Source: a virus | Virus record (IMG/VR): IMGVR_UViG_3300034198_017386 | Span: 1-41,886 of that record | DNA length: 41,886 nucleotides | Direction: 5' to 3' (one strand) | Shown: positions 1 to 41,886 of the stretch, one piece after another | How the letters are laid out: each line of letters opens with the position of its first letter | Position numbering within the stretch: the stretch's first letter is position 1 | The notes under the pieces: generated by a model | Database searches by the model: none | What the model was told of the DNA's origin: nothing | What the model saw: only the letters and a program-made list of their open reading frames with translations | Made by a program: the position numbers and the translations under genes

Positions 1-60
1 GCCAACTGGCAACGCACGAAGTCCGGCAGCCTTCATCCAAGCGGCGAAGGCAGGTGCGGC
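1..60. repeat. Terminal direct repeat, left copy
   Basis: These 60 bases are identical to 41827-41886. The repeat lies inside one gene that reads in frame through the join, so it looks like the overlap of a circularly closing assembly rather than a defined packaging repeat. A real terminal repeat of a T7-like phage would be expected beside the early genes, in the non-coding region near 27.7-29.0 kb. Confidence 0.95.
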
Positions 61-189
61 AAAAAGATTGAATTACCACAATTACCGGAGGCGTTTTACT
101 GGTCTTCACAACCTTCCCTTTGCGGTGGTTGCATAAATCGCCGCGAAGAACTGAACAACCACTGCCCTTACTGGCAACAAAAACAATGA
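1..189 (+). CDS. Small cysteine-rich protein, 3' part (gene spans the circular join)
   Basis: This is the downstream part of a 71-residue protein whose start codon is at 41800. With the 60-base repeat collapsed, translation runs from 41800-41886 into base 61 and stops at 187-189. The complete protein has cysteines at about 4, 7, 28, 50, 53 and 64, arranged as CxxC, C, CxxC and C, which suggests one or two bound zinc ions. The stop overlaps the start of the next gene as ATGA (186-189), and the upstream gene overlaps the same way at 41800, so it belongs to a translationally coupled run of small genes. The function is unknown; binding of nucleic acid or of a host protein is only a guess. Confidence 0.8.
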   Translation, partial: ANWQRTKSGSLHPSGEGRCGKKIELPQLPEAFYWSSQPSLCGGCINRREELNNHCPYWQQKQ

Positions 190-419
190 GTCAACGCCTC
201 ATTCTCAAGCCCTGCCCGTTCTGCGGTGGACTGGCAAAGCCGGCCATTGCCCCCATCCCACACGGCGAACAGCCAATGGATGAAGTGATGGTCTATTGCA
301 TCAAATGCCTAGGTAAACAATCTGACATTGACTTCGCTGGTGCTGACCTTGTGGAACGTGCAAGGGATGTGATCAAGCGTTGGAACCGTCGAGCAAACCC
401 TGAAGGATTCAAGCCATGA
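186..419 (+). CDS. Lar-like restriction alleviation protein
   Basis: This 77-residue protein has the layout of the Lar family: an N-terminal LKPCPFCGG knuckle (Cys10, Cys13), a second CxxC at Cys38/Cys41, and a C-terminal RWNRR motif (65-69). Lar of the Rac prophage relieves type I restriction by changing the balance of methylation and restriction. Many phages carry short Lar-like zinc proteins without proven activity, so antirestriction is inferred. An open frame extends upstream to 120, but the ATG at 186 overlaps the previous stop (ATGA) and starts exactly where the family domain starts. It overlaps the next gene by 4 bases. Confidence 0.75.
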   Translation: MSQRLILKPCPFCGGLAKPAIAPIPHGEQPMDEVMVYCIKCLGKQSDIDFAGADLVERARDVIKRWNRRANPEGFKP

Positions 420-676
420 AATTCGAGACGATCAGGAACGTTCTTGGCAATGAATTAGTTTTGAGTTTCACTGTTAATGAGTATGAATTTTGCAACTGGC
501 TTCGTGAAAGCGGCCTGGCCCCCGCGAATTGTTCAGGTATTGAAATTCTTCACTTGCTAACTAGATTCGCTATGTGGGAGCTGCAACGTTCTTCGCCTAG
601 CCCTGAAAAGGTCCAGCGAGTTGAGGTTGAAGTGTTGGACCCACTACCCAATCCCCGGCTACCCCAGGCGCAATGA
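416..676 (+). CDS. Hypothetical protein
   Basis: An 86-residue protein of unrecognised family. The ATG overlaps the stop of the Lar-like gene as ATGA, and its own stop overlaps the next ATG in the same way, so it sits in the middle of a coupled operon. The N-terminal two thirds look globular (helical, Trp/Leu-rich), and the last 25 residues are Pro- and Val-rich. There is no signal peptide or membrane segment. It lies between the helicase and exonuclease genes, where T7-like phages usually encode DNA polymerase and its accessory proteins. Confidence 0.75.
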   Translation: MKFETIRNVLGNELVLSFTVNEYEFCNWLRESGLAPANCSGIEILHLLTRFAMWELQRSSPSPEKVQRVEVEVLDPLPNPRLPQAQ

Positions 677-1002
677 AACTCTTTCGACGCTACGATTTTG
701 ACAAGTGCAAGCCCTGGTGGATGGGGCTTGTTAGGCACGACTATCTACGCGGTTACTCCGTTTGTGCTCCCATCCCAATCTCAACTGTATGTCAGTTGTT
801 GATTGCTGCATGGTCCCTTCTCCGCAACCCTGGCTTAGCTGATGCCCCTGATAAATACAGGTTTGGCGTGACGGTGGAGCGCGAAAGGATTAAAGGTCGC
901 CTTAAAGCGCACGGGCTTATTGTGGACGACGATGGGATTATTTTTAATTCAAAAACATCAACATTCCACTTCAACAATCTTACAAATGAAACTTTTAATT
1001 GA
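673..1002 (+). CDS. Hypothetical protein
   Basis: A 109-residue protein of no recognised family, joined by ATGA overlap to the gene before it. It has a basic, Trp-rich N-terminus and a hydrophobic stretch at about 36-50 (PISTVCQLLIAAWSLL) that is short for a membrane helix. The 3' end overlaps the start of the exonuclease gene by 17 bases, so expression is probably coupled to it. The position suggests a role in DNA metabolism or host takeover, but nothing in the sequence shows it. Confidence 0.7.
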   Translation: MKLFRRYDFDKCKPWWMGLVRHDYLRGYSVCAPIPISTVCQLLIAAWSLLRNPGLADAPDKYRFGVTVERERIKGRLKAHGLIVDDDGIIFNSKTSTFHFNNLTNETFN

Positions 1003-1756
1003 TTCAGACATGCTCTTGATTCGAGCATGTGAAGCGGCTTCATCCGAAGTCAGACTTGACGATGACATTTGGGTTAAGTGGACCGATGAGCGACAGGCTG
1101 CCGGGAATTACTGGGAGTACGTCTCGGTCCTCTCTGAGGTATCAAGTGTTTCCGTTGAAGATGCCGTTCATTGCTTCACGGCCCGTTCCCAATTCCGGCG
1201 AGACTTGTTCCCCGGCTACAAGGCCAGCCGCAAAGGCGTTAAGCCAATGGGCTATAATGCAATACTACAGGGCATTCTTTCCTCTGAGAATTATGCCTTC
1301 CAGTACAACGAGATTGAGGCCGACGACCTGATTGGCATTTTCGCCGATAAGTTCAGAGAGGAAGGATGCGTGATTGCATCTGGAGACAAGGATCTAAAGC
1401 AGATCCCCGGTCATCATGTATGGCTAGACAAAGAGCTTCACTTCATCAGCGATAACGATGCGCAACGATTCTTCTACGGGCAAGTCCTCATGGGCGACTC
1501 GACTGATGGCGTCCCCGGATGCGCAGGGATCGGCCCCAAGACAGCCGCGCCAATCATCAGCAAACTCGACCTATCCGACCCCGTGGGATGTTGGGAAGCG
1601 ATTGTTTCGGTCTATCGAGCGAAAGGGAAAGTGGACAGACCCGACGAATTTGCGCTCTTACAGGCGAGATTAGTTCACATTTTGAGGGACGGAGAGTATG
1701 ATTTTTCCAGCCACCAAGTCAAGCTTTGGACCCCACCAATAGCGACAATTCCCTAG
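986..1756 (+). CDS. T7 gp6-like 5'-3' exonuclease
   Basis: This 256-residue protein matches the FEN/5'-nuclease family used by T7-like phages (T7 gp6). Metal-binding acidic motifs appear in order: LIDSDML at the N-terminus, NEIEADDLIG (about 105-115), SGDKDL (about 133-138), and a DSTDGVPGCAGIG helix-hairpin type segment (about 170-182). In T7 the enzyme degrades host DNA, removes RNA primers and helps process concatemers. I chose the ATG at 986 because MKLLIDSD begins the conserved domain; the longer reading from 920 lies inside the preceding gene. It follows eight small genes rather than a DNA polymerase gene, which is unusual for this lineage. Confidence 0.92.
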   Translation: MKLLIDSDMLLIRACEAASSEVRLDDDIWVKWTDERQAAGNYWEYVSVLSEVSSVSVEDAVHCFTARSQFRRDLFPGYKASRKGVKPMGYNAILQGILSSENYAFQYNEIEADDLIGIFADKFREEGCVIASGDKDLKQIPGHHVWLDKELHFISDNDAQRFFYGQVLMGDSTDGVPGCAGIGPKTAAPIISKLDLSDPVGCWEAIVSVYRAKGKVDRPDEFALLQARLVHILRDGEYDFSSHQVKLWTPPIATIP

Positions 1757-1923
1757 CCTCGATCGTGGCCGGCGGCTTCACACACGAAGCCCTGGCCGCC
1801 TTGGATCAGATTTATCCCGAGCGATCGGCGTCGCAAAGGGACACCATCGATGATCTTAAGTTTCGCGGCGGCCAACGCTCAGTGATTCGCTTTCTTCACT
1901 CGCTCAAAAACAATGGGAATTGA
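1726..1923 (+). CDS. Small hypothetical protein (T7 gp6.5-like position)
   Basis: A short frame with sensible codon use encodes up to 65 residues, including the segment IVAGGFTHEALAALDQIYPE. The first available start is TTG at 1726, overlapping the exonuclease by 31 bases; GTG at 1765 is an alternative and would give 52 residues. It ends inside the next gene (11-base overlap), consistent with an operon. T7-like phages often have small uncharacterised genes in this slot. The function is unknown and the start is uncertain. Confidence 0.6.
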   Translation: MDPTNSDNSLASIVAGGFTHEALAALDQIYPERSASQRDTIDDLKFRGGQRSVIRFLHSLKNNGN

Positions 1924-2662
1924 GAAAGACTACGCGGCCTGGCTTGACGCCCAGGACGGGGGAAGGGACGGGCGAACGGTGATGGGCCTGATTGGGAAGA
2001 AGTCGGCCCCCGTCGATAAGCCGGTGAACGGACTTATGTTCACCGACGTAAACCAGGCCCCCGCCGCTACGGGTTGGAGCTATTACGGGAGCTTCACGCC
2101 GAGCAGCACGGCGGGCCGCTTCAGCCGGGAAGGGGGAGTACCCGAGGGCCAGCCGGTCTACGCCTGGAGGGAGTCTGCCCCCGCCGCAGAGGCCACGGCC
2201 CCCGCCGCAGAGGCTGTCAATTTCGGCACCTCCCAGGTCGCGTCACAGCAGGCCCAGATCGACGCGGCCCTTGCGGCCAACAATCAGGCGGCAGCGGCAG
2301 CAAGGGCACAGTATGAAACGCAAACCGGCCAGCTCACGTCAAGCATCACCGAGTTGCAAGGACTATTGCTAAAGAGCAAACAGGAATCCGCCACTGCATT
2401 AGCTGATCAGCAAAGGAGCTTCAGCGAGTACATGATGAAATCTGATCTGAACCTGGCGCAGATGAAGGCCGATTACGCCTCCCAAGCCAGGGCTGCCACG
2501 GCCACGACACCGCCCCCCGAGGCTGGGGCTGTAGCCCCCGTTCTGGGCGACTCGCGGATAGGGGGGCGAAACAGCGCAGCCAATACCCTTTCGACCCTTC
2601 GCATCATTGCCCCTGGCCTTCTGGATGGCGGGAAGGGTAGCGTTACGCTGGGCGGAATCTGA
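1913..2662 (+). CDS. Putative gp7.3-like tail assembly / virion protein
   Basis: A 249-residue protein directly upstream of the portal gene, where T7 encodes the small virion protein gp7.3. The centre (about 80-200) is Ala/Gln-rich with a long predicted coiled coil (ASQQAQIDAALAANNQAAAA and following). A Pro/Ala linker follows, then a Gly/Ser-rich C-terminus with RIGGRNSAANTLSTLRI, resembling the short C-terminal motifs of gp7.3-type proteins. It is much longer than T7 gp7.3 (99 residues). The assignment rests on position and this weak tail resemblance. Confidence 0.55.
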   Translation: MGIEKDYAAWLDAQDGGRDGRTVMGLIGKKSAPVDKPVNGLMFTDVNQAPAATGWSYYGSFTPSSTAGRFSREGGVPEGQPVYAWRESAPAAEATAPAAEAVNFGTSQVASQQAQIDAALAANNQAAAAARAQYETQTGQLTSSITELQGLLLKSKQESATALADQQRSFSEYMMKSDLNLAQMKADYASQARAATATTPPPEAGAVAPVLGDSRIGGRNSAANTLSTLRIIAPGLLDGGKGSVTLGGI

Positions 2663-2671
2663 GGTAAAACG

Positions 2672-4288
2672 ATGGTATCGGCAGCGGCGGAATGGAGCGA
2701 GCTTGAGGCGGACAGGTCTTCCTATCTGAATACCGCTATTGATTGTTCCAAGCTGACGACCCCTAGCCTCATCCCTAACAGTGATGTTGACGTAAGGACA
2801 AGGCTAAACGAGAGCAGGCCGTCAAGGAGTCTCTATCAATCTCTCGGATCAAGGGGGCTGAGCAACCTAGCTTCAAAGCTAGTGAATACGGTAGTCCCCT
2901 TCAATGAGCCGTTCTTCCGTTTGCTTATGGATCAGTCCAAGGTAGAGGAGTACGCCAATCAGCAGGGCGGGGACATGGAAGGAATAGTGACTCAAGTTGA
3001 TAACTTTCTTGCTTCAACAGAGATCAGCATTCTTCGGAAGATTAACAAGCTGCGGGTAAGGGCGACATTGGTAGAGGCCATGAAGCACCTTATCTGTGGT
3101 GGCACCGGACTTTTGTATATCACAGAGCGAGGCTTGCGGTTTTACGGCTTGCGCTCGATCGTTGGGGAAAGGGACCGGGACGACAACATTAAGAAGATAA
3201 TCATCAGGGAGAGACTTGGTAAGAGCTACCTGCCCCAGGCGGCACAGCGGCGACTCGCCCCAAGCGCAAGCGGGGAGAGAGAGTCGGATGAAGACTACGA
3301 CCTTTACACCATGATCAATTACGACCCCAACGGCGGAGACAAGGGGGTCACATGGCATCAGGAATTTAACGAAGCGCCGCTGAGGGGAACGACTGGGTTC
3401 TCATCTCTCGATAAGTCTCCATGGATCCCGCTTCGCCTCAACAAAGTGTCAGGCAGCTTCTACGGGACTGGCCTAATTGAGGAATTGCTGGGCGACCTTA
3501 CGACTTACAATCAGTTGTCAAAGGCAATCACTCAGGCCGGGGTTGGTTCATCCAAGACGATCTTCCTTGTGAACCCCAATGGCGTAACCCGTGTCGATGC
3601 GTTGAACAAGGCAAATAATTTTGACTTTGTTTCGGGTGATGAAAATGATGTTAAAGCCTTGACAGTTGGCAAGCAATCCGACTATCAGACTGCGGTCTCT
3701 GCTATGCAAGCGATTGAGCGCAGGCTTAATTATTCGTTCCTCAACGCTCAGGCTGTGCAGCGTGATGCGGAACGGGTGACTAGCGAAGAAATTAAAATGA
3801 TGGTGACCATGCTTGAGGAAACATACGCGGGGGTTTACACGGTTCTTTCCGATGAGCTTCAACTTCCATTGATCAGGCGGATTATGCACATGATGAAAGT
3901 TGGGGGCGAGTTGCAGGAGATACCCGATGGGTTGGTTGAGCCGCAAGTTACAGCCGGTGCTGATGCCATTGGCCGAGGAAGTGACAAGCAGCGGCTAGTT
4001 AGCTTCTTCAGCTTTGTCCAGGGAGCCTATGGCCCTCAGGCCGCAACAGAGTTCACCAACCCCATCGAAGGCATCCGGCGGGCCGCTGCCGCCGAAGGGA
4101 TTGCGACAAAGGGATTACTGGTTAGCGAGAAAGACTTAGAGGACAGAAAGAGACAGGGACAGCAGCTACAATTAGCCGGTGAACTAGCCAAGAACCAAAC
4201 GAATGTCATCCCGCAGCCGCCAGCAGCTCCCGCAGGAGCAGCTCCCGCAGGAGCAGTTACCCCAGGAGCCGGACCCGTCGCCAGCTGA
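2672..4288 (+). CDS. T7 gp8-like portal (head-tail connector) protein
   Basis: At 538 residues it matches the T7 portal length and order of motifs: SRGLSNLASKLVNTVVPFNEPFF near residue 60-85 (T7: ARGLNNLASKL), SFYGTGLIEELLGDL, a VNPNGVTR segment, LNYSFLNAQAVQRDAERVTSEEI and DELQLPLIRRI. The portal forms the dodecameric ring through which DNA is packaged and to which gp11/gp12 attach. A GAGGT ribosome site precedes the ATG at 2672. The C-terminus is a low-complexity Ala/Pro tail built on a short repeated 15-base element near 4225-4260. Confidence 0.95.
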   Translation: MVSAAAEWSELEADRSSYLNTAIDCSKLTTPSLIPNSDVDVRTRLNESRPSRSLYQSLGSRGLSNLASKLVNTVVPFNEPFFRLLMDQSKVEEYANQQGGDMEGIVTQVDNFLASTEISILRKINKLRVRATLVEAMKHLICGGTGLLYITERGLRFYGLRSIVGERDRDDNIKKIIIRERLGKSYLPQAAQRRLAPSASGERESDEDYDLYTMINYDPNGGDKGVTWHQEFNEAPLRGTTGFSSLDKSPWIPLRLNKVSGSFYGTGLIEELLGDLTTYNQLSKAITQAGVGSSKTIFLVNPNGVTRVDALNKANNFDFVSGDENDVKALTVGKQSDYQTAVSAMQAIERRLNYSFLNAQAVQRDAERVTSEEIKMMVTMLEETYAGVYTVLSDELQLPLIRRIMHMMKVGGELQEIPDGLVEPQVTAGADAIGRGSDKQRLVSFFSFVQGAYGPQAATEFTNPIEGIRRAAAAEGIATKGLLVSEKDLEDRKRQGQQLQLAGELAKNQTNVIPQPPAAPAGAAPAGAVTPGAGPVAS

Positions 4289-4322
4289 GGCCGACCCCGG
4301 CGAGCAGGAGCGGGAATCCGCC

Positions 4323-4487
4323 ATGACCGAGCGCCAGGCCCCGGATGGTCAGGGTGGTTTTTTCGCTGTCTCTGATGGGGTCGTTCGCAATGACACCCCG
4401 CCCGAGCCTGGGGCCGTCGCAGTGATCCCGCCTGGGGCTCGACTGCACCCCAACCCTGATGGTGGGCACTTCATCATTACTGGCTGA
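4323..4487 (+). CDS. Small hypothetical protein between portal and scaffold
   Basis: This frame encodes 54 residues from the ATG at 4323, with the segments APDGQGGFFAVSDGVV and PDGGHFIITG. An in-frame ATG at 4203 would add 40 residues, but these would be an out-of-frame reading of the repetitive 3' end of the portal gene with an 86-base overlap, so the shorter start is preferred. It ends 5 bases before the scaffold gene. It is a capsid-operon passenger of unknown function, without recognised motifs. Confidence 0.55.
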   Translation: MTERQAPDGQGGFFAVSDGVVRNDTPPEPGAVAVIPPGARLHPNPDGGHFIITG

Positions 4488-4492
4488 ACACC

Positions 4493-5236
4493 ATGGAAAT
4501 CTTCATCGACGATGACGGCAACGAAGCCCAGGTCGGGTTTGACGGCAAGCCCGAAGCCGAGCGAGTTCAGCAGGCCAAGGCCGAGCTAATTACGGAGCAG
4601 TTCGGGGAACCTCAGCCCCTAATTCTGGGCAAGTTCACAAGCCAGGATGCCTTAGCCACCAGTTACAAGGAGCTGGAAAGCGAGGCCGGAAGGCTAAGGG
4701 CTGAGCTGGCCGCCCTTAAGTCTGCGCCCCCGGCTCCCGCCGCATCAGCCGAAGGATCCACGGCGACCGATCCGCCCCCCGCCGCCCCCTCGACTCCCTC
4801 TGACCCGCCCCCCGCTGCCGCCCCCGCCGACCCGGTGCCAACGGTCACGCCCGAGCAACAGCAACGGGTCATCTCCAGCGTCCTCGCCCAGGCGGGGGGA
4901 GAGGAGGAGTTCGGCAAACTGGCCGATTGGGCGACCAAGAACATTGAGCCCGCAAGAGTGCAGGCGTTCAACGATGCCCTAAGCAAGGGCGATGAGCAGC
5001 TTGTACTTACAAGTCTTCGGGCGATTCAATATGATCGTCTAATGAGGAACGGGTATGAGCCTCCCTTGCTGGGCGGCCAACCTGGAGGCAGCTCCCTCAA
5101 GCCCTTTACCAGCGAACAGCAGGTGAGCGCTGCAATGTCCGACCCTCGCTATTCAGGCATTGACGCCGACCCCGCCTATGTCGATGAAGTGATGCAGCGG
5201 ATGGCTATGTCACCGAACATTTTCCAGGGCCGGTAG
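4493..5236 (+). CDS. T7 gp9-like capsid scaffolding protein
   Basis: A 247-residue acidic protein between portal and capsid genes, the T7 gp9 position. Residues about 45-75 carry the typical pattern LGKFTSQDALATSYKELE followed by a coiled coil. A long Pro/Ala/Ser-rich linker (about 80-120) and a helical C-terminal region follow. Scaffold proteins direct procapsid assembly and are lost on DNA packaging. Sequence conservation in this family is low, so the call rests on position, charge and this motif. A strong hairpin terminator follows the gene at once. Confidence 0.88.
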   Translation: MEIFIDDDGNEAQVGFDGKPEAERVQQAKAELITEQFGEPQPLILGKFTSQDALATSYKELESEAGRLRAELAALKSAPPAPAASAEGSTATDPPPAAPSTPSDPPPAAAPADPVPTVTPEQQQRVISSVLAQAGGEEEFGKLADWATKNIEPARVQAFNDALSKGDEQLVLTSLRAIQYDRLMRNGYEPPLLGGQPGGSSLKPFTSEQQVSAAMSDPRYSGIDADPAYVDEVMQRMAMSPNIFQGR

Positions 5237-5257
5237 GCTTTGCGGGTGGGAGGACGG

Positions 5258-5282
5258 GCCAGGGTTAACCCCCTGGCTTTTT
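5258..5282 (+). terminator. Rho-independent terminator after scaffold gene
   Basis: A 7-bp GCCAGGG/CCCTGGC stem (5258-5264 and 5271-5277) with a 6-nt loop is followed by TTTTT (5278-5282). Outer arms at 5246-5255 and 5286-5295 pair nine bases out of ten, extending the structure. It lies 21 bases after the scaffold stop and separates the connector/scaffold unit from the capsid gene, which starts after a 200-bp leader holding a TTGACA element near 5296. Confidence 0.8.
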
Positions 5283-5436
5283 CTTGTCCGCCCACTTGAC
5301 AACATGCAATAATCGGCACAGCACAACCAAGCAGCAAGCCAAGGGCCGCCACGGCGACAACCCGAAAGCGAGTTGAGCAGGGATCGAACTCTGCGGTTAG
5401 CGACAGCGCAAACCCTCTCAACCCTTTCGGATCGCC

Positions 5437-6681
5437 ATGACTATCACCCCCTCGCGCTTAGGCGCTATTAACGGCGTTGCTGGTACTTACGATCAGCAGA
5501 ACGTTCTTTTCCTTAAAGTATTCAGCGGCGAAGTTCTCACGGCATTTAAGCGAAACTGCTTATTTCGTGATCTTTGCTACGAGAAAACCATTACCTCCGG
5601 CAAGTCTGCTCAGTTCCCGATCATTGGTCGGGCGACAGCTGGCTATTACCAGCCTGGCCCTGCGGTCACGGGTCAGGGCTCCATTGCGCAGAACGAAGTC
5701 ATCATCAACGTTGACGATCTAACCCTTGCATCGGCAACTATCTACGATCTGGATGACGCTAAGTCTCACTACGATGCAAGGCAGATTTATTCCGTTGAGC
5801 TTGGAGAGGCATTAGCCCGACTTTGGGACCGCCGCCTTGCACGCGTTACGACCCTGGCTGCGCGGCAAGGCGTCAGCGATCTGGCCGCCGCGACCTTCAC
5901 CGGCTCGATCGCAACAACGACCCTGACCGTTACGGCTGTTGCGGCTGGCACGATCGCCGTTGGCCAGGTCCTTACTGGCGCCAACGTGACACCGGGTACG
6001 ACCATCACCGCCCTAGGCACGGGCACGGGCGGCGCTGGCACCTACACCATTACGCCATCTCAGACGGCTGCGTCTGCCACGATCACCTCAATCCTCCCCG
6101 GCGGCCTGGGGTCGGGTGAGCAGCAGGCCCGCACTGGCACCCGGATCGACCTCGCCTCCGCGTCGCCCACGGGTAACTCTCTGGTTGCATCCGTGTTCGC
6201 TGCCGCTCAGACAATGGACGAAAAGGATGTTGGCCCCAATGATCGCTACCTTGTCTGCCGACCCGCCGAGTATTACACCCTCATTCAGTCTGACCGGGCG
6301 ATTAACCATGACTGGAATGTGGGGGCTTCGGGTGGCCCCGCCGGCTCTTACCGCTCAGGTCAAATCACCGAGCTGGCCGGGTTCAAGATCCTCAAGAGCA
6401 ATCACATTGCTCAGGGTAACGTCACCGCCCCGACAGGTGAGCAAGGGTTTGTGTGGAACGGTACTACAACTCAGTTGAGTTCCGTCAACATGACACAAAC
6501 ACGGATGCTGGCCTTCCAGCGTGGCGCAACCGCCGCCGTCAAACTGCGCGGCCTGAGCATGCAGATGACCGGCAATGACTACAGCGCCATGTATCAGTCA
6601 ACCCTGATGGTCGGCAAGTTCATTGCCGGTTTTGGCTACCTCCGCCCTGAGGCGGTGGTCGAGATTTACAACAGCCTGTAG
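5437..6681 (+). CDS. T7 gp10-like major capsid protein
   Basis: This 414-residue protein follows T7 gp10[19 protein letters not shown] and [18 protein letters not shown] near the N-terminus, then a [25 protein letters not shown] helix, and [11 protein letters not shown] with [11 protein letters not shown] at the C-terminus. It builds the T=7 HK97-fold shell. Compared with T7 (345 residues) there is an extra block of about 70 residues at 152-224, rich in Thr, Gly, Ala and Val, that reads as a small beta or Ig-like domain ([16 protein letters not shown] and [10 protein letters not shown]). It has its own 200-bp leader after one terminator, and a second terminator follows, as expected for a highly expressed gene. 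Confidence 0.96.
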
Positions 6682-6704
6682 GCTATTCTTGCTGGGGAGT
6701 GGAA

Positions 6705-6730
6705 GGGGGCCTTCGGGCTCCCCTTTTTTT
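6705..6730 (+). terminator. Rho-independent terminator after capsid gene (UUCG loop)
   Basis: A 7-bp stem of GGGGGCC with GGCTCCC (one G-T pair) closes a TTCG tetraloop (6712-6715), and a run of seven T follows at 6724-6730. This is a textbook intrinsic terminator 24 bases after the capsid stop. T7 also has its main late terminator after gene 10, so the arrangement is conserved in function. Confidence 0.9.
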
Positions 6731-6768
6731 ATGCCTTCGTGCAGAATGGGGGAACCGGGCCACCCACC

Positions 6769-7377
6769 ATGACGGAACTCGAAGCGGTCAACATTCTTCT
6801 TTCAGTGATAGGGGAGTCGCCCGTCGATTCGCTGAGCAGCACATCTACGAATGAGATTACTGAAAGCACAGTGGCAAGGCGAGTCCTGGCCGAAGTATCA
6901 AGAGACGTTCAATCGGAAGGGTGGTCATGGAACACTGATCGCAATGTTGCGCTAACAAAGAACTCATCAAACGGGTTCACCCTGCCGAGCAACCAGCTCA
7001 GGGTCACCTTTTCTCCCGCCGTGTATTCGGGGATGCAGCTCACATGCCGGGGAAGCCGTGTCTACGACCGTGATAAGCAATCGTTTGCGTTCAGCGAGAC
7101 GACGCTAACCGTGGCGGAGCTGGTAACTCAACTGGCATGGGATGACATGCCACACCAAGCACAGCAGTACATCTCGATCAGGGCGGCAAGGATCTTCGCT
7201 GGCAGGTTTGTTAACAGTAATGCGATCTACGCATATACGGTTGAAGATGAGCAGTACGCCCGCTCAATGTTGATAAGGCACGAAGAATCGGGTCCATTGC
7301 ATAATTGGCTATCAGGTGGCGAGGGGTTGACCGTCAGCCCGTTTGACTCTGCTTCGGCCCTTGTGGGGAGACTCTGA
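6769..7377 (+). CDS. T7 gp11-like tail tubular protein A
   Basis: A 202-residue protein right after the capsid terminator, close to T7 gp11 (196). Recognisable segments are EAVNILLSVIGESPVDSLSS (T7: AVNDILASIGEPPVSTLE), VSRDVQSEGWSWNT, VYDRDKQS, and a C-terminal helical half with AARIFAGRF. It forms the adaptor ring under the portal. I chose the ATG at 6769 rather than 6739 because the conserved N-terminus starts at MTELEAVN. Only 2 bases separate it from tail tube B. Confidence 0.93.
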   Translation: MTELEAVNILLSVIGESPVDSLSSTSTNEITESTVARRVLAEVSRDVQSEGWSWNTDRNVALTKNSSNGFTLPSNQLRVTFSPAVYSGMQLTCRGSRVYDRDKQSFAFSETTLTVAELVTQLAWDDMPHQAQQYISIRAARIFAGRFVNSNAIYAYTVEDEQYARSMLIRHEESGPLHNWLSGGEGLTVSPFDSASALVGRL

Positions 7378-7379
7378 AA

Positions 7380-9944
7380 ATGTCGAAACTTGTCAAGGGG
7401 CGTCGCGTCGGCGCAGCGCTAGTTCAGGGCCGGATTGATCTACCAGTCCAGGGCATCTCCCAGCAACCGCCCAGTAGCCGCCCACCGGCCAAGTGTGAGG
7501 ACTCGATCAACACATGGCCCAGCCCCGTCGAGGGACTGACAAGGCGCCGGGGAACTCAGCTCAGGCGCCGTGTTTCGTCAAGCGTCCTGTCCGATATGTG
7601 GTCAGAGACAATCCTTCCCGTGATCGGTGAGCGGTATTCGTTTGAACTGGCCAACACTGGCGGAAGTGCCAGGCTGAGCATAACCCTTGACGGCGCACCG
7701 TGCTCCGTTGACGTGCATGGGGTCGGCCTGAGCGAAAGCGGGGGGTCTGTTATTGGCACTGCTGCCAGCTATCTATACAATGCTTCGGACCTGAAGCTGG
7801 GCTACCAGCTTATCAACAGCGGGGCGGTTGCCGTTCTCCTAAACAGGAACATAAAGACTGCGCTTGCTAGTGACGTTTCTCCCGCCAGCCTCAACGAAGC
7901 CTTGATTTTCGTGCAGGCCGTTACCTTTGACGTTGGGTATGTGGTCACGATAAACGGCGTGGCGCTACCCGAATACAGGACGCCAAAGGCAAGCGACACG
8001 GTGAATACGCTATCGACAGCGACGGCTGCAACGACACTCGCAAGTCGTATTAATGCGGTTGCGGGGTTTACGGCAACTGCCTTCGGGGCTCTTGTCTATT
8101 TCAAAAGAGCTGACGGCTCAGCCTTTGCCGCCTCTCTTGACGACTCCAGATCGGGGACGCTGGCCCGAGTGCTGAAAGACTCGACTACCAACTTTTCATC
8201 CTTGCCCGCAGTGGGCCGCAATGGCTTTATTATCAAAATCACCTCAGACCCGTCAACTGCCCTGGACGACTACTGGGTCAAGTTTGTTACTAACGACGCT
8301 TCATCTGAGTTCGGGGATGGCGGATGGGTGGAAACGATAGCGCCCTCAACTCAATATAAGTTCAATGCTGAAACGTTCCCGCTTGTGGTCTATCGCGCAG
8401 CGTTGGGAGTCCTATTCGTTGGTCCCGCCGATGGCGCAACCCGTGTACTGACTGTAGGAACATCCGCGTACACCTACACCTTCCCGCTGTGGGGGCAAAG
8501 GACGGCAGGCAATGAAGTCACGGTTCCGACGCCTAGCTTTATTGGCCAAAACATTAGAGACCACCTTATCTTCCGTGGGCGGTACTGGCTTGCGTCAAAA
8601 AGCAGCGTTGTTGGGTCGCAGTCAGATGATATTTTTAACTATTTTTCAGACACAAGTACAACTGTACTAGACACGGATCCCATCGATCTTGCTACCCCGG
8701 CGGAGAGTGCGTCCATACCATCCCTTGAATGGTTAGTGGCGACTGACGAATCAATCCTCGCCTTTAGCGAAGCCGATCAATTCCAGGTCAAGGCAGCTGA
8801 TCAGCAGGTGATGACGCCGAGGACCGCCGAGATACTGAAGCTCAGCTCTATCGCTATCAACGTGAGGATTAAGCCCAAGCTGGCCGGTCCTAACATTATA
8901 TTCAGCACCAACGAGCAGGGATACACCGGGTTTCGTGAGTACCAATTTATCGAGACTCAGAACCGCAGGCTAGGTATCAACCTGGGCGGAAGTCTTGGTA
9001 TCACAAGCGAAGTGCCCAGGCTCATATATGGCCTGGCTGATTTATGGGACGTAAGCGAAAGCCTGGATTTTGCAGTTGCTGTATCTCCATCCGACAGGAA
9101 AAGGGTTTACGTCTATAAATACCTGTGGGGGGCAAATGAAAGCTCACTTCAAAAGAAGCAGTCAGCCTGGCAGGTTTGGACTTTTCCTGCTGACGTTCAA
9201 TGGGTGAGGTTCTACGACAATCGCTTGTCTCTGATCCTGTCCTACTCAGACGGCACCTACCTAGTTGAGATGGCCGTTTCCGAACTTAGAAGCAGCAGCT
9301 CTCCCGACTTCTGCCTTGATCGCTCGATCAATTTTCCTGAATGCAATTCCGATGCAATCACGACCAACAACGTAGTGGCCACTTATGACGCGGGAAGCAA
9401 TAGGACTACATTCGTCCTCCCCTATGTCGTCGCCGTTGAAACGCTGGCCGTTGTTCGGTTTGACAATACCCGGTCACAATCGCTTGAGATTGGCCGCACA
9501 AGCACGGGCAGCACAATCGTTTGCACCGAGCCTGGCGATTGGCGCAGCGACAAAATTACATTTGGCGGGCGCTTTACCAGTAGCCACACATTCAGTCCGC
9601 CCTTTCCTCCTGCCAGGGAGGGCAACAGGGACCAGACCGGAAGGCTGCAACTTCTGAGCTGGCAAGTGTTCCATTTCAACTCAGGCCCCTACAAGCTAAA
9701 GGTGCGGCGGCTTAATCGCAGCACGGATACCGTCAAGACTTGGAGCCCAAGGATAGTCAACGTTGAACTGAATACCCTTAACGCCTTCGGTGGCGTCCTC
9801 GACTCTGGGAGACAAAGGGTGATCGTGGGGACGCGCAACACCGATTCGCTGGTATCCGTTGAAAGTGATTCTATCTTCCCGTTCACTATCACTGGTGCGG
9901 CATGGGAGGGGGCCTACAATGACCGGGCTCAAGCGCTGAATTAA
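7380..9944 (+). CDS. T7 gp12-like tail tubular protein B (nozzle)
   Basis: An 854-residue protein in the gp12 position, somewhat longer than T7 gp12 (794). The N-terminus contains IDLPVQGISQQPPSSRPP and a CEDSINTWPSPVEGLTRRRG segment, the typical start of gp12 proteins (QGVSQQ, then N-P-GLxRRP). The rest is rich in beta strands, as expected of a nozzle built from beta-propeller domains. It forms the tail tip below gp11 and anchors the fibres. It runs 3 bases before the next gene. Confidence 0.94.
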   Translation: MSKLVKGRRVGAALVQGRIDLPVQGISQQPPSSRPPAKCEDSINTWPSPVEGLTRRRGTQLRRRVSSSVLSDMWSETILPVIGERYSFELANTGGSARLSITLDGAPCSVDVHGVGLSESGGSVIGTAASYLYNASDLKLGYQLINSGAVAVLLNRNIKTALASDVSPASLNEALIFVQAVTFDVGYVVTINGVALPEYRTPKASDTVNTLSTATAATTLASRINAVAGFTATAFGALVYFKRADGSAFAASLDDSRSGTLARVLKDSTTNFSSLPAVGRNGFIIKITSDPSTALDDYWVKFVTNDASSEFGDGGWVETIAPSTQYKFNAETFPLVVYRAALGVLFVGPADGATRVLTVGTSAYTYTFPLWGQRTAGNEVTVPTPSFIGQNIRDHLIFRGRYWLASKSSVVGSQSDDIFNYFSDTSTTVLDTDPIDLATPAESASIPSLEWLVATDESILAFSEADQFQVKAADQQVMTPRTAEILKLSSIAINVRIKPKLAGPNIIFSTNEQGYTGFREYQFIETQNRRLGINLGGSLGITSEVPRLIYGLADLWDVSESLDFAVAVSPSDRKRVYVYKYLWGANESSLQKKQSAWQVWTFPADVQWVRFYDNRLSLILSYSDGTYLVEMAVSELRSSSSPDFCLDRSINFPECNSDAITTNNVVATYDAGSNRTTFVLPYVVAVETLAVVRFDNTRSQSLEIGRTSTGSTIVCTEPGDWRSDKITFGGRFTSSHTFSPPFPPAREGNRDQTGRLQLLSWQVFHFNSGPYKLKVRRLNRSTDTVKTWSPRIVNVELNTLNAFGGVLDSGRQRVIVGTRNTDSLVSVESDSIFPFTITGAAWEGAYNDRAQALN

Positions 9945-9947
9945 ACG

Positions 9948-11159
9948 ATGACATTCGTACCCGCCCTTATCGGGGCCGCAGTGGGGATCGGATCATCCCT
10001 GATGGGGACAAGCGCCGCCAATAGCCAAGCTCGACGGCAGGAAGCCAACGCACGGCAGGCCGCTAAGGAGCAATATAAGTTTGATACGGAGCAATACAAC
10101 CTTGCTAACAAGGTTGCGAACTTACAGTGGGAATGGGACAAGGCAAGGATCAATCAGTTGCGAGAGGTTGAAGGCCAAAAGGCGATCGACCAGGCCAACT
10201 ACGGGAGTATGGTTATCGCCAATGCGACCACAAACCTTGCCATAAACCAGGACGCGCTAAGGGACAGATTCATAACGGAAGAACGCCTGAGGGCGGAGCA
10301 GGTCGGAATGGAATACGACAATGCCCAAATGAAGATGGAGTCGGACTATCGCTATCAGTCAACTCAGCTTGCGATTGAGCAGCTTGAACAGAGCCGGCAG
10401 TTCCTCAACCAGTTCAACCTTCTTTCCAACCAAGCCAGTAGCACACTGCAAAAATACGAAAACGATAGCGCCGACCTAATGGCCAGCCTCACCCTTGATG
10501 AGGCGCGGGATTCATTGGGCTATCAACTGCAACGGATTGCAGCCATGGAGCAGGACGGGCGGATTGCCGCCCTTGCCTCTGCCCAGCAAGGGGGAGGGGT
10601 GACGGCGCAACGGTTGGCGATCAACGTCGCGCAGGCTGCAGGCCGCACATACGGGGAGCTGGCGCAGAAGTCTCAAGGCAGGGAACTGAAGGTGGCAATG
10701 ATTAACGGCGCAATGCGCAATTCCGTCAACAGCGAGCTTGCCCGCTTTGCCCTTCAGGCTCAAGACCAGATTGACCGTGGGGACTACAGCTCCCAAAAAG
10801 CTCAGCGGGATCAGGCTTTTATGAGCGACAGTTACCGGCGGGACTCCGCCAACCAGGCAAACATTTTTGACAAGCTGACCATCCCAACGTTTGAACTGGG
10901 CCAGCGGCAATACGGGCGGGAGTTGCAGTCGTTGCAGATCCAGACCGAAGGCAAGCTCTATGAGGCGACCATGCCCTATCGGCAGGCCCCCTATCTGGAT
11001 CCCCTTGAGCCAGTCCCAGGCGTGAAACCTCGACTGAGCACCGTTGGATCCGCCGCTGGAGTCAGCACGTTTGGGGCCATTGGGAGCGCTATCGCCCAAG
11101 GGTTCTCGACGGCCAACTCATGGCAGCAGGCAGCAACGGGGAAGGGGCTGTTTGGCTGA
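9948..11159 (+). CDS. gp14-like internal virion (ejectosome) protein
   Basis: A 403-residue protein in the gp14 position. It begins with a hydrophobic Gly/Ala segment (PALIGAAVGIGSSLMGTSAA) followed by a very long Gln-, Ala- and Glu-rich helical or coiled-coil region (about 25-330), and ends with a Gly/Ser/Ala tail. In T7, gp14 is ejected first and forms the outer-membrane part of the DNA conduit. It is about twice the T7 length, which is common in cyanopodoviruses. The partners gp15 and gp16, adjacent in T7, are here more than 10 kb away on the other strand. Confidence 0.8.
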   Translation: MTFVPALIGAAVGIGSSLMGTSAANSQARRQEANARQAAKEQYKFDTEQYNLANKVANLQWEWDKARINQLREVEGQKAIDQANYGSMVIANATTNLAINQDALRDRFITEERLRAEQVGMEYDNAQMKMESDYRYQSTQLAIEQLEQSRQFLNQFNLLSNQASSTLQKYENDSADLMASLTLDEARDSLGYQLQRIAAMEQDGRIAALASAQQGGGVTAQRLAINVAQAAGRTYGELAQKSQGRELKVAMINGAMRNSVNSELARFALQAQDQIDRGDYSSQKAQRDQAFMSDSYRRDSANQANIFDKLTIPTFELGQRQYGRELQSLQIQTEGKLYEATMPYRQAPYLDPLEPVPGVKPRLSTVGSAAGVSTFGAIGSAIAQGFSTANSWQQAATGKGLFG

Positions 11160-11195
11160 TCGGGAGATTGACGGCAACAGCGCAGCGGGCTAAGG

Positions 11196-11201
11196 TTGAC
11201 A
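11196..11201 (+). promoter_or_regulatory. TTGACA element before cyAbrB-like gene
   Basis: TTGACA stands 19 bases before the ATG at 11220, in a 60-bp gap after the gp14-like gene. It matches the sigma70 -35 consensus, but no good -10 fits between it and the start codon. TTGACA or TTGACAG also occurs in the gaps before the capsid, early genes and RNA polymerase. A role as part of a phage or host promoter is possible but unproved. Confidence 0.25.
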
Positions 11202-11219
11202 GTGTTCAATCATTTTCAG

Positions 11220-11717
11220 ATGACCGCTACAGTCGCAACGCCCGAAACCGCCAGCTTTCCCATGCAGGGACAGGAGCTGCTTGAGTTCCTGAAGGCCAAC
11301 CCCGGCATGAAAGAGTCCGAAGCCATCAAGGCAACGGGCCATTACAAGGTCATGGCTGACGGGGAAACGATCCGCCTCAATCGCACGGCCTATTACAAGG
11401 CCATCGGCTCCGCCAATGGATACGCCCCTGCCGCCCCCGAGCGCAAGCCACGCGGCCTGTCCGGGCCTAAGGGAGTCCTTGTGGTGGGTCCTTCTGGCCT
11501 GATCCCCTTGGGCGCCGCATACAGCCGCCTCCTAAACCTTCAGCCCGGCGACTATGTGAGCGTTTACGAAGATCAGGGAGTCTTGGTCGTTGACCCGAGC
11601 ACCGATGAAGCCCAGGAGGCCAAGCAAAAGGCCGCCCTGAAGCCGAAGGCCGAGGCCCCCGCCCCCGCATCCGCCCCAGCCTGCCCCCCTGAGGCCAAGG
11701 CCGCCAAGGCCGGCTGA
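11220..11717 (+). CDS. cyAbrB-like transcriptional regulator
   Basis: This 165-residue protein has the two-part layout of cyanobacterial AbrB (cyAbrB) proteins. Residues 16-66 match the family N-terminus (GQELLEFLKANPGMKESEAI, then GHYKVMADGETIRLN and AYYKAI, compared with cyAbrB ELLxKVKEL, CGYYTV and RVNLxxFYxAL). Residues about 84-127 match the AbrB-like part (GLIPLGAAYSRLLNLQPGDY). A Lys/Ala/Pro-rich tail follows. Host cyAbrB proteins bind DNA and regulate carbon, nitrogen and redox genes. A phage copy among late genes could alter host transcription or compact DNA; this is inference. I preferred the ATG at 11220 over the TTG at 11196, which overlaps a TTGACA element. Confidence 0.75.
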   Translation: MTATVATPETASFPMQGQELLEFLKANPGMKESEAIKATGHYKVMADGETIRLNRTAYYKAIGSANGYAPAAPERKPRGLSGPKGVLVVGPSGLIPLGAAYSRLLNLQPGDYVSVYEDQGVLVVDPSTDEAQEAKQKAALKPKAEAPAPASAPACPPEAKAAKAG

Positions 11718-11737
11718 TTCAACCCTGGAGTACCGCC

Positions 11738-11923
11738 ATGAAGCGATTTAACCGATTACCCCATCCCCTGGGCGTTGACAGCCTGCCGGTCTGCGGAGGC
11801 CATGCACTACGGGCGGAAGGGATGCCCATGTTTGTACTCGACAGCAAGGGGCAAGCATGGTCGGTCGGCATTCATGGCGGGAAACTGTACAAGACACAAT
11901 CTCGCCAATTAGCCGATGTCTGA
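11738..11923 (+). CDS. Small hypothetical protein
   Basis: A 61-residue basic protein with MFVLDSKGQAWSVGIHGGKL in its second half. GGAG lies 8 bases before the ATG. Its stop overlaps the next gene by 8 bases (ATGTCTGA), so it is probably co-expressed with the C39-like peptidase. No family is recognised. It could be a small modulator of the peptidase, but only its position suggests this. Confidence 0.6.
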   Translation: MKRFNRLPHPLGVDSLPVCGGHALRAEGMPMFVLDSKGQAWSVGIHGGKLYKTQSRQLADV

Positions 11924-12494
11924 TCAATCGATTACAGCCGGGGAATGGAGCACGAAAGTTCGTGCCCTAAATCTCTCGCAGCCGGATGGCAGTACCTGCC
12001 AGTCTGCCTGTATTGCCATGGCGATAGGGACAGGCGATATACGGAAGGTGAGACAAGACCTTGTTCGGCTTGGACCCGCAGGCAGCCCCGCCACCATGGG
12101 TCAAGTTCTAAGGCGCAGCCTGGGGAAGCGTTACATCTTCGATGAAAGCGCCAGTCTCTTGAACATGGCCGATTACTTGGCTGATGGCGAGCTTCTTATT
12201 ACTCACGGCTGGTTCACTTCTAGCGGTCATGTGATCTGCCTCGACGGGCTCAAGGGCTCCAAGGTTGGCGGCCCTATGTCGTTCAACGTGAAGGATCCAT
12301 GGTCAGAGTTCGATGGGCCTAGCTGGACCTATGACAAGCCGTCTGTCCATTTTTACGATGGCTTCTATAGCGACAGGCTCATTTACGCGGCTTGTGTAAG
12401 TGGCTCAAGCCGATCGGACGCAGCGGCCTGCTACCTCACCTCATCAATAAATTACAGCGAAGGGCTGGCCTGGGTTCACAGAATCTTGCCATAG
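11916..12494 (+). CDS. C39-like cysteine peptidase, candidate endolysin
   Basis: A 192-residue protein with the signature of peptidase C39-like papain-fold enzymes: SQPDGSTCQSACIAMAIG, with Gln22 for the oxyanion hole and Cys28 as nucleophile, GHVICLDG with His105, and NVKDPWSEF with Asp127. Phage proteins of this fold are often cell-wall endopeptidases or protein-processing enzymes. No other lysozyme or amidase gene is obvious in this genome, and the two small membrane-type genes lie just beyond at 13.2-13.6 kb, so a lysis role is reasonable but inferred. There is no signal peptide. Confidence 0.7.
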   Translation: MSDQSITAGEWSTKVRALNLSQPDGSTCQSACIAMAIGTGDIRKVRQDLVRLGPAGSPATMGQVLRRSLGKRYIFDESASLLNMADYLADGELLITHGWFTSSGHVICLDGLKGSKVGGPMSFNVKDPWSEFDGPSWTYDKPSVHFYDGFYSDRLIYAACVSGSSRSDAAACYLTSSINYSEGLAWVHRILP

Positions 12495-12563
12495 GCCAAA
12501 GTCGCCCGCCCCGCCAGAATCGCGGATTTTTTAATTCTTCTATCTATCCACTCCCCAACCCAA

Positions 12564-13169
12564 ATGTCTCCTGACAATTTCGCGCCATTCTTCGGTCTGA
12601 CTTCGGACCAAATGGCCCTACTGGATGAACAGGGCCTAGCTGATGCTATCAAGCTGGAGGCCATGACTCGCGGGATCCTGATCCCGGTCACCCTAAAAGA
12701 GGCTATTCAGACAAGCGGCTTCACTGGCTATATGGCCTCCCCGGAGGATCAGCATTTTTATTGCGTGAAAGGTCCCGAATATGGCGATACGGTCGGATAT
12801 TTGACGGAAGATGCGGCAAAGTCAGCGCTTGAGGGTTCGGCGGTGTTTCGTGATACCTACGTTGGAGGCGGCTCGCGCAAGGTCTTGGCTGATCGTCAGC
12901 CAACGATTGAGCGCGTCACTATCCCTGGCCGGAAGTTTGCGCTTTCGGTAAAAGCCTTAGAGCCCTACTTTAACGATGCCGATTCCGAGGAATTTGCCAA
13001 GCTTCAGAAGGAATGTATCACTGCCTATGAAGCAAACAATCGAGACAGATACAATGCCGCTGCAGCCAAGGAGCGGAAGCAAGAATACATTCGCCTGGCC
13101 GGTGGTGACACTGAGATCGCCAAGGCTTTTTGGCTAAAGACCGAACGGCTTGAATGGCCCGCCGACTGA
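12564..13169 (+). CDS. Hypothetical protein
   Basis: A 201-residue protein of no recognised family and the last gene of the plus-strand late block. The middle is beta-rich (SGFTGYMASPEDQHFYCVKG, YLTEDAAKSALEG) and the C-terminal third is charged and helical (YEANNRDRYNAAAAKERKQE). Its stop codon lies a single base from the stop of the opposing minus-strand gene, with no room for a terminator between the convergent units, so transcripts must overlap here. A structural or lysis-related role is possible from position only. Confidence 0.7.
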   Translation: MSPDNFAPFFGLTSDQMALLDEQGLADAIKLEAMTRGILIPVTLKEAIQTSGFTGYMASPEDQHFYCVKGPEYGDTVGYLTEDAAKSALEGSAVFRDTYVGGGSRKVLADRQPTIERVTIPGRKFALSVKALEPYFNDADSEEFAKLQKECITAYEANNRDRYNAAAAKERKQEYIRLAGGDTEIAKAFWLKTERLEWPAD

Positions 13170-13170
13170 T

Positions 13171-13374
13171 TTACTGTTTGGCTTTTGCCGTCCAGATAAA
13201 GGCCGCTTTTTCGATCCACGGGTAAGCCAGGACCCAAGCCTTCTCAATTCCCCTGAGGCGTCTATCGTCCTTGGGGGTTTTTGTATTGTTGACAATGATT
13301 GCCGCGAGAGTGTGAATAGCGGTCGCTGCGGCAACGAAGTCAGGACTGGTGAGAAAGTCAAGAGTGTTTTTCAT
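13171..13374 (-). CDS. Small holin-like / lysis-region protein
   Basis: A 67-residue protein at the end of the minus-strand block, after the tail fibre, where T7 encodes its holin (gp17.5). It has a moderately hydrophobic segment at about 12-30 (DFVAAATAIHTLAAIIVNN), a charged centre (TKTPKDDRRLRG) and an amphipathic end ending in KAKQ. The ATG overlaps the stop of the gene before it by 4 bases. Holin or holin partner is inferred from position, size and hydrophobicity; no family motif is seen. Confidence 0.55.
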   Translation of the reverse strand: MKNTLDFLTSPDFVAAATAIHTLAAIIVNNTKTPKDDRRLRGIEKAWVLAYPWIEKAAFIWTAKAKQ

Positions 13375-13619
13375 TTTTTTTGAGTTTCAAGATTGCGGAC
13401 ACGGGTGTCAAGCTGACCAATGGCCTCTGACTGGAGAGCATCTACCTTGGCTGATATTCCAAGGATGCCTTTCAATTCTGCTTGACCATCACGAAGATTA
13501 AGTACGCCAGCAATAAGCCCGATCAGGGCTGCCGCGATAATTGTTGAGGCTGCCTGCTGGATCATCTCAAAGAAACGGCTTGTGCCGTTGGGCGTAGCGA
13601 CCATGGCGGGAATTGACAC
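13371..13619 (-). CDS. Single-span membrane protein, candidate holin or spanin
   Basis: An 82-residue protein with one clear transmembrane helix at about 23-43 (AASTIIAAALIGLIAGVLNL) followed by a coiled-coil C-terminus (KVDALQSEAIGQLDTRVRNLE). This is a class II/III holin-like or inner-membrane spanin-like topology. It is 18 bases downstream of the tail fibre gene and overlaps the next gene by 4 bases, forming a lysis pair. The function is inferred from topology and position. Confidence 0.6.
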   Translation of the reverse strand: MSIPAMVATPNGTSRFFEMIQQAASTIIAAALIGLIAGVLNLRDGQAELKGILGISAKVDALQSEAIGQLDTRVRNLETQKK

Positions 13620-13637
13620 TGATCAACTGTATCAGCC

Positions 13638-15950
13638 TCAAATACCAGTGTCGTAAATCCTGGCCGTGCTCAGCGTCACGGTGCCCGAGTTGACGACTTG
13701 CCAGTAGTGCCAAGGCGGCACAAGGGCGAACAAGCATTGGTCGCTTGCGCTGGGGCCGTCGTTGGCCTGCCTGCCGATCTCCGTAACAGTTGATGAAGCC
13801 CCCACGCGCAAGGACGAAGACGCCCCGGAGGCCAGGTTCGCCGTATAGCCGACCGCCACGGTTCTGCCGGTAGTATTTTGATAGACCGTGCCAGCGGTGA
13901 TGGACTGACTGACAGGCAGAAGCGTGGACCCTGGAGGTGCGCATTTGACGAAGTTTCCGTTACCAGAGTTGGCGTTGATCGTGACTGCCGCACCAGATAA
14001 GACGTTATTGCCGATCTCAACTTGGTTGAAAAAGGCACCGCCGCCACCGCCGCCAGTACCGGCAGCGTCCTGAATGAAGACCGTTCCCTCAAGGAAGCCC
14101 AGATAGATTCTGTTATAGCTGCCGAAAATCTCTACACTTTTTCCGCCAGACGCGGCAGGCTCAACAGCATTGACAAAAATATAATTACTTGTGGTGTTAT
14201 TGTAGACGCCCCCGGCTTCATCTATTTTTAGATTCTTAAAGTTGCTATTGAGAGACTGTATGTTGATATTGAGAGCTTGCGCAGCCGCCAGGGATGGGTC
14301 CTTACTCCGCGTCCTCACGCCATAGCTGCAATAGCCAATCTCCCCAAGCAGAATGTCATTCTGCTGGAAGTGGGCATCATAGCCCAGCACGGCAGCGCCG
14401 GCACAGTTCACGAAGACACCGGCCCCCTTGAACGCCTGTATCTCATCGACCCTAAACCTGCTCATCTGTGCGGCCCGAAACTCAATACCATTGGCGCCGT
14501 CTGGGAACTCTGCCGTAGGGGCCGACGCCCAGCCATCATTAGCGCCACCCACGGTATGTCTAAGCCCTGCAAAATGCAGGTCATAGCCCTTGTTCCTCCC
14601 AGCGGAAGGGGCGGTATTGCCGACAACGACTGCGCTGCCAGAGGTGGCGTTGTAGTTGATAAAAGATAAAAACTGAATATGGCAAGGCTTATCAAGCGTG
14701 AGAGGGGCAGTAGTCCTAAAGTTAAATCCTGAGGGGGCAAATAACTTCCTGAATGGCCCTTGTGTTACCGTCCCTTGCTGTGCCCAATCGAAGGCCAACT
14801 GAAGACCAGCCGTGTCGTTGTTCACACCGTCTCCGACGACCCCGGAAAAATCAAAAACACTTCGAGAGTTGGAGGGAACAAGGTATCGAGAGTCTGGGTC
14901 TATCGCGCTGTAGTCGATCCACTGCCAGGTAGTACCGACAGACAAGTAAAGAAGCCTGACGCTTAGGCGACTGCTGCCAACAAAGCCAGACGGTCTGCCG
15001 GTCAAGGGGGCAAACGATTCGATCCCTGTGCTGTTTGCGATCTCAATTCTGCTTCCGTTGGATGGGGAAGCAGGAATAGCCGCGACGTTGGCAACGGCAA
15101 GGTATTGAGTGGCGATCCCGCTCTGTATCCCGGCAACAGTTGTCGAAAGCGACGCGACAGACGCCTGAGCAACAATCGCCGCGTCATAGGCCGTCTTCGC
15201 AGCCTTTGCCGAAGCGGGATCAGTAGCGCTAGAACTTAAGACAGAATCAACAACCTGGGTCTTAAGCAGGTAGCGCAAGTCAGCGTTGATTGGCCTGTAA
15301 TCGACCCACTGCCAGGTGGCCAGGCCCACGCTGTATCGAATGCGGACGATCAGGGAGCTTGACCCGACGAAGCCCGAGGGCACCCCGGTAAGAGGGGTAA
15401 AAGTCTGCATGTTGGTAGAGTCCAGCACCTCGCCGCCGATTGCCGACCCCGGATTGGCTGGCACGTTGGCCCTGGCCGCGTACAGCGTGTAGGGGAGCTG
15501 GCTGGCGACCGTGGCCAGAACCTGACTGGACTGTGCCGCCGTGTCGCTGGCCAGGGTGGCCGCAGCGGCGTTGGCCTCGACTGCCTCTTGAACAATGTAG
15601 AGGTTGGCAAGCTGAAGGTTTCTTAGCCTCTCAGCCGGAAGGTTGATCCCGTCAGGAATGTCAGTCAGAAGCGCAGTGATCGGCGTAATGCGCCTGATGA
15701 TCACTGACTCATTTAAGACGGTGGGGACGACAAGGGTTATCTGGGTTCTTGCCGTATTGAACTCCCACTGAGCAGGTCGAAACCGCTCGATCAATGTTGC
15801 CCCGTTGTCAAGTGTCGTATAGACCTTGACGTGAGATGGATCGACAAAACCTATTGCGCTGCCGCCAGCCGTTGTGAGATTAAAGGTGGTAGTGCCCACA
15901 GAGGGGGCTGTATAAACGGCCCCGGAATACGTGTAGGAAGGTAGCGGCAT
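13638..15950 (-). CDS. T7 gp17-like tail fibre / tailspike protein
   Basis: A 770-residue protein. Residues 1-130 follow the T7 tail-fibre N-terminal domain that attaches to the tail (TTFNLTTAGGSAIGFVDPSH, VIIRRITPITALLTDIPDG, LNLQLANLYIVQEAVEAN). Two copies of a domain of about 75 residues follow (about 152-229 and 282-357), each ending in TWQW(V/I)DY plus RYL. A parallel beta-helix region starts near 365 with FDFSGVVGDGVNNDTAGLQL, typical of pectate-lyase-like tailspikes. The beta-helix probably binds or cleaves a surface polysaccharide of the host. The gene is on the minus strand, opposite the other tail genes. Confidence 0.9.
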   Translation of the reverse strand: MPLPSYTYSGAVYTAPSVGTTTFNLTTAGGSAIGFVDPSHVKVYTTLDNGATLIERFRPAQWEFNTARTQITLVVPTVLNESVIIRRITPITALLTDIPDGINLPAERLRNLQLANLYIVQEAVEANAAAATLASDTAAQSSQVLATVASQLPYTLYAARANVPANPGSAIGGEVLDSTNMQTFTPLTGVPSGFVGSSSLIVRIRYSVGLATWQWVDYRPINADLRYLLKTQVVDSVLSSSATDPASAKAAKTAYDAAIVAQASVASLSTTVAGIQSGIATQYLAVANVAAIPASPSNGSRIEIANSTGIESFAPLTGRPSGFVGSSRLSVRLLYLSVGTTWQWIDYSAIDPDSRYLVPSNSRSVFDFSGVVGDGVNNDTAGLQLAFDWAQQGTVTQGPFRKLFAPSGFNFRTTAPLTLDKPCHIQFLSFINYNATSGSAVVVGNTAPSAGRNKGYDLHFAGLRHTVGGANDGWASAPTAEFPDGANGIEFRAAQMSRFRVDEIQAFKGAGVFVNCAGAAVLGYDAHFQQNDILLGEIGYCSYGVRTRSKDPSLAAAQALNINIQSLNSNFKNLKIDEAGGVYNNTTSNYIFVNAVEPAASGGKSVEIFGSYNRIYLGFLEGTVFIQDAAGTGGGGGGAFFNQVEIGNNVLSGAAVTINANSGNGNFVKCAPPGSTLLPVSQSITAGTVYQNTTGRTVAVGYTANLASGASSSLRVGASSTVTEIGRQANDGPSASDQCLFALVPPWHYWQVVNSGTVTLSTARIYDTGI

Positions 15951-15991
15951 GGCGGCAAAATAAGCCTTGCCAATTCTGGCATATTCCCGCC

Positions 15992-18817
15992 CTAGTCCTC
16001 GCCTCGCGCTGCCCTGAATAGAAGATCAATCGCTTTGTTCGCCTCTTGCGCTCCCGCTAAATCATTCTGCTTGAGCAATGCTTTTCGCGCTTCCCCTAAC
16101 GTGTATCGCCTGGCCACGTCGCTGTTATCGTTCAATAACTGATGCAACGCAATTTGATAGTATTCGTTAATGCGGGCATCAAGGTCGGTAACGATCTTCG
16201 TTTTAAGGTTGCTGCGAACAAGTGCCCTATTTTTAATAAGCTCTTGCACGTCGGCCCGCCTTTCGTAACTGCTGATGAACTGGGCCACCGTTTGACCGTC
16301 AATCTTGGCATTGGCCATGTAGCCGTTTAGCTGTTGCTGTTCGGCGTTGGTAAGCTTTACAAGATTGATGTCGGGCCGTTTCTCCGTGTAAGAGCCCTTG
16401 ATTCTGTAAAGGGCTGACCACGGGCCACTTTCGCCTGACGTTGTGCGAGGCAAAAAGGGAATGGCCATTTGCAAAGGGTTCATCCCATTGGGCCCGTAGC
16501 CGGGAACGATCGGAACTGGCTGCCCAGTGATCTGATCAATCATCACGGGCGCCTTTCCGACGCCAGGCAGCCTGTCATTCAACTTGGCAAAAATGCTCCC
16601 GTAGAAGTCTTCGTGCATTCTCATTGCCTCGATAGGGGTTGCACCGCCATAGGCGTGTTTATACGGATCCTCGATGCGTCGGACATAATTCAACATTCCG
16701 CCAAAGGGGGTCTGGGTCGAAAGCCAATTCTGGACAGCGCGAGTCGTCTTGGGTCCATTCGCCGAGTTAGGATCGCTGATGACTTGCATAACGTCATTCA
16801 ACCCTTGGAGGAATGACGCCTGATACAAACCAGACGCCACGATCCCAGCAAAGCCCGCCATCCATTCTTCCTGGCTTGCATAGTTGGCGTAAGATGAATA
16901 CATCCCAATGTCAGACACCATCCGAAGAACAATGGCGATCGGCTCCCCAAAGCGATCGAATGGAATACTTACGCCACCGATGTTAATTGAGTATTTTGAT
17001 TTATCATTTTCTTGCAGCCACTTTTCAAAAGCAATCTGGCCGGGGGTGCCCCCACCCTGCTTCTGCGACCACCGGCCAGGGCCACCACCGATAATTGTGC
17101 CATTCATAACCCCGGCATACATCACGGCAGCGGCAGTCGTTGTCAGGGCGATCTGACCGCCGATCCTGAATGTCTCGCCGGGGTCTTCAAGCATCTTCTT
17201 TTGAAGCGCCAACAGCGTTGCGGTTGGGTTGCCCCCGTGTTCTACCAGCGTGGATGCAGCATTAAGCGCGGCGCCAAGCCCGGCAGACTCGACAAACCCT
17301 TGCTTGAGAATGTTTAGGGGGGTTCTGACAAATGGGATAAAAGGCTTCAGCATTGGGCCGATAACCGGAACCGCCAACGCTTGATTAACCTTATTGGCCC
17401 ACGCGTTATCCTCCTGGAATGTTGCCCGGTCAGCCTCGGCCATGATCCCATTTTCCAGGTCATAGATCGACTTGAGCCGCCATTTAGCCTCAGGTGGATC
17501 GCCGGGATTATGCAGGTTGAAGGCCAGCTCGGCTTCCTGCTTCATGTAAGCCTCAAGGGCGCTTTTATCTGTCAGGTCTACCCCGTTGTCCATCGCCCGC
17601 TTTATGGCCCTGGAAGCAACTTCCCCCCTGACCGTAATGTGCTTGGCAAACTCATCAGTCCCAAGCAGCGCACGGCTGGGAAGCCTGACAATCTTTCCAA
17701 TCATGTCCAGGGTACTTGCAAACCCATCCTCAAGCGGGGCCTTTCCCTGCTGGGCAAGCAATGCGTTTAGGGATTCAGACGAAATACCGGGCGTCACCTT
17801 GGCCTGATAGATTGAACTTTCAGAGCTGAAGGCTTTAGCCCCCAGGTGCCAAGCGTCAGCCCACGCACCGTTAATGGCCTGCAATGAAGCCGCCGCTTCT
17901 GCCGCTGCCTGCATGGCCGTCTTGGCGCCTGGCAGCCCTAGCGCCGCGTAAGAGCTTGCTGCTCCATACTGAATGATTGGCCTTGCGATCGACCAGCCGA
18001 TACCCGCAGCGTTGGCCGCGAATGTCGCCGGACCTGAAAGAAGGCCATTTTTGAACACTTCTTCCCAGGCGTTCCCCGCAATCTGAATACCAGTTGACAC
18101 TTTGGCGATCTTTACTGGATCATCCAGGAACTCAACGCGACGGGCCAGCCCGATAAGTTCGTTGATCCCTTCGTTCAGGGAAGCTGGATCATTCATCTTT
18201 TCGGCAATGGACTGGAAAATATCGTTGTAGTTCCCCAACCTTGCCGCTTCCTCTGCGCCGACCTGAGCTGCCTTCTCGGCGGAGCGGGTAACCCTCAGCC
18301 CTAAGTCGCGCTGGTTGGCAACGGCTCGACCCATCTGCTGATCCCATCCCAGCACAAAACCACCAAACCGGCTTGTGTGGCTCATCTGCTTAGCGAAGGC
18401 AAGCCCCTCGTTAAGTGCGTCCTCGCCATTCTTGACCTTAAGGAGAAAGTTACTCGCCATCTGCCGTGTTGCCACGGCGGTAGACATAAGGTATGTCTTG
18501 GTAACCCTCGCCGCCAAGGCCACTTGCTCAGGGTTAAGCTTGGCCGACGCCTTGTATTGGGGCGATCCACCAGCGGCAGCCTTGGCCTTGACGATCCCCT
18601 GTTTCTCGTAATACTTAAGCAGGTCGTCAAACCCAAAGGGGAGTATCTCTTTCAGGACACCAATCGCCTTGGCCTGAAACTCAGCACGTCCGCCCTGCCT
18701 GACTTCCGTATAAAGCCCGCTTTCCTCTGCCTGCTTAACCGCAGCGCCGATGCTCTCATCCGCCCGCTCCGATGCAGTGATGAAGTGTGGGGGTTCCCAG
18801 GGTGAGCAGGTAGCCAT
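15992..18817 (-). CDS. gp16-like internal virion protein, downstream half
   Basis: A 941-residue protein that follows the gp16-like gene at once: its ATG overlaps the previous stop as TGATG (minus strand, 18815-18819). The sequence is Ala-rich and mostly helical, with several hydrophobic segments (GLLSGPATFAANAAGIGWSI, QIALTTTAAAVMYAGVMNG, GFAGIVASGLYQASFLQGL) suited to a membrane-crossing ejection protein. Together with the preceding gene it would make about 2,000 residues, compared with 1,318 for T7 gp16. It is either a genuine two-gene version of gp16 or one protein made through coupling or frameshifting. The assignment is by position and character rather than by motifs. Confidence 0.7.
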   Translation of the reverse strand: MATCSPWEPPHFITASERADESIGAAVKQAEESGLYTEVRQGGRAEFQAKAIGVLKEILPFGFDDLLKYYEKQGIVKAKAAAGGSPQYKASAKLNPEQVALAARVTKTYLMSTAVATRQMASNFLLKVKNGEDALNEGLAFAKQMSHTSRFGGFVLGWDQQMGRAVANQRDLGLRVTRSAEKAAQVGAEEAARLGNYNDIFQSIAEKMNDPASLNEGINELIGLARRVEFLDDPVKIAKVSTGIQIAGNAWEEVFKNGLLSGPATFAANAAGIGWSIARPIIQYGAASSYAALGLPGAKTAMQAAAEAAASLQAINGAWADAWHLGAKAFSSESSIYQAKVTPGISSESLNALLAQQGKAPLEDGFASTLDMIGKIVRLPSRALLGTDEFAKHITVRGEVASRAIKRAMDNGVDLTDKSALEAYMKQEAELAFNLHNPGDPPEAKWRLKSIYDLENGIMAEADRATFQEDNAWANKVNQALAVPVIGPMLKPFIPFVRTPLNILKQGFVESAGLGAALNAASTLVEHGGNPTATLLALQKKMLEDPGETFRIGGQIALTTTAAAVMYAGVMNGTIIGGGPGRWSQKQGGGTPGQIAFEKWLQENDKSKYSINIGGVSIPFDRFGEPIAIVLRMVSDIGMYSSYANYASQEEWMAGFAGIVASGLYQASFLQGLNDVMQVISDPNSANGPKTTRAVQNWLSTQTPFGGMLNYVRRIEDPYKHAYGGATPIEAMRMHEDFYGSIFAKLNDRLPGVGKAPVMIDQITGQPVPIVPGYGPNGMNPLQMAIPFLPRTTSGESGPWSALYRIKGSYTEKRPDINLVKLTNAEQQQLNGYMANAKIDGQTVAQFISSYERRADVQELIKNRALVRSNLKTKIVTDLDARINEYYQIALHQLLNDNSDVARRYTLGEARKALLKQNDLAGAQEANKAIDLLFRAARGED

Positions 18818-21800
18818 CAGAGGTAATCGCAGAACTCGCCGTGTTTGTCGAATTGATCGACATTTGACAATAGGTCATCCACCGCTTTTTGTTCCCTGGC
18901 CAGTGGCGTCAGGTCAACAATCTGGCGATCAATTTTCTCGATCACGGCCCGGACAGATCGCAATGCCGAACCTGTAACCTCCCCGGCGTCGATCCGCTTT
19001 TGCAACACTTCAGCCAAGCCCTGCATTTGTTGCTGAGTAAGCTCAAAAGTGCGCTTCATCGGAAGCATGTCATTAACGTTATCGAAGCCGGAATCGCCAG
19101 AATTGCGAGATGCAATCCAGGCATCATCAAGCATCTTTTGGAGTTCAGGCGATGCGCCACGGATGGCCGCGCCTTGAGCTTCCGTAATGTTGAGCTTGCC
19201 GGTAACCTTATTGTCAATCCGCAAAGCAACGTCACTTGATACGGGTACGTCCTGCCCGTCCTTAAGCATTTGTCTTGCGCGGCTTGTCAGCTCATCTTTG
19301 AAGCGGGCGTTTTCCTTCTCCGCGAACTGATCAGCTTTTTGCTTTGTCGGGAACCTTGACGGGTTCAACCGCTCCCCGTTGCGGTCGATAACATTCCACC
19401 CACGGGACGTATCAGCCTTGGCGACACTTGCGGCGACTTGCTCATCAAGGTTTAGCCCAAGCATTTCCCTCACGATCACGCGAGGATCCTCCTTGCCGCT
19501 TAGCCTCATTCTCTCGGCAGCAGTCAGGCGGGCCGACTCTCTGGCGTCAAGGCTGTCAACTTGATCGGCTGCCGCCACGGCTTGACCGGCGGTATCGCGC
19601 TGGCCCTGCCTTGCCTCCCATTGGTCGTATGCCGCAATCGGATCAGTCTCAGCCGCTGCCACCCTCGCGGATTGCTCGGCGTCGATCGGCAAAGGGTTTT
19701 CCTGCTGCGCTGCGTTGAATGATTCGGGAATATCAACAGGGACCGGATCTTTCCCGAAATTCTGTAGTGCGTCAAACTCATCAAGAGCCTGGGCCTGCTT
19801 GGTTACCGCCTCGCCCCGATCAATCTCATAGGCCAACTTGCGATTAAACGTCATCTCAAACGTTTCGGGATCCACCCTGCCCCACCCTTCCGCAAGTGCC
19901 CTTTGACTGATGAAGTTTGACCAGACGCTATCGGCAGCAGGGATAACGCCCATGCTGTTACGCGTGACAGGGAACGTGGTCAGGTACTCAAGAGCGTCAA
20001 CCCTTGTCTTCGGCATTAGCCGCCTGACCCCCTCGCTCAGGGCTTCCAGGCTCCGCATAATGCCGTCACCCGTATCGCGGAACGTCAGGGAGGCCGCGTC
20101 CTTCCACGCTCGATAAGCGTCCCGCTCAAAGCCAGCACGGATTGTCTGGGGGGTGACGACCGCCGCCGGGGGCCTGGGGACGGCAGCGCCCAGATCCTCA
20201 ACTCTGACCGGCTCGACAGGGGGAGCAGCCGCCGGGGGGCCACCCGCGCCAAGCAGACCGGCAGGATCAGCGCCAGGGGCCTTTGCCTCGGGACTGCTGC
20301 CAGGGGGGAGCGCAGTTGGCCCCTCGATCGGCTTGGAGACATCGGAAACGGCTACCGGCTCGATCCGGCCATCGACAGGAAGGCCGCCTGTACCGATTGG
20401 CCTTGCAAGTGCCCCCGGCTCAGTTGCCAGCAAGCCAGGGGCCGCCGGGGGGCCGCCGGGTTGCCCCAGCCAGGCCGCGTAACGAGCGTCGTCGGGGTTG
20501 ATCGGGCTTGCCGCCCCTGCCTTCGCTGCCAGCGCCGCCTGCACGGGACTCGCCGGGTCTGGGGCCGTGAAGGCCGACGCAAGATCGGTCGGAGCGGAAG
20601 CGGCGGCAGCGGCGGCCTGTTGCCTGGCCTGCTGATACTGCAACAGATCGTCAATCCCAAACGCACTTTTGGGAGGGGGGACATAGGCCGGCTTCGTGGG
20701 ATCAATGGCGGATGCCTTGCCCTCCTTTACCGCCAGCCACTGCTGAACGGGACTCTCCGCGTCAATGCCCGCCGCCAGTTGACGCCCCAGCGAATCGCCA
20801 ATGTCCTGAGCGGACGCACCAAAGGCGCTAAGGATTTGCGCCTGCTCAGTTGGCTTGGCCTTCTTAAACGCTTGAGCAAACTTGTATGTCCTGTAAGTGT
20901 CAATTAGGCCATTCAAAGCGGCGCCCATCGCCAGCCCCTCGACCATCTGCTTTGTCTTTCTCGCCCAATTACTGTCTTCTGCTTCCGTCATGAGGCCGGG
21001 GATGACAGGTAGCCCCATGTCAAACATTGCGTCCGACAACGTGGCGTCCATCTCCCGATCGCCCTCCCCAAACACGTTGAAGGAGACAAACGCATCCCAG
21101 GCCAGCGCTTGACCAACAGTACGAATTTTCTGAGCCGCCGATCCTTTGCCGGCTAATTGTGTAAAGCCTCTCAGCCCCTGCTGTGCGCTATCAGCCCAAT
21201 TAGCAAAGCCTTTCAAGTCATCCGCACCAGCCGTAGCCTTTGCGACTTCAGCCAGGGGCATCGCCAGCCAATCGTTACGGGCTACTCTCGATGCAGCCTT
21301 GGCGCCAGAACTCCCCTTGATAAATGACTTGCTCAGGGCTTCCATGGACTTTGTTAAGTCCGTGGCCTCATCGGTCTTGCCGATCCCCTTCAGGAAGTCC
21401 TCTGCCTTAAGGATGAATTTGCCGATACCATCTGATGCCTCGGCGGCGGTGCCAAGAAGTTTGGCCTTGCCTGCGACCTGGAAAGGCAAGGCTGCGCCCT
21501 TGAATGCCAGCTTTGGAAGCGTGGCCAGCGCAACACCAATGCGCACAACCGTATTAACCTGCTTCCCGATCTCAGTCTCAGGAGCAAATGTATTCCTTCG
21601 CCATTGCGTCCACGGATTGTCGGCATCGTTAAATATGTTATCAGTCTCAAACCCTTTGCCCCTGACCGCATCGAACGTTTCTCCGGCCACGTCACCCAGG
21701 CCGGCAATAATGTCCCCAAACTCAGTCAGAAGACTAACGCCAGCATTGGCCGCGACTTTCCCAATCTCAGATACGGCCTGGCCGGGGCTATTGGCAATCA

Positions 21801-22005
21801 ATGGCCGTTCAGGCTCGACCGTTGCGGCCTGATCCATCTGTTGCTTGAATTGCTGATCGCGCTCTGTCTGAAGTCGCTTGACCAGTAATTCCTCAGGATT
21901 TACCCCGTACTGATCAACGATCGGCGCTTGTGGTGCCGCCTCAGTCGTCTTGAGGGGATCATCATAAATGTATCCGCCCGTTTTGGGGTCGTAACGGTAT
22001 GGCAT
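18817..22005 (-). CDS. gp16-like internal virion protein, upstream half
   Basis: A 1062-residue protein between the gp15-like gene (2 bases away) and its apparent second half. The N-terminus (MPYRYDPKTGGYIYDDP) is followed by Ala/Gly-rich helical segments. A Pro/Ala/Gly-rich linker region lies at roughly 430-620 and a charged helical C-terminus follows. I see no clear lytic transglycosylase motif, which T7 gp16 carries at its N-terminus. Internal virion protein is inferred from its size, its place in the gp15-gp16-gp17 order and its composition. The GC-rich linker produces long open frames on the opposite strand, which are shadows. Confidence 0.7.
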   Translation of the reverse strand: MPYRYDPKTGGYIYDDPLKTTEAAPQAPIVDQYGVNPEELLVKRLQTERDQQFKQQMDQAATVEPERPLIANSPGQAVSEIGKVAANAGVSLLTEFGDIIAGLGDVAGETFDAVRGKGFETDNIFNDADNPWTQWRRNTFAPETEIGKQVNTVVRIGVALATLPKLAFKGAALPFQVAGKAKLLGTAAEASDGIGKFILKAEDFLKGIGKTDEATDLTKSMEALSKSFIKGSSGAKAASRVARNDWLAMPLAEVAKATAGADDLKGFANWADSAQQGLRGFTQLAGKGSAAQKIRTVGQALAWDAFVSFNVFGEGDREMDATLSDAMFDMGLPVIPGLMTEAEDSNWARKTKQMVEGLAMGAALNGLIDTYRTYKFAQAFKKAKPTEQAQILSAFGASAQDIGDSLGRQLAAGIDAESPVQQWLAVKEGKASAIDPTKPAYVPPPKSAFGIDDLLQYQQARQQAAAAAASAPTDLASAFTAPDPASPVQAALAAKAGAASPINPDDARYAAWLGQPGGPPAAPGLLATEPGALARPIGTGGLPVDGRIEPVAVSDVSKPIEGPTALPPGSSPEAKAPGADPAGLLGAGGPPAAAPPVEPVRVEDLGAAVPRPPAAVVTPQTIRAGFERDAYRAWKDAASLTFRDTGDGIMRSLEALSEGVRRLMPKTRVDALEYLTTFPVTRNSMGVIPAADSVWSNFISQRALAEGWGRVDPETFEMTFNRKLAYEIDRGEAVTKQAQALDEFDALQNFGKDPVPVDIPESFNAAQQENPLPIDAEQSARVAAAETDPIAAYDQWEARQGQRDTAGQAVAAADQVDSLDARESARLTAAERMRLSGKEDPRVIVREMLGLNLDEQVAASVAKADTSRGWNVIDRNGERLNPSRFPTKQKADQFAEKENARFKDELTSRARQMLKDGQDVPVSSDVALRIDNKVTGKLNITEAQGAAIRGASPELQKMLDDAWIASRNSGDSGFDNVNDMLPMKRTFELTQQQMQGLAEVLQKRIDAGEVTGSALRSVRAVIEKIDRQIVDLTPLAREQKAVDDLLSNVDQFDKHGEFCDYL

Positions 22006-22007
22006 GG

Positions 22008-24902
22008 CTAAACACCTCCCAAACGGGCCTTGTAGTCAAACGTTCCCGCCCTGCTCCGCTGATCCTGCAACATGCGAGGGTAGGGCCATACTGCGGCCCA
22101 CCTGCCATTTGGGAGATAAAAAGAGTCAGCCCTGGCCTTGGCGATAGATTCAATAGTTAGCCCCTCCTGTTTCATGCGAGGCAGCTTCGCAAGGAAGTCG
22201 GCAGCGGCGGCGGGAGCCTGCACGGACAAGTCCAGGTAGTTAAACAAGACACGGTTAAACCCAGCCGTGCCCTGCTGCACTCCCCTCGATACAATGAATG
22301 GCGTTGCGGACAGGGCCTGCTGGGTCAACTTGCCGGCCCAGATCCTGTCAACGACCTGGGGAGAGCCGCCCCCGCCCCTTCGGCCACCACCTGACACGGT
22401 GCCGACATTCTTGTTTCCATCAGCAGGGTCAACATGCCCAAAATAGTTCTTGGTATAACCGCCATTAGCAGTACGCGTTCCCTCGTTAATGCCGATGGCC
22501 ACAAAGAACGGGTGCTTATCGCTTGAGATGGCCAACGGAACCGGGGCAGCAGGCGCATTGGCCGGCACCTGGGGAAGCGGCCCCTCTCGCAATGGGATGG
22601 GCTTGGGGTTCCCGCCACTCCAATCTCTATACAACGTGTTGAGGCGCGGCATTTTGTCTTCATAGGAGACAGGCTGTGGGCCACTACTGGCGTATGCGGG
22701 AGGCGCAATCACCCCTATAGCGGCATTCAAAAGGCCATTGCCAACCGCCTTCCCCATGTCAGCGATCGACGACTGCCTTGCCGGCTGTGCGCTTGCCTGC
22801 TTGAGGCCCACGCCTTTTGCGCCAGGCAAGCCCATGGGCGGCGGGTATTTATCAATCAAGGATTCAACACCTTGCAGGCTTATTCCCGGCGGTCTGCCAT
22901 TGGCAGGATCGGCCAACTGCCCACCCGGCTGTGCCCTCTTGATCATCTGCCGCCATTCTTTACCGGGATCGCTGAATGCCTTTGTTTTGCCGTCCGTCTC
23001 ATAAATGCCGCCGATACGCTTTAGCGTAAATTCCGTCATCTTCCTAACGTCGTTTGTTGGAACGCCATTCCTTTTTGCGTCGTCAACAATCGACTTGGGG
23101 AAGGTGGAGAGCGAAACCCTGCCTCCGCTCTTAATTAGATTTTGCTGAATCTGGCCAAGCTCTGCCCCCCTCTGCTGCTGCACGGTGCGCTGAGCGGGGA
23201 CAACTGTATTGAGCTGCCTGAAACGGGCGGCCCTTACAGCGTCAAGCTCATTCCTGAAAATGTCATTAGCCATATCCGAAGTGATCGGCTTCCCGTCTTT
23301 CCGAAGATTGCGGATACGGACTTCCGTGTTCTCGGTCGCCTGGACGATGACTCCATTCGTGGTATCCCTAATGGCCTGCTCCCGGTAAGCGGCGTCATTC
23401 TTAATCCTGGGGTCAAGGTTGGCCCTTCCGGCAATCAACTGAGCTACAGTCTCCTGGATCTGCGGAGTGTTATACGCCCTGGCACTGGCAACGGTGCGAG
23501 TAATCAAGTCTTTCCCCTCTGCTTTTTGCACCATGTCAATCTTCAATCTATCTGGCAGTCTTGTGTCAGCAAGCAATTTTTTATTGATTGCCCCAATGTC
23601 GGCGCCCTCGGCCTGATAGTCTACTTTGTATTGAAGCAGCAAGCGCTCCTGCTCAGGAGTAACTTTTTTACCCATGGATTCAAGCTGGCCCTGCAACTGA
23701 AACAGCAAATTGAACTGCTCTTGGTTTTCTGCAAGTGCCGGCAGCTTCCTGCCAAGTTCGGCAAGAGCGTCTTGGTCGCCCCTGATTATCGGGCCGATCA
23801 ACGGCCTTATCTCTTGATAATTTTGCTTGGCTTTAGCCTCCTCCCTTTTTGGCTCAAGATCGCTCAACATGACCAAAATCGAGTTCATCAAAGTTGTCCC
23901 ATCAGCCGCAACAGGAATGTCATAAAGTTTGCCGCCCGTAGGGGTAAGTATCTCTTTGCTGTCCAGTGACTTGCCAACAAAGCTCAAAAAGGCCAATGCC
24001 TCATCGTATTTTTTGTCATTCTTCAATTCTTGATACACGCTTCTGAGGCCCTGAAATATGACCTTGGCGGCTTGAGCTGCCGTGTACTTATCCTTCAAAC
24101 CTTCGTACCAGTTGGCCACAAACGAAAGATTGCCCTCTCTCCTGGTCTTCATGCTTGCCGCGTCAGCGGGAAATGCGGTCAGCTCCCGCCTTCTGAGATC
24201 GACTTCCTCAAGGGCAAGGTTTCGGCCTGTACGGGCAAGGTTGAGACCCTGTACGTTGTCGTAATAATCCCCATAGTCCTTGTCCTGCTGTGAGCGGACG
24301 CCATTAAAAACAAGGGATTCACCCTTCAGCAACTGAGGCGCAAAAGCCCCCCTGTATTCAGGCGCAATGTTGCCAAGCCCGCTTTCCTTTAGGGCCTTTT
24401 CCTTGATGACGGAAAATCCCTTCGCGTTCCTTTCCGCGTATTGCTCAGGCGTCTCAGTGTCTGCCTTTGGGTTTTTTAGAAGTGGCTCAAGGGCTGAATG
24501 CCTGGCCAGCGACTGGACATAATCATCTGTTGCAGTTGCGGCCATGCCGGTCTGCAACATGTCTTGAGCCCGTGGGCTGAGCCGCTTGACCATCCCAAGA
24601 ACCGCCTTGTCGCCACTGCGAACGGCCCCTTGCATGTCAACAGAGTCGGTCAGCTCCCCTACTTGCTTTTGTCCCTGCCGGATTGTTAGAGGCTCAAGGA
24701 CTTTGGGGACAACGTTGATAATCCCATCGAGAAATCCTTTGAAATCAGCAGCGGGGTTGGGGCCTGTCCCAAGATTGGCGATTCGCAAGCTGCCGTCAGG
24801 AGTCTTGGAGACAACCTGACGCGGCGCAGCTTCGGGCTCATTGGGCTTGGCAACCGGCGCAAACGCGTTGACGGTGCTTGTTTGCGGCCTTGAATAGGTC
24901 AC
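22008..24902 (-). CDS. gp15-like internal virion protein with possible hydrolase-like C-terminus
   Basis: A 964-residue protein, first of the large minus-strand genes, starting with GTG at 24902. Most of it is helical and charged like T7 gp15 (747 residues), a tube component of the periplasmic ejection conduit. The C-terminal 180 residues contain FFVAIGINEGTRTANGGYTK followed by YFGHVDP (about 795-825). This has the look of a small peptidoglycan-degrading or lysozyme-like fold with Glu as catalyst, but I cannot name the family. If so, the wall-cutting function of T7 gp16 may have moved to this protein. A Pro-rich linker (about 745-790) separates the two parts. Confidence 0.75.
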   Translation of the reverse strand: MTYSRPQTSTVNAFAPVAKPNEPEAAPRQVVSKTPDGSLRIANLGTGPNPAADFKGFLDGIINVVPKVLEPLTIRQGQKQVGELTDSVDMQGAVRSGDKAVLGMVKRLSPRAQDMLQTGMAATATDDYVQSLARHSALEPLLKNPKADTETPEQYAERNAKGFSVIKEKALKESGLGNIAPEYRGAFAPQLLKGESLVFNGVRSQQDKDYGDYYDNVQGLNLARTGRNLALEEVDLRRRELTAFPADAASMKTRREGNLSFVANWYEGLKDKYTAAQAAKVIFQGLRSVYQELKNDKKYDEALAFLSFVGKSLDSKEILTPTGGKLYDIPVAADGTTLMNSILVMLSDLEPKREEAKAKQNYQEIRPLIGPIIRGDQDALAELGRKLPALAENQEQFNLLFQLQGQLESMGKKVTPEQERLLLQYKVDYQAEGADIGAINKKLLADTRLPDRLKIDMVQKAEGKDLITRTVASARAYNTPQIQETVAQLIAGRANLDPRIKNDAAYREQAIRDTTNGVIVQATENTEVRIRNLRKDGKPITSDMANDIFRNELDAVRAARFRQLNTVVPAQRTVQQQRGAELGQIQQNLIKSGGRVSLSTFPKSIVDDAKRNGVPTNDVRKMTEFTLKRIGGIYETDGKTKAFSDPGKEWRQMIKRAQPGGQLADPANGRPPGISLQGVESLIDKYPPPMGLPGAKGVGLKQASAQPARQSSIADMGKAVGNGLLNAAIGVIAPPAYASSGPQPVSYEDKMPRLNTLYRDWSGGNPKPIPLREGPLPQVPANAPAAPVPLAISSDKHPFFVAIGINEGTRTANGGYTKNYFGHVDPADGNKNVGTVSGGGRRGGGGSPQVVDRIWAGKLTQQALSATPFIVSRGVQQGTAGFNRVLFNYLDLSVQAPAAAADFLAKLPRMKQEGLTIESIAKARADSFYLPNGRWAAVWPYPRMLQDQRSRAGTFDYKARLGGV

Positions 24903-24908
24903 TGACTA

Positions 24909-24959
24909 TCAGCAGCTTTTTTTGCCGCCGCCTTTTCCGCCCTTTCCTGATTTTGCCAT
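24909..24959 (-). CDS. Tiny Gly/Lys-rich peptide ORF
   Basis: A 16-codon frame, MAKSGKGGKGGGKKSC, ends in TGA directly followed in frame by TAG, 6 bases before the GTG of the gp15-like gene. Its ATG lies in one arm of the 24955-24999 palindrome, in exactly the same local sequence as the start of the divergent small terminase gene. A leader peptide coupled to gp15, a small basic DNA-binding peptide, or chance are all possible. Only the symmetry and the double stop support it. Confidence 0.35.
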   Translation of the reverse strand: MAKSGKGGKGGGKKSC

Positions 24960-24999
24960 GGTTGAATGGGTGCAATTCACGACACCATTCAACCATGGC
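24955..24999. promoter_or_regulatory. Perfect 15-bp inverted repeat at divergent gene starts
   Basis: GCCATGGTTGAATGG (24955-24969) is the exact reverse complement of 24985-24999, with a 15-nt spacer. Each arm holds an ATG: the minus-strand tiny ORF starts at 24959 and the plus-strand small terminase at 24995, so both genes have the same CCATTCAACCATGGC start region. It could be an operator for a dimeric regulator, an RNA hairpin hiding both start codons, or a two-way promoter spacer. Confidence 0.7.
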
Positions 25000-25312
25000 C
25001 ACCGACGATACGGAGGACTGGTGGGGGACACCGACAGACCCAAACCCTCACAGCTCACCCGAGGAAAGCGGCAGGGCTGACGACAGCACAATGAGCGATC
25101 TTCATGGCCAAACGGCCCATGAGATCAGCCGTTTCCTGAAGTACGGAACGCCACGGGCCAAGCTGGCCGCCATCGACAAGGCGATTAAGTTCCTGAAAGA
25201 CAACAGCATCACCACAACCCTTGGCCGCAGCAAGGGCCTACAAAAGGTCGCTGACGCATTGCCGTCAGTAGAAGACCTTGAGGCGCTTATGCGTCTCACC
25301 CCTGACAACTAA
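24995..25312 (+). CDS. Probable terminase small subunit (gp18-like)
   Basis: A 105-residue acidic protein. The N-terminal third is polar (TDDTEDWWGTPTDPNPHSSP). The rest is helical, with KLAAIDKAIKFLKDNSITTT, resembling the segment xxDLxxARxFLKDNxI common to small terminases of T7-like phages. It lies next to the large terminase as in T7 (gp18/gp19), but the two genes face each other with a structural-type gene between. I chose the ATG at 24995, which lies in the right arm of the palindrome; the longer frame from 24878 runs back over the gp15 start. Confidence 0.7.
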   Translation: MATDDTEDWWGTPTDPNPHSSPEESGRADDSTMSDLHGQTAHEISRFLKYGTPRAKLAAIDKAIKFLKDNSITTTLGRSKGLQKVADALPSVEDLEALMRLTPDN

Positions 25313-25332
25313 TCCCCTCGCACGTTCAAGCC

Positions 25333-25740
25333 ATGCCCAACACGGACACACCCCCCAGCCCGTTGCCCGCCGATTACAAAATTGAGGTAGGGGCCGCCGG
25401 GTCGCCTCTTTTTTCTGCCACAGTGGAGAGCGCCGCCTCAGTAAATGCAACACTCGTAAAAGCATCCCCCGGAGACGTTTACGAAATCTCCCTAACGAAT
25501 TACTCTGCTGCCGCTAAGTTCTTTAAGTTCTACGACAAGGCATCTGCGCCAACAGTCGGGACTGACACCCCCTGCTTAACCATTGCGCTTGCGGCGAACT
25601 CTGAAAAAGTATATGGGTTTGGCAGCTTTGGGAAAAGGTTTGCCCGAGGCATTGCCTATGCGATCACCAACCTTCAGTCGGTTGCGGACGCAACAGCCGT
25701 TGGGGCCGATGATGTTGTCGGGGCATTCTCATACATCTAA
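25333..25740 (+). CDS. Putative small structural (decoration-like) protein
   Basis: A 135-residue beta-rich protein with segments SATVESAASVNATLVKASPG, YEISLTNYSAAAKFFKFYDK and LTIALAANSEKVYGFGSFGK. This pattern is frequent in small phage structural proteins with an Ig- or jelly-roll-like fold, such as head decoration or fibre accessory proteins, but I cannot name a specific family. It follows the small terminase by 20 bases. Its stop overlaps the stop of the convergent large terminase gene by 3 bases, leaving no terminator. The structural role is inferred. Confidence 0.6.
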   Translation: MPNTDTPPSPLPADYKIEVGAAGSPLFSATVESAASVNATLVKASPGDVYEISLTNYSAAAKFFKFYDKASAPTVGTDTPCLTIALAANSEKVYGFGSFGKRFARGIAYAITNLQSVADATAVGADDVVGAFSYI

Positions 25741-27497
25741 TTATCAAGCCATCCTTGCCCACCAATGTCACTGGCAGCGGCTTTCCTTGCCTGCTCCAGT
25801 GACATACCCATAGCAAGGCGAGTTGCATTCAATACTGAATACCCCGTCGAGTCTTCCACCTGGGCGGCCAGCCATTCATTGTAACGCTCATTGGCCGATC
25901 GCTCTTGGTCTTGAGCTACCTGCCCCTGGAAGAACTCAACCCCAAGGGCGACAACATCTAATCGGTCGTAATGCCTTAGGCTTCCCCGCGCTTCGGTGAT
26001 TCTGCTGAACTGATAGACAAAGCTGTAAGCGCAATCACTTTCGTCTTCAGCTTCAGTAATGATCCTGGCGTCATCCTCAATAATGCGACGATCAACAATT
26101 AGGGAGTGCAGCTGGACAACGGGAGCAAGCGTGTCAATGATCCTTAGGTCTTTGTAGCTTCCGCCGGTTCTAATTCCCTCAAAGGCCATGGGATAGCCGG
26201 CCTTCTGAAAAAATGGCTTGCCGGCCTGCTCCCACACGGCCAGGCCCCCGAAGTTGCTTTCAACCAAGACCCGCTTGGCCTGCATCCGTTTCGCCAGCAG
26301 AGCAAGCTCCATCCACAGGGCCTCACTGGACCCCCCACGACGGCCCCCGAGCGCTCTCAGGTAGAAGTTGCCGCCCCAGGCCGACAGGACGCACCAGGCG
26401 AACTCATCGGTACCGCCTCCAGAGGGGTCGATCACCAGGACGGTTGGGACCTCCGCAACGTTGATCGTCCCCTTGATGAAAGACGGCATGTAGAACGTAT
26501 CGTCGTCACCAATGCCGGCGCAGTGAAGGTCGGTGATCCTGTAATCCCTGCTTCTTTCGTACAGCAAGACTTCCGGGAGATCATCGTCTAATGTCGAGAC
26601 GACCAGATCCCTGCACTTAAGGGGATGCTTTTCCGCATCGCTCTGAGTAGGGTCCAACATGAACTGAAGACGCCACCTGGCCGGCGCCATCCTTAATTGC
26701 TTTTGCGTCAGCATGTCTTCACTGAAGCGCGTATCCGTGGGCCTTCCTGCATCGGTGCCCATTCGCCTCTCAATCAAAGGCGCCAACAGCCCCCGATAAG
26801 GCTTGGAGTCACTGGGAACCCTTGCGGGCCACATCCTCATATCGTAGTTGCGCTGTCTGTTGAGGAAAAAGTAAATGGACTCAACAGATGCGTGAGGTGT
26901 GCCCAGATAGAAAATATCGCAAGCCTGATCAGGCTTAATAATTGACTCAGCCTCATCGATACCAGTCCTTAGACGATCACGCTGTAATTGCGTCAAGCAA
27001 GTCTGTGGTGTTTCAACGTCATCCAAGATGATCTTGCTTGCCCGTGATCCGACCACCTGTCCGTAAATACCGGCAGCCCTTACCGAAGGGCTTTGTTCAA
27101 TAAACGTACATGCCCCAACGTCAAACTCAATGTTGGAATATCGACCATTCTTGGTATCAGGCCGCAAGTGCTCCAGCCATTCAACAGTGCGGATGGTAGT
27201 CAGCATCCATGTCGTTATCTTCTTGGCGAAACCACCTGACGCACTAATGAAAAGAAGTTTCTCATTGGGGTTTTCATCAAGCCACCAGATACCAGTAGTG
27301 GCAGTTAAGAACGACTTCCCTAACCCACGAAAACCGCAGATGATCTTTCTTGAGCCAGTAGCCGCTTTCTCTGGATCGCTTGAAACTTCAGCAATGTACG
27401 CCAACACCTGCAGCTGAATTGGCGTCAGGTTATCGGCCATCCGTAATTCACGGATTAGCTTCGTTGCAAACTGAGGAAGTGATAGCCCCAGCGACAT
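25737..27497 (-). CDS. T7 gp19-like terminase large subunit
   Basis: A 586-residue protein matching T7 gp19 (586). The ATPase part has Walker A GFRGLGKS (55-62) and Walker B IILDDVE (156-162). The nuclease part has VLVIDPSGGGTDE with Asp357, VLVESNFGG (about 411-418) and a C-terminal YDRLDVVALGVE aspartate. It drives DNA into the procapsid and cuts concatemers. It is on the minus strand, facing the small terminase, whereas in T7 both genes are co-directional. The ATG at 27497 touches the end of the upstream small gene. Confidence 0.95.
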   Translation of the reverse strand: MSLGLSLPQFATKLIRELRMADNLTPIQLQVLAYIAEVSSDPEKAATGSRKIICGFRGLGKSFLTATTGIWWLDENPNEKLLFISASGGFAKKITTWMLTTIRTVEWLEHLRPDTKNGRYSNIEFDVGACTFIEQSPSVRAAGIYGQVVGSRASKIILDDVETPQTCLTQLQRDRLRTGIDEAESIIKPDQACDIFYLGTPHASVESIYFFLNRQRNYDMRMWPARVPSDSKPYRGLLAPLIERRMGTDAGRPTDTRFSEDMLTQKQLRMAPARWRLQFMLDPTQSDAEKHPLKCRDLVVSTLDDDLPEVLLYERSRDYRITDLHCAGIGDDDTFYMPSFIKGTINVAEVPTVLVIDPSGGGTDEFAWCVLSAWGGNFYLRALGGRRGGSSEALWMELALLAKRMQAKRVLVESNFGGLAVWEQAGKPFFQKAGYPMAFEGIRTGGSYKDLRIIDTLAPVVQLHSLIVDRRIIEDDARIITEAEDESDCAYSFVYQFSRITEARGSLRHYDRLDVVALGVEFFQGQVAQDQERSANERYNEWLAAQVEDSTGYSVLNATRLAMGMSLEQARKAAASDIGGQGWLDN

Positions 27498-27721
27498 TAA
27501 AGATACCTGCGTCTTGAGTAAACCGACATTCCTGCCTTGGCCACCTTCTTGGCCTTTGCCGCTTGTTTATCAATCCTTGCTTGTTCCGCAGCATCAGCTT
27601 TTGCCTCTGCCGCTTGCCTCATCAGTTCAACAGTCTCCCGATAGCCAGGCGGATCAGGCCAGTTGGGCTTGTAAGGGGCTCCAGTCTTGCCAGTCCCTTG
27701 CGCATCCATGGCAGCGATCAA
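27497..27721 (-). CDS. Small hypothetical protein upstream of terminase
   Basis: A 74-residue basic protein, Lys/Ala-rich, mostly helical (ETVELMRQAAEAKADAAEQA) with an SVYSRRRYL end. It is the first gene of the minus-strand unit leading to the large terminase, and its last base is the first base of the terminase ATG. The ATG at 27721 or at 27709 could serve. No family is recognised. T7-like phages often carry a small gene next to terminase (such as gp18.5/18.7), but no spanin features are visible here. Confidence 0.6.
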   Translation of the reverse strand: MIAAMDAQGTGKTGAPYKPNWPDPPGYRETVELMRQAAEAKADAAEQARIDKQAAKAKKVAKAGMSVYSRRRYL

Positions 27722-27763
27722 CCCTCATCGGATGTCAACAGTAGCCCATGCGGGCTTTCAACC

Positions 27764-27772
27764 TGTGGAAAA
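27764..27772 (-). promoter_or_regulatory. DnaA-box match TTTTCCACA
   Basis: TGTGGAAAA on the plus strand reads TTTTCCACA on the minus strand, a form of the DnaA box found in cyanobacterial origins. It is the only one I found in this region, and it stands about 110 bases before an AT-rich stretch. A single 9-mer can occur by chance; it gains weight only from the nearby iteron-like arrays and the missing phage polymerase. Confidence 0.3.
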
Positions 27773-28006
27773 CCCTTGTTTCCCTCCTACAGAAGAAGGG
27801 GGAGTGTATCAACAGGAACCAAAAGGGCCAAGATCGCAGTCAACACAAAGCGAGCGAAGCGAGCGCCTTATTAAAGACTAATCATCACAAAACGGTCAAA
27901 GGAGCGAAGCGACTATTAATTACTATCAATCAACATCATCCCAATAGGTTGAATAGCAACTATGTTGAATCGCATAGTAGGTTTCATTCTTTACCCGTCT
28001 TGCTCC

Positions 28007-28019
28007 AAGGAGGTGATTA
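28007..28019 (+). promoter_or_regulatory. Perfect Shine-Dalgarno sequence without a gene
   Basis: AAGGAGGTGATTA is fully complementary to the 3' end of bacterial 16S rRNA over at least ten bases. No ATG, GTG or TTG frame of useful length starts within the usual distance; in-frame stops follow quickly. A 9-bp hairpin begins 2 bases later. It could be a relic of a lost gene, a ribosome standby or decoy site, or chance. Confidence 0.4.
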
Positions 28020-28020
28020 G

Positions 28021-28049
28021 GAAGGATTAGTAGACACGTTTAATCCTTC
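28021..28049. other. 9-bp hairpin
   Basis: GAAGGATTA (28021-28029) pairs exactly with TAATCCTTC (28041-28049) around an 11-nt loop. No T-run follows on either strand, so it is not a standard terminator. It directly follows the orphan Shine-Dalgarno sequence and could affect access to it if transcribed. Confidence 0.5.
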
Positions 28050-28137
28050 GGAAAGCTAAGTAATAATTAGTGTGCGGTGCATTTGTGTTTGTTGGTGATG
28101 GTGTGATGTGGGTCTTGCTGGTTGAGACCGTGAGGGG

Positions 28138-28248
28138 GATGGGTCAGTGGTTGGCATTTACCTTTTGGTCTGCTAATTGATGAGGGGGCTTATGGAAGAT
28201 GGGTCAGTGTTCGGCATTTACCTTTTGGTCTGCTAATTGATGAGGGGG
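28138..28248. repeat. 51-bp direct repeat, two copies with 60-bp period
   Basis: Copies at 28138-28188 and 28198-28248 share 49 of 51 bases (differences at 28150/28210 and 28152/28212). They include GGCATTTACCTTTTGGTCTG and end in TGAGGGGG; a partial TGAGGGGG also precedes the first copy at 28131. The repeats are not coding in a sensible frame. The 60-bp period and position upstream of the early genes fit a binding-site or promoter duplication. Confidence 0.9.
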
Positions 28249-28301
28249 TATACGTAATGCGTCACGGGCGAGTGTCCCCCGTGCCGGTCCTTTATATGGG
28301 C

Positions 28302-28395
28302 GTTGCACGGGCCATTGCGCCGCAAGGGATTGGAACGGATACCTAATCCGTCGCCGTGCAACAGCGCTAAAGACGGGCGCTGAGAATGGTTCTCA
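28302..28395. other. Nested hairpin cluster
   Basis: GTTGCACGG (28302-28310) pairs exactly with CCGTGCAAC (28354-28362). Inside it ACGGAT (28335-28340) pairs with ATCCGT (28346-28351). Just outside, TGAGAA (28381-28386) pairs with TTCTCA (28390-28395). The series looks like a structured RNA or a cruciform-forming control site. It is not a tRNA: no T-loop or acceptor pattern is present. Confidence 0.55.
28311..28351. repeat. Composite motif, copy 1 (shared with 34561-34600)
   Basis: GCCATTGCGC, a 13-nt gap, AACGGAT, a 5-nt gap and ATCCGT. The same parts in the same order and almost the same spacing occur directly upstream of the RNA polymerase gene at 34561-34600. Conservation of both the fixed 10-mer and the small hairpin in two non-coding places suggests a protein-binding or RNA element. 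Confidence 0.6.
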
Positions 28396-28424
28396 TTCCC
28401 ATTTAAGTAGTACGTTTGTTCTCC

Positions 28425-28540
28425 ACTACCCACCGCCGCTTAGCACTACTACCCACCGCCGCTTATCCCTACTTCCCACCACTACCTAACACTTACTGCC
28501 CACCATCGGTTATCACTATCACCCACAAAGAACAAGCACG
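28425..28540. repeat. Degenerate 23-nt C/A-rich tandem array (iteron-like)
   Basis: Five successive units of 23-24 nt start at 28425, 28448, 28471, 28495 and 28518. The first two share ACTACCCACCGCCGCTTA exactly; later ones keep the AC(T)nCCCACC core and drift. Direct tandem units of this length, in a non-coding region, resemble replication iterons or clustered binding sites. The last unit is weak. Confidence 0.55.
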
Positions 28541-28674
28541 ATTGCTACTTACACATTCCCACCAATGCCTACCCGAATAGAACAAGCGTACTACCAAGAA
28601 AGGGGAGGGCAAGACGAAGTAAGAACGTTACTGATACGTGCTTACTATTATCTGTGCCAATAGGTCAAACGTAC

Positions 28675-28798
28675 TGATGAGGCTGGAGCCGATGAGGTGA
28701 TGAGGCTGGAGCCGATGAGGTGATGAGGCTGGAGCCGATGAGGTGATGAGGTTGGAGCCGATGAGGTGATGAGGCTGGAGCCGATGAGGTGATGAGGC
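28675..28798. repeat. Perfect 23-nt G/A-rich tandem array, five copies
   Basis: Units of 23 nt start at 28675, 28698, 28721, 28744 and 28767. Four are identical and the fourth has one C-to-T change; a partial sixth unit follows to 28798. Each unit contains TGATGAGGCTGGAGCC plus a second GATGAGG. The unit length is not a multiple of three, so it is not a coding repeat. It has the same period as the C/A-rich array 135 bases before it. Confidence 0.95.
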
Positions 28799-28920
28799 AG
28801 TGAGGGCCAGGAGGCGCAAGTCGCATAAGAAAGACTAATAACGACTGCGGCGCAAGCGGGGAGGCGTGGTCCTCATGCCGTCACTCTTGCCAGCCTGCAA
28901 CTGTTGCCCTAATGTCTTGA

Positions 28921-28941
28921 TCGACAGTCTGAGACTGTCTG
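28921..28941. promoter_or_regulatory. Inverted repeat / candidate phage promoter motif, copy 1
   Basis: GACAGTC and GACTGTC form a 7-bp inverted repeat around TGA (28923-28939). The element resembles 34468-34487 upstream of the RNA polymerase gene: 16 of the first 18 bases match, with the core GACAG(T/G)CTGAGACTGT. It lies about 20 bases upstream of the first early gene start, so a promoter or operator role is plausible. Confidence 0.45.
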
Positions 28942-28960
28942 ACCTTTAGACCTTGATCCG

Positions 28961-29341
28961 ATGACTGCGAAACTTGCGCCGCTGACCCTTAAGGCTGAGG
29001 CTGGGGCCATCCCCATCAGTGAGAGCGACTTCCTGGCCTACCTGGCCCCCGTTATTGCAGACCATCGGGGGGAGCTGGTCACCATTGGCGGATGGTCGAT
29101 CCCTGTTAGTTTCACCGCTACTGCCGTGTCAATGACTTTTGGCCCTATGGGCCGGGGCGATACGATCGCCCTTTATGGGCCTCGCACAATGGGGAACCTT
29201 AGAGAGTGTGGCTATCACCTAGAGGGAAGGGTGAGCATTAAAGGGCGGAAAGTTTCGGCCTTTACCAGCTCACAGCTGTGGCAGCTGCCAGACGGTCGGC
29301 TGATCGAGACTGCTGTAATTCACTGCCGGGCCAAGGCCTAG
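28961..29341 (+). CDS. Early hypothetical protein
   Basis: A 126-residue protein, the first plus-strand gene after the control region. It is predicted to be beta-rich, with GGWSIPVSFTATAVSMTFGP, a Gly/Arg-rich turn and a C-terminal half containing HLEGRVSIKGRKVSAFTSSQ. No motif or family is recognised. By position it would enter the cell first and be transcribed by host RNA polymerase, so a host-takeover or defence-evasion role is likely but unproved. The start is set by the only ATG before the conserved frame; no clear ribosome site is present. Confidence 0.75.
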   Translation: MTAKLAPLTLKAEAGAIPISESDFLAYLAPVIADHRGELVTIGGWSIPVSFTATAVSMTFGPMGRGDTIALYGPRTMGNLRECGYHLEGRVSIKGRKVSAFTSSQLWQLPDGRLIETAVIHCRAKA

Positions 29342-29346
29342 TCCGC

Positions 29347-29403
29347 ACTTGCCATTTTTCAACTATTAACCGATCACCCATCGCTTCTTCATCTCATGGC
29401 CTA
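29347..29403 (+). repeat. Duplicated 57-nt leader, copy 1
   Basis: This stretch matches 29644-29700 with four mismatches, and the last 46 bases (29358-29403) are identical. It ends with the first codons (ATGGCCTA, encoding Met-Ala-Tyr) of the gene it precedes. It contains CGATCACCCATCGCTTCTTC and no Shine-Dalgarno sequence. It is either a conserved translation leader or promoter, or the trace of a tandem duplication. Confidence 0.9.
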
Positions 29404-29638
29404 CTACGCCTTTAAGGACGAAAACGGGAACGATTATGGATCGTTTGAAGTGTTCTACATGGACCTTCCCACCGCTTGCGATTGGGGTGCCGCGTCCCAG
29501 GCGGCAGGCAACGGACCGGGAAACTTTGAGGCAGGCCACTACTGGATCGCGGGATTCCCAGGATGCCTGCCCGATGGAGACCTATTCGGACCTTTCGCCA
29601 CTGAAGATGAGGCGATCGCTGACGCCTTGTTCGGCTGA
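29396..29638 (+). CDS. Early hypothetical protein
   Basis: An 80-residue acidic protein. MAYYAFKDENGNDYGSFEVF is followed by a Gly/Ala-rich centre and ends with DGDLFGPFATEDEAIADALF, a type of C-terminus seen in many small phage proteins of unknown role. It has the duplicated leader, including the first three codons, in common with the next gene, although the proteins differ after that. No membrane segment or metal motif is present. Confidence 0.7.
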   Translation: MAYYAFKDENGNDYGSFEVFYMDLPTACDWGAASQAAGNGPGNFEAGHYWIAGFPGCLPDGDLFGPFATEDEAIADALFG

Positions 29639-29643
29639 TTATT

Positions 29644-29700
29644 ACTTGTCACCCTTCAACTATTAACCGATCACCCATCGCTTCTTCATCTCATGGCCTA
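29644..29700 (+). repeat. Duplicated 57-nt leader, copy 2
   Basis: This is the second copy of the leader found at 29347-29403, again ending inside codon 3 of the gene it precedes. Similar parts (GATCAC followed by CGCTT) also occur just before the ATG at 31259, which suggests a common early-gene leader. Confidence 0.9.
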
Positions 29701-30175
29701 TTTTGATTCTTTTGATATCTGTGAAGCCCACTACATGTTCGCCATGCTCCACCACGGGGGGCAGGGATCGGCGGTTTATGAGAAGTTCGCCCAACTTGAC
29801 CGGGTTAGGTTTAGACCTTCGCCCCTACTGAGCAAGCCGCGCCAGTTGTCATGTAATGCCAAGGAGATATATTGCGACCTTGTGCGGAAAGAATATGGCG
29901 TCAAGAACGGCTCACTTTTGCCTGAAAACTACTTACAGATCACAGAAAACCGCACCGGGGAGAATCACATCGTACCGATTGGCGATGATGACATCTTGGA
30001 CCTTGAAGCGCTAGTTGACGGATGGATTCTGTCAACGTTTGACGGGGAAGTGGAGAGAGACGGAGAGATGATGGAGTCGTGGGGAGGTGATTACTATGCC
30101 GCGATTAGGACGGACGGAGCAAAGCTTGATGACGTGAGGGTATGGGATAGTGGGGGATTCTGTCTTAAGTCCTGA
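29693..30175 (+). CDS. Early hypothetical protein
   Basis: A 160-residue acidic protein. MAYFDSFDICEAHYMFAMLH begins it, a basic central segment follows (FRPSPLLSKPRQLSCNAKEI), and a strongly acidic C-terminal part contains DDDILDLEALVDGW. No known family is recognised. The high acidity and early position are common among anti-host or anti-defence phage proteins, but that is only an association. A large hairpin follows 12 bases after the stop. Confidence 0.72.
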   Translation: MAYFDSFDICEAHYMFAMLHHGGQGSAVYEKFAQLDRVRFRPSPLLSKPRQLSCNAKEIYCDLVRKEYGVKNGSLLPENYLQITENRTGENHIVPIGDDDILDLEALVDGWILSTFDGEVERDGEMMESWGGDYYAAIRTDGAKLDDVRVWDSGGFCLKS

Positions 30176-30187
30176 CAATTCCCCGAT

Positions 30188-30229
30188 CCCTGCATCCTGC
30201 CACCGATCGATCGGTGGCATTTTGCAGGG
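30188..30229. terminator. Long two-tier hairpin with a perfect 22-bp palindrome
   Basis: 30198-30219 is a perfect palindrome; its half is TGCCACCGATC. Around it CCCTGCA (30188-30194) pairs with TGCAGGG (30223-30229), with 3-nt mismatches between the tiers. No T-run follows. It stands in the 99-bp gap before the ArdC-like gene. It may act as a terminator, an RNA-processing or stability element, or an operator with a symmetric GATCGATC centre. Confidence 0.55.
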
Positions 30230-30274
30230 CTCAGTGTGGCCCTGCTCCAGTGCGTACTTTGTTCCAATCAAACC

Positions 30275-31186
30275 ATGACAGCAACACTAACCAAGGCCAG
30301 CAAAAAAACCTACGAAGGCCCGAGTCCCGAAGAAAAAATCGTAGCCCAACTTGTGGCCCTACTTGAGGCTGGCCGCAATCCATGGCGTAAACCGTGGACA
30401 GGCGGAGGGCATCATCGGAACCTACTGACGGGCCATCATTACACTGGCAGCAATCCTCTCTTGCTGGAAATGTTCCAATCAGCGTATAACCATCCATTGC
30501 CGCTGTGGGTTGGCTTCGGTATGGCCAAAACTAATGGCTGGAAGGTCAAAAAAGGGGCTAAAGGGGCCTACATTCTCGCCCCCAAACCTGTCAAAATAGA
30601 AGGTAAAGACGAAGAAACGGGAGAGGATACTAGTAAGTGTTTTACCGTCTTTAGAACTGTCTGCCTATTCAATGTCGCGGATTTAACGTGCCAGGATGAC
30701 ACACTGGACAGAACCATTAAAAAATGCCTTAGCATAAAAGAAAGGCCAGAGAATGAGAGACTGGCCAGCGCTGCCGCTGTTCTTAGGGCGTGGGAAGTTG
30801 CCGTTCGGCATGGGGGAGACAAGGCATTTTATAGTCCGTTTGATGACCGGATAACGATGCCGAACCGGCAGCAGTTTAAGAGCGATGCCGGTTATCTGGC
30901 CACGTTGGCGCATGAGTGCGTCCATTCAACCGGGCATAAGTCACGTCTGGCCCGTGACCTTTACAATCATTTTGGGAGTCCCGGCTATGCCAGGGAGGAA
31001 CTTGTGGCCGAACTTGGCGCGTTTTTAATTGGCCAACGACTGGAGATAGGATCGAAGACTGCCAATCACGCATCTTATCTGGGGGGATGGATTGAGAGAC
31101 TGAAGGAATCACCTAAAATCCTTTTCAAGGTTTTGGGTGAGGCGAAACGAGCTGCTGACCTCATTGCGCCAGAGCGCCAAGCCTGA
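30275..31186 (+). CDS. ArdC-like antirestriction protein (zincin)
   Basis: A 303-residue protein with the two-domain ArdC layout. The N-terminal ssDNA-binding-type domain (about 15-110) has GRNPWRKPWTGGG and YILAPKP. The C-terminal metallopeptidase-like domain has HECVHSTGHKSRL (HExxH) near 220, and EELVAELGAF downstream would supply the third zinc ligand. Plasmid ArdC protects incoming single-stranded DNA from host restriction enzymes. Its early position fits protection of entering DNA. I chose the ATG at 30275 because the frame upstream runs through the intergenic hairpin zone. A terminator with a duplicated sequence follows. Confidence 0.85.
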   Translation: MTATLTKASKKTYEGPSPEEKIVAQLVALLEAGRNPWRKPWTGGGHHRNLLTGHHYTGSNPLLLEMFQSAYNHPLPLWVGFGMAKTNGWKVKKGAKGAYILAPKPVKIEGKDEETGEDTSKCFTVFRTVCLFNVADLTCQDDTLDRTIKKCLSIKERPENERLASAAAVLRAWEVAVRHGGDKAFYSPFDDRITMPNRQQFKSDAGYLATLAHECVHSTGHKSRLARDLYNHFGSPGYAREELVAELGAFLIGQRLEIGSKTANHASYLGGWIERLKESPKILFKVLGEAKRAADLIAPERQA

Positions 31187-31196
31187 TAGCATTATG

Positions 31197-31238
31197 GGCA
31201 ACGGTTGACAGCTTACGACCGTTGCCATTTTTATTTTT
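31197..31238 (+). terminator. Rho-independent terminator with TTGACAGC loop
   Basis: GGCAACGG (31197-31204) pairs exactly with CCGTTGCC (31219-31226) around a 14-nt loop TTGACAGCTTACGA, followed by ATTTTTATTTTT. It ends the ArdC-like transcript. Bases 31205-31238, that is loop, right arm and T-run, are repeated exactly at 31481-31514. Confidence 0.85.
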
Positions 31239-31258
31239 GATCACGATTCTCGCTTGCT

Positions 31259-31477
31259 ATGACCAAGTTTCCACATGGCTACGATCACACCACGGGCGAA
31301 GGTCAGAAGAGAATGATGTACGAATCGGTTGGGCTTCCCTATTTTTTTGCTGCCCCCGTTCGCAAGCCCGGCGAAGACTACGGATCCGATCCTATGGGCG
31401 ACGGCACCTACCGGATGGTTCCATCCGGGGATGTTGTGAGCTTTGAGGAAAGGCAAAAAAGATTAGGTTATGCCTAG
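31259..31477 (+). CDS. Early hypothetical protein
   Basis: A 72-residue protein with MTKFPHGYDHTTGEGQKRMM and a C-terminal GDVVSFEERQKRLGYA. It is a single small globular domain without cysteines or membrane segments, of unknown family. It lies between two copies of the same 34-nt sequence (31205 and 31481), so it may have been acquired or duplicated as a unit with its leader. The leader before the ATG also has parts in common with the leaders at 29347 and 29644. Confidence 0.65.
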   Translation: MTKFPHGYDHTTGEGQKRMMYESVGLPYFFAAPVRKPGEDYGSDPMGDGTYRMVPSGDVVSFEERQKRLGYA

Positions 31478-31480
31478 CTC

Positions 31481-31514
31481 TTGACAGCTTACGACCGTTG
31501 CCATTTTTATTTTT
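31481..31514 (+). repeat. 34-nt repeat of terminator loop and arm, without the left arm
   Basis: Identical to 31205-31238 and starting with TTGACAGCTTACGACCGTTG. The GGCAACGG arm that completes the terminator at 31197 is missing here, so this copy cannot fold the same hairpin. Its retention before the next gene suggests that the sequence itself, not only the hairpin, has a function such as promoter or leader. Confidence 0.9.
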
Positions 31515-31536
31515 CCGTCCTTTCTCCTTTCTTGTC

Positions 31537-32034
31537 ATGCAATCCCCGTCTCTTGAATATATAACCGCCAAGTGCGAAGTCCTGAACAGGGCGAACCGCA
31601 TTTTGCACCATGGCCACGGTCTGGCGATGTTTGCGGTTTTGCCATATAAAGGCAAGAAAATCAGAAACGCCGACGACTCCATGTGCGAGCCGTTGCGTCG
31701 TCGGCTGAATGAAGTCAGGGACGAAGTTCTGCGCAGCGTCCCCGATGCCCTGCCTGCTGGGCTCCAGTGTCGCTTCGAGCTTCCGTGTCATTCCCTGTTC
31801 TTGGTTGTCTCCCTTGACCTAAAGAGGGAGGGCTGCCGTTGGGAGCCAATACGATATTCCCGGCAGGCTTGCACTGTAAGAGATGGCAAAATCGAAGATG
31901 TCAAGGATTTATCGGAGCCCAGGTGCTACTCAAGTTCCGAAGTTTTTAGCAGTCTGGTTGCTCTTGAGGAATCTATGAAGGCAGCCGAGGACATTAAGTC
32001 TAGGCCATGCCTGGATTATTTCCTCCGTGGTTAG
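31537..32034 (+). CDS. Early hypothetical protein
   Basis: A 165-residue protein, basic in the first half (LPYKGKKIRNADD, RRRLNEVRDEVLRSV) with six cysteines scattered through it. No known motif is recognised. I chose the ATG at 31537; the alternative TTG at 31498 lies inside the 34-nt repeat. The 3' end overlaps the GTG of the following small frame by 8 bases (GTGGTTAG). Confidence 0.7.
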   Translation: MQSPSLEYITAKCEVLNRANRILHHGHGLAMFAVLPYKGKKIRNADDSMCEPLRRRLNEVRDEVLRSVPDALPAGLQCRFELPCHSLFLVVSLDLKREGCRWEPIRYSRQACTVRDGKIEDVKDLSEPRCYSSSEVFSSLVALEESMKAAEDIKSRPCLDYFLRG

Positions 32035-32191
32035 ACTTTACATCTTCAACGCTGTTCTAACCGAAAACGGCGCAAGTTCGCCCGGTTGTCTGTGGGTCGT
32101 TTCGCATGATGAACAATCAGCCAAGCGGACGGCCTACATTCAGTGGCCCAACATTCAGTCGATCCAGCTAACTAAAGCCCATGGCTCTTGA
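32027..32191 (+). CDS. Small hypothetical protein, GTG start overlapping previous stop
   Basis: A 54-codon frame from GTG, VRLYIFNAVLTENGASSPGC and on to IQLTKAHGS, with balanced amino-acid and codon use. The overlap GTGGTTAG mirrors GTGGTTGA at 40811, where a long gene starts in the same way, which supports reading it as a gene. The stop falls inside a TTGACAG element at 32188. There is no known family. Confidence 0.5.
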   Translation: MVRLYIFNAVLTENGASSPGCLWVVSHDEQSAKRTAYIQWPNIQSIQLTKAHGS

Positions 32192-32209
32192 CAGATGGCT
32201 ACACTTGCT

Positions 32210-32245
32210 GGCCCCATTATTGGTGGCTGCCTGCTTAATGGGGCC
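32210..32245. other. 10-bp hairpin without T-run
   Basis: GGCCCCATTA (32210-32219) pairs exactly with TAATGGGGCC (32236-32245) around a 16-nt loop. It stands 18 bases after the stop of the small GTG gene. Without a T-run it is more likely an RNA end-protection or processing structure, or a DNA-binding site, than a terminator. Confidence 0.55.
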
Positions 32246-32313
32246 GCAAGCCCCACAGGGAAGCATTCCCGATCGGCGGACCCTGACTGAGTTTCCGGGA
32301 CCTTAATGACGGC

Positions 32314-32360
32314 AGACAGTAGGGAAGGCTTGACAGCTGTTAACGTTTCCCCTACTGTCT
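32314..32360 (+). terminator. Terminator-like 11-bp hairpin with TTGACAGC in loop
   Basis: AGACAGTAGGG (32314-32324) pairs exactly with CCCTACTGTCT (32350-32360) around a 25-nt loop containing TTGACAGCTGTTAACG, and TT follows. The design, with stem arms around TTGACAGC, is the same as at 31197-31226, but the T-run is weak. It may end early transcripts or act as a promoter/operator. Confidence 0.5.
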
Positions 32361-32436
32361 TTCGCGGGGATTCTCCTAATCCTCTCGCAACCCCAGCCGC
32401 TTACGTTTTTTTCGTGGCCTACATCAAGGCGTTTTG

Positions 32437-32448
32437 CCCCCCCCCCCC
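32437..32448. repeat. Homopolymer of 12 C
   Basis: Twelve consecutive C lie between GTTTTG and ATTTTCTTATTAAATC. Such tracts are prone to slippage in replication and in sequencing. It lies about 275 bases upstream of the MarR-like gene in non-coding DNA, where a change in length could alter promoter spacing. Confidence 0.9.
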
Positions 32449-32724
32449 ATTTTCTTATTAAATCTTAATGTATTTCCGAAGGTCCTTACCGCCTGGGGGC
32501 TTATGGCTCCCGTGTGATTTTTACCTCGCAGTCTCGGCCAGTCGTGGGCGGATTTTGCAAGTTCCATCGTTGCTGTGCTCGGCCTACCCCCCTTTCACGG
32601 CCCCGGAACATCGGCGCCACGGCTTCATCAGGCTAGAGTTGTGCGCTTTGCTGCATATATGCATCATTGTTGATTTTAGGCGATGATCGACATATGATCA
32701 TCCTGCCGAACGCGAGAGCACCTT

Positions 32725-33066
32725 GTGAACAACTGGAAAACCCTTAGACAGGCCATCATGTTTCTAAGGACGCTTCACCCTCAGTTAAGAGTTAGCCAGG
32801 TTGATATTTTGTTAGCCGTTGGTCAAAAAGAAGGACAATCTCAGACAGAATTGGCTGAGAATTGTGATCTAACAATCGCCGCAATCTCTAGGGCGGTTGA
32901 CGCCATGGGCACAAGTGGGCGCCGGGATGGCCGAGGCTCACGCCTGGGGTTGATCAGGGTAGAGAGAGACCCTAACGATGATCGTTATTTGTTGGTATTT
33001 TTGACCGACAAAGGCAGACAGGTTTTATCAACGCTTACGACCCTTGCTTATCCCGAAAATGACTAG
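32725..33066 (+). CDS. MarR-like winged-helix transcriptional regulator
   Basis: A 113-residue protein with the MarR pattern: HPQLRVSQVDILLAVGQKEG, then the recognition helix-turn-helix QTELAENCDLTIAAISRAVD (about 50-70), a wing rich in Arg/Gly/Asp (RRDGRGSRLGLIRVERDPND) and FLTDKGRQVLSTL at the end. It starts the unit containing the integrase and RNA polymerase, so it may repress or control early-to-middle switching or lysogeny; that is inferred. The start is GTG at 32725; ATG at 32758 is an alternative. It overlaps the next gene by 8 bases. Confidence 0.8.
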   Translation: MNNWKTLRQAIMFLRTLHPQLRVSQVDILLAVGQKEGQSQTELAENCDLTIAAISRAVDAMGTSGRRDGRGSRLGLIRVERDPNDDRYLLVFLTDKGRQVLSTLTTLAYPEND

Positions 33067-33454
33067 CTATTGCCTTGAGATTTTTTATGATGGGGCCTGG
33101 ACTGACGACGCCTCACTTATGGGCCACGGATTGAGCCAAGATCAGAACACTTTTGAAAGCCTCCCAGAGGCGCAGAGGGCATTTAGCGAGCTGGTGGGAG
33201 TCGGATTCAGCCCCAAGAAACTGAGGGTGAGGGCGAGGGAGGCCCCTTGCGGCGGCAATGTCCCCACGATCGAATCCGCCATGGCCAGGCGGTCGGGGCC
33301 GTGCGAAACCTTCTTTTTTGATACCGAAGGAGGGCGGATCTTTATTCCCGGCGACGTACTGCGATCGGCACTGGAAGGTGCCTACGACCCTACCGATCCA
33401 AGCTGGGAGGCGTTTATCGTTTTGCCGGAAGAATGCGAGGGGGGAGAAGGCTAA
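33059..33454 (+). CDS. Hypothetical protein in the integrase operon
   Basis: A 131-residue acidic protein with MTSYCLEIFYDGAWTDDASL, then LPEAQRAFSELVGVGFSPKK, a helix that looks like a small alpha/beta domain, and an acidic tail (ECEGGEG). Its start overlaps the MarR-like gene by 8 bases and its stop overlaps the integrase start as TAATG, so all three are probably translated from one message. No family is recognised. An excisionase or directionality factor is possible from position, but it shows no helix-turn-helix. Confidence 0.65.
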   Translation: MTSYCLEIFYDGAWTDDASLMGHGLSQDQNTFESLPEAQRAFSELVGVGFSPKKLRVRAREAPCGGNVPTIESAMARRSGPCETFFFDTEGGRIFIPGDVLRSALEGAYDPTDPSWEAFIVLPEECEGGEG

Positions 33455-34461
33455 TGTCCGTTCGATTCGTTGACGGCAGGTGGAAAGCCTTTGCGGTTTT
33501 CAAGGGGCGAAGGCTATGCCGAGCATGTGACAGTCAGGAGGAAGCCCTAGGGGTTGAGCAGGAATTACTCCGAGAGCTTGGCAGGCAGGAAACTAAGGCG
33601 GCAGTTGCCAAGGCTGGCGGCTTGCTTGATGTTTTGCGGGCGTGTTCTCGCCTTGATTGGGCTGACAAGGGCGACAGCCAGTCAAAGCGCGGCATGATTG
33701 TCGTCAAGTATTTTGGCGAGGATTTTTTGCCAATCGACGTAAACGAGCAACAGATAGACAGGTTTCTAGGATGGCTGCGCACTACTGGCCCAAACGGCAA
33801 CGGATGCAGCAATGGATCAATCAACCGTTACTTGTCAGCCCTGCGCATCATGCTTAAACGTGCTCAACGCTTAAGACTGATCAACGATTTACCGTTGTTT
33901 CCAGAACGCCGACTGCTCAGGGAGTCGGAACCTAGACAGTTGGTGTTGCAAGAGGAATGGTATTCAGCTCTCTTGGATGAACTGGAAAGGATGGAGAATC
34001 GGGAAAGCCGTAAGCTGACCCAGTTTCTTTGGCTGATGGGCTGCCGAGTAAGTGAGGCCCTAGCGCTCACTTGGGACCGGGTTGAACTTGAAAATAAGGG
34101 ATCTATTTTGTTCACGCAAACCAAGGGGAGACGGGCCAGGCGTCTCCCAATGCCGGGGGAGGTCCGCTCCCTACTGGCAGGCCAGCACAGGCAAGGGCCG
34201 AGGGTGTTTTGCATAACTTACCGCACCTACATTAAGCATTATGCGGAAGCTAAGCATCGAGTTTGCGATTCGCTGCGCCTGGGCGACGATACGCGCTCCC
34301 AGTGGGTCGTCCATACCTTGCGCCACAGTTGCCTGACTCGGCTTGCCTCTCAGGGCTGGTCTGGCCCTCAGTTGCAGGCATGGGGAGGCCATCAGTCAAT
34401 GTCGGTAACCGAACGCTATGTCCACGGATCGGCCATTGACCTTGAGCGTTTAGTGGTCTGA
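33454..34461 (+). CDS. Tyrosine-family integrase
   Basis: A 335-residue recombinase with the full catalytic set: Arg198 in MGCRVSEAL, a Lys in TKGRR (about 222), HTLRH with His287 and Arg290, His313 in GGHQS and Tyr322 in ERYVHG. The core-binding domain lies at about 45-145. A GGGGAGAAGG ribosome site precedes the ATG at 33454; the frame also opens at 33433 inside the previous gene. Marine T7-like cyanophages also carry an integrase directly before the RNA polymerase. Whether this phage integrates is unknown: no tRNA-like attP is seen, but an inverted repeat follows the gene. Confidence 0.95.
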   Translation: MSVRFVDGRWKAFAVFKGRRLCRACDSQEEALGVEQELLRELGRQETKAAVAKAGGLLDVLRACSRLDWADKGDSQSKRGMIVVKYFGEDFLPIDVNEQQIDRFLGWLRTTGPNGNGCSNGSINRYLSALRIMLKRAQRLRLINDLPLFPERRLLRESEPRQLVLQEEWYSALLDELERMENRESRKLTQFLWLMGCRVSEALALTWDRVELENKGSILFTQTKGRRARRLPMPGEVRSLLAGQHRQGPRVFCITYRTYIKHYAEAKHRVCDSLRLGDDTRSQWVVHTLRHSCLTRLASQGWSGPQLQAWGGHQSMSVTERYVHGSAIDLERLVV

Positions 34462-34467
34462 ATATAG

Positions 34468-34487
34468 TTGACAGGCTGAGACTGTTG
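34468..34487. promoter_or_regulatory. Candidate phage promoter motif, copy 2
   Basis: TTGACAGGCTGAGACTGTTG lies 6 bases after the integrase stop and resembles 28921-28940 (16 of the first 18 bases). Both stand in gaps upstream of key genes: the first early gene and the RNA polymerase. TTGACA could also serve as a host -35 box, but no convincing -10 is present at 17-18 bases. Confidence 0.4.
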
Positions 34488-34517
34488 CGAGACTGCATTG
34501 TTTGTGCAACAACGTTC

Positions 34518-34570
34518 GCGCAATGACCTTGGCCCCTTCCCCTTACAGTTACTGGGCTTTGCCATTGCGC
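34518..34570. other. Inverted repeat downstream of integrase, candidate attP or operator
   Basis: GCGCAATG (34518-34525) and CATTGCGC (34563-34570) are exact inverted copies about 37 bases apart, in the 153-bp gap between integrase and RNA polymerase genes. Tyrosine integrases commonly use attP sites beside their gene, with inverted core-binding sites, but those are usually closer together. No tRNA 3' end is recognisable here. Confidence 0.3.
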
Positions 34571-34600
34571 AACGGCAGGGGCAACGGATCGGAGATCCGT
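34561..34600. repeat. Composite motif, copy 2, directly upstream of RNA polymerase
   Basis: GCCATTGCGC, a 12-nt gap, AACGGAT, a 5-nt gap and ATCCGT, the counterpart of 28311-28351. Here the second part extends to a 7-bp hairpin, ACGGATC with GATCCGT around GGA, ending 14 bases before the GTG start and just before the ribosome site. This suggests control of RNA polymerase expression. Confidence 0.6.
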
Positions 34601-34614
34601 ATGGAGATTGACAA

Positions 34615-37044
34615 GTGGCAAACACCAGCCCTGAACAGGCTTCCTCACTGAGACTTCTGAGAATGGACAGTCAACCCTCGACCGATCACATTGCACGGGA
34701 CGATGGGGCCTACAGGCGCCAGATCGAGCTAGAAGCGTGGCAGCGGAGGATAGGCGCAGGCCGCGCAACTGGGCCGGGTTGGGAGTCAGGCGCGGCGTCA
34801 TTCCTGGCCTACAGAATGATTGGCCCCTACCTTTCTACGGTTCTTGATTACTACGAAAAGGGCAAGCGTCATGCTGGAAGGCATGGCAAAATATGGGCCT
34901 TGTTTGGCAGTGAGGAAAACGTAAAGCAGGTCGCATTAGAGACTCTGTTCTATGTGCTGGGGCTGAGCGACAGGGCGCAAAGCTATAACAGGCTGGCCGC
35001 GGCCATCGGAAGAAGGGCTGAATATGTGCTGTGGCTCAACCATCCCGATATGAAAAATTGGCACCTTCAGGGGCTAAAGCTGGCCAGCAATAGTGACCTT
35101 GGCATGGCTTCTATCTGCAAAAGATTGAAGTCGAAAGGCTTTGCCAAGGCCGCCAGCTATGTGACCCTCGGCAGGCTTGAAAGGACTGCCTTAGGGGCAT
35201 TTTTCATTGAAGCCATCTGCGCTTCAACCCAGCTTTTTGATATTGAGATTGACTACGACCGAGATAACAGGAGATTCAAGTCAGTTCAGGCAACGCAACT
35301 ATATTGGGACTTTCTCAAAAGGTGGAAGCACAATCTAATGATGTTCAGACATGCAAACATGCCTATGACTGTGCCTCCAAAGCCGTATACCGAGTACAGC
35401 GATGGCGGTTATCTTTCTATCGAATCAGCATGGGCGAAAATAGCGTGGGAGCGTTACCCAATGTTCATGGAAAAGGCCGACCCGTGTGTGCTGGGGACAA
35501 TCAACAAATTACAGGCGACTCCCTTTAGCCTTGACCATGATCAGCTAGACCTAATTCAATGGGCTTGGGATACGGGGCATGAGATTGGGGCCGTACCCAA
35601 GGCTGAGCGATTGCCCAAGGTCATCTTTAGTGAGGCGATGGAGAAACTGGGCGACGCCTCTAAGGTGTGGCGGCAAATATGGAAGCAACGGAACGACTGG
35701 CGTAAAGATTCATTCAGGAGGAAGGTAGTCAATACGTTTATCGCGTGTAATCAGCTCAAGGAATACGGACCTTATTTTTGCGTCTGGCAATCGGATACAA
35801 GGGGCAGGCTTTACCCTCGCTCAGGCCAGATCAGTTACGCGGGGGCCGATCCGCACCGAAGTCTTTTTATGTTTGGGATTGCCGCGCCGATCAAGGGCCA
35901 CGAAAGAGAGTTTGCCTGGTCCGTGGGTGATGCGATTGGGATTCGCCCCGACGCAACCGAGCGTGAGCAATGGCTAAACCTGAGCGAAATGGCTTGCCGC
36001 ATTGGCGAGAATCCACACGAAACGACGGGGCTGTGGGCCGACGCCAAAAAGCCTTGGAGATATGTCCAACTTTGTAGGGAATGGGCCAGATATGTTGCGG
36101 ACCCTGGCTACTGCACTTCCCTCCCATTCCAGCTTGACCAAACCACATCGGGCTATGGTCATGTAGCCTGCTTGACCCGTGACGCCCAACTAGCTGAATG
36201 GACAAATGTTATAGGTGATGAACCTCAGGATCTATACAGCAGGGTGGCGCTAAGGGTGGGCGAGATTGTTAGGGAGCAGTATTCAACGTGCGAAGAAGGC
36301 GACTACAGGAAGGCTTACCTTAAGTGGTGGCTAAATAATTGGCCGGATCGATCGTTATTTAAGCCCGCCATCATGCCGATTATTTATGGGCGGCGCTACC
36401 ACAGCCTTCAGCCCCAGATAGCGGAGGCTCTGGTCATCCAGTTTGGCCATTCCCAGTCGCCCGAGGGGCACCAAGCGACAGCCCTGGCGTCCGTTCTGGC
36501 GCGGGCGATTCTGGCCGGGGCCAGGTGCGCCATGCCCGATGTTTTGGCGCTGGATCGATGGCTGTCAGCGGTTGGTCGGGCGATGATCGCAAGGGGTCAG
36601 CGGCCCTACTGGTACAGCCCAAATGGGCTCAGAATTGAAAGTTACAACTCACTTACCAGAAAAAAGCGGATGGCGCTTATGCTTTCTGGCCGCACGGTTT
36701 CTGTCCAGGTACGGGACGGGGAGGGGGAGCCGTTGCGGGGGTCCACTGCCCATCTGTGCGCCGACTTCATCCATTCGCTTGACGCGGCGTTCCTTCAGCG
36801 GTTCGTGCATGGCTGGCCTCATCAAATTGTCACCGTCCATGATTGCTTCGCCACAACTCTTGACAAAGTGGTTGACATGGGGCGATCATTGAACGAGACT
36901 TACCGAGAGTTCTACAGGGACGACCACCTTCAGCGACACTATGGACTGATGGTCGATCGGGAGGGCCTGGCCATTCAGCCGCCGCCCAATCGTCAGACAC
37001 TGGACCCGAACCGCATAGGCGAAAACCCTTTTCTTTTCACTTGA
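34615..37044 (+). CDS. T7-like single-subunit RNA polymerase
   Basis: An 809-residue polymerase with all T7 gp1 landmarks: SDTRGRLYPRSG (T7 MDWRGRVY), catalytic Asp508 in LDQTTSGYGH (T7 Asp537), Lys583 and Tyr591 in FKPAIMPIIYG (T7 Lys631/Tyr639, same spacing of 8), FIHSLDAAFLQR and catalytic Asp743 in TVHDCFA (T7 Asp812). It transcribes middle and late phage genes from phage-specific promoters. GGAG stands 8 bases before the GTG at 34615; ATG at 34663 is a possible shorter start. It is about 75 residues shorter than T7, mainly at the N-terminus and in the palm insertions. Confidence 0.96.
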   Translation: MANTSPEQASSLRLLRMDSQPSTDHIARDDGAYRRQIELEAWQRRIGAGRATGPGWESGAASFLAYRMIGPYLSTVLDYYEKGKRHAGRHGKIWALFGSEENVKQVALETLFYVLGLSDRAQSYNRLAAAIGRRAEYVLWLNHPDMKNWHLQGLKLASNSDLGMASICKRLKSKGFAKAASYVTLGRLERTALGAFFIEAICASTQLFDIEIDYDRDNRRFKSVQATQLYWDFLKRWKHNLMMFRHANMPMTVPPKPYTEYSDGGYLSIESAWAKIAWERYPMFMEKADPCVLGTINKLQATPFSLDHDQLDLIQWAWDTGHEIGAVPKAERLPKVIFSEAMEKLGDASKVWRQIWKQRNDWRKDSFRRKVVNTFIACNQLKEYGPYFCVWQSDTRGRLYPRSGQISYAGADPHRSLFMFGIAAPIKGHEREFAWSVGDAIGIRPDATEREQWLNLSEMACRIGENPHETTGLWADAKKPWRYVQLCREWARYVADPGYCTSLPFQLDQTTSGYGHVACLTRDAQLAEWTNVIGDEPQDLYSRVALRVGEIVREQYSTCEEGDYRKAYLKWWLNNWPDRSLFKPAIMPIIYGRRYHSLQPQIAEALVIQFGHSQSPEGHQATALASVLARAILAGARCAMPDVLALDRWLSAVGRAMIARGQRPYWYSPNGLRIESYNSLTRKKRMALMLSGRTVSVQVRDGEGEPLRGSTAHLCADFIHSLDAAFLQRFVHGWPHQIVTVHDCFATTLDKVVDMGRSLNETYREFYRDDHLQRHYGLMVDREGLAIQPPPNRQTLDPNRIGENPFLFT

Positions 37045-37125
37045 CATGAATCAACCCTTGACGGGGCCGCGCTCACCCTGAGCCGTCCCCAAGGTCCACC
37101 CAATTTTTCTTATTCATTATTTTTC

Positions 37126-37737
37126 ATGGCAAACAAGTTTGTTACACCAGTTGGTAAGGTTGCTTGGTCAAACATTGTTCATTTAGGCCGAAACCTGAAG
37201 GATGAGCCTGAATGGAATTGCGGCTTTGTGATTGCGGAGGCGGATTCGCAGCAGATAATGACAAACATTGAGGAGACTCTGAGGCTCTATCGCGTTGCCA
37301 ACCCGACATTCCCGCAGACGAATACAGGGCTCAATTTTCCCTTTGGCCCGTCGCACAAGAAGGACGCAACAGGCAACAAAGAATTAGAGCCAGGCTTCCT
37401 ATGCTTTAAGTTCAAAAGGCCAGGGGTTATCCTTAGGAAGAAGACGGGAAGGAAGGAGGACAATACGCCCCCGTTGATCTTTGACAGTCAGGGCCGCCCC
37501 GTGAGCGGTCTAGCCGATATTGGATCGGGCTCACTGGGCAAGGTTGTTTATGACATCTATTGCTACGACAAGAAGGGCCAAAAGGGGGTTGGCTTGCAAC
37601 TGCTTGGCTTTCAGGTAGTCAAGTTGGAAGTCCAGACGATTGAGCTTGATGCTGTTGAGGGCGGCTGGGTCCAGGGGGAATCAACTGCCATGGGCCAATT
37701 CACCGCCGATGAAGATAGCGATGCGATACAATTCTAG
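37126..37737 (+). CDS. T7 gp2.5-like single-stranded DNA-binding protein
   Basis: A 203-residue protein in the gp2.5 slot. The OB-fold-like body includes KVAWSNIVHLGRNLKDEPEW, LNFPFGPSHKKDATGNKELE and GSGSLGKVVYDIYCYDKKGQ. The tail is acidic and ends in a single aromatic residue (FTADEDSDAIQF), the hallmark of gp2.5, which uses it to contact DNA polymerase and helicase. In this genome the usual polymerase partner is missing, so the tail would have to act on the helicase or a host polymerase. An 81-bp gap with an imperfect GC hairpin separates it from the RNA polymerase. Confidence 0.92.
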   Translation: MANKFVTPVGKVAWSNIVHLGRNLKDEPEWNCGFVIAEADSQQIMTNIEETLRLYRVANPTFPQTNTGLNFPFGPSHKKDATGNKELEPGFLCFKFKRPGVILRKKTGRKEDNTPPLIFDSQGRPVSGLADIGSGSLGKVVYDIYCYDKKGQKGVGLQLLGFQVVKLEVQTIELDAVEGGWVQGESTAMGQFTADEDSDAIQF

Positions 37738-38236
37738 GCGCACGGGTATTTATGCGTCAGGCGCTGAAAAGGTTGTAGCGGAAAACCTGGCCAGCCTAGG
37801 GGTTGAGGCCACCCACGAATCGGCAAAGCTGGATTATGTCCAGCACAGGCGATACACCCCTGACTTCACGATTGGTAATCACCACATTGAAGCTAAGGGT
37901 TGGTGGCCATCGGCGGATAGGGCAAAGCTGTTATCCGTTATTCATTGCAACCCAGGCGCCTTGATACTGGTCGTCTTAGAGAATCCCAATCTCACTCTTA
38001 GCAAAAAGAGTAAGACGACCTATGCCCAGTGGTGCGATCGTCACGGCATCCGCTGGTGTGGCATCCCTATTCCATCTGAGATTTTGTCGCAATGGCTAGG
38101 ACAACCCATCAGCCCTGCCCAGGGCCAGACTGCGATAGCAGCGATGGCGCCACATCGTACCCAGATGGATCTATTTTCTGCTTCGTTTGCCAGGGGCGAT
38201 ATAGCGCAGATGGCTCCAACTGGGAAAGTCCCATGA
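37709..38236 (+). CDS. T7 gp3-like endonuclease I (Holliday-junction resolvase)
   Basis: A 175-residue protein aligning with T7 endonuclease I: YASGAEKVV with Glu20 (T7 Glu20), YTPDF with Asp52 (T7 Asp55), and EAKGWW with Glu61 and Lys63 (T7 Glu65/Lys67), then TTYAQWCDRHGIRW. It resolves branched DNA and breaks down host DNA. The ATG at 37709 puts the first Glu at the same residue number as in T7; ATG at 37721 is an alternative. It overlaps the SSB gene by 29 bases and the helicase gene by 145 bases, an unusually long overlap. Confidence 0.92.
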   Translation: MKIAMRYNSRRTGIYASGAEKVVAENLASLGVEATHESAKLDYVQHRRYTPDFTIGNHHIEAKGWWPSADRAKLLSVIHCNPGALILVVLENPNLTLSKKSKTTYAQWCDRHGIRWCGIPIPSEILSQWLGQPISPAQGQTAIAAMAPHRTQMDLFSASFARGDIAQMAPTGKVP

Positions 38237-39741
38237 AGGAGGCCGGTATTCTTGATGACCTCCCTAGACAGGATGCCGTTACCGCTGCGCAATCACTGTT
38301 GAAGGGGGAGCCTCAGGCGCTGCCGGCGAGGGGGATCCTTGAAAAGACTTGCCGAATCTATGATTACATTGTCGGCAAGTATCTTTTGGAGCCCGCCCAT
38401 ATTGCTTGCTATCGGGATGCGAATGGGCTGATCTCAGCTCAGCACATCAGGAGGCAGAACAAGGCGTTTGCCTGGGTTGGCCGAGTGAAGGGTCAGAAGA
38501 TCCAGCTATTCGGACAGCACCTAGGTAGCAGCGGCAGGCTGATAATCACAGAGGGGGAGATAGACGCAATGAGCGTTTATCAGGTTCTCTGTGAGTTCAC
38601 TCCGTTTGGGAGGGATTCAGTCACGGTCGCTTCCATACCCGATGGCGCCCAGTCCGCCAAGCGCTCGATCTCCGAACAGTTGTTATGGGTCGGCAAGTTC
38701 GATGCAGTAACAATGTTTTTCGATATGGATGAACCGGGGAGAAAGGCTGCGCAGGAATGCGCCGAGGTGATTGGGGGTAAGGCCGCAACGGTTCAGGCGT
38801 TTCCTTACAAAGACGCCAATGAAGCGTTAATGGCCGGCGACTCGAAGGCCATCCGGGACGCGCTGTTGGCGGCGAAGCGCCATCGGCCAGAGGCAATCGT
38901 CCATGCTCCCGACATGCTGAGCAAAATGCTTAGCCCCGAGCGGAGCAAGGGCATTCAGTTTCCCTGGATTGGCTGGAATCAGTACACCTTGGGCATCAAG
39001 CCTGGGGAGCTATGGCTACTCGCTGGTGGCACCAACATTGGCAAGTCAGCCATCTCCCGATCCCTTTCCCTTGACTTTGCAAGGAGAGGCATTCGTAACG
39101 CATATGTTGCGCTTGAGGAATCATGCGAAACAACGCTTGAGCGGATGCTGTCTGAGGAACTGGGGTTAAATCCCGCGTTTCACGCTGACACTCCAGAGGA
39201 AAGGGCGAGGCGGGATCCGGCGCTCATTCGTGATGCCCTGTCTCGGTTCGCCCCTAACCTGTTTCTGCTCGACCGTCACATTGACGAATCGTTTGATTCA
39301 TTCGTGACAAGTGTCAAGCATTATGTCGTTGGCGAAGAATGCAAGGTGGTCTTCCTCGACCACTTCAGCATCCTCGCCGATGGTATTGACCTTAAGTCTG
39401 ACCAGCGCAGGGCCATCGACAAGTGTATCAAGGAACTCAAGTCCTTGTGCGTTCACTACAACTTTTCCATGGTTGTAGTTTGCCACTTGTCAAGGGATAA
39501 GGACAAGGTGTCAGCAGAGGAAGGAGGGGAACCGCAGCTTTACCAGTTGCGGGGGTCACAATCGCTGGCCCAGATCCCCGACTATGTGGTGATGCTGCAA
39601 CGCAACCCAAGGTCAGAAGATCCTATTGAGGCCAACATGACAACTTGTTGGCTGAAAAAGAATCGACCGATGGGCAGACAAGGGCAAATGACAAGGCTTC
39701 ACTATCTCGATTCATGCCGTTTTTACGAGGTTCTTACATGA
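38092..39741 (+). CDS. T7 gp4-like DNA primase/helicase
   Basis: A 549-residue bifunctional protein. A zinc finger (Cys9, Cys14, Cys30, Cys33) comes first, then TOPRIM primase motifs LIITEGEIDAMS and FFDMDEPGRKAA. The helicase part has Walker A AGGTNIGKS with Lys318 and Walker B KVVFLDHFSIL. It unwinds the fork and makes primers, normally coupled to phage DNA polymerase. Here the next genes are small hypotheticals, so the partner polymerase must come from the host or an unrecognised source. The start overlaps the endonuclease gene by 145 bases, but the zinc finger within that overlap confirms it. Confidence 0.95.
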   Translation: MARTTHQPCPGPDCDSSDGATSYPDGSIFCFVCQGRYSADGSNWESPMKEAGILDDLPRQDAVTAAQSLLKGEPQALPARGILEKTCRIYDYIVGKYLLEPAHIACYRDANGLISAQHIRRQNKAFAWVGRVKGQKIQLFGQHLGSSGRLIITEGEIDAMSVYQVLCEFTPFGRDSVTVASIPDGAQSAKRSISEQLLWVGKFDAVTMFFDMDEPGRKAAQECAEVIGGKAATVQAFPYKDANEALMAGDSKAIRDALLAAKRHRPEAIVHAPDMLSKMLSPERSKGIQFPWIGWNQYTLGIKPGELWLLAGGTNIGKSAISRSLSLDFARRGIRNAYVALEESCETTLERMLSEELGLNPAFHADTPEERARRDPALIRDALSRFAPNLFLLDRHIDESFDSFVTSVKHYVVGEECKVVFLDHFSILADGIDLKSDQRRAIDKCIKELKSLCVHYNFSMVVVCHLSRDKDKVSAEEGGEPQLYQLRGSQSLAQIPDYVVMLQRNPRSEDPIEANMTTCWLKKNRPMGRQGQMTRLHYLDSCRFYEVLT

Positions 39742-40097
39742 TGGCTAAACGCGTTGAGTACCCTGAGCCCTGCCCTGAGTACCCTGAGCTTTACCCTGTT
39801 TTGGTTGAAGCTATTCAGGCGGGGCGGAAAGCCGGCGGCCTTGATCTTCCCGCTGAATTGCCGGTTACCGGAGGTGATCGCCGTTACCTGTCTGCATTCC
39901 TCAGGAAAATACATTCCTGGTGTGACCACGATTCAAGGGCGGTTGATCTAGCGGGATTGGCCGCAAACCTGCACAGCTCCTTCCCCCCGCCGACATTGGC
40001 ACAAGCCAAAGAGGCGGCCAAGCATTTGGCGGGGCCAAGCGCTGAAGTGGTTCACGCCTTCCTTTCGTCCCTCACAGTTGAGAGGAAGGAACAATGA
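39738..40097 (+). CDS. Hypothetical protein following helicase
   Basis: A 119-residue protein starting ATGATG, overlapping the helicase stop by 4 bases. The N-terminus repeats Pro-Glu-Tyr (EYPEPCPEYPELYP), followed by an alpha-helical domain with DRRYLSAFLRKIHSWCDHDS and LAQAKEAAKHLAG. In T7-like phages this is where DNA polymerase (about 700 residues) starts, and this short protein has none of its motifs. A helicase-loading or polymerase-recruiting role would be attractive given its position but has no direct support. Confidence 0.7.
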   Translation: MMAKRVEYPEPCPEYPELYPVLVEAIQAGRKAGGLDLPAELPVTGGDRRYLSAFLRKIHSWCDHDSRAVDLAGLAANLHSSFPPPTLAQAKEAAKHLAGPSAEVVHAFLSSLTVERKEQ

Positions 40098-40600
40098 ATG
40101 AACAGTTAATCCGCAAGGTTCTTGAGCTGCGGTCCACGGGAAGGCCACTGAAGGGGATTGCCTCAGAGCTACAGATCCCTTATCAAACTGCGATTGGGAT
40201 TAGCAACGGCTCCCACTACAAGCGGGTTGCGCCTGAGCTGCCACGGTTCATCAATGGCAGGCCGTTCTTTCTGAGCTGCCAACCCGAGCCACCGGGGGAC
40301 AAAAAGAAAAAGCGTGAAGCGATTGTAATTCACGTTCTAAACAACCTGGATCTTCCCTGGCGGGAGATAGCCGAAACGTGCCCCGTACACGTAAGCACGG
40401 AGTATTGCCGAAAGATTGCGCTTGGTCAAATGCACGCCAATCTTGCGGTCCACCTGCCAAGGCTTATCGGGGTACGGGCCGGGGCCGCGTGTGAGCGATG
40501 CCGGTTTGTGACTGACGATCCTTCTAACCCGTGCGACCTGGGGATGCCCAGGCCAAGCGCACGGAACTGCGGGTCTTACTACCCAAACGAGGAACAATGA
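40094..40600 (+). CDS. Double helix-turn-helix, zinc-finger protein
   Basis: A 168-residue protein with an apparent internal duplication of a DNA-binding helix-turn-helix. Residues 5-51 (KVLELRSTGRPLKGIASELQ and on to APELPRF) resemble 78-123 (VLNNLDLPWREIAETCPVHV and on to AVHLPRL). A basic linker (GDKKKKRE) lies between, and a C-terminal zinc knuckle has Cys133, Cys136, Cys147 and Cys159. It looks like a sequence-specific DNA-binding protein, perhaps one that acts at the phage repeats or controls transcription. ATGA overlaps join it to both neighbours. Confidence 0.65.
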   Translation: MNEQLIRKVLELRSTGRPLKGIASELQIPYQTAIGISNGSHYKRVAPELPRFINGRPFFLSCQPEPPGDKKKKREAIVIHVLNNLDLPWREIAETCPVHVSTEYCRKIALGQMHANLAVHLPRLIGVRAGAACERCRFVTDDPSNPCDLGMPRPSARNCGSYYPNEEQ

Positions 40601-40818
40601 AACGATCATTATTGACCGTCCCTGCGACGGACCAATTCCGCCCCGGCGATCTATGGCGCTGGGTTGCGGGTGGCGTTTACCGTGTGCATTCAGCAGGCCG
40701 GGCATTTCCGGGTATGGTTATGCTCCGGCTGGAAAGTGGCGATGGCTGGAAGTCACGCTTTGAGCCTGTCACCGCAACGACTGGCTTCACCCGAGTGCAG
40801 TGGGGTGGTCGTGGTTGA
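40597..40818 (+). CDS. Small hypothetical protein
   Basis: A 73-residue basic protein with LTVPATDQFRPGDLWRWVAG, SAGRAFPGMVMLRLESGDGW and SRFEPVTATTGFTRVQWGG, probably a small beta-barrel. It is joined to the previous gene by ATGA and overlaps the GTG of the next gene by 8 bases. There is no known family. It may be a small nucleic-acid-binding fold, but this is a guess from composition. Confidence 0.65.
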   Translation: MKRSLLTVPATDQFRPGDLWRWVAGGVYRVHSAGRAFPGMVMLRLESGDGWKSRFEPVTATTGFTRVQWGGRG

Positions 40819-41803
40819 TCACGCCAACTTTCGCGCCCTGTGCGCTGAACTTTTGCAGGAGTGCCAATACTTGCACGACAACAACTGCCGCAACGAAGCA
40901 CTCTGGAATCGTGCCCGCGCCGCCCTGGACGACGAGCCCGCCCCACTACCCGAGGCGGTGCTGGATGCCTTCCGTTTCAGTAGTCGCTCCTGCCGAAGGG
41001 CCTTGGCCGCTGCCCTCCGAGCCATTGCTGAGCAAAGCGAATATGCCGACGTGAACATAGACGAAACGGTTTGCGTAGTTCGTGCCGATCACATTTATAC
41101 AATCGCCGCCGAGCTGGAGCTTCACCCAGATTCGGCAGAAGCAAAAGAGCTGGATGCCGGGTTTGCTGTATTAGAGCGTGCCCGCGCCGCCCTGGCCCAG
41201 TCGGAGGGGGAGGCGGGTAGACCCAAACAATCCATTGAATGGGTGGTAAACAGTTTGGGCGAGCTTGGTGTTTGCCTAAGTGGCCGGTATTTTTTCCTCT
41301 ACAAAGGACGGAGCATTGAGTATGAAGGCGAAGACGCCGAGGGTGTCATGGTACGGCCCGTGGGCAAGCGTGAGTTTGGAGAGGTTTGCAGGCCGCTCGA
41401 TTGCTTAAAGGTAGAAAACGGAATTTTGTATGACCGCACCCCTCGCCCTTACGTTCAAGAATTGCTTTATGCGCCTGGGTTGAGCGATGGTCAGCCGGGC
41501 GACTGTGACTGGCGCCCTCTCCCTGGCCACCGCTGCGGCCACGGCCCGGCAGATACAGCAAGTTCCGCACCCGCCCCGGCGTTAGTGCCGGTAGCGGTGA
41601 GCGAGTGGCCATGGGAGCGGCACGGGTGGAGCGATCAGGATGGGCGATGCTGGATTTTCCTTAACCCGGACAATGGCTGGACTATTCCAAGGTGGATTTT
41701 GTCCAGGCCAATGGATTACGATTTTTCGGTCAGCACTAACATGGCGTATTCGCTCCCGCATTACGCCATCCCACTGCCCCAGGCCGGGGAGGTGGAGGCA
41801 TGA
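40811..41803 (+). CDS. Hypothetical protein with Trp-rich phage C-terminal segment
   Basis: A 330-residue protein starting with GTG at 40811 (GTGGTTGA overlap with the previous stop). The N-terminal part has two similar helical stretches (NEALWNRARAALDDEP and FAVLERARAALAQS), the centre is beta-rich (GRYFFLYKGRSIEYEGEDAE), and the end has WPWERHGWSDQDGRCWIF followed by LPHYAIPLP. I recall this type of end from many unannotated phage proteins. It is the largest gene in the slot where DNA polymerase is expected, yet it has no polymerase motifs. ATGA joins it to the next gene. Confidence 0.65.
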   Translation: MVDHANFRALCAELLQECQYLHDNNCRNEALWNRARAALDDEPAPLPEAVLDAFRFSSRSCRRALAAALRAIAEQSEYADVNIDETVCVVRADHIYTIAAELELHPDSAEAKELDAGFAVLERARAALAQSEGEAGRPKQSIEWVVNSLGELGVCLSGRYFFLYKGRSIEYEGEDAEGVMVRPVGKREFGEVCRPLDCLKVENGILYDRTPRPYVQELLYAPGLSDGQPGDCDWRPLPGHRCGHGPADTASSAPAPALVPVAVSEWPWERHGWSDQDGRCWIFLNPDNGWTIPRWILSRPMDYDFSVSTNMAYSLPHYAIPLPQAGEVEA

Positions 41804-41886
41804 AAAACTGTACCGAATGCGCCCATGCCAACTGGCAACGCACGAAGTCCGGCAGCCTTCATCCAAGCGGCGAAGGCAGGTGCGGC
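41800..41886 (+). CDS. Small cysteine-rich protein, 5' part (gene spans the circular join)
   Basis: The first 29 codons (MKNCTECAHANWQRTKSGSL and on) start at the ATG at 41800, which overlaps the previous stop as ATGA. After the 60-base repeat is collapsed, the frame continues at base 61 and ends at 189, giving 71 residues with six cysteines in CxxC-type pairs. Reading straight through the join without a frame change is strong evidence that the contig is circularly complete. Confidence 0.8.
   Translation, partial: MKNCTECAHANWQRTKSGSLHPSGEGRCG
41827..41886. repeat. Terminal direct repeat, right copy
   Basis: Identical to bases 1-60. It marks the overlap at which the assembly closes. One copy should be dropped when the circle is written, giving a genome of 41,826 bases. 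Confidence 0.95.

Follow-up and report, generated by a model that had tools for sequence, protein, structure and literature searches.

A Krakvirus-like Autographiviridae genome with a late region fixed in two directions

The genes of Autographiviridae are said to lie solely on one strand, and this is given as a trait of the family (PMC9145550). Syn5 and P-SSP7 (from their annotated records) and T7 (in the part examined) keep to one strand, and all carry a DNA polymerase. The one-strand layout of T7-like phages suits the view that the genome is drawn into the cell by transcription; in T7, rightward transcription is coupled to both genome entry and the timing of genes. Some public genomes depart from this layout. 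Krakvirus S39C11 (AP013549, uncultured phage MedDCM-OCT-S39-C11), a flipped genome public since around 2013 (Mizuno survey), has its early, replication and capsid genes on the plus strand, a block of fibre and internal-virion genes on the minus strand, TerS on the plus strand and TerL on the minus strand. The paper describing it (Mizuno 2013, PMC3861242) leaves the inversion unmentioned in its searchable text, as does the searchable text of Cai 2022 (PMC9860041). A published description of the inversion was not found in the literature searched, where the names Krakvirus and S39-C11 gave no match either; one may still exist. The Prochlorococcus phage P-SCSP1k, a polymerase-less cyanopodovirus (MPP-C), has a reversed TerL and no DNA polymerase. 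In the cultured freshwater Synechococcus phage S-SRP02, as in contig G033, TerL is reversed with TerS converging on it, an integrase is present and no PolA-type polymerase was detected.

Here, we compare these systems with a complete virus genome (IMG/VR record IMGVR_UViG_3300034198_017386), referred to as the window, by which we mean the whole 41,886-nt record and not only its flipped block. The window shares gene order and strands with AP013549, although TerL is 51% identical and the fibre genes differ. It resembles P-SCSP1k in the features named above, but there TerS is flipped together with TerL and the internal-virion genes are unflipped; S-SRP02 and G033 differ from the window in that their internal-virion and fibre genes run in the same direction as the capsid genes. 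In T7, Syn5 and P-SSP7 the virion module has the same genes in the same order. The genes are ordinary, and it is the architecture that is unusual and fixed. Both ends of the record carry the same 60-base exact repeat, as expected of a circularly closed assembly, and the genome is complete; it is that of a Krakvirus-like Autographiviridae member with a late region fixed in two directions. A T7-type terminase, a portal and the gp11/gp12 tail tube module are all present, while 13171-24902 and 25737-27497 lie on the opposite strand. Because the Krakvirus type record, which is classed in Autographiviridae, also breaks the one-strand rule, we take that trait as usual rather than defining.

From 28.96 kb on, the plus strand encodes an anti-restriction protein, an integrase (33433-34461), an RNA polymerase of the single-subunit, T7-type phage kind (34615-37044, phrog_414, E 1.3e-98), SSB, primase-helicase and exonuclease. 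It continues with the portal (2672-4288, phrog_449), scaffold (4493-5236, phrog_1052), capsid (5437-6681, phrog_267), gp11 (6739-7377, phrog_446) and gp12 (7380-9944, phrog_457), followed by genes without assigned identity up to 13169. The last of these is an ORF for 201 aa (12564-13169) with a 39% homolog in contig G008.

The minus-strand block that follows (13171-24902, 11.7 kb, roughly a quarter of the genome) holds the injection machinery and the tail fibre in normal internal order, though reversed, and is flanked by the plus-strand gp8-gp12 genes and the plus-strand TerS. Its first large gene is IVP_A (22008-24902), followed by IVP_B (18817-22005), whose homologs in relatives also lie on the flipped strand. 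These two largest internal-virion genes gave no family match and are named as putative internal virion proteins from their position and their homologs in relatives. IVP_C (15992-18817, phrog_6651, E 2.2e-27) is gp16-like by position. The gp17-like tail fibre (13638-15950; phrog_32829, phrog_2710) has a PF03906 N-terminus (E 1.1e-5). Two small, putative lysis genes complete the block. The first (13371-13619, 82 aa) has no match in PHROG or Pfam profile searches and contains one hydrophobic segment (Kyte-Doolittle peak 2.1), as a holin- or spanin-like protein might. The second (13171-13374, 67 aa) has a hydrophobic N-terminal half and 39-45% homologs on the flipped strand of five relatives, and may be lysis-related. 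The head of the block, on the minus strand, carries a 16-codon Lys/Gly-rich ORF (MAKSGKGGKGGGKKSC, 24909-24959); of 11 clade genomes, 10 have a similar ORF in this position. Across the clade these low-complexity, putative peptides span 16-19 aa and frequently end in Cys or Tyr.

Beyond the divergent IVP_A/TerS gap (24903-24994) lie TerS (24995-25312, plus strand, PF11123, E 1.7e-8) and p135 (25333-25740, plus strand, 135 aa, with a 67% homolog at the same place in G001). The latter converges on TerL (25737-27497, minus strand; phrog_38, E 1.6e-65; PF22530, E 1.8e-21), which is preceded by a minus-strand gene for 74 aa (27497-27721; 49-51% homologs in G001, G008 and G025). The recomputed ORF coordinates and strands of the block match those of a preliminary description made from the sequence, and so do the two terminase genes that face each other. 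Its two tight convergent junctions were found as well: at 13170 a single base separates the ends of the two genes, and p135 and TerL share 4 bases at 25737-25740. Between TerL and the early genes, a noncoding region rich in direct repeats (27750-28960) is the likely physical genome end; the AP013549 fosmid terminates at the corresponding position. The repeats comprise a 60-bp direct repeat, a degenerate 23-bp repeat and a 23-bp tandem array of about six units (28138-28257, 28425-28517 and 28652-28821), and they may mark a genome end or an origin.

To place this layout, near homologs of TerL and gp12 were collected from viral contigs and their strands compared, the search of related contigs that the preliminary description had called for. 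In all 15 genomes that hold both genes and whose TerL is at least about 50% identical to that of the window (window included), gp12 lies opposite TerL. Around TerL, TerS was on the opposite strand at 44 of 44 loci and IVP_A on the same strand at 40 of 40, and the RNA polymerase and integrase genes were opposite TerL wherever present. The proposal that the late genes are flipped as a unit in normal relative order thus holds for every close relative checked, and the flipped layout is a fixed trait of a clade with dozens of uncultured relatives. In more distant contigs with both genes (TerL 35-38% identical), gp12 and TerL are co-directional in 10 of 10; T7-like genomes further away are mostly co-directional, and P-RSP2, Syn5, P-SSP7, Gjalp and ProddE essentially so. 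One contig with a clade TerL (51%) and the same flipped layout, NHDG01000124.1 (L152), is binned in the MAG Planctomycetia bacterium TMED53 and is probably phage DNA inside that bin.

How would such a genome be expressed? At the head of the block, a motif, (C/G)TTG(A/C)CAcCgTTCAA(C/G), points into the block in all eight relatives scored, where the IVP_A/TerS gap is short, divergent and carries this conserved word; since the motif was first noticed there, its presence at IVP_A is not independent evidence. Near-matches to the word number 58 in 11 genomes, compared with 0-1 in shuffles. A position matrix with a cut-off of 14 bits for strong sites finds 2-20 of them per contig (9-20 in complete or near-complete genomes) versus 0-2 in shuffles, and 90 of the 151 strong sites are intergenic or near gene edges, sequence that makes up 9-21% of each genome. 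With the matrix oriented by its own asymmetry and not by the genes, sites face SSB (9/9), IVP_A (8/8) and scaffold (3/3), a direction that rests on a modest asymmetry because the motif comes close to being a palindrome (TTG-N8-CAA). The sites at IVP_A therefore follow the flipped strand. Upstream of the RNA polymerase gene (5 to 4) and TerL (4 to 2), orientation is mixed. The motif is probably a promoter of the clade's phage RNA polymerase. As a hairpin, its outer arms showed no covariation; as a sigma-70 promoter, -10 boxes were seen in 12 of 86 cases (shuffles: mean 6.4, maximum 14); and against the Syn5 promoter (ATTGGGCACCCGTAA) it scored -9 bits ungapped, the two being alike only with gaps. 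Scans of the window for sigma-70 promoters and terminators gave nothing above shuffles. Counts of the motif in sister and outgroup genomes equal or come close to those in shuffles, the exception being P-SSP7, whose seven matches lie mostly within genes.

The motif could instead be a repressor operator or other regulatory site, with the flipped genes read from other, unrecognised promoters. Its near-palindromic form and mixed orientation near the RNA polymerase gene would suit an operator, as would the integrase, which makes temperate control possible. We consider this conceivable but rather unlikely, given the uniform orientation toward SSB, IVP_A and scaffold and the presence, at gene-cluster heads of complete or near-complete genomes, of a number of sites like that of T7 promoters.

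Returning to the motif as a promoter, the window carries two copies head to head at the divergent centre, both below the cut-off. The one directed at the block (24958-24979, minus strand, 12.4 bits) has strong counterparts at the same place in eight relatives; the one directed at TerS (24975-24996, plus strand, 13.5 bits) touches the TerS start codon. Together they form a palindrome, CCATTCAACCATGGC, with perfect 15-bp arms, within which lie the TerS start codon and the beginning of the Lys/Gly-rich ORF. Another weak match (27721-27742, minus strand, 11.7 bits, below cut-off) lies upstream of TerL. The divergent gene starts that the preliminary description placed near 24.97 kb and at 27.7-29 kb do exist, and at the first the conserved directional motifs fit separate promoters. 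Late transcription may run from these centres, though it need not, and the collision of transcripts at 13170 and 25738 that the same description supposed is likewise conjectural. In the mechanism proposed here, the single-subunit phage RNA polymerase would transcribe the capsid genes rightward, starting at a number of sites. The motif at ~24.96 kb would serve for leftward reading of the flipped block and the site adjoining it for rightward reading of TerS, and TerL would be read leftward, beginning at the right end.

TerS and p135 might, however, depend on transcripts that pass rightward through the whole flipped block, yielding a long antisense RNA, rather than on a promoter of their own. No clear terminator was found at 13170 and the motif facing rightward at 24975-24996 scores low, which leaves read-through a possible if doubtful route; the contact of that motif with the TerS start codon and the conservation of the short divergent gap in relatives speak against it.

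If the block is read from its own leftward promoter, the course of genome entry may bear on when its genes are expressed. In a linear genome, the block promoter would lie ~3-4 kb from the right end, if that end falls at 27.75-28.96 kb. With T7-type left-first entry, the block genes would therefore become available only after nearly all of the DNA has entered, and the internal virion proteins and the fibre would be delayed. A widespread clade that stably breaks the one-strand rule offers natural variants for testing whether one-way transcription is needed for entry, timing and replication.

A second feature of these genomes is the absence of a family-A DNA polymerase (PF00476), which was not found in the window, in 12 other clade genomes, or in S38C3, S37C6, S-SRP02, G033 and G034. 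The window retains a primase-helicase, SSB and exonuclease nonetheless. PF00476-type polymerases are present in T7, Syn5, P-SSP7, P-RSP2, ProddE, Gjalp and six distant contigs. All polymerase-less genomes examined have strand switches (small ones in P-SCSP2), and in polymerase-bearing genomes such switches are almost absent, apart from a few short genes reversed in P-RSP2. This is a correlation drawn from few independent events; the coincidence of the inversion with no detectable T7-type DNA polymerase hints at a testable connection. A more far-reaching account would have a T7-like lineage that lost its DNA polymerase freed from the one-strand rule and flipping large blocks repeatedly, every such block bearing its own promoter of a new phage-polymerase type; in the window's clade the flip would be a timing device, with injection proteins and fibre made only once the right end of the genome is inside the cell. 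We regard this as speculative and improbable as a whole. The window's clade is a second marine lineage resembling the DNA-polymerase-less MPP-C cyanopodoviruses, and other classed members of Autographiviridae also go without a T7-type DNA polymerase (PMC9860041). In S-SRP02 (L162), the gene annotated as 'DNA polymerase I' (22389-23129) matches 5'-3' exonuclease domains only, and the gene was apparently used in that phage's published phylogeny.

The TerL tree gives an outline of how the layout may have arisen. In this maximum-likelihood tree the window's clade has 100/100 support, as does the sister group of S38C3, S-SRP02, G033, S37C6 and G034. The window clusters with AP013549 (100/100), and the TerL identity of 51% suggests that the two are probably different genus-level branches within the Krakvirus-like clade. 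In S-SRP02 and G033 the gene order is canonical for T7-like phages, with all genes, or nearly all, on one strand except TerL, and TerS converges on TerL in S-SRP02 (PF11123) and G033 (tblastn). Their arrangement probably preceded the block flip, so that a before-flip relative is already cultured. Stopalavirus S38C3, Oinezvirus S37C6 and G034 resemble the window in that TerS faces TerL, but differ in what else is flipped: the early genes in S38C3, and the early and replication genes in S37C6, which G034 matches. The reversed segments, which include the integrase and early genes, span 1771-2064 and 35152-41582 in S38C3 (L101) and 18173-30666 in S37C6 (L103). That these two genomes carry different large reversed segments suggests repeated block inversions in this lineage.

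Because members of the sister group have canonical order with TerL alone flipped, the TerL flip is probably older than the block flip and ancestral to both groups. By parsimony, on which the order of the two flips is based, TerL would have turned before the block did, in the common ancestor of the window's clade and the S-SRP02/Stopalavirus/Oinezvirus group; the 11.7-kb block would then have been inverted a single time, on the stem leading to the Krakvirus-like clade, and kept, with other blocks flipping in the sisters. The terminase flip of P-SCSP1k is independent, since the TerL tree puts that phage outside the window's group. The preliminary description was therefore right about the flip; the single rearrangement of a single phage that it pictured is instead clade-wide and made of two rearrangements of different age, because TerL flipped apart from, and before, the block. 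Taken together, we are confident, short of certain, that the window is best explained as a Krakvirus-like Autographiviridae genome with a fixed two-directional late region, a two-step flip and the promoter mechanism proposed above.

Invertible fibre cassettes occur in other phages, and the block does contain a fibre gene, so that one might think of a phase-variable segment switching fibre or injection proteins on and off. This is highly improbable, as the block has the same orientation at all 40 loci and no inverted repeats above chance at its edges (the longest is 9 bp, compared with 9-11 typical at random). An assembly or binning artefact, the alternative named in the preliminary description, would leave the block inverted in this contig only; in its favour, the contig is metagenomic and its block had no megablast match among phage records. 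It is refuted to near certainty, because the contig closes into a circle and the same junction order recurs in many independent assemblies: 14 or more further genomes and 40+ loci share the layout exactly, including the fosmid-derived AP013549.

One further observation concerns the capsid gene (5437-6681). Residues ~147-234 of its product match tail-fibre and unknown-function PHROGs, not capsid families, and most relatives align only beyond residue 212. This stretch looks like an inserted surface domain.
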